Source: Aphelenchoides besseyi
Lineage: Eukaryota > Nematoda > Chromadorea > Rhabditida > Aphelenchoididae
Reading direction: 5' to 3'
Assembly (NCBI GenBank): GCA_024699855.1
Contig: JAMPIQ010000003.1
Coordinates: forward strand, 992,001 to 1,056,000
Length of the DNA: 64,000 bases
Shown here: positions 1 through 64,000 of the stretch, one piece after another
How the letters are laid out: each line of letters starts with the position of its first letter
How positions within the stretch are numbered: position 1 is the first letter of the stretch
The notes under the pieces: model-generated
The model's input: the letters and a program-made list of their open reading frames with translations, nothing else
Databases searched by the model: none
What the model was told of the DNA's origin: nothing
Made by a program: the position numbers and the translations under genes

Positions 1-999
1 TTACTCTAAATACCAAATGTACGGAACGTAGTTCTGAGGTTGTTGCTTTTCAGTGAGTGTATAAAACAAGCCGTTGAAACAGGAAAGTCATCTTTTATTC
101 AATAGCTAAGGACTGTTTTACTGAACAAAATGGCAACTACGATCATGCTTTCCAATGGAGTTAAGATGCCAAGCTTCGGATTGGGAACTTGGCAGGTTGG
201 TTAGAGAATCTTATATGATTCTCATCAATATCTGTAGGCAAATGAGGATGAAGTTGCGGCAGCAATTCGAGTTGTTTTGGAAAACGGTTATCGTTTGATC
301 GATACGGCAGCTGCGTACGTTTCTGTATTTCGATTGTTAGTGGACTTTGATTTCAGTTATCAGAATAAAACGGAAATCGGTGCTGTCTTGCAAGAGTTTT
401 TTAAAGCCGCGAAACTTAAACGTGAAGATATTTTCATTACAACAAAGGTAAGAGAACGAAACGAGTAGCTTATTTGATTTCTCGTTCCAGCTTTTTTGGA
501 ACAGCAACCGTGAAGAAGATGTGGAACCATCGATTCGCCAATCGCTGAAACAGCTTCAATTGGACTATGTCGACTTGTATTTGGTGCACATGCTAGCAGG
601 ATTGACGGTGAGACTCAACTTTGATTCTTATATGATTGTTCGTGTTTTCGGCGGGACATGTCCAAGGTCGACAATTCAGTCAAGTTAGAGGATGTTTGGC
701 ATGGAATGGAAAAGATCTACGACAAGAAGTTGGCACGTGCAATCGAAGTCTCCTGCTCAGATTCTGTTTCGTCATCTCATCCAACGCGGAATCTGTGTGA
801 TCCCGAAGTCGACGAACGAAAAGCGCTTGAAAGAGAATGCAGACGTGTGTTCCTCATTTTCTTATTGTCGATAATCAAAATTTCAGATGTTCAACTTTTC
901 GTTGTCCGATGATGATATGCACCAGTTGAACAAAGTCAAACAAGAGCCTCGTGTCTTTATGGCGGAATTGTAAGTTTCCAGCAATCTCGACTTCACTGA

Positions 1000-1456
1000 C
1001 AAGGGAACTTACTTTTGTTACCACTCGGTATTCACGCATATTATATACCAAAATGTGCAACTTCGAAAGCTGCATTGAAAGCTGCAAACAACTTTTGCTA
1101 AAATCCACTTTTCATGGAGATACGGCCCACGCAAATACCACGCAAAAAGGGTGATTTTGGAAGAAAGCGCATCCTCCGGTAGATTAGGTTTAAGTATGCA
1201 AATTGACGTTCCAAACTAGTTACTAATATGGCGCAGCGGTTATGCGGTCTGCATTGAATCAAATAATTCGATCAAGCAGATCACAAACCGAAGTCGACGG
1301 TTCGATCCCCGTCGACCCAATTTTTGCGTGGTATTTGCGTGGGCCGTATCTCCATGAAGAGTGGATTTTAGCAAAAGTTGTTTGCAGCTTTAGAAGCTGC
1401 ACATTTTGGTATATAATATGCGTGAATACCGAGTGGTAACAAAAGTAAGTCCCTTG
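1000..1456. mobile_element. Tc5-like foldback MITE (457 bp) in an intron
   Basis: Long inverted arms: CAAGGGAACTTACTTTTGTT at 1000 is mirrored by the end at 1456. The arms continue inward for well over 100 bp (TATTCACGCATA, then CCCACGCAAATACCACGC). A TGA triplet flanks both ends (997-999 and 1457-1459), as expected for the TNA target duplication of C. elegans Tc4/Tc5. It has no coding capacity. It lies inside the last intron of the aldo-keto reductase pseudogene. The arms share TTCACGCATA and CCACGCAAAT blocks with the inner TIR of the 5.9-kb element at 20034-25770. Confidence 0.85.
1229..1318 (+). other. tRNA-like module in the MITE centre
   Basis: The unique centre of the foldback element has an A-box-like TGGCGCAGCGGTTATGCG at 1229 and a perfect B-box GGTTCGATCCC at 1299-1309, bracketed by complementary GTCGACGG/CCGTCGAC arms. 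A normal anticodon arm could not be drawn, so this is read as a tRNA-derived or Pol III promoter-like module rather than a functional tRNA gene. Confidence 0.5.
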
Positions 1457-1525
1457 TGAGAACTAATTTTCAGCATGGAGGGTGCCAACGAAGATCCCTT
1501 TAAGGACGAACGAAAGAAGGTCTAA

Positions 1526-2104
1526 TCAAACCATCTCACTTCTCATCTCGCTCTTATGTCATCTATAAAGCTTGTTCATATTTGTAATTATCAATAAAAC
1601 TTTCGGTAATGAAATTTCAATGTGAAACCAAGAAAAAAGAAAACTCACAAGTGTAGTTTGAAAGAAGAACAATGAGATCAAGAGTAAATGATCGCGTTGA
1701 TTAACTTTCGTTTGACTTGCACTAACCTCCATCAAGTTTTCTATGACAGGCAATTGAACCTGCTGGCTATTCGGCAGTTCAATGAACACACAAGTTTGCC
1801 GATCATCCAATTTCGTGGACTATCCGAGCAACAATCTCACTAATAAACGTCTGTTTTTGTTCAACTTTTAATCTGATCTCCATTTTTTAAATCTCATTCT
1901 TACAAGAAGAAAAGACAGTTGAAAAGAACCAAATATCCGAGAAATAGAGGTTTTTACTGCTTTGTTGCGATCACTACAGAAATCGATTGGTACGAATTTT
2001 GTTGTTCTGCAAAGTCACGACTCGGCGCCTTCAATCGACTTTCTCAGTTTGTTTACGTCGTTCGAAATTCACGATTTCACAAGAAGATCGTTCATCGTGA
2101 AGTC
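1526..2104. other. No gene recognised
   Basis: Intergenic sequence between the reductase pseudogene and the next gene. An open frame without an ATG runs upstream of 2105, with a TTTCTCAG at about 2048 that could be a splice acceptor. The next gene may therefore have a further 5' exon here. Confidence 0.4.
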
Positions 2105-3710
2105 ATGACCGCTATCCTTAAAGCACCCAGGTTGGCAGGTCAAGCCGTGCACGCATTCTTTCGTCATTTGATCGCGAACGACAACCTTTCGACAAAAGAG
2201 ATGCCGTTGGAGAACCGAAAACGTGCAGTTCGTACGATGGTAAGTCAATAGAGTTGAGCTTTTATATTATTTTTCGCCTTTCAGATGATTTCGAACAGTT
2301 TTCGTGCCGCTGCGCAGATGTGTCTTCACAAGTCGGAGGTCGACGTGACTTTTAATCACACTGATTCAGCCGTCGGTCACGACTGGCACTTCTGCGGCTT
2401 CGAATGTGCGGTTTTGACCGATCAGATGGCTCTTGTCGTCTTCAGATTGACTGCTCCACATATTCGAAAGTTAACCGCAACGCAGCATTGGAACAAACCG
2501 GTGAAACCAATCGATTCGGCAATTATTCCGTATCTAATTGGCAAGTAAAATCACAAAATTTCATGTATAATCTTTCGAATTTGCAGGAGTTTCCGAATAC
2601 GAGATTAGTAGCGTGGATGATTACGTAGAATACGCAACGCGATTGTGTGAAACGTTGTGCACCGGCGGACATTTGAAACTGTTGGATTGCAAGTGGGAGA
2701 CGTTGGATCGAAAACGTGGATTAAGATCGTTGCAAGTCGACAAATATCGCGGCAAATTCAGTAATCTTGAAGCTCCGGTAAGTTCGTGAAAATCCTCAAC
2801 TCAAACTCTTCGGCTTCAGTGCAAGTTTGCTACGATTTTGGGCCACAAATTTCGTCAGATTCACTTGGAAATGTATCTTGCCGAGGATATCGAAGACTGG
2901 GAAGAGGATTTCGATTGGTATGAACCGGTTCCGATGACTACCTTTGGGTAATCAAAAGCCTCGTACACTAATCTGGTTTATGTTTTAGACACACGTTTGT
3001 CATTCAACCAGCCATCGAAGAGATCTATCTCGAAAACATGGCAAACGAACGTTTGGAAGATGAACCGCCGTTTCTGCCAGTAAAGTTCTTCAGACATGTT
3101 CCAAATCTCAAGAAGTTCTTTTACTGTGGACATCAAGATGCTTTGAACGATGATCCAGTAAGCGATTGCGTGAAGATCCAACTTCACATTCACTTTTTTC
3201 AAGGATGAAACAATGGGTCCGGCACTTTACAAGCTGATCGATCGTCTCGACAACACATTCAACTACGCCGAGAAAGCACGAAAACAAGGTTGTAAGGCTC
3301 AGTTTATCTTTGCATTCTCCGCTCGAGTTTTTCTGATGCACGGCCAAAGCGAAGAGGATTGGATTCGTGATCTTATGCGCTTGCCAGTTTTCACGGGCAT
3401 CGAATGCGAGCTGTCAACTCGTCTTAACCTCAGCGAAGATCCGGACTTTCAAGCAACACCGACTTACGCTCGCTTCGGATGTCGATGTCCATCGGCGGCT
3501 TTGATTTGCACCGGACGAAACTTGAAGTTGTTCATGTGGCCGTATTTCCGCAAGATGCCGACATTCCATCACAACTATGTCGCTATTATGGACGCTGAGA
3601 TGCACGACGGAGCTGAAGAGATGGACGATGAAGAAGAGCCCAGTGAGGATGAGGAGAATGAAGTGGACGAAGCGGAACAATCGGAATCGATGGAACACGA
3701 CGGCGAATAA
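2105..3710 (+). CDS. Unknown six-exon gene with acidic tail
   Basis: Not recognised. A continuous reading is obtained by joining 2105-2239, 2285-2540, 2587-2777, 2820-2947, 2989-3159 and 3204-3710, with introns of about 41-46 bases. The second intron must use a GC donor (GCAAGT at 2541), since GT at 2544 would give a stop. The start is uncertain: 2105 is the first in-frame ATG, and an upstream exon ending after 2048 is possible. The protein is globular with scattered Cys, has no signal peptide or membrane segment, and ends in about 45 residues rich in Glu/Asp (near 3600-3700). The mixed hydrophobic pattern (LPVFTGIECELSTRLNLSED) could suit an LRR/F-box-like fold, but no motif supports that. 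No frameshift is seen, so it is probably expressed. Confidence 0.6.
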
Positions 3711-3995
3711 GATCACTCGATCCGTGAACTCATGTATTATTGTTGGAATCGTTTTGTAATTCTGTTCATTATTTACATTTCTTTGCTTTCAAATGCTCAT
3801 TAAATGTCTCAAATGCAAACCGTCTTTCAGATCTTTACATGAACAATGTTCGGTAATGAACGGGCTTCTTGTTTGTTTATGATGATTACAATCAAAGTAA
3901 TCGTAAGTACGCGACACAACTGTTTGATCAAACAAATGAAAGAATAAGCCCAACAAGCACAGTTACTGAATTCAAGAATAGTAATTAACTTCTTG

Positions 3996-4835
3996 TCATC
4001 GGCGCGAAAATCGTTGTTTGGCTGCTGACTTCCACAAATTTGATCGCCAACTTGTGCAACAGAAGAAGGTCATCGTTTTCCTGACATCAGCTGTTAAAGC
4101 ATCAAGAAAAGTTACAGCAATAATCTTCTGGTCAGTTCCAGAACTCTGTGGTCGTTCAATTTGCTTTAAAATACTAAGGTCTTCAGCAGAATAAACCGAT
4201 GTTGGACAAAGAACTACGATTTCGGTCTTACAGCTTATATAGTTAAGCAGCAACGACCAAGTTATGTGAGTTCCCCACACCAACGGAAAAGTAATGTGAA
4301 AACGTTTGTTTGTTATTAAAATTCGAAAGCCAGAAATTAGTTCCTTTCAAAAATCAGAATGCAAATTTGGACTTATACGATCGTCTAGAACTTTAATTTT
4401 GTACTCAATAAAATACAAGATCGACGAACCGACAATCTTTCATTCGCTAATAGACTTCGATCATGATCGAACTCGATATAAAATCTATAAATGCCCAAAG
4501 AACCAACATCCATTGATATCTCTCTATTTTGTTCGGCCGAAGCAGACGATGAGCTCATTCTTTAAGGTTGTTTCGTTGGCTCCATAATTGTTTGTATTTC
4601 TATTTAGATATTTGCGACAAACACTTTGATTCGTTTGCCTTACTATCAATCCAAATATCGAGAACGTTTGATTTCGATTCCAATTTTCATCAACATGATC
4701 GCTTGGATCTTCACGGCAGTTTTCAATTTCCTGTAACGTTTCGTTCCCTAAAATTGTTTCAACAAAATCGATATAAATTGGTGTCTCCGGTTCTCCGTTC
4801 AATATAAGAGCAAGGTTTCTCTCTGTAATTCCCAT
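3996..4835 (-). CDS. Possible minus-strand gene, unrecognised
   Basis: Two open segments on the minus strand look more protein-like than chance. One at 4524-4835 starts MGITERNLALILNGEPETP. One at 3996-4283 reads MVWGTHITWSLLLNYIS. The intervening 240 bases would have to contain one or more introns that I could not place. There is no recognisable domain. This could be a decayed gene or a coincidental frame. Confidence 0.25.
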
Positions 4836-5159
4836 CTGCTACTTCAAGATTCTCCTTTTCACTTTATTCGTTCAATAAATTTAGTTTGAGACAAACGGGA
4901 AGTTTTTAACTGCAAAGACAGACATCACCGTACATTCCCCTACATGTCAAGGCCATATACTCGTGGTATACTGGAGCTAACTTGATAGTTGCTTTTGAGA
5001 TTAGAAAATCGTTCCAGGAGTCAAATCAAATGTCTTGTTTTGGTCTGTTGCTAGTTATCTCCCGCTACTACGGTCGTTTCTTTTAGCGTTCTTTTTCTTC
5101 TGCGGGGCCGTTGTTTGATCTTGATTGTCACGACGTGGTCGAACGGAAAGGAAGATTTG

Positions 5160-5640
5160 TTACACAAACTGAACGTTCTTTTTATCGTCACTGACTTCTT
5201 CCTCATTCTCGGCATTTTCGCTGCTTATGGTAAAGCGGATAATAAGTGAGCTGAAAAAAGTTAAAACCAACGCAACAGCTCTTTTAGCCTGCTAAATGTT
5301 TTCTTGTATTACATCTAATCGAGCTCGACCGTTGTATATCGTTCGAATTGTTTACGGATCACTTAAGACGATTGTAGCTTCAATATTCGCTATTCTTCTC
5401 TATCGCTGCAAATAAAAAAGGAACGCAGAAATCAGCACATACTTTGTAGTTGGTTATCAATTCAAAAGGTCTCAATCATTTTGAGTATGAAATTATTAAA
5501 TTGCATTATCTAACGAATGATTTCAGATCAACTTCATTGCTGGAATCAACGTCATCTCGCAAATAGCGTTCAATTTCGCACCCAACCTTAACTCTTTTCT
5601 CGTTTTGCAAATCTTTGATGTTATGCTTTCCAGTTAGGTC
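5160..5640 (+). other. Fragments of a membrane-protein-like sequence
   Basis: Short plus-strand stretches translate to membrane-like segments: LHKLNVLFIVTDFFLILGIF at about 5163 and INFIAGINVISQIAFNFAPN at about 5528. They could be exons of a multi-pass protein, but no start, stop or consistent splice chain was found. This may be gene remains next to the transposon cluster. Confidence 0.25.
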
Positions 5641-5748
5641 GGCCCGACAGTATCAACGTTGGCTTAAATCGATCTTCTTTGTACGGCTCTCGTTTATTTG
5701 GTCGTCGTTGGGGGGGTCGAGTTATGGCTGTTCAAGCTGTCAGCTCTA

Positions 5749-6384
5749 CAGGGTGGGCAAAAATGAATGACCTTTTCGAAATTTCGAATATCTCGTTTAT
5801 CTTCGATTTTTTTCCGAACAAACCGTATATTTTCTGAATCCTTACAATCCCCAAATTCAGATGATAGCAAATTTGGAATTTCGATATTTTGACCTAAGGG
5901 TCCTCCTTTGCTTGTGAACCACCGAGTTGGAAAAGTGATCAAAATTACGACGGTTTTCGTCTTTTTGCCTCATTTCCTCGTTATTCTGTTTGAAAATGGT
6001 TTACTCCAATCAAGAGAAAGCTTGTTATGTACGAATCTTCATCGAAACCGAATACGATTACGCGAAATTTGGCAAAATCGAACAATGCGAGAGCGAATCG
6101 CCGCAAACTTTTCTCGACGATTGGATATCTGCATCGACAGAAAAGGTGGTCAAGTCGAAGTTCGTTAAATTGTTGATTTTTTTGTTAATCAAGTTTTTTT
6201 TTCAACTCGGTGGTTCACAAGCAAAGGGGAGACCCTTAGGTCAAAATATCGAAATTCCAAATTTGCTATCATCTGAATTTGGGGATTGTAAGGATTCAGA
6301 AAATATACGGTTTGTTCGGAAAAAAATCAAAAATAAGAACGTTATTTGAGATTTCGACAAGGTCATTCATTTTTGCCCACCCTG
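5749..6384. mobile_element. Mariner-type internal-deletion element (636 bp)
   Basis: Inverted repeats of about 190 bp start CAGGGTGGGCAAAAATGAAT and are mirrored by CACCCTG at 6384. TA flanks both sides (5747-5748 and 6385-6386). The arms differ at scattered positions. The interior encodes only the N-terminus of a transposase-like protein. The CAGGGTG terminus and TA target match the outer ends of the 5.9-kb element at 19955-25849. Confidence 0.85.
5996..6178 (+). pseudogene. Transposase N-terminal HTH remnant
   Basis: The open frame from 5996 begins MVYSNQEKACYVRIFIETEY and continues CESESPQTFLDDW before running into the right TIR. The M-x-Y-[ST]-N-x-E-[KR] start followed by a helix-rich segment resembles the N-terminal HTH module of mariner-type transposases (the DUF4817-like type). 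No catalytic domain follows, so the element is non-autonomous. Confidence 0.5.
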
Positions 6385-6700
6385 TATAATGAGGCCAATA
6401 ACGGTCTTTCAAAGAAGTTAATTTGCTTTATTGTAATATTGATTACTTCTGATAACCTCCGAATGCTTCAAACAAAACGTTCGGTTTAAAACCGTTCTTT
6501 AAATCTAAGTATTTGTACCTCAATAAACATCTCATTTAACTGAACAGCTTTAACAACTCTGCTGTTTACTCATATCGAATCTTACACGACTTAACTCTAA
6601 ACGTGCTTCTTGACAACGATCACAGAAGTCAAAAACATACTTAAAGTGTAGAAAATAAAAATAATTTTTGTTATCTGAATAGAACATTAGAGATTGCTAA

Positions 6701-7018
6701 CAAGGGAAGTGCACGAATTTACCCCGGCATTTCGGAACGAGCGATAGCTCATTCGAAGCGCCTTAAAAAGTTGCTGTTAAAAAGTTGTCTTCGTTTTTTC
6801 TGCGGGGCACGCTACAGCACGCTAGAACGCTTTGAATTTAGGCCCAACTATAGTCTTCCAGATAATTGACAAGAGAAAATGTGCGGTGGTGGCGCAACGA
6901 GTAAGCGATCTGCTTGCAAAAGCTCTCTTCTTTTGGGGGTCGCGGGTTCGATTCCGCCGACTGCCACAGGTCAAATGTTGCGATTAGCCAACTGTTTTTT
7001 TTAATTGACCTTTTTTGA
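6701..7018. repeat. Left TIR of the 2.3-kb Tc5-like element
   Basis: About 318 bp, matching the reverse complement of 8697-9014 with only homopolymer-length differences. Confidence 0.9.
6885..6967 (+). other. tRNA-like module in left TIR
   Basis: A-box TGGCGCAACGAGTAAGCG at 6890 and perfect B-box GGTTCGATTCC at 6945-6955. A GCTTGCAAAAGC stem-loop lies where the anticodon arm would be, followed by a long variable-like region. The 5' GTGG and 3' CCAC can pair. The layout resembles a class II (Ser/Leu-like) tRNA. Because it is duplicated in both TIRs it is part of the transposon, and it is probably a Pol III promoter-like relic. Confidence 0.6.
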
Positions 7019-7054
7019 TTGTTGTGAAGAATCGGGAGTAGCAATGAAGGTGTT

Positions 7055-8668
7055 TTATTTACTACAAAATGGAAAAAAAAAACAGAAGTATTTCTGGCAG
7101 TACGAACAAGGAATGAAAGATTGATGATCGCATTCCTCATCGCAGTCTTGCACAACGTCGGACGGAAAACAAAACTCGGTCGGTGTCAAGAATTGGTCGA
7201 TCGGTGAGTCAATGTATCCGATTTTTTCCCAACTGTATTCCAAAAATTGCTTGTACATCAGATGAGAGAACTGACGGTACACGAGCTCTAACACGACCAA
7301 GATATTCGTGCGGTTGTAGAGCGCAAAGTCGATTTCTTCGCGCGAGAACGTGTCCGTGAATTCGTTTGACAAAGGACTTGAACACACGAAAGAAAAAGTA
7401 ATCCGCAGGTTGAATCATTGAAGTGGCAACGGGAGGTATGTTTTGAATCACCAATCGTTTTCCTTCAGGAACGACCGACTGCATTGTTTGATGATCCTTG
7501 AAGAAGGTCCAAGAGTCAACGATGAGCAGAAGTTCTTCCGGAATGTCGTCGGTGAACAAGACGTTTCGAAGCCATCGTTTCATCAGTTCTTTCGTCATGA
7601 TATGACTCCTGTGGCATTCGATCTCCAATATCGTTGACTCGTAACTCCAATTACGTGGGAAGTGACCAGAGGGCTCTGACAGAACGACGAAAAGCTTCTT
7701 TCCCAAGCGACCATTGGCGAAGAGAATCGGCATCACAGTGTAGCTGTGAGTAGTTGACGAAACAGCTTGCACACATCGCTCCACATTTCTTTCGCCCAAA
7801 CGTGCCAACGATCGTCCGGAAACCATTTCTTTCTGGAAACCCGATTGATCGGCATTGACCATTGCAAAAGTTGGAAAGTTGAGTTCGCGAATGTTGCGGA
7901 CGAAATCGGCGGCTAGTTGCTCGGTTGTTGCCCGTGAACGTAGAGAACGGTGGCTGACGATACGCGTAACATGACGGCTGACAATTCGACTTGACGCTTT
8001 GAATGTCTGAATCCAGCGAATTGATGCACCAAATCTCGGGACTTGCAACTCCAAGTTTATTCTTCTTGCCATCGCCTGAAGGTCAACATCGTGCAACATA
8101 ATGCCTCGTTCCAATTTGTCGTAAACCTTCTCACGTAGTCGTTCTGTCAATGCTCGAAGTTGATTGTGACGGTTGATACACGCGAGTTCGTTGATTTCAA
8201 ACGTTCTTAACGTCTTCAAGTCGTTTTTGGTTTTGATGAACGCGTAGCGTTTTCTTATTGATGACAAAGGACGAGAGTTCTTTCGCGTCGAACGGTAGTA
8301 AACGAGAGCTTCACGAACACATTCTGTTGCGACGTAGATTCCACCCTAGAATTTGATCATGTTCGGGTGTGCCGGATCAGTTGAAGCGCTGAAAGTTCAT
8401 ACAAAACAATAAACAAAAATTAACGATAAGGCGTTTACTTGGGAAATTCATTGTCGTCGGCCTCATCGTAGTCGTCGTCGTATGCATCGGCGGTGAAATC
8501 GTCATCACTTTCGTCTAACTCGATTTCATCTCCACTCTCGGCACGTCTGACCATCGACACCACGACGTCTACCAGTTTTCGTTCCGTACGTCCCATTGCT
8601 TGACCATCAACAACAGGTCCCAAACGTTTTATGAGCAGCCTCAGGAATCCAGAAGTCGAAAATTCCAT
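7055..8668 (-). pseudogene. Tc5-type transposase, frameshifted
   Basis: The first exon, starting at 8668, reads MEFSTSGFLRLLIKRLGP with an RTER motif and an Asp/Glu-rich stretch. The main frame, 8267 downward, has an HTH (WIQTFKASSRIVSRHVTRIV), then catalytic acidic motifs VNADQSGF, LLIVDSWTFF and IQPADYFFFR, consistent with the DDE/DDD fold of Tc5/pogo enzymes. The C-terminus is in another frame (7387-7055): YSWEKIGYID, then a Cys-rich tail CSYCQKYFCF. The frame shift falls near 7360-7400, just after FFFRVFKSFVK. The frame ends 37 bp from the left TIR. All catalytic residues remain visible, so the copy is nearly intact. A short unrecognised intron is an alternative to the frameshift. Confidence 0.75.
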
Positions 8669-8696
8669 GTTGATTCGCGAATAACAACAATAAACA

Positions 8697-9014
8697 ATTA
8701 AAAAAGGTCAATTAAAAAAACAGTTGGCTAATCGCAACATTTGACCTGTGGCAGTCGGCGGAATCGAACCCGCGACCCCCAAAAGAAGAGAGCTTTTGCA
8801 AGCAGATCGCTTACTCGTTGCGCCACCACCGCACATTTTCTCTTGTCAATTATCTGGAAGACTATAGTTGGGCCTAAATTCAAAGCGTTCTAGCGTGCTG
8901 TAGCGTGCCCCGCAGAAAAAACGAAGACAACTTTTTAACAGCAACTTTTTAAGGCGCTTCGAATGAGCTATCGCTCGTTCCGAAATGCCGGGGTAAATTC
9001 GTGCACTTCCCTTG
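8697..9014. repeat. Right TIR of the 2.3-kb Tc5-like element
   Basis: Reverse complement of the left TIR, ending CTTCCCTTG before a TAA. Confidence 0.9.
8748..8830 (-). other. tRNA-like module in right TIR
   Basis: Mirror copy of the module at 6885-6967, with the same A and B boxes on the minus strand. Confidence 0.6.
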
Positions 9015-9017
9015 TAA

Positions 9018-9427
9018 GCAGTGAGGTTTGTATCTGAACCCTGTCATTACAAAAATTTTCCTGCTTACGGAATTTGTAGTGGTACGAAGATGTTCGACTA
9101 TTTTGGCTGAACACAAACTGTATAGTCGAATTGAAAGTTTACCATCAACAGTGATGTGCTAAAGCCGAAGTCGAAGAATGGAACAACATTCCAAACGATC
9201 ACAATGATCTGCTTTACATACACATTAAAATTGAAAATACAGGTTTCTCAATATTCGATTCCGAGACAAACGGTTAAGCCCGTGGGTCCGGCAACAAACG
9301 GGACTGAGTGACGTCGTGATCGCATCAAGAGTTTGAAAATAAGACCACGCGAAAAAGATCATAGAGCGGGAACATGAACGTTGCTGGGACACGCGACTCA
9401 TACGATGGCGTCCAGAAGGAAAGAGAC
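9018..9427. other. Spacer between two Tc5-like elements, nothing seen
   Basis: No reading frame with recognisable content. It does not contain the remainder of the LINE that borders the next element on its other side. Confidence 0.5.
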
Positions 9428-9430
9428 TGA

Positions 9431-9628
9431 CAAGGAGAGGTCCTGAGTGGTCCCCGCTACTTTTGGCTGAATTATAGATCAATCGACGCGGAATTTTACG
9501 CTAATGCTGAATATACCCATCTTTTTTGCCCAGTCGCAGAATTGGCCGAGTTATTGGCCAAAAACTAAAATTTTGAATTTTTGACATTTTGGCATCAATT
9601 GATCGCAATTTTTCTGCTTGATCGATTG
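9431..9628. repeat. Left TIR of the 2.7-kb Tc5-like element
   Basis: About 198 bp, essentially identical to the reverse complement of 11899-12096. Confidence 0.85.
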
Positions 9629-9649
9629 AATTAGGCAAAATAGAGATTA

Positions 9650-11607
9650 TTAATTCCAATAAACGTAATACAATACAAAGAAATGGTGAAAACAGAGAGA
9701 TTGTTGGCAATAGCCGCAGGCCAAAAGGGAAGGCGAGTTGCAGTCGTTTTGAGCGCACTCCATGTTGAAATTGTTGAAGCAGAATTGCACGGGATGAACG
9801 AAAGTGTCTAATTGAACATCGTTGTAACCGGCTTGTTTCCACGAATGTCGGCGGAAATCAACTAAACGGGGAGCCGCGAATTGGTTGTGGGTAAGAGACA
9901 TCAGTTTGATCGCGTTGTCTCGTTGAAACATCGCAACTCCCGTATCGAACAGAATTGCGTGATCGTGAATCTGTTCGGTCTTGTTAGCACAGGACAACGC
10001 AACAATATTTTATTAACGGTGTAGAATTCAACAACAATAAATAACTAGACCAAGATCAAGGCAATTAACCCAGTCAACAACAGACACCCCACAAGCTGAC
10101 TGACTATCGGCGGCAAGGGGCGAGATAATCACAATGCCAATGGTGTTACAATAAACCAATCAAGACAAGTCTCAGGACCGAACAGAATCTTTCGCCCGAA
10201 ATTCTTCCACATTCTAAAGAAAAAGACATCAAGTGGTTGAGCCAAATAGGTGACGTGACGGGGAATTATTCGTATGTTGATATTGCGATCTTGCGGACGA
10301 ACGAAATTGATTGCTGTGTTGTTGCGAAATCCGGACCACGAGTCGAGAATAAAAATCGAGTTGTCGGGCATATACGGAAACGCACAGTGCTCAAGAAATT
10401 CCGTCATTGTTCGAAGGTTCATAATTGAACTTGTTCCCGCAGTCACATGCATGTTCCGACAATCATTTGCTCGCTAAAATAATTCTTGACATTGCTTCAC
10501 GTGCAATCTTACATTTTGTGCAAAATGAGTTACCGTTCGGGGAAATACTCCGTCTCGTTCTTTCATTTGCATGAAAAGAATCGGATGAAGCGTACCGTCC
10601 ATGGAAAGCAACGGGACGACTGTATACGAATGTGTCAGAGAAATGCTTGAAGTTGCCATTCCATGAACGTGACGTTGTCCTTGATCAGCAAGAGTTCTCT
10701 CCGAATGATACTCCAAACGACACCCGCAATGATCAGCGTTGAAGACTTGTGAAGGCGCGAGTTGGTGTCTTTGAATTTCGTTTCGGATATCCGCCACAAA
10801 AGCATTTGCATTCGTTGTGTGTTGCTCGTCGGCGTTTTGTGATGCGACTGTAACGAACTTTGTGACTTTGCGATCAACAATTCCGAACCGACGCTTGAAA
10901 CGTTTGGCCCAATTCTCCGACGCCGAAAATTCGATTGGCTCCATCAATTCTGCGTTTGATTGAACGGCAAATAAACGAAGATCGAGAGTTTTCACGACTT
11001 TGTTCGCATTTCTGGCCACGCAGTATTTCGCGTAAGTCGCTTCATCGATCAATTGCAAAGCTCGTTGTCGCGTTTCTAAAGACTGCTGATCGTCTAACCA
11101 TCGAGTTTTAAAGCTGTAAAATAGCTTTCAACACATAAAACTTGCTCTAGCTTACATTTTGAATCGTCGCCAAGCAGAATCGGTATTCAAAAAACGGAAA
11201 CGATGTTGAACGCTCTGTTTTGGACGAAACTCCGTGACATTGACGGGAACTGTTTGGTTGTCATCTACTTTGCAGTAAAAACGTATCGCTTCTTTCATCG
11301 TTTCAATTGGAATCTCACGACCACCAATAGTCCAATGTTCAGAAGTAACGCCAATATGATCGTCTTCATCCGAATCAAGAGGGAAACTTGATTCATCGAC
11401 GGCTTCATTTTCATCATCAGAACCGTCAATACCGACCATCTCATCCTCATCAAACTCGAATTGGTTTGCAGCGGCAACGGTTTGTATCAATTGTATGAGT
11501 CGAGAAGCAAGTTGACGCTCTGTTCGAGTAGCAGAGTTGGTTGAAACATCTCCCAAAGGTCCAAATCTCTTGACCAAAAATTGAACGACCACTTTAACGT
11601 TGAGCAT
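9650..11607 (-). pseudogene. Tc5-type transposase of the 2.7-kb element
   Basis: Exon 1 from the ATG at 11607 encodes VVVQFLVKRFGPLGD, an RTER motif and a long acidic region, then a donor after FRFLNTDSAWRRFKM. Next come NWAKRFKRRFGIVDRKVTKF (CENP-B-type HTH), FNADHCG, then after a stop or TTTTAG acceptor at about 10474, FILDSWSGF and YLAQPLDVFFFR (three acidic catalytic motifs). The C-terminus at 9650-9997 has SWKQAGYNDVQLD, PVQFCF and a Cys-rich tail CGYCQQSLCFHHFF. The frame breaks between 10129 and 9997 were not resolved as introns. The domain order matches the transposase at 7055-8668, though the sequence is divergent. Confidence 0.7.
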
Positions 11608-11736
11608 TTTGATAATAATAAGAAAGACTTCGTGATTTCGTTTGTTTTCAGTTAATGTTTTTGTATTACCAGTGGAAGACTTGTACAACGTCTTAAAAAA
11701 TAGTGGTTGTAAAAAAACAAGCAAAAAGAGCGTCAA

Positions 11737-11785
11737 CAGAATCAACCTCACAGGTCTGTTAAGCAACCAACTAATCACTCGGCCA
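11737..11785 (-). other. Degenerate tRNA-like module
   Basis: On the minus strand an A-box-like TGGCCGAGTGATTAG (11785-11771) precedes a weakened B-box GGTTGATTCTG (11747-11737). The start resembles a Leu/Ser tRNA D-arm. The spacing is too short for a whole tRNA. It sits just inside the right TIR, comparable in position to the modules of the sister element. Confidence 0.4.
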
Positions 11786-11898
11786 CCGCCGCACACGTTT
11801 TTCCTTGTAAAAAGACTTGGAATAACTTGCAAATTTTTTGGTCTCAAAATTGGCCAATATCTCGACCATAAAGCTTCCAATTAAAAAACTGTTCACAC

Positions 11899-12096
11899 CA
11901 ATCGATCAAGCAGAAAAATTGCGATCAATTGATGCCAAAATGTCAAAAATTCAAAATTTTAGTTTTTGGCCAATAACTCGGCCAATTCTGCGACTGGGCA
12001 AAAAAGATGGGTATATTCAGCATTAGCGTAAAATTCCGCGTCGATTGATCTATAATTCAGCCAAAAGTAGCGGGGACCACTCAGGACCTCTCCTTG
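11899..12096. repeat. Right TIR of the 2.7-kb Tc5-like element
   Basis: Reverse complement of 9431-9628, ending CCTCTCCTTG before TAA. Confidence 0.85.
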
Positions 12097-14170
12097 TAAG
12101 AGCCTCCCATATTGAGTCGAGCTCGATGCTGTCAAATGCTTTTTTGTAATCGATAAATGCCATATGTAATGGTAACGCCCATTCACGGTGTTTCTCGCTG
12201 ATCAGGTTGATAGTTAGGATGTGATCGGTTGTGGAGTAGTTTTTCCTAAATCCGGCTTGTTCGATTGGTAGTTGTGCTTTTTGTGTGTTCATTTGTTCTG
12301 TGATTCTTTCTGCTAAGATTCTGGTGATCATTTTATAATTGATGGTGAGTAGGTTTATTGGTCTGTAGTTGGAGACATCTGTCGTATCTCCTTTTTTGTG
12401 TAGCAGAATGGTTTGTGCATGTGTTAGTTGTACTGGGAACTGGTGTTCTTCGAACATTTTGTTTATGTGTGTAGCAAGTTGTGTTGCCATAAATGGTGAA
12501 GAGTATTTTGTGATGCTTGGCGAGATTCTGTCAATCCCTGGTGAGGTATTTCCTTTGATATTCCCGCATGCTTTGACGATTTCGTCCGGTTTTATGGGAT
12601 TTTTCAGTTTTTGTGTGTTGTGGTAGGTGAAGTCTCCGTTTTGTGAGGCGTAGAGTTTGCTGTAGAACTTTGCAGCTTCAAAGACCGCTTCTTCGATCGT
12701 CGTTGTGTAGGTTCCATCTTCTTTCTGTAGTTTTGTAATTGTCTTTCGGCTGTAGGCCAGTTCTCGCCTTCCATTTTTTAATTGGTGTTTCTTCAGGTTC
12801 TTCTCGAGGACTGCTTTGTGGTGTTCTTTGAGGTCTTCCATGATTGACCATCTGATTGATTTGCATAAGATTGTGTATTGCAGGTGTGTATTTTGTTGTG
12901 TCCCGTGTTTTAGTTCTCTTCGTTGTTTCATCAGTGTTCTTGTATTTTCCGATATTCTCGGTGTTTTTCGTTGAGGTTCTTGTGTTTCGTCTTGTATGGT
13001 TCTTTGTAGTTGTAGGATTTCATTATAATCTTTCGGGTCTTGTTGTAGCAACTTTATGCGCGTTACTATTTGGACCATTTTTTTGTCGAATTTTGGTGGT
13101 AGGTTGGTCTGGTGTGGTCTGAAGGCTTTTGTGTTGCTTCGTGGTTGTATTGTTCCTCTTAACATCCTGTGATCACTCGCGCAGTCGAATTTATTGAGTA
13201 CGTGGGCGTCGGTGATTAAGTGTTTTCTGTTTGTGATTATGTAGTCGATTGTGTTTTTTGTTCTGCCGTTCGGGCTTTTCCATGTCCATTTGTGGTCGTT
13301 TTTCTTTTGGAAGAACGTATTGGTTATATAGAGATCATTTGCCTCACAGAAGTCGATCACCATTTGTCCCCTTTCGTTTCTGTTTCCGTTTCCATGCTTT
13401 CCGCAGCTTCTTTCATCCTGTTCTTGTGGTCCTGTTTTGGCGTTGAAATCGCCCATTATGATATGTGTTGTTGATCGGTCGTTTATGGTATTTTGGAGAT
13501 CGTCGAGGAATTTTTCGTATTCCTCGTCGTCATAGCTGTTGTGTGGTGCATATACCTGCGTGATTTTGTACGTGTGTGTTTTTATTTGTACCGTGATTTG
13601 GATGATTCTGTCCGACACGTATCTGACTGTGTTTATGTGTGTGTTCATGTGCTTTGTGATATAGAAGCCGACTCCGGTTTTTTGTCGCAAGTTCGTGGTA
13701 TTTTCGACTCCACTGTGATAGAGCAAGTGACCGGACGCGAGTTCCGTGCATTCTGACCCGTCGATCCAGGTTTCGATCAGTCCGATTATCGGTGTATTCA
13801 GTTCTGTCGTGTTTTGTTCAAAGTCGAGCAGTCTACGGGCCGTTTTTATTCCGCGCACGTTGAGTGTGCTGATGTGTATCTTCTGGTCGGGTTTTTGTGC
13901 CTTGTTTATTGAGTTTGCGTATGATGCACGTCCTCTTCTCAGGTTCTTTCTTAATCGGGGTTGTATCGTCGTGGTTATGTTCGTTGTGGTTTGTTGATCG
14001 AGGTTGTATGCTCCGTTGTTGGGTTCCTCGTCTCCCTCTCCTCCTCTTTTGGATTGGCTCCCGGTCCACAGGTTGCTCCTGTTGTGCCCGCCCGGCACAG
14101 ACGGACCTCGGTTGATGTCCTCGGTCGCGAAGTCGAGAGCGGAAAAAGGGACCGACCGCTCTCCAATCAC
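12097..14170 (-). mobile_element. RTE-type LINE, 3'-truncated (EN plus partial RT)
   Basis: An uninterrupted minus-strand frame encodes an apurinic-type endonuclease (ISTLNVRGI, then IGLIETW, QVYAPHNSYDDEEYEKF, IIMGDFNAKTG, TIDYIITN, SDHRML) and the first part of a reverse transcriptase (GNTSPGIDRISP, ILLHKKGDTTDVSNYRPINL, EQAGFRKNYSTTDHI, AFIDYKKAFDSIE). The RT motifs resemble the RTE clade. The frame stops being LINE-like exactly at the right end of the 2.7-kb Tc5-like element, before the catalytic [FY]xDD box. The LINE is therefore truncated and cannot be autonomous. Confidence 0.8.
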
Positions 14171-14199
14171 TCTCCGGAAGACCCCCCAATGAATGTAAC

Positions 14200-14843
14200 T
14201 AAAGTTATTACGTTAATCTTTCAGCTGTTAATTCCTATTCAAAACTTATAAACCAAATCCTTCAATTCGATTATGTTACATCTTTCATCTTAGGCACCTT
14301 CTTCAACTTACTTTTATTATGTCTGATTATTTGACAGTTTCCCAGCAGCCTACGAACCTGCTGTCTGATTTTATTGATTACATCTTTAGCTAACGAATTC
14401 ACCATTTTAATTGTCGATTCATGTCAGAAGGTGAGAGATTATCGTTCTATCTAAAATTGCATTTAAGATTTGCGTGCTGCCGGTTCTCTTAATCTTGTTG
14501 TATTCTATGAACCGGTCAAGTAATTTCCAAACCTTGCCTAATACATTGCGCTTAATCTTTCTATGGTTAGTAAGAACTTGGAAGTTTTCATCCTGCTTTT
14601 GGAACCCGGGGTTTTGGTATCGATTTGTGGAAACGTAATGTCCGCTCAAGTTTTTTCAACTCAATGCCCATTTTTAGCAACATTACTATGTCTTTAAGAC
14701 GTCTACTATTATCTGTGCTTGGCATCTTAATCGTGTGTTTGTTACAACTTCCAATCATGATTCCGATTATATTTACTATCTAGATATCAGTAGCGAATAT
14801 CGTCTCTTATGGTTACAAGATTCCGATGAAATGATGTTCATAT
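14200..14843. other. No gene recognised
   Basis: AT-rich sequence between the LINE 5' end and a mariner element. It may include LINE 5' UTR. No supported frame. Confidence 0.4.
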
Positions 14844-14845
14844 TA

Positions 14846-16093
14846 GGTCGGCTAGAAAGTTCTCGGACAGAAACAGAATGTCAAAAGACTAAAATTTTTG
14901 CTCAAAAATTAGCAACTTTTTTCGGTTTGTTAGGGAATTCACATTTACATCAACTGGACATCAAGATTATGCTATCTATTCTTCGAAATAGTTTCCACCG
15001 GATGCCACAACATATCCCCACCGATTAACCAAATTCAAGATACCGCGTCGGTAGAATTCACATGTTTTTGCGTTGAACGACCGATTACGCAAAGAGTGCT
15101 CCACTGGCCGAAACAGGTGAAAGTCACTTGGAGCCGTATCTGGGCTGTACAGAGCGTTTGACATCAGTTCCCAACCAAGTTTGCGAATCTCTTGTTACGT
15201 GCTCCGTGCGGTCGAGTATTGTCTTGGTGTCAAACAAATGGAAATTCGCGCTCGAGGAGTTTTAGATTCGGACGTTCCAATTGCTCGCAATAAAGTTCAG
15301 CGTTAATTGTTCGTCCTTCTTCCAACATCTCCCAATGGTGAACGCCGTGAACGCTCTAGAATACTGATATCATGACCTGAATACAAGTTTTTGAGCATGA
15401 GAATATGCGCATACCACTTTTTTTTGACGAAAATCACAAACCGGAACTTCACCAATTGATTAGTCTTCACTTAATCATTGATGTCCTCGAAATAAATTAC
15501 GTAAAGGAATGCATTTTTTGTCTATAGTAATGATGTCATCAAGGAACGGATTGCAAGCTTGCCGAAGAAGAAGTGGTAGAGCGATTTGGCGCCGTTTTTC
15601 TTTTTGACTTGCAGTGAGAAAATAAGGAACCCAACGAGACAACTTCCGTACTTTGCCGTTTTTGTAGAGTACTTTCAGAATTGTCTTTTGATTGCAGTTG
15701 AACTTATGAGCAAGCATTCGCGAATTCATAGACGGATTCTGTTTAATTCGTTGAATAACGTCTGGTTTCGATAGTTTCGGTAGCCACCCGTTTCTTTTCC
15801 GATCTTTGATATGAGCACCTTCTTTTTTGAACCGTTTGTACTAATCGCCTGCTGTCGATTTTAAGACCTTTTTTTTCTATACGCAAGACAAATTCGATGA
15901 ATTGCGATTCTAATCGAACTTCCGTGGACAAACTCGTAATGAAGTAATAGTCGAACATGTTCACGCTCCAATTTCGTTGCAGTACCAACAGTTAACAGAC
16001 AAACCGAAAAAGATCGACAAAAACTGACAATTTTAGAGCAAAAATTTTAATCTTTTGACATTCTGTTTCTGTCCGAGGACTTTCTAGCCGGCA
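14846..16093 (-). mobile_element. Mariner element (1.25 kb), inactive
   Basis: Inverted ends match over at least 60 bp: GGCTAGAAAGTTCTCGGACA at about 14850 against the reverse complement ending at about 16089, continuing GAATGTCAAAAGA. TA flanks at 14844-14845 and 16094-16095. The interior is a broken mariner transposase on the minus strand. Confidence 0.85.
14976..15988 (-). pseudogene. Mariner transposase pseudogene
   Basis: Recognisable pieces on the minus strand: an HTH region at 15729 downward (HKFNCNQKTILKVLYKNGKV, then SRWVPYFL, like the WVPHEL motif), DDIITIDKKCI near the first catalytic Asp (15540), and YSPDTAPSDFHLFRPVEHSL near 15130, matching the conserved YSPDLAPSDYHLF motif of mariners. 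Frames differ between the pieces and stops intervene, so it is inactive. Confidence 0.75.
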
Positions 16094-16095
16094 TA

Positions 16096-16789
16096 ATATA
16101 TTTTGATATTCATTGGATGTATCGATCATTGGATAGCTTTATGTTCGTTGAATCTTTAGGCGCTTTTTATTGTCAATCTTCAATAACTTTTGACCTGTTC
16201 AAGTAATGAAGAAATAGTAACGATGTCGAGAAAATGAATATCTAAACTACTTTACGAAGATTATAGTTATTCGTGTAAGTGATATGCTCCTTACTTTTAC
16301 GCTTATTATTCAGTTTATATTATTTGGTTCTACGAACGTGTTGTCGGTCATTATCGTTCAACTAACGCACTATTTTGGTATAAAGACAACAAGATACTGC
16401 ATTTCTTCTTTAATTTTGTACGCGTGCTTGCCAACACTAAACTCCAGTTTCTTTATTGAAATCATCAACGCTACGCCAATCATTGCTACATGCTCTTAGT
16501 CGAGTCTAAAGATTTTGGCTCAGAATTTCAGATAAAGTTACACGAGTGCAGTCTTAATGCAAATTCCGATTTTTTATCCGTAACTTTTGACATAATCGCG
16601 TTTAAAATGAACGAAATACAATTATAAGTTGGTTAAAAAAGGAGATACGAAACATTCTCGTCCATTAATGTGACTTTGAAAGCAAGTGTAATTGATTTCT
16701 CATGTGATTATTGACATGTGAGCAGCTAACTAGAATTCACATGCTCAGTGGATATCGTCGCGACAAAATATTTCGACCTCTGGCGTATA
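16096..16789. other. No convincing gene
   Basis: A 71-codon plus frame at 16284-16499 begins with a hydrophobic, signal-like MLLTFTLIIQFILFGSTNVL. It lacks other support and is AT-rich, so it is not called as a gene. Confidence 0.3.
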
Positions 16790-16791
16790 TA

Positions 16792-17740
16792 CAGTCGCGC
16801 TCAAAAAAACCGTCAATTTCAATAGCAATTCGTTGTTGCGTCATAAGTGTGCTCGTTCTGACACCTCGTTTTGGCGCACTCAGAAAACAGTCAAACCCCA
16901 ATTCAAAATTCGAATAACAAAATCGAACTTACAAATAACCATCGTACGTTGTCGGAAAAACTCGCCGTGGCATTCCGCACCGATTGGTTGGGTAGAAAAC
17001 CTCATCCGGAGTCTGTTCACTGAAAACGCACCCCAAACCAGGGCCTTTTCTCCTCCGTACTTTACAATCGGTTTCAAATGTCGAGAATGCTAACGAGTCT
17101 TCACAAATCGACGGACGTATCTTTTGCTATCATTTGCGAACAGACAAACCTTTGATTCGTCGCTGAATAGAACATTTGACCATTGAGCAATTGTCCAGTT
17201 CAAATGCGACTGGGCGAATTCCAGTCTTGCCTTTTTATTCTTTGGGCTGATCAACGGTTTCTTGGCGCCTATGTATGCACAAAGTCTGGCTGATATTAGG
17301 CGACGTGAAACTATCTGTCGACTTACCGTTAGGTTCGTCTCTTCGGCGAATACGATCGAAATGTCAACGTCGGTCTTCATCAGCTCGGCAACCGATTTAC
17401 GTCGAATGACTCGGTCGTCTCTGGCAGTTGTTTTACGAGGCCGACCGCTTTCCTTCCTTCGTAACAGACGTTCTTCTATTTCGTATTTGCGCAAAACATC
17501 TTGAACCGTTGATTTCGCTATGGAGAAATGGTCACTTATTTGTCGCACTGATTTATTTTCGTCGCTCATTTTGACAATGTCTTTTCGACGTTCGGTAGTT
17601 AAGTGACGACCCATCTAATACAATAAAATAATACAGAATTAGACGGAGAACAAGTAAACAAGACTTACATAAAGAAAAGACGAGATTTAATAACTAGAAA
17701 CTAAGCAAAAATCACTGTCCGGTTTTTTTGAGCGCGACTG
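16792..17740 (-). mobile_element. Tc1-like element (949 bp), deleted
   Basis: Terminal repeats CAGTCGCGCTCAAAAAAACC at 16792 and its reverse complement ending at 17740, flanked by TA (16790-16791 and 17741-17742). At 949 bp it is shorter than a full Tc1 (about 1.3-1.6 kb). The missing part corresponds to the transposase C-terminus. Confidence 0.9.
16880..17614 (-). pseudogene. Tc1-type transposase fragment
   Basis: From 17614 the frame reads MGRHLTTERRKDIVKMSDEN (paired-type HTH), GRPRKTT (GRPR-like hook), then ISPKNKKARLEFAQSHLNWT and WSNVLFSDESKVCLF, which holds the first catalytic Asp. After a stop near 17090 the frame shifts to HLKPIVKYGGEKALVWGAFS, the usual block before the second Asp. 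The following sequence degenerates and the remaining catalytic motifs are absent. Confidence 0.8.
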
Positions 17741-17742
17741 TA

Positions 17743-19952
17743 CGTTTAATTGATCGTGAAATCTCCTCAATATTGTTATGTCGCTCAGTCGTCATTCTCA
17801 TTAATTTTAGTTAAAGAACTTATACAAGATTCCATAAGCGTTTTGTAAATGATTTTAGAAGCAAAACGACAAGTATCCAAGAATATGACATAAACGTTTT
17901 ATACTATTATAGAAAATCAATTGGAGATTCAAAGATAAGCATTTTGAGCTTTTCTACGAAGCTATTTTTGTTAAACAGGTGTAAAAACACTTCTTCACGA
18001 ATGTTTTTAATTTATTAGTTGACGATTCCATTAATCAAGAGTTTGCATTCAATGACCAAACGATTCGGACCTTTGCTTTTCTGTCTCGAGTTCTTCTTTT
18101 GAATTGCAATCTTTTGTGAAGGTTTGATTTCTTCCGAACTCTTTAATCTACTAAGAAGCAACTGTCTTTTATTGCAATCATGTCAATTGAAATACAATTG
18201 TTAGTCGATTACTCAATTTAGCATTTTGTTTTGTTTTTGTACATGTCTAAAATGATGTTACAACCAGAAGTTTGTATTAGAGGTTCTGATTTAAATTGAA
18301 CAGCTTCTATGCTGGCAATCGTTCCATTCTGATTGAACATATTTTGTTTGTTTTTTAATCACATATTGTAGAATTTAAATGTTCTTTTCTATTGGTTAAT
18401 CTCCGGCCACTTTTTGACTTAATCGTATTCAAATCCAACAAGTAACACTCTTCTTAGTGACCATCTTGCTTTTGTCCTGTTGATCATTAGTGTTTAATTC
18501 TAAACTCAATGTGGAGCTTACATTGTCCATATTCCAATAGATAGTCATTCTAATGGTCTTAATTGTGGTTTTAATTTCAAGTTCTGTAGACACCGTTTGT
18601 TTGACTATTCAGATAACAGTCATTAATTGTATACGATTAATAGACTGGTCAAATGGCTTATTTTTCGTATTTGTAACCACTTATTCTTCGTCTACAAGAA
18701 GTGCGAATTTCCGACCAAGATTAAAGTTAATTCAACTACGACTTCCACATCTTCTAGTTATTATTCTCTGTACATGTATTCATTTTAGCTACGTTAAAAA
18801 GCGACTAGACTATCGCTGTTATTCTCCTAATAATTCGCGAGTCTCATTGTTATTTGATTGACAAGTAATCTTAATTTCGTTTTCCTTTTTTGATTCTTTC
18901 GTGTCTTTAAGAAGCCAATTTTAAAGCACATAGATCTTTAGATATTCGGAATTTTGTTGGATTTACCAGATATTGACGTTTCCGGTTCGATTTTTATTCT
19001 TTATTTCCGAACAATTAAACATACAAGTAGGTAATCAACTCTTCGTTTCATTCTTTAAAACAACACTTACATATAATCTCCACATTTCTCTTTCTTTTCT
19101 TCGATAACACAAAATCAATTCTCAACAATTAACATATAAATCGCACTCTCTTTTTTCATTTCAAAAAAAAGCGAACGCGTTCGATCGTAAACAATCAATC
19201 AGACTATTCCCGCTTCTTTGTTTTGGATTTGTTCTTTATACTTGCAAACAATTCTTGTTTTCAATTCTGCATTCAACGTTTATTAAAAGAATTGATAGTC
19301 ACGACGTTTATTCTTCGAGTCATTTTTTATTCTTGGTTGATTTCTTGACAGCGCGAATGTTTATATTAAGCATCGTGTAATTCAAATGCATTCTCAACCC
19401 TCTATATCATCCACGAATCACGCAAATTGGCGATCGAACTCAACGGCAAAAACGCAAAAAGCAACGAAAAAACTAAGCGGCCATTCAACCGTCGAGCGAA
19501 CGGAAAGTCGATCGATCGCCGCGAAGCAAGAGCCTCCGACCAACAGCTTTTTACACCCGAACACTTTAAATTTCAAACATTCGGTCGACGATCTTTGAAT
19601 GCGCTCAAACATCGAAAACGAGAAAACTAATCGGAAACATTTGAACTCAGTTACCTTCAGATCGAGAACAAAGCAACAAACATCAGTTGATACGTGAGTG
19701 TGCAATATTGTCCAAAAGGTTATTGGCATGTTTTCAAGCGATTGTTTATGTAAGTGTTCATTTTCGATTATGAGCACGTGTCTGTGTTTGTTCATGAAAA
19801 TTAATGTGACGTGAAAATCGCTTGCAACTCTCGATTGTAGCAACAATTTCACTGACAATCAAATGGCTGGGAATCTGTTTTGCTGCAAACTTTTAATCTT
19901 ATGTTCCGGCATCTGATCAAACGAACAATTGAAGTTCCAAGCACACGCTTTC
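17743..19952. other. Long stretch without a supported gene
   Basis: AT-rich with scattered short frames. A slightly more GC-rich patch at 19386-19860 has overlapping frames on both strands (for example MHSQPSISSTNHANWRSNST on plus), none with a recognisable motif. Part of this may be the displaced upstream region of the esterase gene at 26037, because the 5.9-kb element lies between them. Confidence 0.35.
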
Positions 19953-19954
19953 TA

Positions 19955-20033
19955 CAGGGTGTCTCAAAAAAGGGCAAGCGTGCTGTAACTTTTTAACCAG
20001 CCATTGTATGAAGATTCTGTAAAAAGAAACTAA
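19955..20033. repeat. Outer left arm, 79 bp
   Basis: Identical to the reverse complement of 25771-25849. It starts CAGGGTG after a TA and ends GAAACTAA. Confidence 0.9.
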
Positions 20034-20205
20034 CAAGGGAAGGCTCATTAGCCACCACGCGATATTCACGCATACTGTATGCCAAAAAACGCGCCTTTTC
20101 AAAAGGAATCTGATGGTGTTATCAGTTTTTGCTCTGGGGTACCCTGCGTGGACTTATGGGCTTTTGAAGTCCACGCAAATTGCGTGCTTTTTGGACGTTT
20201 TTTTG
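20034..20205. repeat. Inner left arm, Tc5-like TIR
   Basis: Begins CAAGGGAAGGCTCATTAGCC and includes TATTCACGCATACTGTATGC and CCACGCAAATTGCGTG. It is mirrored near-perfectly by 25600-25770. The TTCACGCATA and CCACGCAAAT blocks also occur in the MITE at 1000-1456. Confidence 0.85.
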
Positions 20206-20280
20206 GAGATGCGCGGACGCAAGCGCGTTTTGCGAGTAGATTTGACTTTTTTGCATCGCCTTCGAGTTATGAGCGACAAG

Positions 20281-20517
20281 TGCGCTCGAGTCTGTTTCCT
20301 TGAGCAATCTAGTGGTTGGTCCAAGAGTGGGTACGTCGATGAACGATCGGAAAGATGCCAAAAGCCAGCTGGCTACTGTTTCAATTACCAATCGATCGAA
20401 AGATGTCAAGAAATACCGAGATGTACTCGTTTAGCATTCATCAGATGTGCTCATTGCGAGCAGTATTATTGTTTTCATTGCATCTTTACTTCCGACCAAG
20501 CGCACCTACATCTTTAA
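20281..20517 (+). pseudogene. Tc5-type transposase C-terminal tail, lone
   Basis: The plus frame reads SGWSKSGYVDERSERC, then PAGYCFNY, then a Cys/His cluster FIRCAHCEQYYCFHCIF before a stop at about 20517. It lines up with the tails of the two Tc5-like transposases (SWEKIGYID, PTEFCF, CSYCQKYFCF and SWKQAGYND, PVQFCF, CGYCQQSLCF). Only the tail is present; HTH and catalytic motifs are absent. In the complete elements the tail ends beside a TIR and reads outward. Here it starts beside the left TIR and reads inward, so this piece is inverted relative to the TIRs or is a captured exon. Confidence 0.65.
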
Positions 20518-20689
20518 TTGTTGTCGCAGTAAACTTTTCAGGTTCACTTTAATACTCTAACTGATTTAAACAAACGACTACTTAAAATTGATTAGAATTA
20601 CAAAAAGTTGCAAAACCAATCAAAAAAATGCGAAATTGCAATCGACCGGCTTTGATCCGATCTAATTAACCTTTTTTGCCGTTGAACTC

Positions 20690-20815
20690 TTGTGATTTGA
20701 CCGCTTTGTGAATCGAACCCGTTTGTGCTCACTGAACCCGCTGGACGCTGTTGGATTTGCACCGGAAGGTACAAAGCCAACGGCTTAACCACTAGACTAA
20801 TTAGTAAAACGATTT
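20690..20815 (-). other. tRNA-like patch
   Basis: On the minus strand TCTAGTGGTTAAGCCG resembles a tRNA D-arm/A-box, followed by GGTGCAAATCC (weak B-box) and, further on, GGGTTCGATTC (better B-box). It does not fold convincingly as a tRNA. It is comparable to the A/B-box modules in the other Tc5-like elements. Confidence 0.35.
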
Positions 20816-21381
20816 GGATCGTGATTTGTAAATCTTATATCAACTCGTATTGGAGAGCGACCAGAATGGCAATCAAAAAAAGAGCGTGTCCACTTGCCAA
20901 AAAAAAGTGACAAAAAAGCGTCCGAACGTCGACCAAAAACGAGCAAATGCAATCAATCCAGCACACGCTTCTTTACGTGAAAAGAATACAACGTTTCCGG
21001 GTTTCGCCGTTTTTGCCTCAAATTGGCGAAATCGAATCAAACACGCAATTTCAAATCTTTATGAGCGATGTTTATTTGATTGTAAGCAAAGTATTACAAA
21101 TTACAATAGATGGATATCGTGAAGAGAAACAAGACTTATGGGCAAAATGGTGGGAATGGAGGGGAGAATCATGGGAACAATGGAGTTAAAATTCAAAACC
21201 AAAAGATCGATTGTACAGAATACGAAAACCATTCGAATTGGAAGAAGAAGAGAATTCACGGAAGAAGTCGGCGTTTTAGGATGTGCTACTCGGTGTTCAA
21301 AAAGAAGGACATCTCACGAAGAAGTTCGGAGCCCGCATCCTCGTTGATCCGAAATTCTCGGTTCTGAGATGTTACACAAAG

Positions 21382-24300
21382 TTATGGTTGTAAATAAGTT
21401 TTGCATTGGGGGACATCAGGCAATGGATAATTGCAGTAGTCTTTTCCGTATATTGCACCAATTACAAGCGATGTGCGGCGTGTTATTGGTAGATCGTAAC
21501 TGTGCATGAAAGTGCATTCGGTGAGCGCCACACAGTATTCGAACTGGAGCCGCTTGTAGAACTTTCGTTGTTCTTCGTTGAGTTGGTCCTTTCTTCGTAG
21601 AATTTTTGTTATCTTGTCGATTGCAGCAAGATAGCTGCGGAAGTAACATCGTTGCCAGTCAGAATAAGCTGGTGTTCTTCCATCCGATTGTTTTATATCC
21701 AGTGGGTCTTTTCCTGGTTTCCAGTGGTTGTACCTGGTTAATTCCATATTATTCATCAGATTGTACAATGTATTCTCTGGTTTTGTCAGAATCTCTCTAT
21801 TCCACCGTTGACAGTATTCTTGTCGCAACGGCGGGAAGAACCCATCTATCCAATTATGTAGCACAAGTGATGGCCACAGAAATGCAACGGAAAACTTCTT
21901 CGGGTCAAAATCGTCGTTGAAAGTGTCTGGAACATCTTTTGTGGTTTCATCATCTGGTAGGGCATCTGGATCGACAGGTTCGAATGGGACGTCTGCATCA
22001 TCATTAGGTGTAAATCTCTTGAAATAATGATCGGCCAACGCTCGGATTGTTTGAAGACCGGTGACATCGCCGTCGGTACACATTACAATCTTCGCGTCGT
22101 ATTTCATGGAGATTGCCTTTGCCAAATTACGAAGTTTGGAAGTCTTCGAAGATCCGCTCAACGCGATTATTGGCCCTTCAGTGTCTTCAATTTGAAGAGC
22201 AATTTGTCTGTAGTCCAAAATTGCTCTTCCTTTTCCTTCATAAATTAGCACAGCCGCGATTTTGTTTATTTCTTTGCCTTTTGAGTTCATGAACTTGAAT
22301 TTGTTGTCACTTACTTCCGAGGCTGTGTCTCCGGTTATTATAAACGGTCGGAGGATGTTGTATACTTCCTCTTTTCCTTCTTCGTTCATGTATTTGAAGA
22401 AACCAATCAGGAAACTGTCGAGGGATCCGGGCTTTATGCATCTTTTGACCGTGTTGTGATTAACAACTGCTTTATCGGGACCGAACAGGCGTTGGAAGTT
22501 CGTGCTGCCTTGAAGATCTGAAGACAATCCATTTTTTATATGTGCAAGATTTCGACGGACAAGATGCTTGAAACGTCCGGAGCCAATTCCCAGGGCGATT
22601 TGAATAGCATGAACTGATAATTGTAAGCTACTTTGTTGCCAAGTAATTGAACGACCCGCATTTCGTGCGTAGGCTATAGCCCATTTGAAATCGACGTCTT
22701 CGTCTTTCACTGCGTTGAAGAAATCGATGAGTGTAAACAGGGCGTCAAGAGCATCTACGAGAACAAGCGTTTCCGGCTTTTGATTTGGCGCTGTAAATGT
22801 AACCTTGGAGTGTTTCTCTTGTTGTTTATTTGTTTCAGCGGCTATTTTCTTGGCAATTGGAGCGCCACCATTTTTAGGTTGACGTCTTGTTAAACAGCGG
22901 ATGAAGTTGCTGAATACTGAATTACAAACATTGTCGGTGTTCGGAAAGGTTGTTTTGATCTGTTGTTGAAATTTTTCGATGCCGGGTAACACACGATGAA
23001 GTTGAACGTCCATCAGTTTTTGAACCAGCGAGGATGTGTAGGTCCAATAATGAAGGGAATGTTGCGTGTATGATTTGCGTACTTCTTCGGGCACTTTGTA
23101 GTGGCCTTCTTCAGCTATGTTTGGCATGGTTTTAATCTGCAGGTAAGACATTTTTGATGACGCTGAGTTCCAATCTTCGATCATTTGTTGAGTCATACCG
23201 CATCTTTTGAATTCATCAGGTATTGAATGAGCGATACTTCGGTTGAACCACCACTCGATATTGCCGATAAGTATGAAATCCATTAGAGAATCCAATGCTC
23301 GTGATTTATCGGTTGAATGTGAAATCGATCTAATGAATTGCTCGTCCAGCGAAAATACCTGTTCTTCATTGGGTTCGGTGACTGGATCTTCACATATTGC
23401 AAGTGATTCTAACGAAATTTGTGAAACTTGTTGGTTATTAGCAGCCATCGAAAATTCTTCGGCAATGATTGGTTCTATTGGTTGAGTGGGATCTATTTCC
23501 ATTTGCATGTCGTCGATTGCGTCAGTGACCTGTAGAGCTTCGGCTGCTGTTTCGGCACGAATTTTTTCATTAATGTCCGTATCCGGAGCACCCACTGTAT
23601 CGGCAACGACAAAAACGGGAATATCTTCGGGATTGTCGTAAAAGTGATGTGCTGCTAGTTGATAACGAAGCGAGTTAACGTGTTGCTGATTTTTTAGTAT
23701 AGTGCGTTCTTCATCATTAATTGAGACGGCATATGGCTCAAGTAATCTCTCAGCTATGAAGCACAAAGCAATTCCATAATCACATTCTTGAGGCGGCGGA
23801 TGGTAGATGTTTTCGTATGCTGTTGTAATGTGGCATCCGGGGAAAATCCTCAAGAAAAATTCGCGTGTTTTGTCTAGTCGATCGTCGTCAATTTGAGAAG
23901 CCGTCATATACTGAACGTTGAGATTGGGATCGTATAATGTTGCTTCAAATTCCAAATTATTGGTTGTGTCGACGGTAATAAATGCGAATTTTGGAGATTG
24001 ACGATCATCGGTTATAAAAACGAATCCTTTACGCAGTACTTTGCGTTCGTCATTGCTCAGTTTGTCATCGTTGTTATTGTCTATGTGACGACTGAAGAAC
24101 TGATTTCCTAACACATCAATTTTGGCTGAGTACGGGTTGCTAAGTCTGAGGCGGAGAATTTCCTCAACAAATACAAACGGACGGATTTCGTTTCCATAAT
24201 TTAAGGAAAGGATTTCCTCTTTGTTGAGTTTTCCGTTGTAAATGTTGTCGATTGGTTGGTCGTTCTTCAGGTTGTCCAGAACTTTCATGAATTTGCTGAG

Positions 24301-25323
24301 TGCTTTAACCATTCCATCAGTGTAAGCACCAATCATTGGCGGTTGCAATTTACGAAACATCTTCAGCCCTTCTTCGATTGCTTTCGAACAACTCTCGTGT
24401 CCACATCCAATTTTCTTGCATTGTTGAGTGGTGAGTTTCGAAATGCTTCTTACTGATGTCAGTTGAGTGGCTAAGGTTTGCGTGTTCACGTTCAATGAAT
24501 TAAGTTCGTATGCGTCGCGATTGTTGCTGGAGGTACACGCTTCGTCAAGAATATCCACATCCATGTTGTTGTCTGTAGAACAACTTTCTTCGTCTTGTTG
24601 ATATACACGAATTCGCATCTTACTCCATAGTTCCGATAATTCCGGACGTTCCGTTATTTGCTTGCAATTCTCGTCCGATTGCATAACTTCTTTCTCCAAA
24701 TTGATAAACTCTTCATTATGGTGGAGTTTTTTATGAATAGTTGAGACTGATGGTGGAGACATCTCTTCGTCAACGACAAGTTTTCCTGCGGTTTTGGCAA
24801 AATTGTCGAAATTGGGCCGATTCTTCCAGTGACGGTTCAACGATTCATCACCCAAACTTCTCATATGATCGTATTCTAACGACCATTTGCACTGCTTTTT
24901 GATGAATTCCGTGTACGCTTGTGAGAAAGATGGATTCTTCCAATTGTACGGCGACACAGCAAACTTTGCTTTTCCATCGAGAACTTGTCTTAAATAATCC
25001 AGCAAAATTTTCTTTTGGTCTTTTTTGATTTTGTTGGAAATTTCCGTTTCAATTGCGGCTTGTTGTTCGGTTGAAGGATTTTCTACGTTGTTTAGTCGAC
25101 TAGTCAGTTGTTGTTGTAACAAATCTTCATAACTGGGTTTGAAAATCTCTTCAAAAACGTCCTCAAACAATTGGTCGAATCTGCGTTCATCGATGGTACC
25201 TCCGGCCTGCAAAGGGCCTTTGATTGATGGCCCTTTGCATCTTCGCTTCATGACATCAGTTGGGTTGTGTTTACATCCCACCACGTCGCAAGCTTCAAGC
25301 TGTTCGTCTACGTACACAATCAA
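21382..25323 (-). CDS. 1,313-codon protein: dead Ulp1-like plus Spo11/TopoVIA-type Toprim
   Basis: The minus-strand frame is open for 1,313 codons. The frame begins at a TTG; the first ATG is codon 25, so translation starts there or on a spliced upstream exon. Two Cys/His motifs of form CxxxGCxH occur near residues 12-19 and 305-312 (CDVVGCKH, CKKIGCGH). Residues about 400-530 look like a Ulp1/C48 fold (FAFITVDTT, LYDPN, ECDYGIALCFIAERL), but the expected catalytic Cys is Tyr516 and no His matches. Residues about 1020-1105 form a Toprim domain: AVLIYEGKGRAI with E1029, IIALSGSS, then KIVMCTDGDVTGLQTIRAL with D1084 and D1086. The 55-residue Glu-to-DxD spacing and TDGD motif match Spo11/Top6A better than GyrB/Top2. 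The usual 5Y-CAP tyrosine about 95 residues upstream was not found. Function unknown; DNA breakage or joining for transposition is an inference. Confidence 0.7.
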   Translation of the reverse strand: MIVYVDEQLEACDVVGCKHNPTDVMKRRCKGPSIKGPLQAGGTIDERRFDQLFEDVFEEIFKPSYEDLLQQQLTSRLNNVENPSTEQQAAIETEISNKIKKDQKKILLDYLRQVLDGKAKFAVSPYNWKNPSFSQAYTEFIKKQCKWSLEYDHMRSLGDESLNRHWKNRPNFDNFAKTAGKLVVDEEMSPPSVSTIHKKLHHNEEFINLEKEVMQSDENCKQITERPELSELWSKMRIRVYQQDEESCSTDNNMDVDILDEACTSSNNRDAYELNSLNVNTQTLATQLTSVRSISKLTTQQCKKIGCGHESCSKAIEEGLKMFRKLQPPMIGAYTDGMVKALSKFMKVLDNLKNDQPIDNIYNGKLNKEEILSLNYGNEIRPFVFVEEILRLRLSNPYSAKIDVLGNQFFSRHIDNNNDDKLSNDERKVLRKGFVFITDDRQSPKFAFITVDTTNNLEFEATLYDPNLNVQYMTASQIDDDRLDKTREFFLRIFPGCHITTAYENIYHPPPQECDYGIALCFIAERLLEPYAVSINDEERTILKNQQHVNSLRYQLAAHHFYDNPEDIPVFVVADTVGAPDTDINEKIRAETAAEALQVTDAIDDMQMEIDPTQPIEPIIAEEFSMAANNQQVSQISLESLAICEDPVTEPNEEQVFSLDEQFIRSISHSTDKSRALDSLMDFILIGNIEWWFNRSIAHSIPDEFKRCGMTQQMIEDWNSASSKMSYLQIKTMPNIAEEGHYKVPEEVRKSYTQHSLHYWTYTSSLVQKLMDVQLHRVLPGIEKFQQQIKTTFPNTDNVCNSVFSNFIRCLTRRQPKNGGAPIAKKIAAETNKQQEKHSKVTFTAPNQKPETLVLVDALDALFTLIDFFNAVKDEDVDFKWAIAYARNAGRSITWQQSSLQLSVHAIQIALGIGSGRFKHLVRRNLAHIKNGLSSDLQGSTNFQRLFGPDKAVVNHNTVKRCIKPGSLDSFLIGFFKYMNEEGKEEVYNILRPFIITGDTASEVSDNKFKFMNSKGKEINKIAAVLIYEGKGRAILDYRQIALQIEDTEGPIIALSGSSKTSKLRNLAKAISMKYDAKIVMCTDGDVTGLQTIRALADHYFKRFTPNDDADVPFEPVDPDALPDDETTKDVPDTFNDDFDPKKFSVAFLWPSLVLHNWIDGFFPPLRQEYCQRWNREILTKPENTLYNLMNNMELTRYNHWKPGKDPLDIKQSDGRTPAYSDWQRCYFRSYLAAIDKITKILRRKDQLNEEQRKFYKRLQFEYCVALTECTFMHSYDLPITRRTSLVIGAIYGKDYCNYPLPDVPQCKTYLQP
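25208..25239. repeat. Perfect hairpin inside the coding start
   Basis: TGCAAAGGGCC, a 10-base loop, then GGCCCTTTGCA: 11-bp perfect arms spanning the codons just after Met25 of the Toprim-protein frame. Confidence 0.7.
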
Positions 25324-25599
25324 AGTCGTTGAACTTGCGAGAGAACTACTGTGCGATCGGATTTGAAGTTGTTGTATTCAATTACGCGTTTCCAGTCGAA
25401 AACAATTCCGAAATTTGACATCGATGCGAAAAATTCAATTTTCTTTACATCTCACCATTTTTGCGTGCTTTCTTTCCAATCAAGGCAATTTCAAGGTGAT
25501 TTCAGGAAAGTAGCAATTTCACGCAAAGGGCAAAAAAAGAAAAACAACGTGAAATTTTTTTGGATCGTTATTTTCCCTACATTTTCCCTTGGAATCGAG

Positions 25600-25770
25600 G
25601 ACGAGAGACCAAAAAAGCACGCAATTTGCGTGGACTTCAAAGGCCCATAAGTCCACGCAGGGTACCCCAGAGCAAAAACTGATAACACCATCAGATTCCT
25701 TTTGAAAAGGCGCGTTTTTTGGCATAAAGTATGCGTGAATATCGCGTGGTGGCTAATGAGCCTTCCCTTG
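25600..25770. repeat. Inner right arm, Tc5-like TIR
   Basis: Reverse complement of 20034-20205 with about two mismatches; ends CCTTCCCTTG. Confidence 0.85.
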
Positions 25771-25849
25771 TTAGTTTCTTTTTACAGAATCTTCATACAA
25801 TGGCTGGTTAAAAAGTTACAGCACGCTTGCCCTTTTTTGAGACACCCTG
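25771..25849. repeat. Outer right arm, 79 bp
   Basis: Identical to the reverse complement of 19955-20033; ends GAGACACCCTG before TA. Confidence 0.9.
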
Positions 25850-26036
25850 TAGTTTCCAATGATACAAACGAGGACGTGAAGGTTCAACTCGTTCACTTTC
25901 TACTCATCTGATGATTACAACGCGAGTTCGAAAATATCAAAAGAGATGCTGATCACTTGTTTTTGTGTTTTAATCTCCATATTGATTAACATAAACGTGT
26001 GTGATCGGAAAGAGCATTCGAACCTCCAATCACTTG

Positions 26037-27810
26037 ATGGAAATGTTTTTTCTGTTTTGCTTTTTACCGCTTTTGTTTGCTGGAGATGTTCAAATCAAAT
26101 TGACCACCGGTCCAATCAACGGCTACACGATTCAAATCGAACAATCGGAGGTCATAGCTTTCAAGGTTCGAAGCTCAGTTATTGACTTTCACTGACGACT
26201 TTCAGCGGATTCAATTTGCCAAACTGAAATCTCATTTGAACTTTCCAATCAGTTCGAATGGAAATTCCGAAGTATGTGATCGAAATTGTTTGTTCGTGAA
26301 TGTTTTTGCTTCTCGACGTTGTGTCGACCATTTGGTCGTATGCCAAACAGTTTTCTGGATTCATGGCGGTGGATTTCAACGTGGAAGTCCCGATGAATAC
26401 GACGAAAACAAAATCGCTGAGCATTTTGCTCGTCACGAGCTCATCGTTGTGGTTCCTTCTTATCGTCTGGGAGCGTTCGGTTTCTTTAATTTGGACGACT
26501 CGGCGGATTCCCTTTACAATTTGGGACTATTGGGTGAGTTAAGGTCCTTAAAGCAATAAACAGATTGTAGATCTGATCTCCGCTCTTCGTTGGACTCAAC
26601 GCGAATTACCACTTCTTGGCGGTCGAATAGACAAAATTTCGATTTTCGGTCATGAAGCTGGAGCGAGCTTGGCTTTCTATCTCTTGTCAAGTCCAGCTGT
26701 CGAAGAAACGGCTTTTCACTCCGCAGTTCTCAGTTCACTCATTCCCGATTTGTCAATTGAACAAACTCGGACGTCAACCACACTTCTTCTCGATCAACTT
26801 CACGTGAGTTTACACTTTGAGTTGAACATCTTTTTGTAGTGTTTGATGACAGAGACTAATGTCTTAAGTTCGACAAACGATAAAATCTCTTGTTTGCAAA
26901 ACAAGTCGGTGGAAACGATTTTGGAAGCAAGTCGCGAGAAACAGTTTGGGCCACGATTCGACTCGTTTCTGTTGCCATTCAAAGACAACATTCAGATGTA
27001 CCAGAACCTAAAGGTCAGTTGGCCATCCAGATCTACGCACATTGGTTTTAGAGCATTCCAATAATGATCATTCAACCAAAAGAAGTGGTGTTTTTGAGTA
27101 ATCAAACTGTGAAGAACGAATGCGTAAAACAAAGTCGTCTGTTGGGATATCAAGGCCCGTCGACTCTCGATTCGTGCATCTTCAGCAATCGGTCAGTCGA
27201 CTTAATTCATCCGTTTATGCACAAGATAGCGATTATGAATCATCAACGTGGAATCCCAACTTACTTGGCAATTTTTGCACAAAATTCCGATTCCAACGGT
27301 TTGGATTTTTTGGTCAAAAAAAGGAACTTGAGTTCGGATGACCGGATGTTGAGTACCTTGTTTGCGGAAGCTGTCCACAGATTCATTTCCGATCAACGTG
27401 ATGATATTCCCGGTAAGCAAGTTTGAACTCAGAATGATCTGCTCGTTTCAGTTTGGCCGTTGGCTGATGAATTCGGTCACAATTACTTTTGGTTTCGGTA
27501 CGATACAAATGATACGGGATCTCAATCAGCGTTAATCGATTGGCCACACCTTGTAATGAATGAGTTTTATTTGCCAGAATCAACTCAATTTTGGTTGTCA
27601 ATTGGACAATTACAAACAGTGATTCAACAGCCATCAGTTGTTGCGGTTCCCGTCCGTCAACAAGATGGTCAGCTGTGGACTGCATTTGTGATTGTTCTTT
27701 TCATCGCCTTCTTTTTGGCCGCAATTCTCGGCGTCGTCGTTGGCTACAAATTGTACAAACGTTGGAAGCTGTTGCAGAAGCTAGAGTCCGATCAAATCGC
27801 TAAGAAGTAA
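26037..27810 (+). CDS. Cholinesterase-like membrane protein, no catalytic Ser
   Basis: Six exons join cleanly: 26037-26165, 26206-26533, 26571-26803, 26840-27013, 27052-27412 and 27452-27810. A signal peptide (MEMFFLFCFLPLLFAGDVQ) leads into a type-B carboxylesterase/cholinesterase fold: CLFVNVFASR, the oxyanion-hole motif FWIHGGGFQRGSPDEY, VVVPSYRLGAFGFF, and FGHEAGASLAFYLLSSPAVE. The nucleophile position of the usual GxSxG elbow is Glu (GAA at 26654-26656), and no catalytic His is evident near the C-terminus. A membrane helix (TAFVIVLFIAFFLAAILGVV) and a short basic tail finish the protein, so it is a type I membrane pseudoenzyme. Neuroligin/glutactin-type adhesion molecules share this layout, so an adhesion or receptor role is plausible. 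The 5.9-kb element ends about 190 bp upstream and may affect its promoter. Confidence 0.8.
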
Positions 27811-28584
27811 ACTGAATTGTTGAACGAGCATTACGACGTTATAAACTGATAATGGAATACGAAGAGCCTTGCACTTAAAAGATCAATGTGAATGCAAAGT
27901 TGCATCTAGTGGTTTATTTGATGCTGTTCAAGAAAGAATGTACTTTGAAGTGAAATTAAATAGAAACTGAAAGTCAACCAAAAGGTTTCTATTTTTCTTA
28001 TTTATCGAGCCATTTGTTTTGGCCGCTGTTTAGCAAACGTCCGTGGAATGATTAGGACAGGAAAACATTGTTGTTGCTGAAAGTAAAGTACAAATTTTTT
28101 CGGAAGTAACTTACCATTTGCACAAAATCGAAACCGACCAAAAGATTTGTGCAGCCAAAATGTTCTGGTGGGCAAGGGAGTCGTTTTGATGAAATGGACA
28201 CCAAGAAAACTGGCATAAAGTCTATTCGGTCCTAAAGTCTTGAGGATTGAGAGGTGAACAAAAGAGAGAGTTTATTCACAGTTCGATTACAAACAACAAC
28301 GACAACAATAACAACAAGAGTTTCAGCGACGGCGAGAATGGTCGTCCGCAACGCCAACAATCGCAATAAGAGACATCAGACTTTCAGGCGGCTATTAATC
28401 AGACCTGAACAAGGTCAATGGCCAGTATATTGATAACAATTTGATTTTAGTTTTCAGATCTCTTGTTCGATTTACTATTCTCAATGGGTAGCATCAAGAG
28501 TGATACCTAGTTTACTTGATGATACAAACAGAATTGGATTAGTTACTTGAGTGAAATTTGTGATTTAAATACAAAAAAGTGTGT
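27811..28584. other. Intergenic, nothing seen
   Basis: Between the 3' ends of two convergent genes. A CAA/AAC-rich patch occurs near 28280-28320. Confidence 0.5.
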
Positions 28585-29273
28585 TCAGAAAAAATCTTTG
28601 GGTGAAAAGAACAGTTCACGAGTTGAAAGCGAGTTGTTGGGCGATTCGTTTAAGTTTTCAGTTTGCGTTAACATTCGTTGAATCATCTGAGAGAGAGCGG
28701 TGGTCATCGGAAACTGCAAAGCATCCTGGGAACTAGCGGACGAATCGGAAAGCGGAGAACTTGAATCCGATTCGTGATTCTGTTTGTAATCATTAATATG
28801 CTCGACGGCCTCTTTCTTTCGCCATTTGGTACGTCGATTTTGGAACCAAACCTGAAAATGAAAACCATAAATTTTGATCTTAATTGTAAGTACAACAAGC
28901 AATTCATAAGCACTAATTACAACACTCAATCGCTGTCATCACAGAACTAACCTTAACTTGACTTTCGGTCATGTTCAATTGTTGTGCTAATGCGGAACGT
29001 TCACTTCCGGCCAAGTACTTCGCTGCCTCAAATTTGGCTTCCAACACGTAAACCTACAACAGAAATGAAGTCACGACTATTTGAACTCACTTGTTGCGCA
29101 GTGAACGTTGGTCGCGATGGCTTTCGAACTGCGGGCGACGGTTGGAATAAACGTTGTGGTTGAACGCTAAAGACCGGTATCTTCGTTTCATGATTATTGT
29201 TCGGTGGAATAACGGGAGTTGTGGACAAAATTTGAAGTGGATCGAAGACCAATGGAGCAAGAACTGAAAACAA
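28585..29273 (-). CDS. cog-1: NK6-class homeobox transcription factor (3' exons)
   Basis: Three minus-strand exons join to a full homeodomain: from about 29265 to 29091 (FQPSPAVRKPSRPTFTAQQ), 29053-28952 (VYVLEAKFEAAKYLAGSERS, then LAQQLNMTESQVK) and 28851-28585 ([18 protein letters not shown]). The [29 protein letters not shown] signature is typical of NK6 proteins; the C. elegans member is COG-1, a nuclear regulator of gonad and neuron fate. The C-terminal tail is Ser-rich with a leucine patch. The ATG at 29273 overlaps a TTTTCAG acceptor, so the real protein probably begins on one or more upstream exons. Candidates lie at 29290-29400 and 29449-29640 but are not provable. The symbol is by homeodomain class only; a paralogue cannot be excluded. 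Confidence 0.75.
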
Positions 29274-29659
29274 TCTCCATCATAATACTTCTCAATCGAA
29301 TGACGTTCAGATTTGGGTGGCCAAATTCGAGCATTCGGCCGACACACAACAAGAACACAAACTCGAATGCACGTCATTTTCCAGCGGCAGATGTTTTGCG
29401 TAGAAGTTCGAAATAACCGTAAAACAGAAATTTTTTAAGATTAAATGGTTATCTCGACTTTATAACAAAACCATCAGCTTTCAGATCATCAGCGCAGCAA
29501 TGAACGGCGATTAGAAACCGACCTTGTGGTTGTAAGTTTGCTGGTCTACTGTTTCGAATTGCTTGATTGTTTGCATTCAAGAGACAAGCCAAATAAAGTT
29601 TCTGAAATTGAGAATTTGAATCTTTCGCCAAACTTTGTTCATACCTGCAGTTGTTCAAT

Positions 29660-32010
29660 TTGAATTGGCAATTGAAGTCCAGAATTTGAATGGACGGAAA
29701 CGAGAGCTTCTTGCGATTGCTGGGCGACGTTTAGGAGCAACATCTTCAATTCAACTTGTGAGTCAACAGTCAAGTTCAAACGGGACTTTATATCGTAGGT
29801 CACTCGGATTTCACAAAACGATTTTACTCAATTCGATAAGCCTTTGAATTTGTGCGAATAGGTCGAAGCTTACAATGTGGTGTATCTTCCGGATCAAAAG
29901 ACTGTCGAAAACAACTTTATGTTTTATTTACGGACCCCAAAAAGAATACCATACACGTGTTGGTATTGACAGAAGCGCAAATGTAACTCAATTGGATATT
30001 GTTTTTAAGAAGTGGGGAAGGACGTCAATCGTCTAATCGGTGACCGTGAGCTTACGATTGTGGTCGAATGATTTCTTAGCCTTTGGAGGTTTCAAAACTT
30101 GTTTTTACAAAAATAAAATCATATATACTCCCACAAATGTTTCCATTCGAATTGTAAACAAGCAGTCAAACTTATTTCAACTGCGTCATTAGCAAGTGGA
30201 CAGTAACATTTGAGTGATCATTGAAATAATCAGAGAACTCGTTTAACGGTTTAAGCGAAACTTTAACTGTGGAGCTCAACTACGAATACCGTAGAATCGG
30301 TTAACCAAAGTAATTGAAATCGTTTGGAAATTGAGTCCACTTCTGACGACCCGATTTCGCCATTATATAGACCAAAAAGATTAAATGGAAAGAATGTCGA
30401 GAAACGGTCGTTTACCGTTAGCATTACACGGAAATAATGAAAATTGTCGTGAGCAAGAATCTGCCCACAATCTTCTAAGAAGTCGTGTTGTGGCTTATTA
30501 TTCGCATTTTTATTTGATTTAAAGACCCGAAATGTGGTCATTTCTGGGAACTTTCAAATCGAATAGAAAGCGTGATTTCTGGTTTAACTGTATGCTCGAC
30601 AACGGAACACAGAATTTGCCTTGTGTCTTCAGAATCGACGGCACACTGTTGCAGTGCTCTAAGTGCACCATGCAACAGAAGGTTAAGATGATGCAGAAAA
30701 AAACGATAGTTGAGAAGATTTAGAGCTTGAGAACTTATTATTTTTCAAATCAAACGAATTCTCGTTAAAATCGGCGGATTTCGGTGTCACGAACAGCCTC
30801 ATATGTTGAGTTCTGAAAAATTAAGAATCTCTGAGCAAAGAAGCAAAACTACAAAAATGCCAAAAAGAAAAGTTTGCAACCCTAAGTTTATCTAAAGTTT
30901 GGTTTTCAGATACGATCTCAGACTACGGTTTTTACTACAGACCTGTGCAAGAGATTCCACTTGATCTGAAGACTTGGACCACCCCGACGTTTTTGTTTGG
31001 CACGAAAAGAAGCTTTGAAAGTTCAGGAAACTAATCTTTCATTAATCTAAAAGCTTTTCGTTGCATAACCGAGGACTACGAGGTTGGAATTCTGCACGAA
31101 GATCCTCATCTGTAAAGAAGATTGTAACAAAACGGATTCCCACTCTAAAGATAAAGATTTGTTGGATCCGTTTAAAAACTGATTGAGAGAGTTGCCAGAT
31201 AGACAATCAAGATAGAACCATTTAAACAACTGAGATTCCAGTTGAAACACCAAACGTTATTTGAACATGTTAATTGTTTTCTGAGCGGTAAACGAAGTTA
31301 ACCATTGAGCTTGTAATTGGATTTGTGGGCATAAACCTTTGGAGGCACATAAACGAGTGATCTTCGAGTTACAGTGCTTGTGACGTATAAATCTGAGGTC
31401 AAGAACGAGCTTGTTGGTTAGATATACGACGATAAACCAATTTACCTTCTCTGAACACACAACTGAGTGATGGAAATGAGCAAATAGGAGATAAACAAAC
31501 AAGACTTTATCTTACGATTAATGATGTAAAGAAGCTCGAAATGGAAACGCTAAAGTCACGTGGTTTTTTCTACGAATTTTTCAACTGAACGTTTAGATCG
31601 ACGAAGTTTCAAAGTTTCTTGTAAACACAAACCCACGAACTGACAGCAAAAGGGTCACTTAATCGAGCAATATTGACTTTAAACTTGCTAATTAGACATT
31701 TTTGATCATCGTGTCTTTTAATTAAATGAATTTCGATCCCGACGAACATTTCTACCGGGAGTTTTAGTCGAATTAGTTCTCGAGTTCAATTCAGTGGTCT
31801 TAAGTGCAATGGACTTCTGTGTTTAATGATCACTTGCTGGCGGGCTGTTGATTGGCCATTTAGTGTCATTACTTATTTTGTGCTTTATGTTCAGCTGCAA
31901 TCTTTTACAAACTATAAAACGTTAATCGGTCGATGTGTACGACGGATCATTGATTTTCGTCGTGGGTTCGCAAAGCAAGAAGTGTACACTACAAAACACA
32001 AAAAGTATTG
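29660..32010. other. No supported gene
   Basis: Several 60-90 codon frames occur on both strands (for example 30263-30541 minus, 30532-30723 plus, 31257-31502 minus), without motifs or coherent splice chains. Upstream exons or regulatory DNA of the NK6 gene may lie at the left of this stretch. Confidence 0.4.
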
Positions 32011-32015
32011 AACGA

Positions 32016-33677
32016 ATGGCGAACGTTAAAAAGATTGCCCCTTGGCTGTTTCAATCAAAAATGAGCGACCGTTTTGCAAAACGAAACCAACTTCGCGAGT
32101 CCTCGAATTCCTACGATATTCGACTCTTGGCACAACCGTTGCGGTTGCAAACCACTGGGATTAATGTCAAGAATCTTTCTTCAAGGTGAGGTTGTTTGTT
32201 TGAACATTCGATTCTTTAGTCTTCAGGCATCGATGACCGAACAACAAGCCCACCTTCACACCAGATCAACTGCAAACTCACGGAGTGCCATATCGGTCGC
32301 TGGTCAATTTGTATGAGAAATGGGGACATGGAGGCTTTGGAATGATCCTCACCGGCAACGTTATGATCAACTGCATGCATTTGGAAGCGGCTGGAAATGT
32401 GATCGTTAGCAAAGAAACCGAATCGAAGGGGAAACGAGTTGCGTTGATCAAATTGTCAAACGCAATGAAATCTGATGGTGCGTTGGTGATCGTTCAATTG
32501 GGACACGCCGGAAGACAGACAGCAGCCACAATTAATCCATCACCTTACTCGTCTACAACAGTGAGCTGTCGAATGGCTCAAACTGCCTATGGAAAACCGA
32601 AACCAATGACTGCAGAAGAAATACAAAAGGAAGTGATAGATCGTTTTGTTTATGTTGCCAAAGAGTTACATGCTGCCGGATTTGATGGAATTCAGGCGAG
32701 GATGAAGATGTCAAGAACAATAATTTTTGTTTTAAATTCACAGAGCTCATGGCTACTTACTCACCTAGTTCCTCTCGGCCAAGATCAACGATCGCACTGA
32801 TGAGTACGGAGACTCAGTTCAGAATCGAGTTCGAATTGTTGAAGAGATCTATCGAGCCATACGGTTAGTTTAAGCGATCAGAATACTCGATCGCTTGTTT
32901 AGGAAAGAGCTCTCACCAGAGAGCAAGTTTGTGATTGGAATCAAAATGAACTCCGCTGATTCCGAGATGGGCAAATTGAACAATGTTCAGTTTTTGGCTA
33001 CTCGCTTCGAAGAACTCGGCTTCAACTTCATCAAATTGAGCGGCGGTTCGTACGAAAACTGGCAACTGATTCACAAGAAAGAGACAACAAAGAAGCGTGA
33101 AGTCATTTCCTTGAGTGCTCTTCTGCACTTAAGCCTCTACTCACGAAGATCGTTTTGTACCTCACCGGTGAATTCCGAACTGTTCCAGCGATGACAAAAG
33201 CGAGCGAACGAAAAGAAGTAGACGGAATTGGAATTGCAAGGCCAGCAGCCGCTGAACAGGTAGTTAAATGATTGAAAGATGAGAGTAATTTCTGTGCTTT
33301 CAGATTTTCCGAGGAAGATTCTGGAGGGTCGAGTGAAGAGCGCCGTTTACAACCATTTCGATCAGGACTTTAACAGCGCATTGATCTTGGCTCAAACTCA
33401 AATGCGTCAATTGGAAGCGACCAGATGGACGCAAAGCTATCGTGATCCATGTTATAGGTTGATTGACTTCAGTGATGATAAAGAAGCTCAAAACTTCCGA
33501 TGCGCTCTCGCGTGGTATTTGATTGCATCAATGGAATCGGAATTCTTTTTGAAGGATCCATACGACAAGTTTTTCAACTACGATTCAAAGAAAAATTACA
33601 ACACGTGGTTTAATCGTTTCTTTATGACCATTGTAGATGATGCGTCACAGAGAATTCAAATCCGATTGATCCCCTAA
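32016..33677 (+). pseudogene. Old-Yellow-Enzyme-type NADH:flavin oxidoreductase pseudogene
   Basis: Translated pieces follow the FMN-dependent ene-reductase family in order: LLAQPLRLQ, an ASMTE motif, YEKWGHGGFGMILTGNVMIN, IVQLGHAGRQT, MTAEEIQKEVIDRFVYVAKE, AAGFDGIQ, the HGYLL-FLSAKINDRTDEYG block, KFVIGIKMNS, NFIKLSGGSYE, IARPAAAEQ, and a C-terminal DFPRKILEGRVKSAVYNHFD exon. Decay is clear. There is a one-base shift just before the donor at about 32189 and another near 32240-32250. A TAG at 32766-32768 replaces the expected Gln in HGYLLTQF, and the frame shifts again near 33100. The far C-terminal exon remains open to 33677. It would have been a cytosolic flavoenzyme reducing activated alkenes. 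Several independent lesions make sequencing error an unlikely sole cause. Confidence 0.8.
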
Positions 33678-34227
33678 AATTAGTAGTTCAGTTTCTGTTG
33701 TCTCCTTATAATCTTTGTTTAATTATCGGTCACTTCAATCCGCAAATTTTCTTTCAACTTGTTCGTATCTCATCACAATTCTGTTGATTGAAGATTATTT
33801 AAAACATTAGTAAATAAAATTACTTAGACAGCAAGTTTGCAGTCATACGATCACTTGTCGTCGAACTAAAACAACGAACGTTAGAAGTCGCTTGGATTCG
33901 AGTTATAAAGTTGAATAAACTCATGCTAACCTCAATTCTACAATTGCAAATTGCACAAACATTAGAGTCTAAACGTCGCTAGTAGAAGCAAATGACCTGA
34001 AAATACAACAGAAAAGAACGTCAACTACGAGACATCAACGTTCGAGAAGGTCCAACTTCCAACGATTGCAGCTCAAGAAGCAGTCACCATGAAAGCTTGT
34101 GATTAACAGAACCATAATAGACACTAATGAACTTAAAATGCGGCGAATATCAACAGAATCCAATCAGCCAATGAGCCAAAATACACAACACCCCCCATTC
34201 CCTTGTATGACATGTCCATCACGTCAA

Positions 34228-34584
34228 TCAATTTATCTTGGAGATTCTGGCAACAACTAGTGTTTTTATTATGTTAATACATAGTCCAAAAGACTGGCCA
34301 TCTAACGTGCCCAAATTTGTAGTTACCGGATAACTGGCAAAGAAATGAGAGCACTTCGAAGCCAAACAATCTGTCAAAAATCGTCCAAAATTGCAAAAGT
34401 TTGTGCAGACCTTCCTGTCGATGATGCTGAGCTGTAATCTGACCCAATTGTTAATAAGGTCTGAAGAGGATAATTGTGTGAATTCGGAGAGCTGAAATTG
34501 ATCTTGAGTAGAATTGGAATCGAAAACATACTCGAAAGCCACTAAAATCAAGTTGACTGCAAAAACGACGTTAGTTGATCTCAA
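34228..34584 (-). CDS. Possible exon(s) of an unrecognised minus-strand gene
   Basis: The frame includes NLILVAFEYVFDSNSTQDQF and LINNWVRLQLSIIDRKVCTN, preceded by a TTTTTGCAG acceptor near 34562 and with a GTCTGC that could be a donor after IIDRK. It may belong to the same gene as the exon at 35351-35631. No motif recognised. Confidence 0.3.
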   Translation of the reverse strand: MRSTNVVFAVNLILVAFEYVFDSNSTQDQFQLSEFTQLSSSDLINNWVRLQLSIIDRKVCTNFCNFGRFLTDCLASKCSHFFASYPVTTNLGTLDGQSFGLCINIIKTLVVARISKIN

Positions 34585-35350
34585 TTGCTGTAGTTTTACA
34601 AAAACGACTACAAAAACGTGAATTAGTTTGTAGTGCTAATTGAACCATTTCTTTGAATGCAGAAGTGGAATTTGAAAGCTCGTCCCGACCAATCTCAGAT
34701 GTTGGTTACGATTATGCTCATATTGTCGTTGTAGAAGACTAGATCGTGCTTGCGTTCGGTATTGCTGACAGACTGTTGGCTTTAGATATAACGGATGATT
34801 ATAGAACAAGCAATTGAGTTGTTGGTTGTTTACTGCATTCGGTTTCCTTAAGCGACTACCTCAATTCGTTTGTTTCAAGTGCTACCAATTTGCCTCCTCT
34901 TGTTGTGTTCGCTCAGTCCACGTGGTTGTTTTTTTCCAGTGAAATGAGCCATGTATTGTCAAATTGCTTAACAACATTGAAGTCAGAAAACATCCAATTT
35001 GTCCACACTTTCAACATTGCGGAGATCGAAGTCCAAGCACCTTCGGAATCGAATTGGCCTGATTTAATTATGTTGCAGTCCATTGATCTTTAATGTATTT
35101 ATTGAACTTTGTTTGATATTAAACGTGGATCGAATAGAACAAATAAGTTTAAATTGAAAGCACCAAAAGTTCCACCATCGAGATTCAAAATTTTGATTAA
35201 ACGGTTTAATTAAGAAAGATTTTCTGTTACATAGGTTTGGTAATCTCCCTGAAGCAAACACATGTGGTTTTTGGTCGAATATGTTTCAATAAGCTCATGG
35301 TGATTAGTTTCCTAAATCGGTAGAATCAGTTAATGGCATTTTAAACTTAC
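34585..35350. other. Putative intronic/intergenic sequence
   Basis: Nothing recognisable; short frames on both strands only. Confidence 0.3.
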
Positions 35351-35631
35351 ACTGCTGGTCGACAGTTTGACCTTATACAACGATATCAACGACATTCCAT
35401 TTTTTGTCAATGTAAATCTTTGGCATTCTTTTTGTCCATAATCAATCCTATAAAGCAGTTGGATATCTTCATCAAAGAGGAAATATGGATCGCTTGTGAA
35501 ATTCAGTTGCTCATAAAGTACTCGCATGCTGAAATTGTAGTCGTAGTTGTGCACGAAAATGGTATAGTAGTCGAGGTGATTTGAATAAAATGCAATCAAA
35601 AGCTTGTTTTCCATCTTTGTTTTGCAGGCAA
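35351..35631 (-). CDS. Single exon of a minus-strand gene cut off by transposons
   Basis: Bounded by a CTTTAG acceptor (35632-35634) and a GTAAGT donor (RC of 35345-35350). It encodes MENKLLIAFYSNHLDYYTIF, then FSMRVLYEQLNFTSDPYFLF and YRIDYGQKECQRFTLTKNG. The aromatic-rich pattern suggests a secreted or extracellular beta-rich protein. The upstream side is a truncated mariner followed by a Helitron, so the 5' exons are either far upstream or lost. Confidence 0.45.
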
Positions 35632-35663
35632 CTAAAGGTATGTTGCATTGAGGTACTATTGTA

Positions 35664-36300
35664 GTGTCCCATAAGTTTTGCAACAGTCTGAGTTTTTATG
35701 CGAATTTTTTGGTTGGAAATTTTTGAACCGAAAATGTCGAAATTTTATGGGGTCATTTTTTGTGTTATTTTTAATGGTATTAAAACGAGAACAAGTCCGT
35801 CTTTTACTTCACTTCCAATGGCTTCAAGGTGTAAGTTATGCACATGCGGCGAAGACAATAAACGAACTATATGGCGAAACTATGGCCCGAACTACTGCTT
35901 GGCGCTGGTACAAAACGTTTGAAAGAGAAGGAATGCGCGTAACAGATGTAAAGCGAATCGGACGGCCACGAAAAGTTGATCGTGAAGCAGTGATAAGCGC
36001 TATCGAAACAACCCCTACTTTAATAACTCGAATGCTGGAACAAGATCTTAACTGCGGACACTCAACAATCGCCAGAATTTTAGAAAATGAGGGTATTTTT
36101 AACGAAACATAATGAATTGATGTTTTCTTAGGTTTAAAATGGCGTAAAACTCGTTGGGTTCCGCGTGAATTAAACGACCGGCAAAAACAAGAACGTCTAA
36201 GAATTTCGGAGCTCTTACTGCAACGAGAAAAAGATGAACCATTTCTCCAGGATGTTATCACAATGGATGACAAGAGTTCTGGCGAGCCACAAATTAATAT
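35664..36300 (+). mobile_element. Mariner element, right part missing
   Basis: Starts after a TA (35662-35663) with GTCCCATAAGTTTTGCAACA, typical of mariner ends. No inverted partner is found before the Helitron at 36370. The coding region stops before the second catalytic Asp block, so only about half of the element remains. Confidence 0.7.
35777..36290 (+). pseudogene. Mariner transposase, N-terminal half
   Basis: The frame begins LKREQVRLLLHFQWLQGVSY with an HTH (TTAWRWYKTFEREGM), the linker KRIGRPRKVDREAV and NCGHSTIARILENEGIFNE, then after a stop LKWRKTRWVPRELNDRQKQE and DVITMDDKS, which holds the first catalytic Asp. The usual mariner motifs beyond that are absent. Confidence 0.8.
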
Positions 36301-36369
36301 TATAATTGTACGTTATCAATTTTGTTGTTAATAAACTGATTTTGTAATGCAAATCTTAACCACAGCAAT

Positions 36370-39300
36370 TTAACCAAATTTATTTGAAAACACGCCACTC
36401 AACCTCCGCCAACTAGTCCGCAAACCAAACTCGTGTAACGTTAAATTTCGGTCGTTTAACAAATATTCCAATCGACGTAAAGCTCCGCCTTCTCTTTGTC
36501 GTGCTAATTCATCCGACGTTAAATTTGAAGGAAATGCAGCTCGTGGAGGGAGCAAAAAATCCTTAAACTTTTCCCATGCATCCAGCGGTTTGTCAATACC
36601 TCCCATTAGCACTTGTGCAAATGTTAATGTAAAACGAAAAACTGATCGATGGTTTTTGGTTTGCTCGAGTGCATCAAGAAAAAGTTTATCGTTTGCGATG
36701 AATCCTAATGCTTTTGCGGCATCAACGAAGTCATCGTAAGTTTGATCATTAACCGTTCGAGCATCTTCGTATGAACGAATTCCGGGACGCTTAAGCACGA
36801 TCAATCTTAATGCGGACAATTGGTGATTATAAAATGGCACTGGCGATAAGCCGACTACACGTTTCAGCAACTTTTTTGCAGGACGCCATCGTTTTTCGGT
36901 TTTTATGTAAACATAACATGAAGCAAAATCAGTAAACGTTAAGTTTGAAGATTCAACGTTGTCTTGGTTTTCACGGTTGTACGACATCCACGCAGTAAAA
37001 GGTGAATACGAATCTTCATCTTCGTCGACATTCGCATATTCGTACAATTGTTCTACTGAATCATAGTGATTCGGTTGAAAAGTTATGGAATGTTGTCGTG
37101 GTAGATGTATACGCAAAAAAAACGCATTATGAGATACATAAAAAGGACCTAATAAGTAAATGTTTGCCAACGCTTCATGTACAGTCACGTAATGCACGCG
37201 CAAATAGTAAGCAGCTTCATCGACATCGACTGTTACTTTTCCGTCGTTGTCCTTACGTAAATTCTTAAAAATGTCGTTTTTTCCACGATCTAATTTAATC
37301 ATTTCTACGTAAACTTCAGATGCACCTTTCGTTATGTATTTGTATAGATACCGCTTGCAGCGTTCGTGGCGAATAAATTCGACATTTGAATGACCATTCC
37401 AAAAACTGAGAATGTACGGGTTGTATGGAACTACATCAAGATCAGTAACTGTGCGCAATTTTCCAGTAGTATCCTTCAATACAGAACTTGAACCTCCCAT
37501 TTTAGGCGTCAAACGTCTGTACCGCGCAACATCTTCTTCGACTACTGTATTAGGAACCGAATTTTGTGGATAACCTTTTGCGCATTGCCCCTTTTTCTTT
37601 TCGCGTCGACATAGTGATGTATCGCTGTGAGAGTGGACGTTAAACTTTAAAACACGATTGCGTAGTTCATTTAAATTATCAGAAACTCCAGCTGGTGGTA
37701 GACGTGCCGAAATTATGTCATCAACAAACGCTGCATCTCGAATTGCGTCGCTTTCTATTGAAACACACAGATGAGCGTGCAGTAAACCTCTTTTTTGTTC
37801 CTCGATCGCCACTGCGTACCATAGTAACTTCCCGAGAATCCCTTTTTTTGATGAGCTTGGGCCTTTTAGTTTCTTCATAAACGCGCAAAGCTTAAGACGA
37901 AAAACTCGATTCAACAGATCAGGAGCATTTTCGGGATTGACGTTAAACTTTTCACATGCAATCAAAAACTCTGGCCATTTTGGTTTGTCGTTAACGTAAT
38001 GAAAAACTCGGCCGATCCGAGTTTGTCATCAAGTAAACACGTTCGCTTATAAGCCGCTTCCAAGTAGTCTTTCGACAGTTTATGTCCCGGCGGAAACTTC
38101 AGAATTCTTCCGATTTTATCTACCTTTTGGCCGTCGACAATCAAATTGTTAGTTTGCAGAAGTCTTTTCAGTTGCTCGTAATAAGCTGATCGCATCTCTT
38201 CTGCTTTTGCATAGCGCAGTTTTGGGGTTTCGTTTAAGTAATACTGTAACTCATTCCAGACAATTCGAAAGTGTCCTTGAATAATCCACTCGTCCTTTAG
38301 TTTTTCGAATGAATGAATGCGATGGAAAAAACGATCATCTGGACGTCGTGCCAGAAGATGTTTCATACATTCACGTATCGAACAATATCGTCGGCTTTTA
38401 TTTTTTCTGAAATCCTTTTCTTTCGCGGTTGCAACCGTTTCAATTCGATGCTCTTCATTTAAGTCCATAAAGCCCTCCAGAACCGGATTATAACTGCACA
38501 ATTCATCAAAATTCGGCAACTCGTCATTCCATTGGTCTTCTTCATCTTCCTCATCACTTTGGTACCCTTTTTGCAGCAATAATTTGCGTGGAATTAGTTG
38601 CTCTCCTGTTGGTGCCATCAGTGTGTACACCAAAGGATCAACGTTAGCGCTGAAAGGTTGTATTTGCGGCAAATTCGTCCGACTTTTCTTCATCTTAGGG
38701 TTTCTACTGAAAACCCAAACCCCATTTGGGATTTCAGGCACTCCGGTATTGTCGCCGGACTCTTGAAAAAGCACTGCTGTTATTACCGAATCACCGGGTA
38801 GGTTTACTTGGTGCTTGTGAAGTTCGTGTGTTAACAGTTCACGTCCAACTTGTCGATCTTCAACAAAATTCATTACGAAATGAGGGATTGACTCGTCATT
38901 AGCGTGCTCATTCAAATACTCATACGCCGATCGATAAGCCTTTGCGAATGGATTGTTAGCTGTGATATATTGAAATAGCTCATCTACAATTTCTTTGCCA
39001 AATTTTTTGTGCAACAAATCAAATGCTGAATTTCGATGCTTTTTACCCGATGTTTGCAATGGTTGGTTTTCAATATTCTTCAAGAACTCTTCACTCGTAC
39101 TGTTCATTGCAAACGCAGAACCAAATTTAGGAATTCCGGACCACGGAGAAATAGGAGATAATTGGAAAGTAAAATCCAAATTTGTACGTACTATCGGCGG
39201 ACCACGAACTTTAGGTTGCTTTCGATCAACCATTACAGATCCCATAGATATCAACTTGTTATAAGTTATCGAATTTTTTCGGAATTCATTACCGATTGGG

Positions 39301-40832
39301 TTATCGTGGTTTTTGTCTAATACTTGCAACCAATTTTGCATGAATTTTGGCATTTGAGGAAGAGTGGGATACACTACACGTCCATTGCTACAACACACAA
39401 AATAACTTTCATTGGGAAAGAGACAGGCATTGCAACTTTTACAGTAAACATTCATCTGTCCGCAATTCTGAGGGAGCACCAAACATTGTTTGCTTATAAA
39501 AGCTGATTGATCCATGCATTGTCTACCGCGAGTCTTCGATTTCTTTTTGAGCTTGATATTTGATGGCATCAAAACAGTACGTCGACGGGTTTTCATTGGC
39601 GAAACGGAGATTTGGTTATCGACAAAATTTCCAAAAAAACCTTTCGCTTTCTTCTTAGGTATTGGTCCCGGAGATTCCGGAGAATCGTCGTATTCCACAT
39701 CAGATAGATCAGAATCTGATGAAAGTATTACTTGACAGATGGGAACAACTTCACTCGATCTTCGACTTTCTTTGTGTTTTGGAGTTTGCTGAGTAATTGT
39801 CGGAAACGTATTTGCGCAAAGTTGATTTATATACGATTCAAATGCTTGATCATAATTAGCAAAACTTTCGACAAACAAATCTAACAACTTTGCACGTTTC
39901 TCATTGCCAGTTTCGTTTTCCTTCAGCATAAATGTATGCTGCTCTACTACCGACTCTTTGATGCTTTTGAAAAACAACAACGTGTTACTGTATACGTATG
40001 CTGCGCAGTTTGTTCCATCGGTTTGTTTGTCAGTTTCTTTTCCAATATCGATTAGAATCATTGTTGCCAATGAATTCATTTGATAATGACTGACAAATAT
40101 CGACTGGAAAATACGTTCAAACTGATCGACGTAGTGATTCAAAGGAGCCATTTGGTAGGAATCGCAGTAATAAACTGCGTATTGTGAACTGTTTTCTTTT
40201 ACTACCATAATTGCTAATACGAAATGACTTCGAATTGCATCAAAGATTGGTATAACCAAAAACATCGATCCCCCTTTGTCTGAAATTTTTGGAGGCGCAA
40301 TTAGATAATGATTCAATGGATTTGGATTGCAACCGGTTTCCCAAATTGCGCGCGGTGGAAAGGTGTTATTATCTACCCAAAATGTGTTGGACAACAAACC
40401 AATTGTGCGGTTATCATTACCAATAAAATGGGCCAACGAATACATGATCGACGTTGCATCAATGTATCCGTCGCCAGCTATTGTGCGCAATTGTTCAGTG
40501 CCAACGATTGCACTGGTTGCAATAACTGCAGTACATTGGTCACTTCGATTGTGGGTTGCTGATTTTGTTCCCAAAAATAACAAACCATTCATTGACACAC
40601 TTGGTGCAGATTTATAAGTTTTTGTTGTATCAATTGGTGTATCGAATTGCGATATTTCGTTATCTGAACCGCTCCATTCTAACTCTGCTTCGTATTCTTC
40701 GGTTTGTTTTTTCAATGAATCGAAAGTCGACTGCGAAGATTTCTTTGGACGACCGAGTGATTTACCTTTCTTAGTGGGTCGACCTACTGGTTGCCCACTA
40801 CGTCGATGCTCTCGTTGTGTGAACTTTCCCAT
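36370..40832 (-). pseudogene. Helitron Rep protein with N-terminal Ulp1 protease; one frameshift; helicase missing
   Basis: Two abutting frames (40832-37962, 956 codons; 37965-36370, 531 codons) make one protein with a one-base loss at about 37985, inside the FITLTTN motif. Order: basic AT-hook-like GRPTKKGKSLGRPKK; a Ulp1/C48 protease with H203 (SHFVLAIMVV), D224 (YYCDSY), Q270 and C276 (QTDGTNCAAYVY), all catalytic residues present; a Cys-rich zinc finger (CGQMNVYCKSCNAC); then Rep: the HUH motif KRGLLHAHLCVSIE (His63/His65 of the second frame), SFWNGHSNVEF and the catalytic tyrosine block RYLYKYITKG. This defines a Helitron rolling-circle initiator. Sequence ends shortly after LHEFGLRTSWRRLS, where the Pif1-type helicase should begin, and a truncated mariner follows. 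Helitrons with added protease domains are known; this copy looks inactive. Confidence 0.8.
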
Positions 40833-41353
40833 AAGATAACAGTCAACAACAATTTAGTACGATTGACTGTTTGGTTTTGGTTATCAAAAATAGCAAAACT
40901 GAAAAGTCCGAAAATGAAATTCTGCAAACGAAAAAAATGATTGCTTTTAGCGTCCAGGATTTTGCCACCTGCAATTTTGTCTTCAAACGCTAAATATGAA
41001 ATTAAATAGAAAGAAGTGTCTCAATAAACTATGGAGAGAGAAAATTGAAAATGATCAGTATATTGTAAAAAAGTGTGTTTTCATGATTTTGTGAGGTCAC
41101 TCTTGTATTATATCAAAATATATCTTAAGATTAGTTATTCTACAATTAATTCTTTCTAGTTACAATATAACTAAACACTTTTACGACGCCGGAAACTACA
41201 TTTGAACTTGATCTTGTAATTTCGACAAAATTTTGCGTTTTTGAGAATATTTTTGGAAATTTTGATAGTTTTGATGCTCCAATATCTTCAAAATTTACTA
41301 CATTTACTATTACAACATTAGATAAACAAAGTAGATCGATAAGAATTAGTAGA

Positions 41354-41453
41354 NNNNNNNNNNNNNNNNNNNNNNNNNNNNNNNNNNNNNNNNNNNNNNN
41401 NNNNNNNNNNNNNNNNNNNNNNNNNNNNNNNNNNNNNNNNNNNNNNNNNNNNN
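41354..41453. other. Assembly gap, 100 N
   Basis: Exactly 100 N, the usual placeholder for a gap of unknown size. It interrupts the gene at 41460-41938. Confidence 0.98.
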
Positions 41454-41938
41454 TCCGAGCGTGAAGCAAGTGATATTGGCCGAAGGCCCACAATCTGTCC
41501 ATCCGCCGTCCGAGAATTGCGTTGATTCCACGGAGAAGGCGTTGTTGATGGCGCAGATGAGGGCCATCGATGATATAGCCGTAGACGAACTGGTAGTCTA
41601 AACGTAGTTTGAGTTCGTCTATTGGACTTAATCCTGGCTGTTTATAGGCCAGGTACTGCTGGATTCGGCTCGAGTTGTGTGTTCGGCAGAAACAACTGTG
41701 TTGGCGAGGCACTTGTTCTTACCGAACAAACGTAGTCCAATATGGTCGTTGCCGTTAGTGGGGAACTTAAAGGGTTATTATTCATTACCTGTTGCATGCA
41801 ACGGCCATCGGGGCCCATATACAGGCACAAACGGTGTCCTTTACTGTTAAACCAACTGCAAAGAAGAAGATTACTAAAAGAACTACAACAAAAAACTTAC
41901 ATGTCGAAAAAATTGTAGAAGTCGTTAATATTGAACAT
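41454..41938 (-). CDS. Small Cys-containing protein gene, 3' end in the gap
   Basis: From an ATG at 41938 the minus strand reads MFNINDFYNFFDM, an intron of about 45 bases, then WFNSKGHRLCLYMGPDGRCM. Further on, two frames are both protein-like: NGNDHIGLRLFGKNKCLANT and MNNNPLSSPLTATTILDYVC. Near the gap SVESTQFSDGGWTDCGPSAN appears. The Gly/Asn/Trp/Cys pattern suggests a beta-trefoil or lectin-like module. The exact exon chain is unresolved and the end lies in the N run. A TATATATACATATA tract at about 42077-42090 could be promoter sequence. Confidence 0.4.
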
Positions 41939-42099
41939 TTTTGAAACTCAATTAAATAGCACGATAGAAACAGTGATAAACGAAAAGGGCGAGTGAATAA
42001 CCGACTAAATTCACAACAAAGTTGCGAACTCAATTCGGATATCCACTCGCCCAACTGACTGATATGGAAGTTGACTATATATACATATAACAGATTACC

Positions 42100-45080
42100 T
42101 TGAGTACTTGACTTGTGACAATCATCTTGTAATGATGCGGTCAGGTCATTAGAACTTTGCTTGCAGTAATTTAATTTTCAAAAAGTCTCGCTGTTCGTTG
42201 TGTCCTAAAACAAACCCTCAGGTAGAGTACCCGAAAAAATTGACATCTACTAGAACTACAATAGTTGCCCTTTATCATCGTGTTTCCTGACCACGAGGTG
42301 TTGATTACAAATTTCAGCATGATATTTACAGTCAACATAGCGTTGGAGTTTTGCAAGATATGCAAAAACCGTCATTTTAGTGTGCGTCCATTCCATGATA
42401 AGACAAATGTAAATTGCTTGCTCACTGATGAGTAACGAGCAATGTGTTGGGTGAATTTGATAATTCACTTATTCGTCTTACTGACACCTACCGGGGTTGC
42501 TAAAACAACCGATGTTAACACGATTTTTTCACTTAAACTTTCACTCCCTCGTTCCACATACTTTGTTTCTATTAACAAATAACTGATAACGTTTAAATGA
42601 GCAGAATCTTTCCGTTTGTTGTTGAGCTTCATAGTGAAAATAAATTGCCTATAGTTATGCAATTCCGTCTTTTGCTTTGCTTTTAAAAGAGTTACTTGAT
42701 TCCAGAATCTTAAAGAATTTGCTATATTAAAAATGAGAGCTAACCGTTTGAATGTTACCCAATTATAGTTAACCATTTAATTTGTGAGCGGCTCCGAAGT
42801 TAACGGTTGGGTGATCAAAGTCATTCGATTCATATGCTCTTTCACTTCTTGTACTGGCAATTGTTGTTCGCGCAGTTGTTTAACTTGAGTTGCAATCAAG
42901 GCCTCTGGTCGTTGTTTGGACAATTTCGAGTATCGGTTGATGACCGATTTCTTCATATTCGTGGATTCATATCCGGAGATTTCGGGTGTGGAAGTGGGGA
43001 AGATTTAGTCGTATGGGATGATCAAAGCGAGTAACAATGTGATGTGACGGACAAATGGGGAAATATTAAGATGTGTCGCGGCTTGGACGGTGACTAAATT
43101 GATTGAATCGGGAGTACAATGAAGAACTCATAAAGGACAGTTTAATGGATAGATCAAACTTTGAATCAAAACACAGCGATAAATCTTTACTCTTCTCATG
43201 GTGTGGTCGAAATCCAAAAGCTAGAATAATCCGCAACATTCTGGACGTCGAGAAAAAGACTTAACGATAACGTTTGGAAATTAGATGCGGCGGTTTGGGA
43301 TTGCATGTTTTCGCGGTCGGAGGGGATAGTCGCGACAGTCGTCAAGTCGAATTGCTGTTCACAGTTTAAACTTCTTTGTCCGTAGCTACCATTGGTTTTG
43401 GAATTTTCGATGGAGTATTGCGGGGCAGAAGGCTAATCATGGTTGTGGAATTTGCAGCTATCGCAGATGATTGAAGATGTGGATTGATGGGCTGATTTTG
43501 AGTTGAATTAGCGAACGAAACGGCGTCGACCGAACGTGTTAAAGCGTTGGTCATCGAGTTAACGAACAACAAATGAACGATATTACCCAAAGATTATTCC
43601 GATAGTTTTTTGGTTTGATCATCGTCAAAATTAATTCTTTCAATTTATATGATTATAACGGATACTTGTCTATCTTCCAAGTTCTGCCAACGAAAACACT
43701 TGGCATTGTAGTAACTTTCAATAAATTTCAATAAGACGGAATAAGGATAAATTTTGCGATAATCCGTGTTGTGGTTGGAGCTCGGCGCCTTTAGGAACGG
43801 AATAAAGTGGAAATATTTATTGGGTATAAGGATAACAATCAAAATAAGAACGCAAAAAGCGAAAAAAGGGAGCAACAAAAACAGACTGTCGACCGTTGGC
43901 GCTACTGCTGAGCGAACCCCAGTCAACAAGCGAACGGTTGAAAAGCAAAGGAGGCAATGAGACGGCGGACAATTGTTTGGGGAGTCAGTGGAGGTCTTAG
44001 GGCAATTTACGATTGGCTCAAACACAACAACTGACTTGCCCAAATCCTTGACCAACGGAATTGCCAAACCAATAAGTGTCCAACCAACCACCGACTCTGA
44101 GCTTTGAAACAACGACCACTATTGAGTTTGACTTCCATCAACGTACAACGATTCGAATTTGTTGCGACAATTTATCTTCAGAAGTGACGATCCATGTTCT
44201 CGTAAATGCAACGACCAACGTTTTTGTCGACCACCGATTTGTTGGGTCACAGGTGCCAACAAGAATGCGATATTGACGAGACACGGGATTTGCTCATGAA
44301 TCAATTTCCACCCGATGCATCATGTAGTTTTCTCGACCCTTCGTATCCAAGAGAAGTCAACGGAAATACTCAAACTTGGATTGATAAACCTTTATAACAA
44401 CATATAATTGCGACTGAACAATCTCGATAACAACACCGAGATCTTAAGGGTCACTGGGGAGTAAACAAACAACAATCTTTTGACCAATCAATCTCCAGAA
44501 ATATTCACGAACGGACAAAGCGAAAAAAGGACCTCCGACTCACATCGTCGGTCAGTGAAATCGAATTGGTTCCCTCGCTTGTGACTTGGAATTTGACAAT
44601 CGACTTTTTGTGTTAAAAATGTTTCAATTAAAAGGCTGAGTGCCAGAAACAGACCTCAGTTCATGAGTCAGAAGTTCGAAGGTGCCTAGCAAAGCGACTG
44701 CTGTATTCAGAAGAAAAGCACCAGGAATCTCCGAATAGAATCTCTTGACATAATCAATGGAGAGGCAAAGAAGAAAAACCTATTGACGACAATCAACACT
44801 CCGAACAAACCACAAAGCGGTCGCTCGAACTTTCGCTTCTTTTCACAAATCGGGGGTTTGGACTTTCGGTTTAATGCGAAGGTGTGATAACAAGGATCAA
44901 ATAACAATGACCTTTCTCGTCAATCACGTGAACTTTATGCAATTGAATATGTTGATCGGATTAACAAACACAATAGTTTTCGGTTCAAAAGATGTGAAGG
45001 TGGAAGAGATGTTCGGAGCCAAATTGAACTCGATGTCAGCAGTTGATTTCTGAATTGTCAATGAGCTCAAGTGGGTCGAT
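42100..45080. other. No clearly supported gene
   Basis: Several frames have membrane-like or Cys-containing stretches. These include a minus frame 43645-44112 with FLLLPFFAFCVLILIVILIP, and a plus frame 44206-44397 with CQQECDIDETRDLLMNQFPP. I could not decide between strands or join exons. A small gene could be hidden near 43640-44400. Confidence 0.35.
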
Positions 45081-45098
45081 TTGATGTAAGAATTGGAG

Positions 45099-45105
45099 TA
45101 TAAAA
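45099..45105 (+). promoter_or_regulatory. TATA box
   Basis: TATAAAA 49 bp upstream of the ATG at 45154, well placed for the small secreted-peptide gene. Confidence 0.6.
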
Positions 45106-45153
45106 ACGAGCTCTGTCGTTCAATTCTTCATCACAGCCTTTGCCTTCGAAAAA

Positions 45154-45432
45154 ATGTTCACTCAACAATTGGTTACGGTTCTTCTTGCCATTGGATTCGT
45201 GAGTTCATGTCTTCTGTTCTGTTATTCGTTGTTGTTTTAGTTGATGGCAACCTTCGTTGTCTCTGCCCCCGTTGATGTTGGAAACGTGGTTGGTGAGGTT
45301 GGAGAAGTTGCCAGTGGACTGGGAGAATTGGCAAGTGGTGTGGTTGGAAGCGGTGCGGAAGTCAGTTCAGTTATCGACCAATTGATTGAATTGCTCGAAA
45401 AGCAAGCAAGCAACGTCGAAGGCTCTGGATAG
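45154..45432 (+). CDS. Small secreted Val/Gly-rich peptide
   Basis: Two exons (45154-45198 and 45241-45432) join in frame to give about 78 residues. The start MFTQQLVTVLLAIGFLMATF is a clear signal peptide ending near VVSA. The mature part is PVDVGNVVGEVGEVASGLGE, then LASGVVGSGAEVSSVIDQLI and a Glu/Lys-containing end. The mature chain has no cysteine and a repeating Val-Gly/Ser-Gly pattern compatible with an amphipathic helix. Function unknown. It could be a secreted structural, antimicrobial-like or effector peptide. Confidence 0.7.
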
Positions 45433-45704
45433 GGACTTTCTCTTTGAATCGAAATTAGGAACAAATAAATTCATTGCATTAGCTCGTTGTGTTTGCTCGC
45501 AACAAATGAAAAGCATAATTGAAGATGTTTCTATGTATTCCCAGGAATACGAACGGTTTGTGGATCTTAAGCATCTTCAAGAACACTCACTCTACAGCAA
45601 CTTTCTATTTCTGGGCTTAGAGATTGGACAGAGACGTACACAAAGCATTCAGTCAACAAAGTTTATTACAGAAATAATCAACATTTAAGAGCCGAATAGA
45701 CACG

Positions 45705-45892
45705 TTACATCAACGAGACGTTGGAGTTCAAGAGCCTTTTTATTTCCGTCGCGCTCATGATCAACTTGTAGTTCTCGGCACTGCATTTGACGAACTTCAA
45801 AGCAAAGTCGATGAGTTCCGGGTCGTCGTGTTTCACAGCCACGTTTTCCAAAGAGAACGTGCGCTTCAACGACTTCAAAAATGACTTCTGAA
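45705..45892 (-). CDS. Possible 3' exon of a minus-strand gene
   Basis: After a TTTCAG acceptor the frame reads KSFLKSLKRTFSLENVAVKH, then DDPELIDFALKFVKCSAENY and ends IKRLLNSNVSLM. It looks like a genuine C-terminal exon. Upstream exons between 45930 and 46240 could not be resolved. Confidence 0.35.
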
Positions 45893-46253
45893 ACACAAAT
45901 AATGATAAAAACAAGCTCTTCAATTACCAGTTATGGCCTTCTAACGCGGTGGACTCATTAATGATAATTTTTGAATTTGTAGTTGACTCAACAACCATTA
46001 TGTTTCCAAGGCATTACGTCCAGCAATAAAGCTCGTTCAAACAAATAGCACTTCAATAATCATAACCGGCTTTTCGTCGCCAATCATTTTCACATGAACG
46101 CAATCGTATTTCTTGCAGCTGATTGGGAACAACAAAGGCGGTTATTCACTAGAGGTCATCGGCGTTTGGCTAATTGAAAGGAACGCGATTTGAAAATTTT
46201 GGTTAGCAAAGGAGCTTGGCGTTGTTAGTGAGATTGGAAACTGACCTCGAGTA

Positions 46254-47223
46254 ATGCGGAGGCCAAGAGTCCGGGGTATAAGAGGCCCTGAATGGAAGCA
46301 AGTTTCATCAGTTAGTGAACGGTCACCTTTGTGCAGATCGGGAAATGATCGAAGCGAAAGATTGAAAAAGAGTTTGTTGGACTTTGCGACATTTTTCGTC
46401 AACATCGCGACCTACAAAAACTTGGACGCTCAGGTAAGAACCAAATTGTTTCATTTTTTATTTTGTTGATTTCAGGCTGTTGCAATTAGCAGCCTAATCA
46501 GCTTATCTTGCGATAAACTGCGTAGCCATTTGATGGTGCAGTTTTGTCGTAAAAGAGCACTAGTGAATACAACTCTTGTTTTGTACGCCAAGGTGATCGG
46601 TTTGGTTCGGGACGAGAAGCTTGCGACCAGATTGTGAAGATTGTTCATGAAAATATGGTGGACGAGGAAGTAAAAGAAGAACTTTGAAACATTGGGACAT
46701 TCATTGGTCGGTTGGCTTTGGCACATGGGATTCCAATTCTCCCTATTACTGCCGACTTCCAAAGGATGTTACTTGATTATATGGCCTCACAGACTCCACA
46801 ACAGATTTTTCTTATGATCGTTTTGATCATACAATTTTTCGAGCCCTCCGAACGGAACATTGTAAGTATGAAATACATAGTTTCAAATTAATCTTTAATT
46901 TAGATTTTCAAAGAAGACTGCCCTTGGGTCTCTCATATCTTCGCGGTGTTGAAAGAGATTCACGACGACAACCAAACAGACATTTCTGTTCAGTGGGAAG
47001 TTGATCACTTTTTGGAAAACTTGGACAACACCACATCCACCACCAACAACAAGCAATTCGCCTGTCTTTCTTTTCGGAGGTTGGTTTTCAATGATTTTCA
47101 ATTAAACTTTTTGGGGTTTTAGTTCCGAACGATAATAACCTCGATGGAATGTTCATTCAGCCTTTGATTTCTCCTTTGGACTTCTGTGATGCGCCGGGTT
47201 TCTTCATTTATCCACCTCAATGA
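46254..47223 (+). pseudogene. CNOT1-like (CCR4-NOT scaffold) MIF4G fragment, decayed
   Basis: Pieces follow the CAF1-binding MIF4G region of CNOT1: LDFATFFVNIATYKNLDAQ, FCRKRALVNTTLVLYAKVIG, KIVHENMVDEEVKEEL, NIGTFIGRLALAHGIPILP, FLMIVLIIQFFEPSERNI, then after an intron CPWVSHIFAVLKEIHDDNQT and VDHFLENLDN. A frame change occurs near 46620. A TGA at 46685-46687 interrupts the block between VKEEL and NIGTF. A terminal exon ends LISPLDFCDAPGFF. Full CNOT1 is over 2,000 residues; this unit is at most about 300, so it is a partial duplicate. Identification is from pattern similarity only. Confidence 0.45.
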
Positions 47224-47517
47224 AGCAATGGAGATCGTGTTTCCTTATTAATCAACATTTTCTGTTTAACTGTGTTGTTTTTTTGATTCATAAACTTGTT
47301 GTGAAGTTACTGTTTTTTGAAAGGAGTGGAGCGCAAAAATGAAATCCGTTTCGACGTCTCTAGTAACTGTCGCGTAAATAGATTTCCAGAGTTAGCCATC
47401 TCTCTGATGAAAACACAAATTTGCGTAATCTCACAATAAGCTTTGGAATTCCATTTTCTTGTCATTCAGGCCAAGTTCTATTGTGCTCTCAGCTTGCGTT
47501 CTTTCGCTCCGATCACG

Positions 47518-49032
47518 ATGCTCCGCTTTTCGATTTGGCTTTTGATCATCTGTGGATCGATTGGCCTAGCACAGAAGTGTATTAAGAGCCGGTAAGTCGA
47601 GAAGAATGTGGAGAGATTGATTAGTCGATTTCAGCAACATCACTGGTCACTGTTCGAAATTTCGAGTAGCGGTCAGGAGCAGCCGTCCCGAAATCGAGGC
47701 GAATTTGTTCATTGCATCAGGACAGGGCGAGTTCAAGTAAGTTGATGTTTGCTATTCAATATTGAACTGTTCTAGTGGCTCGATAACGATCGGTAAATGC
47801 ACAGTCGGTGGCTCTTTTTCGTTGGCTGGAAAAAGTTTTACGACGAGTATCTATCCATTTCGAAACGTATTTACAATCGGTTTTTAGGCAATGGAAGTTT
47901 CTCGTCGCCGATTGAAATCACCGCATCCCAATACAATATGACGATGAAACAAAAAGGCGGCAATCCGCAAACCGTGTGCTCGACCGCTCCGTTCACTTTG
48001 ACTGATGGAAAAGTGACCACGACTGTTGGCCTTAAGATCAACAGAAAGGTGGGAGCTTATTTGGTTCTGGTCAGATTCCTCTGACTATTTTCATTCTGTG
48101 TTTGTATTTCAGGACGATTCGCTCGAGTTCGTCAAGACCGATAAACAAAAAGACGATGGTCCAGACGTTGGATTGATTTGCGGAACCGTGGGTGGTGTTG
48201 TGCTGTGAGTTCAAGTCCTCTTCTATTCTCACTTCTTTTCAGCATCTTCATTGCTTTGGCCTTGTTCATTGGCGGTTGCTGCTGTTGGCGCAAGGAGGTT
48301 AGTTTTCAATCGTTCATTTCTCCAATCCACTTCCAGGACGAAAAGAAGGATGTGAATGACAAGAAGGAGGATTCAAAGATCAAAAAGACTTCGCAAAAGA
48401 AATCGGTGACTGGAAAGTCGACTCGTCCGACTCCAGTTCCGATGGCACAACCGAAAGCTTCGATGGAGTGGACTGCAAAGGACGAGACAATGCGCACTGC
48501 TGAAGGAAGTACCAGTCAATCAAATCTCGATTCAATGTGAGTTTGCATTCGGACATCAGCACCTGAAGACCTTGTTTCTAGTGGTGCGGACAGGGCTGGT
48601 TTGATCGTTCAAAACATGAAGAAACGTTCCGATAAAGAACATGAAAGGGCGATCGGACGAATCCAAGAAGCATCTCAACGTCGAGTGACTGCCAAGGCCG
48701 ATCCGTTTATCGGAGACTTGAAGGCTGAGACCAAGAAGTTGGGAGAGCAACTTGCGGCATTGGAAAGTCAAGATGTCAAGGACGAAGCGGCTATTGCGGA
48801 AACAAAATCCAAAATTGGGGAGTACAAGCAACGCAAAGCCAAATTAGGCCAAGACACTCTCCGCGGCGCAAACGTTGTTGCTACCGCATCAACTCAAGCA
48901 TCGGCCTCCACTGCTCGTTCAACTGTCACAGCTGTTCAACCGACTGAGTCGAACACCACTGCCAACAACACCACCAACGATGTGACGAGCAAAGAAGCAA
49001 CCGAGAACAAGATCAGAGGCATTTTCGAATAA
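47518..49032 (+). CDS. Type I membrane protein with Lys-rich coiled-coil tail
   Basis: Eight exons join in frame: 47518-47591, 47635-47736, 47776-47834, 47888-48048, 48113-48204, 48243-48297, 48337-48536 and 48582-49032. The signal peptide is MLRFSIWLLIICGSIGLAQ. The ectodomain of about 125 residues has a few Cys and N-glycosylation sites (NITG, NGS, NMT). The membrane helix is GTVGGVVLIFIALALFIGGC followed by CCWRKE. The cytosolic tail is Lys/Asp-rich, then has a charged, likely coiled-coil segment (LKAETKKLGEQLAALES) and a Ser/Thr-rich end. The third intron uses a weak GTTTTA donor. Not recognised. The layout resembles small nematode surface proteins. Confidence 0.75.
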
Positions 49033-49261
49033 ACGTGTAAAACAGAAGTTGTTGTTATCTATTAGAAAGCCTCAATATTTGCTGTCGACATGACTTGTAA
49101 GTTGAAATGATTGCACAACTGCGATTCGTTGAAATTTGTCGTGATTGGCGTCTTGGTTATTCGTTTTCAATTTCCGGTTGAACGCTTTTATGAATCTGCC
49201 TCGATATTACTGACTATATGAACGTTTTATTCTTGACTATCCATTCAATTTTAGTTCTGAG

Positions 49262-49608
49262 ATGCAAGTACTCTTTCTTCTAATTACAATTGTTGTTATC
49301 GCTCAGGCGGCATCGCAGGAGCATCGGTGTCCTAATGGTAATCTAGCGTTTGTCAGTTAGTTTCTCTTCTACATCTCGTGACGAGAATCCGATTTTCAGC
49401 TTGTGATTCAAACGACGAGTGTGCATCTTTTGCGTTGTCTTGCACATCAATTGCTGGACAGAATTTGAAGTTTTGTTGTGAGCTCCTTGGCATCATAAAA
49501 AGCTGATAGTCGATCTTAGGTGATGAGGACCAAAAGTTGCCAATAACAAAACGTCCTAAATCACGTGGAGGCCGTGGTCGACGTGGACAACGCAACAATC
49601 GTGTTTGA
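49262..49608 (+). CDS. Secreted six-Cys peptide with Arg/Gly-rich tail
   Basis: Three exons (49262-49337, 49400-49477, 49520-49608) give about 80 residues. The signal peptide is MQVLFLLITIVVIAQAASQ. The mature core has cysteines in the order C-x3-C-x5-C-x6-C-x10-CC, starting HRCPNGACDSNDEC and ending KFCC. A strongly basic tail KRPKSRGGRGRRGQRNNRV follows. The compact disulphide core plus cationic tail suggests an antimicrobial-like or secreted regulatory peptide, but it matches no family I can name. Confidence 0.75.
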
Positions 49609-51282
49609 AGCTATTCGCTGAAGTAGTTTATTTGTGAATTAATTGATAACTGAACTGATGACCGTAAACTCGTAAATCATTAGTGTAGCTTTAAACATCA
49701 GAATCTTTAACGAATTCGACAGCACTTGTATTGGAAGATAACTTTGAACAAATTTAGTGAATCTTCACCACTCCATTCGTACAATAGACATTCCAAGAGG
49801 ATACGGTCTTGTAAAGGTGTTTGTGACCGACAATTCAAAGACACACATCATTCATTTCTTTGGCTTCAATTCCGTCAGTATTTCCGTTCAGTCTTCTATG
49901 ACCCATTCTGAGCAACTCTATCCTTTAAACTAATCTTTCAACTTCATGTCTTTTAGGACTCAGTGATCGATGGCATCATCTAGCTCGTGAAGATTCAAAA
50001 GCATTTCAGGATTCTTTCTTTTAACTAATTGAACTGCAAAGTAACTGGAGAAATTGAACAACATTGAAAGCTCAACAATGACTCATACATAAGATGATGC
50101 TTCCAGCAATTCGATTGAAAAGCGGTCATTCAAGCACTTCTTATCTCTTGGATTAAGTAACACTGCAAACGTGGATTCAAAAGAAATTCAGCGAATTGGT
50201 GAAGTTTGTAGTCGATGTCACTGTCTACTGGAACACCTCATCTTCTTTTATTGGCCGACTCCAATAACTAAAACGAAGACGGAACTCAACCGAGCACAAA
50301 TTAAAAGCTCAAGTGCAAATTCAGAACAACTGTCGTTGCTACCTTACATAATTTCGATCACTGAAGATAATGAATTTCGCTGGAGATCCCGTTTAATTCG
50401 ACCGATATTCCTACGCGAACGCCACGAACAGAAGTTTCTATCAAACACCATTTGAAATGTTTGATCGTGCCAATGCAATCTTTTTTATTGTCGATTTTGC
50501 TAGATATTGTCACTTCCACATCAAGAAGTTCGTTTAGACCGGAACATCTAAATCACTTAATTCTTGCAGCAAGTTAGCTCCGAGTATCAAAAAACTTACG
50601 ATCTCCGGCTTCGTTGCATTGATACCACTTACTGTCGGTGTGATCATTCCAACTTAGCAACTGCACAACCCAAGAAATAACCACTGGATTTATACTTTCG
50701 TGGAATGTGGAAAGCCCTTTGCCGGAAGTTTTGTTGTACTTGATTTCAAGTATGTGCATGCGGTTAAGGACCGAATTACCAATTGCCTCTCAAAGAGATA
50801 TTTATGCGACAATTAGCTGCATGTATCGCAAAATAGCTGCTACTGTTCGTTTGCACTGACCATTCGTATTGCCGTTGCATCTGTTCGATTGCTGAGACGT
50901 GAATGGCCGAAGTTGAACAAGAAAGCCAAGCTACTCAAAAAACGTTCACGAAAGTCCTCAATCCGTGGTTCCGATCCGTGATTCCCATTTATTCCAATGA
51001 CTCTTTCAAATGTTATAGTGACGATACTCACTTCGTTCGCACATCTTTCGAAGTCAGGCAGCTAACATCTGAGATGATCAAGATACAAACCGTGTTTGTG
51101 TTCAATTCTTTACGTTTCAAGTCTATTCGGAGAAAAGTTGATACAAACAACATAATTTAGTAGGAATCTTAATCTCCAGGCATTCTCCAAATACAAAAAA
51201 GGTGTAGCCGTTTCAGTGCGCTGGCTATGTTCAATTGAAGAACTTTCGGACATAAAAGTCTGTTCATTACTCGTTACAAGCA
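49609..51282. other. No supported gene
   Basis: Frames at 50171-50455 and 50903-51160 (MAEVEQESQATQKTF start) are possible exons but lack partners. The immediate upstream region of the chemoreceptor gene is at the right end. Confidence 0.35.
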
Positions 51283-52463
51283 ATGGCGTACTTCGTCCAC
51301 AATCCCTATTTCTTTGCAAACGTCACAAACCAGACCTTTGAGTCAACAACGTCAGGTCGTGTATTCATTTGCAACTACGCTGCTTCATCGTTTTTTGGTT
51401 TTATTCTCATTACACTGGTCATCTACATGGTTTTATTCAAAAGTCCACCTTCATTGCAGCATTTTCGAAAGATTCTTCTTGTAATACACTTAATCGATCT
51501 TATGATTTGGATTACCTTTAGTTTAGTAATAATTGTAAGTCGAAAACATTTAATCACAACTATAGATTTCAGCGTGATCGTTATGTCAACGATACTAGTC
51601 TTCAGAGCATTTTCGGAATAATGAGATGGACGCCATTTGGTGTTCAAATGATTGGCCACATTATTGCCGCAGCATCATATATTTTGCTGTATGCGATTCT
51701 ACCTTTACCTCTGTGGTATCGAGATCATTTACTTCGCTATGGGCCGCCATCTAATTTGACATTCTTTCGATCGATCTTCGTAGTTTTTATGGTTTTGGGT
51801 ATTTCTACAGGCCTTTTTGGGAGCGCGATATACATCACTGATCGTAAACAAGATTATTCGTCAATGTGGTTTCAAGAAACACCCATCCCGCCGGTAGTTG
51901 TCGTCGATCCTCAGGTTTGTCTATTCAATAAGTACTATAATCACTTGTTCAGCGAAGTTTCATCGCATTTCTGTATATAAATTACAGTCGAATAGTAATT
52001 CTTGGCAGTTTCTTCGTGTCTGTTTTAATTGTATGGCGTACTTATCGATTCCTCAAAACTCAAGTACAAGAAAGTGGTCGTCGTTCGAAGTCCATGGACC
52101 AATTCGCACGTGTAATATTTGCGCAGGTGAGAAAATGGCTGATTGAGGTGACTTTTGGTTTCAGATGTTAATCCCAATACTCAGTCTATTTCTGCCTATG
52201 CTCGTCATTATCATTTTGCTTTATGTTGGGATTACTAGTGACATTGGTCAATATTTCATAATCATGCTGCTCAATTGGATTCCGTGCTTCAATTCCATTT
52301 CCACTCTCGTTTTCATTGTGAGTCTCAAAATAACAACAGAACTTAATATGCATTTCAGGTGCCATATCGACGGGCAATTTACTCCAAAATTAAACGGTTG
52401 ACTGGTTCATCAGTTTCATCTGTTCCACCAATTGTAGTAACTGCAGTGAACAGTCTTCAATAA
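51283..52463 (+). CDS. Nematode Str-like chemoreceptor GPCR
   Basis: Five exons join in frame: 51283-51534, 51573-51914, 51953-52126, 52165-52317 and 52359-52463, with introns of 38-41 bases. The product has N-terminal glycosylation sites (NVTNQTF), then hydrophobic helices including FFGFILITLVIYMVLF, ILLVIHLIDLMIWITFSLVI, IIAAASYILLYAILPLPLWY, FFRSIFVVFMVLGISTGLFG, IVILGSFFVSVLIVWRTYRF, MLIPILSLFLPMLVIIILLY and FIIMLLNWIPCFNSISTLVF. An RDRY motif starts exon 2 and the C-terminal side has the VPYRRAIYSKI motif typical of Str-superfamily receptors. It is intact and presumably expressed in sensory neurons as a plasma-membrane odorant receptor; the ligand is unknown. Confidence 0.8.
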
Positions 52464-52804
52464 TGTAAAAGTGATAGTTGAATGAAAATAAACACTATGT
52501 AGGAGTTTAACAGCAAAAGTGAGGGCCATTTTTCTCGGGATGAAGAGTGAGTTCGGAAGGTCATAGGACTTTAGTTCTCTTTGCTATTCGACTTGAGCAG
52601 CTTATCTTGATCAGAAACTGTTCAGTTCTTCATTCTGGCTCGTTGACAACTTGCAGATTGAGTTGCTTGTTCCATTGGATTTCTACAATCGTCTCATCCA
52701 ATGATAAGACTGCAGAAGTACCGAGCATCAAACAAAAACAACCCAAACATTTCAAATCAGTTATAATCTTCTTTAAATAATAGATCAAGCGTATTCAACT
52801 GAGG

Positions 52805-52876
52805 ACAGCGTGGTGCAAAGGTAACACGTCTGCACAGAGTTCGGTGGCTCCCAGGTTCAATCCCTGGTCGAGCTGT
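52805..52876 (+). other. tRNA-like sequence, probably the head of a SINE
   Basis: 72 bases with A-box TGGTGCAAAGGTAACACG, a perfect T-arm CCAGG-TTCAATC-CCTGG and acceptor arms ACAGCGT/GAGCTGT pairing at six of seven positions. The anticodon arm does not pair well and two extra bases follow the T-stem. A body with GGGTACC-type repeats follows to about 53040, which suits a tRNA-derived SINE. A tRNA pseudogene is the alternative. Confidence 0.5.
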
Positions 52877-53780
52877 AATGCGAACTCCGCTGTTCTCGCC
52901 CCACCCAGGCGGTACCAATTCTGGAAGCCAATGGGTACCTTGAATTCAAGGGGAAGCACGGGGGCGCTGTTCAGAGCTGGCAACTCGCAACAGCAATGCC
53001 CTTACAATATGCCAAGACCCGAACATAATAGGGCGTTCGGAGCCTCTCCATCGCTTGCGATTGAATCAAAAGAGGGGATTTTTTCGTGCTTTCAACTGCT
53101 CAGCTTATTTCACTTTAACACATTGCAGCTTTCCAGTGACTTTGATAAGTATGGTCATTTGTTCTGGAGTTCCATTGAAGAGTTCATTGCTGACAGTCGT
53201 TTAAGAGTACGCCAATTTGATTCGATCCATAAATTGGCTATCGTCTTTGTTGATCATTCCGGCGATATTTTGAGTTCTTATTCAATAACTGCATCCTGTT
53301 CAAACTCGGAACTCCTGAAAAAAAAGAATCACGGGTTTCATTCGATTCACGTGCCCCCAAATCCAATCGAATTGTCATCGCCTTTGGACTGCGAATCAAA
53401 ACCATAGCTCGTCTCTCAAAAACCAGTCCCCTTGAATACTCAACACTAGCGTCCACTGCGAATCGAACATTTCAATTTGGCGAGATTCTTGGCATGGGTT
53501 CTGGGGTAAAAGCAGTAGGTTGATTCCATAGACGAGAACCGATTTCTTCCACTTCGATGTAGCAATCCCAGCTCGGATCAGAAGAATCGTGAACGCGGAA
53601 CTTTAAGATCAAAGGTGATAAGGTTTACCAACGACAAGATCTACCGCAAACGAGAGACATCGATCCTTTGCCGAACAATAGGCCAAGTGATGCAGAGCTC
53701 CGCTTCTCCAGTAGATAAAGAACAAAGATGGCCACCCACTTCGCAAACTGTTCGAAATTACAAAGATTACAAAGATTTAT
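52877..53780. other. Possible coding fragments, unrecognised
   Basis: A plus frame to 53407 contains LFWSSIEEFIADSRLRVRQF and KLAIVFVDHSGDILSSYSIT, which look protein-like, but the upstream part of the same frame crosses the tRNA-like repeat. No gene model is supported. Confidence 0.3.
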
Positions 53781-53826
53781 TCGGTTCAATCAACAAAAAG
53801 ATAAAATGAAAGATGGTAAAAGATAG

Positions 53827-55450
53827 TTAATTTGTTGATGCGAATACTTCGACCGCTTTTTTCCAGTCGCTTCGGTTTTGAGCGATTTGTTGCCATCCGT
53901 TTCCCAACAGATTCAAGTCTCGGCGCCAACGGTGAGGTGGTCTTCCAATTGGTCTGGTCCAACCATAAGGCCACCAGAAAGTTGTTCTTGTTGACCATCG
54001 GTTGTCGTTTCTTCTTGCGACATGTCCGGCCCATCGAAACTTACGTTTTAATGCGTCGTGAACGGCGTCTTTAAACTTTGTTTGTGCTCTGATTTCAACA
54101 CTTCTGACTTCATCGCGTAGTCGAATCCCAAGAATTCTTCTTTCCATTGCTCTTTGCGTCGTTGTTAATTTGGTACGTTCGGTTTTCCGCATCGTCCAAA
54201 CTTCAGATCCATAATTGAGCGCTGGTAGTACAACTGAGTTGAAGAGTTGAGCTCGAATTTTGACGTCTTTTGTCTTCTTCAGGACTTCTTGGATGTTTTT
54301 GAATCCAAACCATCCGGCCGATCGTCGCCTGCGAATTTCCCCATCAATGGTGTGGTTTTCAGAGATTTCTTGACCTAAATAAACGTATTTACTTACCAAT
54401 TTAATAGGTTCGTCCTTGATCAAGATCCTTCCCACTTCACAACTTGGATTTGCCATGACTTGCGTCTTTTTACGGTTAATACGAAGTCCAATTTGCGATC
54501 CTACGTCATCCAGTTCGTTGAGCATAAGTTCAGCTATTTGAAAGTCGTGCGCAAAAAGGACAATGTCATCAGCAAATCGAAGATGGTGGAGTCGTTCGCC
54601 GTCAATCCGAATTCCATAATTGCTCCAATCCAACTGACGAAAAACGTCTTCCAGTGTGGCAGTGAAGAGCTTCGGTGATATTGTGTCACCTTGTCTTACA
54701 CCTCGGCTAACAGGTACTTCAATTGGTTGATAGAAGAGTTGGAATGTGGTGGAGCAATTGGTGTTGATGTTCTTGAGCGTTCGCGTGTATTTGCTGGAAA
54801 TGTTCTGGTGGATCAGTGAGTTGATAACCGCGTTGATTTCCACGGAATCAAATGCCTTTTCGTAGTCTACAAAAACTAAACAAAGTGGCATTTTTACCTC
54901 ACGACAGCGTTCCATCACTTGGTTTACTGTTTGAAGGTGATCCATAGTTGAGAACCCAGAACGAAAACCAGCTTGTTCTCGCGGTTGCTCGAAGTCCAGT
55001 TGCGACGTCATTCGATTGACCAGTACTTTGGTGAAAAGTTTGTAGACAGTTGGCAAGAGCGCGATGGGTCGATAGTTTCGAAGATCTTCAAGGTCGCCTT
55101 TCTTTGGGAGAATGACTGTTCTTGAAGTTTTCCATTGTGCTGGAACATCTTCGTGCTGCAGGCAGTCGTTGAACATTGATGTCAAGGTGGTCCATAAAAG
55201 AAAACCACCATTTTTGAGCATCTCGTTCGTAATTCCATCGGGCCCAGGTGCTTTGTAGTTTTTCAAACTTTCCACGGCTGCACGAACTTCAGAGACAAGA
55301 ATGGTAGAGACTGATTCTTGTTCACGATTGTCAATTTCTGGCGGAACGTCTATTTTAGATGCAAAAAGATCCGTGTAGAACTCTTTACATCGTTTCTCAA
55401 TGTCCGACCGTTTTGTCAACATTGTCCCATCTTTTGGTTCGAAATCGGCC
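53827..55450 (-). mobile_element. RTE-type LINE, 5'-truncated (RT plus C-terminal domain)
   Basis: An open minus frame of 531 codons encodes most of a reverse transcriptase: NYKAPGPDGITNEMLKNGG, TVILPKKGDLEDLRNYRPIA, EQAGFRSGFSTMDHLQTVNQ, FVDYEKAFDSVE, VSRGVRQGDTISPKLF, LRFADDIVLFAHD (catalytic FADD), then ERRILGIRLRDEVRSVEIRA, FRWAGHVARRNDNRW and GRPPHRWRRDLNLLGNGWQQ, the usual C-terminus of RTE-clade LINEs. The endonuclease is missing upstream of about 55450. The RT itself appears intact and only 5' truncated, as LINE insertions often are. It is not the missing half of the LINE at 12097-14170; the two sequences are divergent. Confidence 0.85.
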
Positions 55451-57740
55451 GCTCAAAACTGCCGGTGGGGAAAACGAAAAGGTCAACTGCCACTTTTTTG
55501 CGCACCGAGAGTGAACGAATTCCAAAGACTATTCGAATTCATGCAGCAGGTCAATCAGCTCATTTCCAAACCCCCTGCTTGCCTTAAGGTCAATCGATTC
55601 GAATGTTCGCTTGGATGAGTGTTTTTGTCGGCAATAGTTAGCATTCTGTCCTCAAGCAACAAGTCGGATAAATAGAAACGATGTTGAGTGTCAATCGATC
55701 ACGTACTCCATCGGTCATCCAATCGCTTTAGCCTTTGACTCCAAAGGTTCGTTGAAGTGTATTGTAAAACTTTTGTTCTTCACAACGACAATTAAAATTT
55801 TGGTGCAAAAATCGAGAAAATTGACATCCTTTTGAGTGGAACGTTTTGATGTTAATTAGTTTGTTTTCGGGTTACTGGAATTGCAGATCAACGCTTTTTG
55901 GTGAGTTTTTTGGCAGGAAGATTAGTCGGTTGTTCAGTGCAAACTTTCAGGTTGCAATCGAGGTTGCGAATTCAGTTGCCGTTGGGTTGATCCTTCCAAC
56001 CAGAAGTCAACGTGGAAGTGCGAACTCAACTTCTGACACACCGATTGATCAAATCGCATCCATGCAGAAAACTTTTCGGTTTTACCAACATAGTAAATGA
56101 TTGTGAATTCCAATGGACCGTGAATGGGATGAGCTGTCTCGCAGATTGGACTGATGAGCGTGTCGTTGGATGTTTGAATGACAAAGCCTATCGGCAAAGT
56201 ACTCGGTTTCCCACTTAAACATGGGCATGTCGGCTGGAAACCGAGATCAACTGATTGGAACCTGTGTTGCAGCAGAATGATTTTTCGTTGGCTGGTATGA
56301 GCTCCCATCATGCAAGAATTTTCAGTTTGGGATTGAGTCTGCACAAAACTCACGGCTATAAACGAATATCAAAGATACGGTCGAAACCAGACGTGACATC
56401 AAGGTTTCAGGTTCTTTTTGTTAAGCAGTAATTTGGGCAGCGTTCGAGTCTACTGGCTGCTTATTGCCGACATTTTTGTCACTCAACGTTCGACGCGCTT
56501 TGCTGCTAGCAGCAGAAAGAGCGTATGAAAATGAGAGGGTGACTGTCGTCTTGATTCTGCTCAGGAAAAGCGTCTAACCCGTGGCTTCCAGAGACGCCAA
56601 GAGAACATATCAGCCGTCCACTTGACAGTCATTTCAGGTTTATAAACCTGCAATAAGGTTGGTAAACGAATCCGACACGAGTCGTGATTTGAATTGTAAA
56701 TTTTGGAACGCTCTGCTCTCAATGGCAGAGCACATATCTTGATGACAGAGAAGACGAGTGGAAATATTCTCAAACGCACAAATGTTTGGGCTGCAATGAC
56801 ATGAACGAAAGAGTATTTTCCGGACAATTCGTCGCCTCTTAGCACTGCAAATGTGAATGTCCATCGAATGTTTTAGGATCACCATTTTAAGGTGTGTCAC
56901 GCAAAACCTTTTCCATTAACACGAAATCATTCAAGTGCTGTGTAGTAGACCAACCAAATAAAGAAGTTGCAGAGGAGGCACTTCTTCGCAAGTAAAACCC
57001 GTGCTGTGTCTTCGGAGAAACAACTCCACGACAATGAAGAAGCAAAAGAATTTCAATGCACGAAGACCGATTTGCTCGTGGTGTCCAAAGCAGGAATGAA
57101 GCACTTCGTCTATGTGATTCCTGAACTCCGGTGCAGCCATCGTCAAGATCATGAACTCGTATTCGAAGCATCATCTTTTTTTCCACTTCTTGGTCGTATT
57201 TCTCTTCACTGACACTTCAATAACCTTGTCTCGACTTTTTCATTTCGTAGCAATAAGCTTTACATTGAAAACACTTCTACGAGAACTGTAAGTCCGGGAA
57301 TGCAGATGGATTGTCGATCATCACAATAGATGACTATCACTCCAAGCATATGCAACCAAAGTTTTTCAGTCCATTGCTGACTACTCAAAATTCACTCGCA
57401 TTTTCGAAAAGTCGTCAGAGCAGTCGATTGTCTTTTGCGCTCTTTTACTCGGGTGTTCGATTCCCGGAAGTAACAGGCTTCTTAGTCCTTTTTTGCTATC
57501 TTATTGCCGTGTTATTGTGATTAGAGTCCCGGAAATTCGAGTTCATGTGACTTCGATCTCCGGAGCTTACGATCAACGTGAAGACTTCGGTTTTCGCTTA
57601 TGACCACAAAATTTCAGATGTCTGCTATTGCGGGCACACCGTTTCTACTGTCGGCCATTCGTTGGCTATCTTAGGCCATCTGTTACCGCAATCAAGCGGA
57701 GAGATCGGCATTCGACAAGGACTTTGACGACGCTATTTTG
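55451..57740. other. Unresolved region, possible minus-strand gene remains
   Basis: Minus frames look partly protein-like: 55934-56353 (LGFQPTCPCLSGKPSTLPIG) and 57186-56561 in several frames (MAAPEFRNHIDEVLHSCFGH, ELSGKYSFVHVIAAQTFVRL). I could not join them or name a family. Decayed gene fragments are the likeliest reading. Confidence 0.25.
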
Positions 57741-57749
57741 CTGCCATCC

Positions 57750-60546
57750 ATGTATCCAAAAGCCCGTCGCGATAAAACGGTGGTCGAAGATTATCACGGA
57801 ACAATGGTAAACGGTCACTTGTCAGTTAATCTTGTTGTTTAGGCTGCTGATCCATATCTTTGGATGGAGGATCTTGACAGTGAAGAGACCAAAGCGTACA
57901 TCGCCGAATTGAACAAAACTCCGAAGACGTTTTTCGAGCAGTCGATGTTGCGTGATAAGTTCGAAGAAAAGTGAGTTTTCGCTGTTAACTTCCTTTCTCG
58001 ACTGATTAGGTTGATGCAATTCAACAACTACAAGTCTGACTCAGCACCAGATAAACGGGGAGACTTCTACTACACGTATCATTACGACGGAACTCATCAA
58101 CATCCGTATGTTCCTTGATTTTGTGTAACCAATGGCTTCTAGCATCTTGTATCAAAGCAAATCCTACGAAGAGTTGGGCGAAGTCTTTTTCGATGTCAAC
58201 AAACTCTCGGAAGATGGATTGATCTCAATCGGCTCTACTGCGTGGTCTAACAATGTAATCTGTTGTCTCTGATTTTAACTCAAATTTTTTTCAAGGGAAA
58301 GTACGTGGCTTTTGGTTTGTCCGAAAAGGGAAGCGACTACGTCAATATCATGGTAAAGGTTGTCAGTCGGTAATTGAATTGCGAAGTTTAGTTCATGGAA
58401 AACAACGGCAATCAGTTGGAGGACAAAATCTCCGATTTTCGCTATTCAACACCTTGTTGGTTACCTAACAGCACAGCTGTCGTTTATGCGGTAGGGGAGC
58501 GTTGATGTGTTTTCACGGTTTCGAATTTAGAAGCTTTTGCTGCGTAAATCCGATGAAAATGCTGCGGTAGCCGGGACTTGGATGTACTGTCTGCTTTCTC
58601 ACGAAATTGGAACCAATGAAGATGACGTGGTACTTTTCGAATTCTCAGATCGTCCGCACGATAGAACGTAAGCAAAGAATCTAGCAATCAAAATCGGTGG
58701 TTGTAGTTTCGTTGATCTCAGCCGTGATAGTACATTGATCGTTGTTAAAAGATGGGCGAACTGTTCCAGTAATAAAAATCGTCTTTACTACCATGATTTG
58801 AAGGCCACCAACTACCAATTCGATGGCAACTTGGATTTGAAGCCACTTTTCACGGATGGACAACACAAATACGACGTGAGTTTTGTTTGACAACATTCTT
58901 CACACGTTTGTCTTTAGCTTTTATGGACAAATGCTGATGGAGAAGCGTTGGTTTTGACCGACAATAACGCTCCGATGTTCAAGTTGATTCGCGTCAAATT
59001 GGATGTCGGCGAAAAGGATCCAAGCTCGTGGAGGACGGTCATTCCCGAAGACAAAGAACGACTTCTGATTTGAGTATATATTTTCGGAGGGAATAGAATG
59101 CTTGCGGATTATTTACAAGATGGTCACGTAAGTTTGTCGATTCGGAGTATTCATTGATCAACAAATTAGACGGTTTTCGAGATTTTCGATTTGGAAACCG
59201 GTCAGTATCTTGAGACGGTGCCGCTACCCTTATCTTCTGCCTTTCTGACGTCTATCACAGTATATAGCACCGAAGTCTTCTTCACATACGAAAGTTTAAT
59301 TCAACCGCGAACCAATGTTCGCCTCGACTATGCACAAGAACGTGAAGACGGCGCTCCATTGAAGCTGGAAGTCATTGAAAAGTGGAAATACGGCGACTTC
59401 GATTCGTCCAAATACGAGACCAAACAAATCTTCTACGAGAGTAAGGACGGCACCAAGATCCCGATGTTTATTGTTGCTGCCAAAGATGTCAAACTCGATC
59501 CCGATAACCCAACGTTGCTCGAAGGCTAGGGCGGTTGTAAGTAATGGATATCGGAGTCCAGAAGCTAATGATCCTTTAGTTGGTTTATATTGTTCGTTAA
59601 CGTGTGACCCTGCTCGTTGTGTGTGGCTTCAACATTTTAACGGTGTGTATGCTTTTCCATGCATTCGTGGAGGTGGTGAATACGGTCGAGTTTGGCACGA
59701 CGCCGGACGATTAGACAAACAACAAAACTCTTTCGATGACTTCCAAGCTGCTGCCGAGTGGTTAATCAACAACAAATACACACGTCCGGAACGTCTGGCG
59801 ATCTACCATCTGTGCCCAACAAGCTCCGCATTTGTTTGGCGCTGTAATCGCAGACGTGGGGCTTTTCGACATGTATCGACGATATAGTTACTTGGTCTGG
59901 GCACACGAGTATGGAGATCCTTCTGAGCCGGGGCATTTCGAGTTTTTGAGAAAGTGAAGCGCTTTATTGTTTACGATTTTGATGGTCAGCTTTCAGGTAT
60001 TCGCCAATGCACAAAATTCGCATTCAGAAAGGCAAACAATGGCCGGCTATCTTGTCGCTGCACATTTTGGCTAATCCGCCAGTGATCCGCAGTAATTGTG
60101 GTCAGAACCAAGAACAGAAATCGAAGAGTCAAAACTATCGAGTGACTTTCTGGTCGGAGATGATTCCCATCGTTGTTTTGATTCTCTTCAATCCAACACC
60201 CATTTTGGCAAGCCAGGCGACGATTGCGGAAGTTGTGAGTTCATTGTTGCTAATGACCGGTGATCACGACGATCGTGTTAGCCCGTGGCAAACGTACAAA
60301 TACATTGCTCAATTGTACCACGTCTTGTCTACGAAGGGCGCTAAAATTCAAAAGCGTCCGATTCTCGCGCGTATCGAGGCTGATGTCGGCCATGGAGCGT
60401 GTGTTTTCAAGGTCATCTGGTTGAAGATCATGTTCTTTTTAGCGGAACCCCGTTGTCGAAATCGATCAACGAAAGGGTCGGCATGTACGCGTTTCTTGGA
60501 CGAGTCCTTAAACTCGAATGGAAAGATTGAATTGAATGTCATTTAA
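57750..60546 (+). pseudogene. Prolyl oligopeptidase (S9A) pseudogene lacking the catalytic Ser
   Basis: The N-terminal exon reads MYPKARRDKTVVEDYHGTM, then DPYLWMEDLDSEETKAYIAE, GDFYYTYHYDGTHQHP, ISIGSTAWSNN, GKYVAFGLSEKGSDY, and later YESKDGTKIPMFIV and CIRGGGEYGRVWHDAGRLDK, QQNSFDDFQAAAEWLINNKY. These are hallmarks of prolyl endopeptidase (beta-propeller then alpha/beta-hydrolase). Lesions: TGA at 59071-59073, TAG at 59527-59529 where Tyr of the YGGF loop is expected, and loss of the GGSNGG nucleophile block around 59801-59815, where RLAIYHLC runs directly into APHLFGAVIADVG with a frame change. The Asp loop LLMTGDHDDRVSPWQTYKYI and His loop EADVGHGA persist near 60250-60400, separated from the preceding KQWPAIL by about 60 unrelated codons. 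It is non-functional as a protease. Confidence 0.8.
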
Positions 60547-61193
60547 CTGTAGCTGTGAATAAACGTATCTTCTTTACTATCGTTGTTTGTTGTGAGATGT
60601 AAACAGAAACCTTCATGGATGCGAATGAACAGATGGCGAAACCCGAGAGTTCGGAATTCACATTCGACTCGTATTTTCGCTCGGACAGTCGTCTCCAAAG
60701 ATCACAAGTTTTTGTTAAGTGGCTTTTGTTAGCCTCAATGATCAGACCTTTTCGATTGAACGTCAGCCATCAATAAGCCTTGTAATAATATTGATCGTGG
60801 TGAGTTTGCCATGAATGATACCAAAGCACGGAGTTCCGTTGCTTGCTCGAGATGAATGAACAATCAAACGCAAGATTCTGATCGATAGCCATGTCGTTTT
60901 GCATTCCAAAGCGCCTTCAGACAGAAACTCCATTTGCCTCAATTAACATGCTGAGAACAAGATCAATAAAAATGTTAATCTTTCTGTTATTTTGTTTTCA
61001 TTATCCAATCTAGTGGTTGTTCGCTTTATTGGGATTCAAATCCTCGGTCTAAGTTTGTTTCCGGTATTTTCATAATACGAGATTATTTCTCGAAGTGAAC
61101 TTTGTCGACCAGCTGCACAGCCATCACATCGTTCTTTTGGTTCGGTCACGTTTATAAGGGCATTCACTTCCTTCTTCTTTGCAGGGATCCAAA
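60547..61193. other. Intergenic, nothing seen
   Basis: No supported frame. A minus frame at 61036-61419 is the shadow of the phosphatase first exon. Confidence 0.5.
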
Positions 61194-62921
61194 ATGCTCT
61201 CGTCAGCCACGGTTCTTGTTCTTCTCGTCGTTGTTTCTTATTGCAGTGCTGCTCGCCAGATTCTCGCAGCCGATCGTAAGGTTGAATGGAAGACTGCGGA
61301 TGTAAATCAGGGCCCACGACGAGCTCAACCGGAGCAAATTCATCTCGCTTATGGCGGTGAGTTTCCAGAAGATTTAAAATTACGACAATTACATTTAGGA
61401 GCACCAAGTAGAATGTCAATCACGTGGGTAACTTTCGACGATACCGATAACTCGTTTGTTCAATATGGAGAGAATGGCAAGTTCGGACGAACAGTGAAAG
61501 CCACGATCAGTAGATTCGTTGACAGTGGAAAGGCTCGAACTGTTCGTTACATTCACCGAGCACTAATCAAAGGCATTCAAGCCGGCCATCAATACAGTTT
61601 GTCCGCTAATTTTAAGCTCATATTCGTTTCCAGGTTACAGAGTTGGATCAAAGTACGGTTTAAGTTCTATCTTCTCGTTTGTCGGTTTAAAAGAACGAGG
61701 AACTGGTGGATTCGTTTACGCGATTTACGGAGATCTCGGCTATGAAAACGCCCGTTCGTTGGCCAAACTGAATCGATGGGCTCAAGATCGTGCGTTTGAC
61801 ATGGTGATTCACAACGGCGACATTGCTTACGATTTGGATCGTAACAACGGTTCTGTGGGTGATGAGTTTATGCGACAAATCGAACCGATGTCTGCTTATG
61901 TTCCCTACATGGTTACGGCTGGTAATCACGAACAAGTAAGATAGTTTGGTCAAATGGAGAGTGAGTGATCGTCTTTCAGAACTACAATTTTTCTCACTAC
62001 AAAGAACGATTCACGATGCCCGGAACTGACAATAACCTTTTCTATAGGTCACTGATACATCTGCTCCAGACCTTAATTTGTATTTTAGTTTTGATCTTGG
62101 AGCTGCTCACTTTGTCACGATCAACTCTGAGGCCTACTACTTTCTAAACTACGGCAAAGCTCAGGTCAAAACCCAGTGGAATTGGCTGATCAACGATCTG
62201 AAAGTGAGATAAGAAACGACTATAAAACTGCAGTTGGTTTGATTCAGAAAGCGATTAGAAATCGAAAGAATGTGCCGTGGATTATCATGTACGCTCACAG
62301 GCGTATGTATTGCACGTAAGTTGCTAGAGATTGGATTTCAGAAATCACGTTTTTGCAGCGACATTTCCGTTCACAAGTGTTCAACGAATCGAGATGTGAT
62401 GCGCGATGGTTTCGCACCAAAAAGTACGTATGCACTGGAGAAGTTGATTCATGACTATGGAGTCGATTTGTTCATTGGAGCTCACGAGCACAGTTATGAA
62501 CGATTTTGGCCGATTTACAAATTCAAAGTGAGCATTCGAGAGGATGAACGATCATTGACAGTTTCAGGTGCATAATGGAACTGCTAATCCGAAAAATCCG
62601 TACGAAGATGCTCCAGCGCCAATTCATCTCATCGTTGGGTCTGCTGGATGTCGTGTGAGTTCTTGATTACGTTTCTTGGATAATCAATTGCAGGAGAAAA
62701 CAAACCCATTTCCCGAGAAGTCTGCTGCTTATTCGGCTTTTCGTTCGTCCAACTACGGTTTCGCCAGAATGCAGGTCTTCAACGGCACTCATATTCACAT
62801 CCAACAGATAATGGCAGCCAAGGTAATCATCGCTCAATATCCTTTATATCAATGATTGCAGAACGTGGTCGAAGACGACTTTTGGATTGTCAAACACAAA
62901 CATGGAAAGTATTCGCTTTGA
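61194..62921 (+). CDS. Purple acid phosphatase, secreted
   Basis: Nine exons join in frame: 61194-61596, 61634-61935, 61980-62047, 62089-62203, 62248-62315, 62359-62527, 62568-62654, 62694-62822 and 62862-62921. The signal peptide is MLSSATVLVLLVVVSYCSAA. An Fn3-like N-terminal domain (QLHLGAPSRMSITWVTFDD) precedes a metallophosphatase domain with all five metal-binding blocks: YGDLGYEN, HNGDIAYDLD, AGNHEQ, IIMYAHRRMYC and GAHEHSYERFWP. The enzyme class uses a binuclear Fe-metal centre to hydrolyse phosphomonoesters at acid pH. The end DDFWIVKHKHGKYSL matches the usual nematode C-terminus. No lesions were found, so it is probably functional in a lysosomal or extracellular compartment. Confidence 0.88.
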
Positions 62922-63189
62922 TTGTTGTTCACGTATCGAATAAACTTGACCGTCTTTTTTCGATTTCTTGTTGTGAATCAGAAACAAACATTTTGACGAA
63001 AATTTGCGGTGGTGTTCGGTCGTCGTTCTTCTGCTACGGAAATGTTTTCACCGACGTCGAGTAGACTGCTGCTCGTGACTTTCGTTGGCTGTTGTCTTTG
63101 CTGCGAATCCATGGTCAGTGGGTTGGAGAACCCTGTGGATTGTTTTGTTTCGATGAAATCGATATTTTTTTCAGGTTTCAAATGATCAA

Positions 63190-63529
63190 ATGAAACGTTC
63201 GAAACGCTCTCTTGACTTTCAACCATCACCCGAAATGCAAATCCACGGCATTTCAGCGATCATCATTCCGATTGTCATTATCGTCGTGTGAGTCTTCCAA
63301 CTTGATTCTTGTGCTGATAGTCCTCACTTTCAGTTGTTGTTTCTGTCTTGCACTCTTCATTGCCCTTGCCGTTGCACATCAGCACTTCGAGGAGCTTCGA
63401 TTGGCTCAGGCATCTCGCCGTCCAACTCCTCGCAGTCACGTCGAACGTCACGAAGCGCACGAAGAAAGTTCGTTGATGCACGCGGCTTGTCAGCCATCAG
63501 TCGTAGTCATGGACCATGGACACGCGTGA
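63190..63529 (+). CDS. Small single-pass membrane protein with His-rich tail
   Basis: Two exons (63190-63287 and 63334-63529) give about 97 residues: MKRSKRSLDFQPSPEMQIHG, a membrane helix IIIPIVIIVVCCFCLALFIA, then a cytosolic or luminal tail with many His and Glu (VERHEAHEESSLMHAACQP) ending MDHGHA. The start is uncertain: a TTTTTTTCAG acceptor lies just upstream at 63174 and a possible leader exon at about 63070-63160. Not recognised. It follows the phosphatase by about 270 bp on the same strand. Confidence 0.55.
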
Positions 63530-63649
63530 AGATTGTTGTCCATCGGTTTACAATAAACGAAATTGCAAATCGATTTATTGGTTTATTTACAAATGGCAAG
63601 CTAATGAGATCACCGGGCAATTTATAAGCTTTGGTTATTTTTGGGAGTA

Positions 63650-64000
63650 TCAAGAAGTTGAGCGATGGTCTCGATTCATATCGAACTGCGCTAATTGCCT
63701 GTACCTTCGTTTCTCTTCGGCATTCAAATCGTAGATTTGAGTTCGCACATTCATTTCGTTTCTCAGACGTTGGATTGCTCGTTTTGGATCCTTTTGTCTT
63801 CGAGTAATTCAACTTCTTCAATCCAGCGGCTCAGTTGATAGAAGTCGGAGGATGAATTGTTTTGATACGACCATCATCGAGCTTGTGACCACGATAATAA
63901 CAAGCAGGTTCTTTTATGCGTTTGTAGTAGTTGGTCAGCTCGTAGACGGTCTTGGCGTTTTCGTCAGTCAGTGAAATTGAGTTGGTTTCCGCGTTTGTGA
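63650..64000 (-). CDS. 3' end of a minus-strand gene running off the window
   Basis: The C-terminal frame ends LRNEMNVRTQIYDLNAEEKR, then RYRQLAQFDMNRDHRSTS before the stop at 63650-63652. Further upstream FYQLSRWIEEVELLED and VYELTNYYKRIKEPACYYRG lie in other frames, so at least one intron or shift separates them. Family not recognised. Confidence 0.45.

Follow-up and report, generated by a model that had tools for sequence, protein, structure and literature searches.

Nested Tc5-like transposon pieces around an orphan gene with a putative Toprim-like domain in the nematode Aphelenchoides besseyi

Tc5 of Caenorhabditis elegans, an element of the pogo/Tc1-mariner type, has CAAGGGAA ends, long terminal inverted repeats (TIRs), TNA target duplications and the domain PF04236. 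Pack-type elements are non-autonomous DNA transposons that carry genes. Spo11/Top6A proteins are characterized by the order and the spacing of a Glu and a DxD motif. All three bear on a unit located in the window analyzed here, a stretch of 64,000 nucleotides from Aphelenchoides besseyi (contig JAMPIQ010000003.1, positions 992,001 to 1,056,000). A preliminary description of this unit had proposed a new transposon superfamily built around a Spo11/Top6A-type Toprim protein and, as an alternative, a cargo gene that hitchhikes. Judged by titles and the opening parts of abstracts, none of the papers listed in literature searches deals with a Toprim transposon of eukaryotes.

Architecture of the unit and its Tc5-like component

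The boundaries of the unit read TA-CAGGGTG...CACCCTG-TA, with TA on each side, and the inverted arms (19952-20192 and 25612-25852) are 241 nt long and 99% complementary. The TA-flanked unit with TIRs of about 250 bp was thus confirmed, as was the single open frame of 1,313 codons on the minus strand. The features are collected in Table 1; positions within the unit (el) correspond to the window position minus 19954. On its right side the unit adjoins an exon of the carboxylesterase family (window 26182-26559, plus strand).

Table 1. Features of the unit, in window positions.
Feature	Position	Strand	Remark
Left outer end, CAGGGTG..., 79 bp	19955..20033	+	TA-flanked
Tc5-like non-autonomous element, left part	20034..20949	+	CAAGGGAAGG end
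Fragment for Tc5 transposase C-terminal domain, PF04236	20317..20493	+	E 4e-14; ORF 20113-20517
4504-bp insert with gene	20950..25453	.	
97 bp from Tc5-like part to common 3' point of the gene	20950..21046	.	
3' untranslated part of the gene	21047..21381	-	
AATAAA, 24 nt upstream of the common 3' point	21071..21076	-	putative role
Open frame, orphan protein	21382..25323	-	1313 codons
Toprim-like region, residues 1012-1180	21784..22290	-	E1029, D1084, D1086
Possible degenerate Ulp1-like region, residues 395-610	23494..24141	-	by eye and weak matches
Insert, 5' side	25324..25453	.	recurs with right end at C1:6089136-6092374 (L035)
Tc5-like non-autonomous element, right part	25454..25770	+	
Right outer end, 79 bp	25771..25849	+	

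The unit 19955-25849 consists of nested pieces and is not one simple transposon. A DNA search of the genome with the left arm gave at least 40 matches (40 of 136 candidates were scored), five of which start at base 1 and 35 at query base 67-79. The relatives examined begin with CAAGGGAAGG or a near-identical sequence, adjoining TTA or TAA. From the starts of the left-arm matches and the ends of the relatives we conclude that the inner TIR belongs to a Tc5-like non-autonomous element and that the outer 79 bp represent a second piece. Both outer ends were found elsewhere in one element (L033/L034), with TA at each end, and one outer end was present in L035. The 79-bp piece also lies within one of the gene copies, L012, there without the Tc5-like part.

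The gene-free relatives have a length of 1.2-1.3 kb and CAAGGGAAGG-type ends. At five of the six distinct loci with both exact ends the target duplications are equal (TTA or TAA), and L039 has TTA versus TAA; for L043 and L045 an exact pair of ends was not found. The relatives therefore combine CAAGGGAA ends with a TNA target duplication, as expected for Tc5-like elements. The passages of PMC6829131 consulted mention Tc5, not the Tc5 target site. The window copy shows TAA and TTA because its outer arms are inverted copies.

Among the Tc5 transposase domains, the unit contains the C-terminal one only (PF04236), the coordinates of which were computed from residues 69-127 of the ORF. HTH and DDE domains were not found within the unit; other frames of the window have them. 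A Tc5-type transposase frame with DDE_1 (PF03184) and HTH_Tnp_Tc5 (PF03221) is located at 7209-8267 (minus strand), and a second one at 10474-11058 (minus strand) has an HTH match barely under the cut-off. Endonuclease/reverse transcriptase frames are present at 12050-14170 and 53827-55422 (minus strand). Elsewhere in the genome, at L004/L052 (C2:426141-428437), a gene copy is split by a 2.3-kb Tc5-like element that has CAAGGGAAGTG ends, contains a Tc5_C match and is flanked by a TGA duplication.

The insert, its junctions and the copies of the gene

Nine distinct related loci cross the insertion point of the window without interruption. Eight of them are gene-free, and the ninth, L003, carries the gene at a point of the element that differs from the one in the window. 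A target-site duplication was not seen at the junction of the window insert, and the 97-bp stretch next to it matched none of the 22 further 3' flanks in the comparison. L035 shares el 5340-5895 across the right junction of the window (98% over 557 bp) and extends into the gene by some twelve bp; the outer flanks differ. In L002 (C2) and L003 (C1) the gene is located near el 920, in the orientation opposite to that of the window, and the right junction is common to both. In L019 the 3' end of the copy joins the element at el 912-916. Traces of such junctions are also found in relatives that lack the gene: in L048 a stretch of 29 nt matches the left junction of L003 exactly, its last six nt possibly being the element's own, and about 15 nt of L037 and L039 resemble the L019 junction and are only probably a short junction trace. 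The recurrence of the same junctions at unlinked loci shows that composites were moved or copied in one piece.

A search of the 47-Mb genome with the protein sequence gave at least 38 matches (35 of 94 candidates were scored), which after merging by position correspond to about 26 gene places on three large contigs. Tc5-like sequence was found at four of the 24 gene places compared (the window, L002, L003 and L005/L019), with three different junctions. The other 20, including L012 with its outer 79 bp, have no Tc5-like sequence in the flank compared, which was mostly 0.6-1.7 kb and in some cases almost absent on one side, and further gene places could have such sequence beyond these flanks.

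The start codon of the frame in the window is TTG, and reading by eye revealed related sequence upstream of residue 6 in L052 and L053; the window copy looks 5'-truncated. Also by eye, short exon-like stretches upstream of L002, L003, L006, L013, L023, L052 and L053 would encode a membrane segment, and in several gene copies intron-like sequence comes after these stretches. Many copies contain stops. The pairwise dN/dS values ranged from 0.19 to 0.73 in 48 of the 49 pairs that aligned over more than 150 codons; the remaining pair was dropped as it consisted of two non-overlapping pieces of one copy. These values indicate that the gene sequence was under constraint.

Searching the genome with the 3' untranslated part gave 27 matches; in 21 cases the match opens with the first or second query base. 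A second type of 3' end has 13 matches, four of which are short. A comparison of 23 3' ends showed that 14 continue TCCACGG-like, seven diverge at AAATT and two stop short. L082 and L083 carry long internal deletions and retain the 5' module and the 3' end with few gene codons left. Long flanks are common to L016, L083 and L084; they extend past the presumed ends and are read as probable segmental duplications. An AP-2 fragment (PF03299, 1.6e-13) is located in the 3' flank near L083. This deleted copy (L083/L089, C1:15222250-15224800) lies in a block the flank of which is common to L016 and partly to L084. In L008, L011, L023, L004 and L016 the gene 3' end is followed by short palindromes that differ in their stems, for example CGCTTTTYCGCG.

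LINE-type retroposition, which had been suspected from the fixed 3' and varied 5' ends, was rejected because intron-like stretches are kept and the 3' ends split; poly(A) was not seen at the 3' junctions inspected. A discrete element starting with TCTAGAAAT was rejected as well, since the shared flanks continue past the TCTAGAAAT stretch, which also builds a shorter inverted-repeat piece.

The Toprim-like region of the orphan protein

E1029 and D1084/D1086 were located as claimed, with the spacing of 55 residues from the Glu to the first Asp, and each of the three residues is kept in 12 of the 12 covering loci of the alignment. Pieces of residues 1012-1180 were compared with Pfam and matched Toprim_2 (12 of 17 pieces), Toprim (11 of 17, best E 7e-4), Toprim_4 (8 of 17) and Toprim_3 (3 of 17), all below the cut-off, together with single stray families, one of them at E 0.0049. 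With longer pieces Pus10_N_euk (3 of 24, E 0.0028) came slightly ahead of Toprim (10 of 24, best E 0.0034). None of the eight decoys (four reversed and four shuffled pieces) matched any family at E up to 1. The hhalign comparison with DnaG from E. coli gave a probability of 3.7%. Two AlphaFold models reached a pLDDT of 35.8 and 37.7; the order of strands and helices in these poor models fits a Toprim fold and proves nothing. Taken together, a Toprim-like domain in the orphan protein is weakly supported by its sequence.

The assignment to the Spo11/Top6A type had a different outcome. With the profile PF21180, which in a control matched four archaea among 14 genomes, a search of the nematode genome at E up to 10 returned only the host Spo11 (three exons, C2:16044093-16044835), and PF04406 (TP6A_N) at E up to 1 returned only one exon of the host Spo11. 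PF21180 was not listed in an hmmscan of the gene pieces, and the module with the catalytic Tyr (TP6A_N) was not identified in the orphan protein. The Toprim part of the earlier proposal is thus retained on the basis of weak matches below the cut-off, but the identity as Spo11/Top6A is not supported, as the family models recover the host Spo11 and no copy of the orphan gene. A genome-wide search with the Toprim_2 profile (PF13155) did not detect the gene family, and therefore profile searches of the genome are less sensitive than hmmscan and their negative results count less.

Searches for homologues of the whole protein gave little. In a set of 5.8 billion proteins none was found at E up to 1 among the 7257-8000 best word-sharing candidates per search, and a sequence search of the PDB returned nothing or weak rows at E 0.32 or worse. 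A search among phages with residues 640-1313 found no relative, and the rest of the protein outside the Toprim-like region showed no family match above the cut-off. In NCBIfam guanine deaminase came out best (4 of 22 pieces, E 0.0034), with Toprim families absent among the matches of the gene pieces. The best PHROGs match, a family without a known function, covered 12 of 22 pieces (E 0.0017); a DNA primase family appeared in one of 22 pieces (E 0.13).

The possible Ulp1-like region has no Pfam match to Peptidase C48, and none of the 19 places found in the genome with PF02902 belongs to the orphan gene. BLAST in a tiny set gave an E value of 0.06 and hhalign a probability of 2.4%, and in the alignment of copies the position of the presumed Cys holds Tyr or His. 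Membership in the Helitrons was rejected: the protein has no Helitron domain, and a search for both gene 3' ends in ten Helitron-type/C48 loci, allowing up to three differences, found only poor partial forms. Helitron-like frames elsewhere in the genome contain a Peptidase_C48 domain, and the window has Helitron reading frames of 531 and 956 codons with Helitron_like_N (36373-40832, minus strand).

Origin of the composite and comparison with known systems

The unit is probably a nested non-autonomous TIR transposon, in which a Tc5-like element has taken in a 4.5-kb piece with the orphan Toprim-like gene. An element of the Tc1/mariner-pogo type, reduced to the C-terminal domain of the transposase, would have acquired this piece. 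An autonomous element that shares the CAGGGTG or CAAGGGAAGGCTC ends was not found, and we infer the mover of the unit: judged by the ends and the domain, a Tc5-type DDE transposase most likely acts in trans on the TIRs. The outer CAGGGTG ends with their TA flanks would have been gained later. In the simplest reading the Toprim-like protein would be cargo, and the hitchhiking gene that the preliminary description had offered as its alternative fits best. To go by the motif alone, the protein, if it is an enzyme, would cut or join DNA in an Mg-dependent manner. The intact frame in the window and the dN/dS values count against the cargo reading, as they suggest more constraint than an inert cargo needs. 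That a single gene is joined to a single element family at three junctions could point to a closer link between them, and the lack of a target duplication at the insertion in the window also speaks against the main reading.

A TIR transposon superfamily whose transposase would be the Toprim-like protein, and whose deletion derivatives would be the gene-free elements, is very improbable. The gene does adjoin Tc5-like sequence at four places, and traces of the gene junctions persist in L048 and, with less certainty, in L037 and L039. However, the gene occurs in either orientation and at different points of an element that has Tc5-like ends and bears a Tc5 transposase domain, gene-free elements exist, and most of the gene places compared are without Tc5-like sequence. 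The protein might instead be the mobility enzyme of a repeat family of its own, one that has fixed 3' ends and derivatives with internal deletions and that landed in Tc5-like elements by chance. The recurrent 3' ends of both types, the derivatives L082 and L083, the constraint and a unit without any other long frame agree with this proposal; we nevertheless consider it quite unlikely, since the flanks of L016, L083 and L084 pass the presumed ends and, with an AP-2 fragment nearby, look like a segmental duplication, the 3' ends split after AAATT, the 5' terminus is not clear and a target duplication is lacking. A bolder version, in which a mobile family has a large orphan Toprim protein as its sole gene, cuts and joins DNA with it for its own movement without target duplication and also rides on Tc5-like elements, appears decidedly unlikely.

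The dispersed copies could also form a family of host genes, many of them decayed, which segmental duplication multiplied and spread and which transposons captured only sometimes; the gene product is then not necessarily an enzyme. We regard this origin as unlikely. It would account for copies with long common flanks, one of them with the AP-2 fragment, for the intron-like stretches and the membrane-segment-like upstream exon seen by eye, and for the stops, but about 26 places scattered over three large contigs are many for plain duplication, and the E, D, D residues are kept in every covering copy aligned. If the Toprim assignment of the gene inside the nested Tc5-like unit is true, transposons copy or carry a large orphan family with the signature of a DNA enzyme around an animal genome. 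The copies, the junctions and the uninterrupted sites provide a concrete set for asking whether the protein is active in mobility or merely carried.

The orphan protein resembles Spo11/Top6A in the order and spacing of the Glu and the DxD motif; unlike Spo11/Top6A, its family is not found by PF21180 or PF04406 and shows no catalytic Tyr module. With Toprim families in general (PF01751, PF13155, PF13662, PF13362) it shares weak matches over the E/DxD residues and the beta-alpha order of a poor model, and with DnaG from E. coli the motif DGDxxG, whereas all its matches to these families stay below the gathering cut-offs. Like Pack-type elements, the composite is a TIR element without a transposase core that has another gene aboard and recurs at unlinked loci; in contrast to them, the window unit has as its cargo an orphan Toprim-like gene, in its own right a dispersed repeat. 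The unit and its relatives have the CAAGGGAA ends, TNA duplications, long TIRs and PF04236 domain of Tc5 from C. elegans, but the unit differs from Tc5 by the absence of the transposase core, by its outer CAGGGTG ends with TA flanks and by the 4.5-kb insert.
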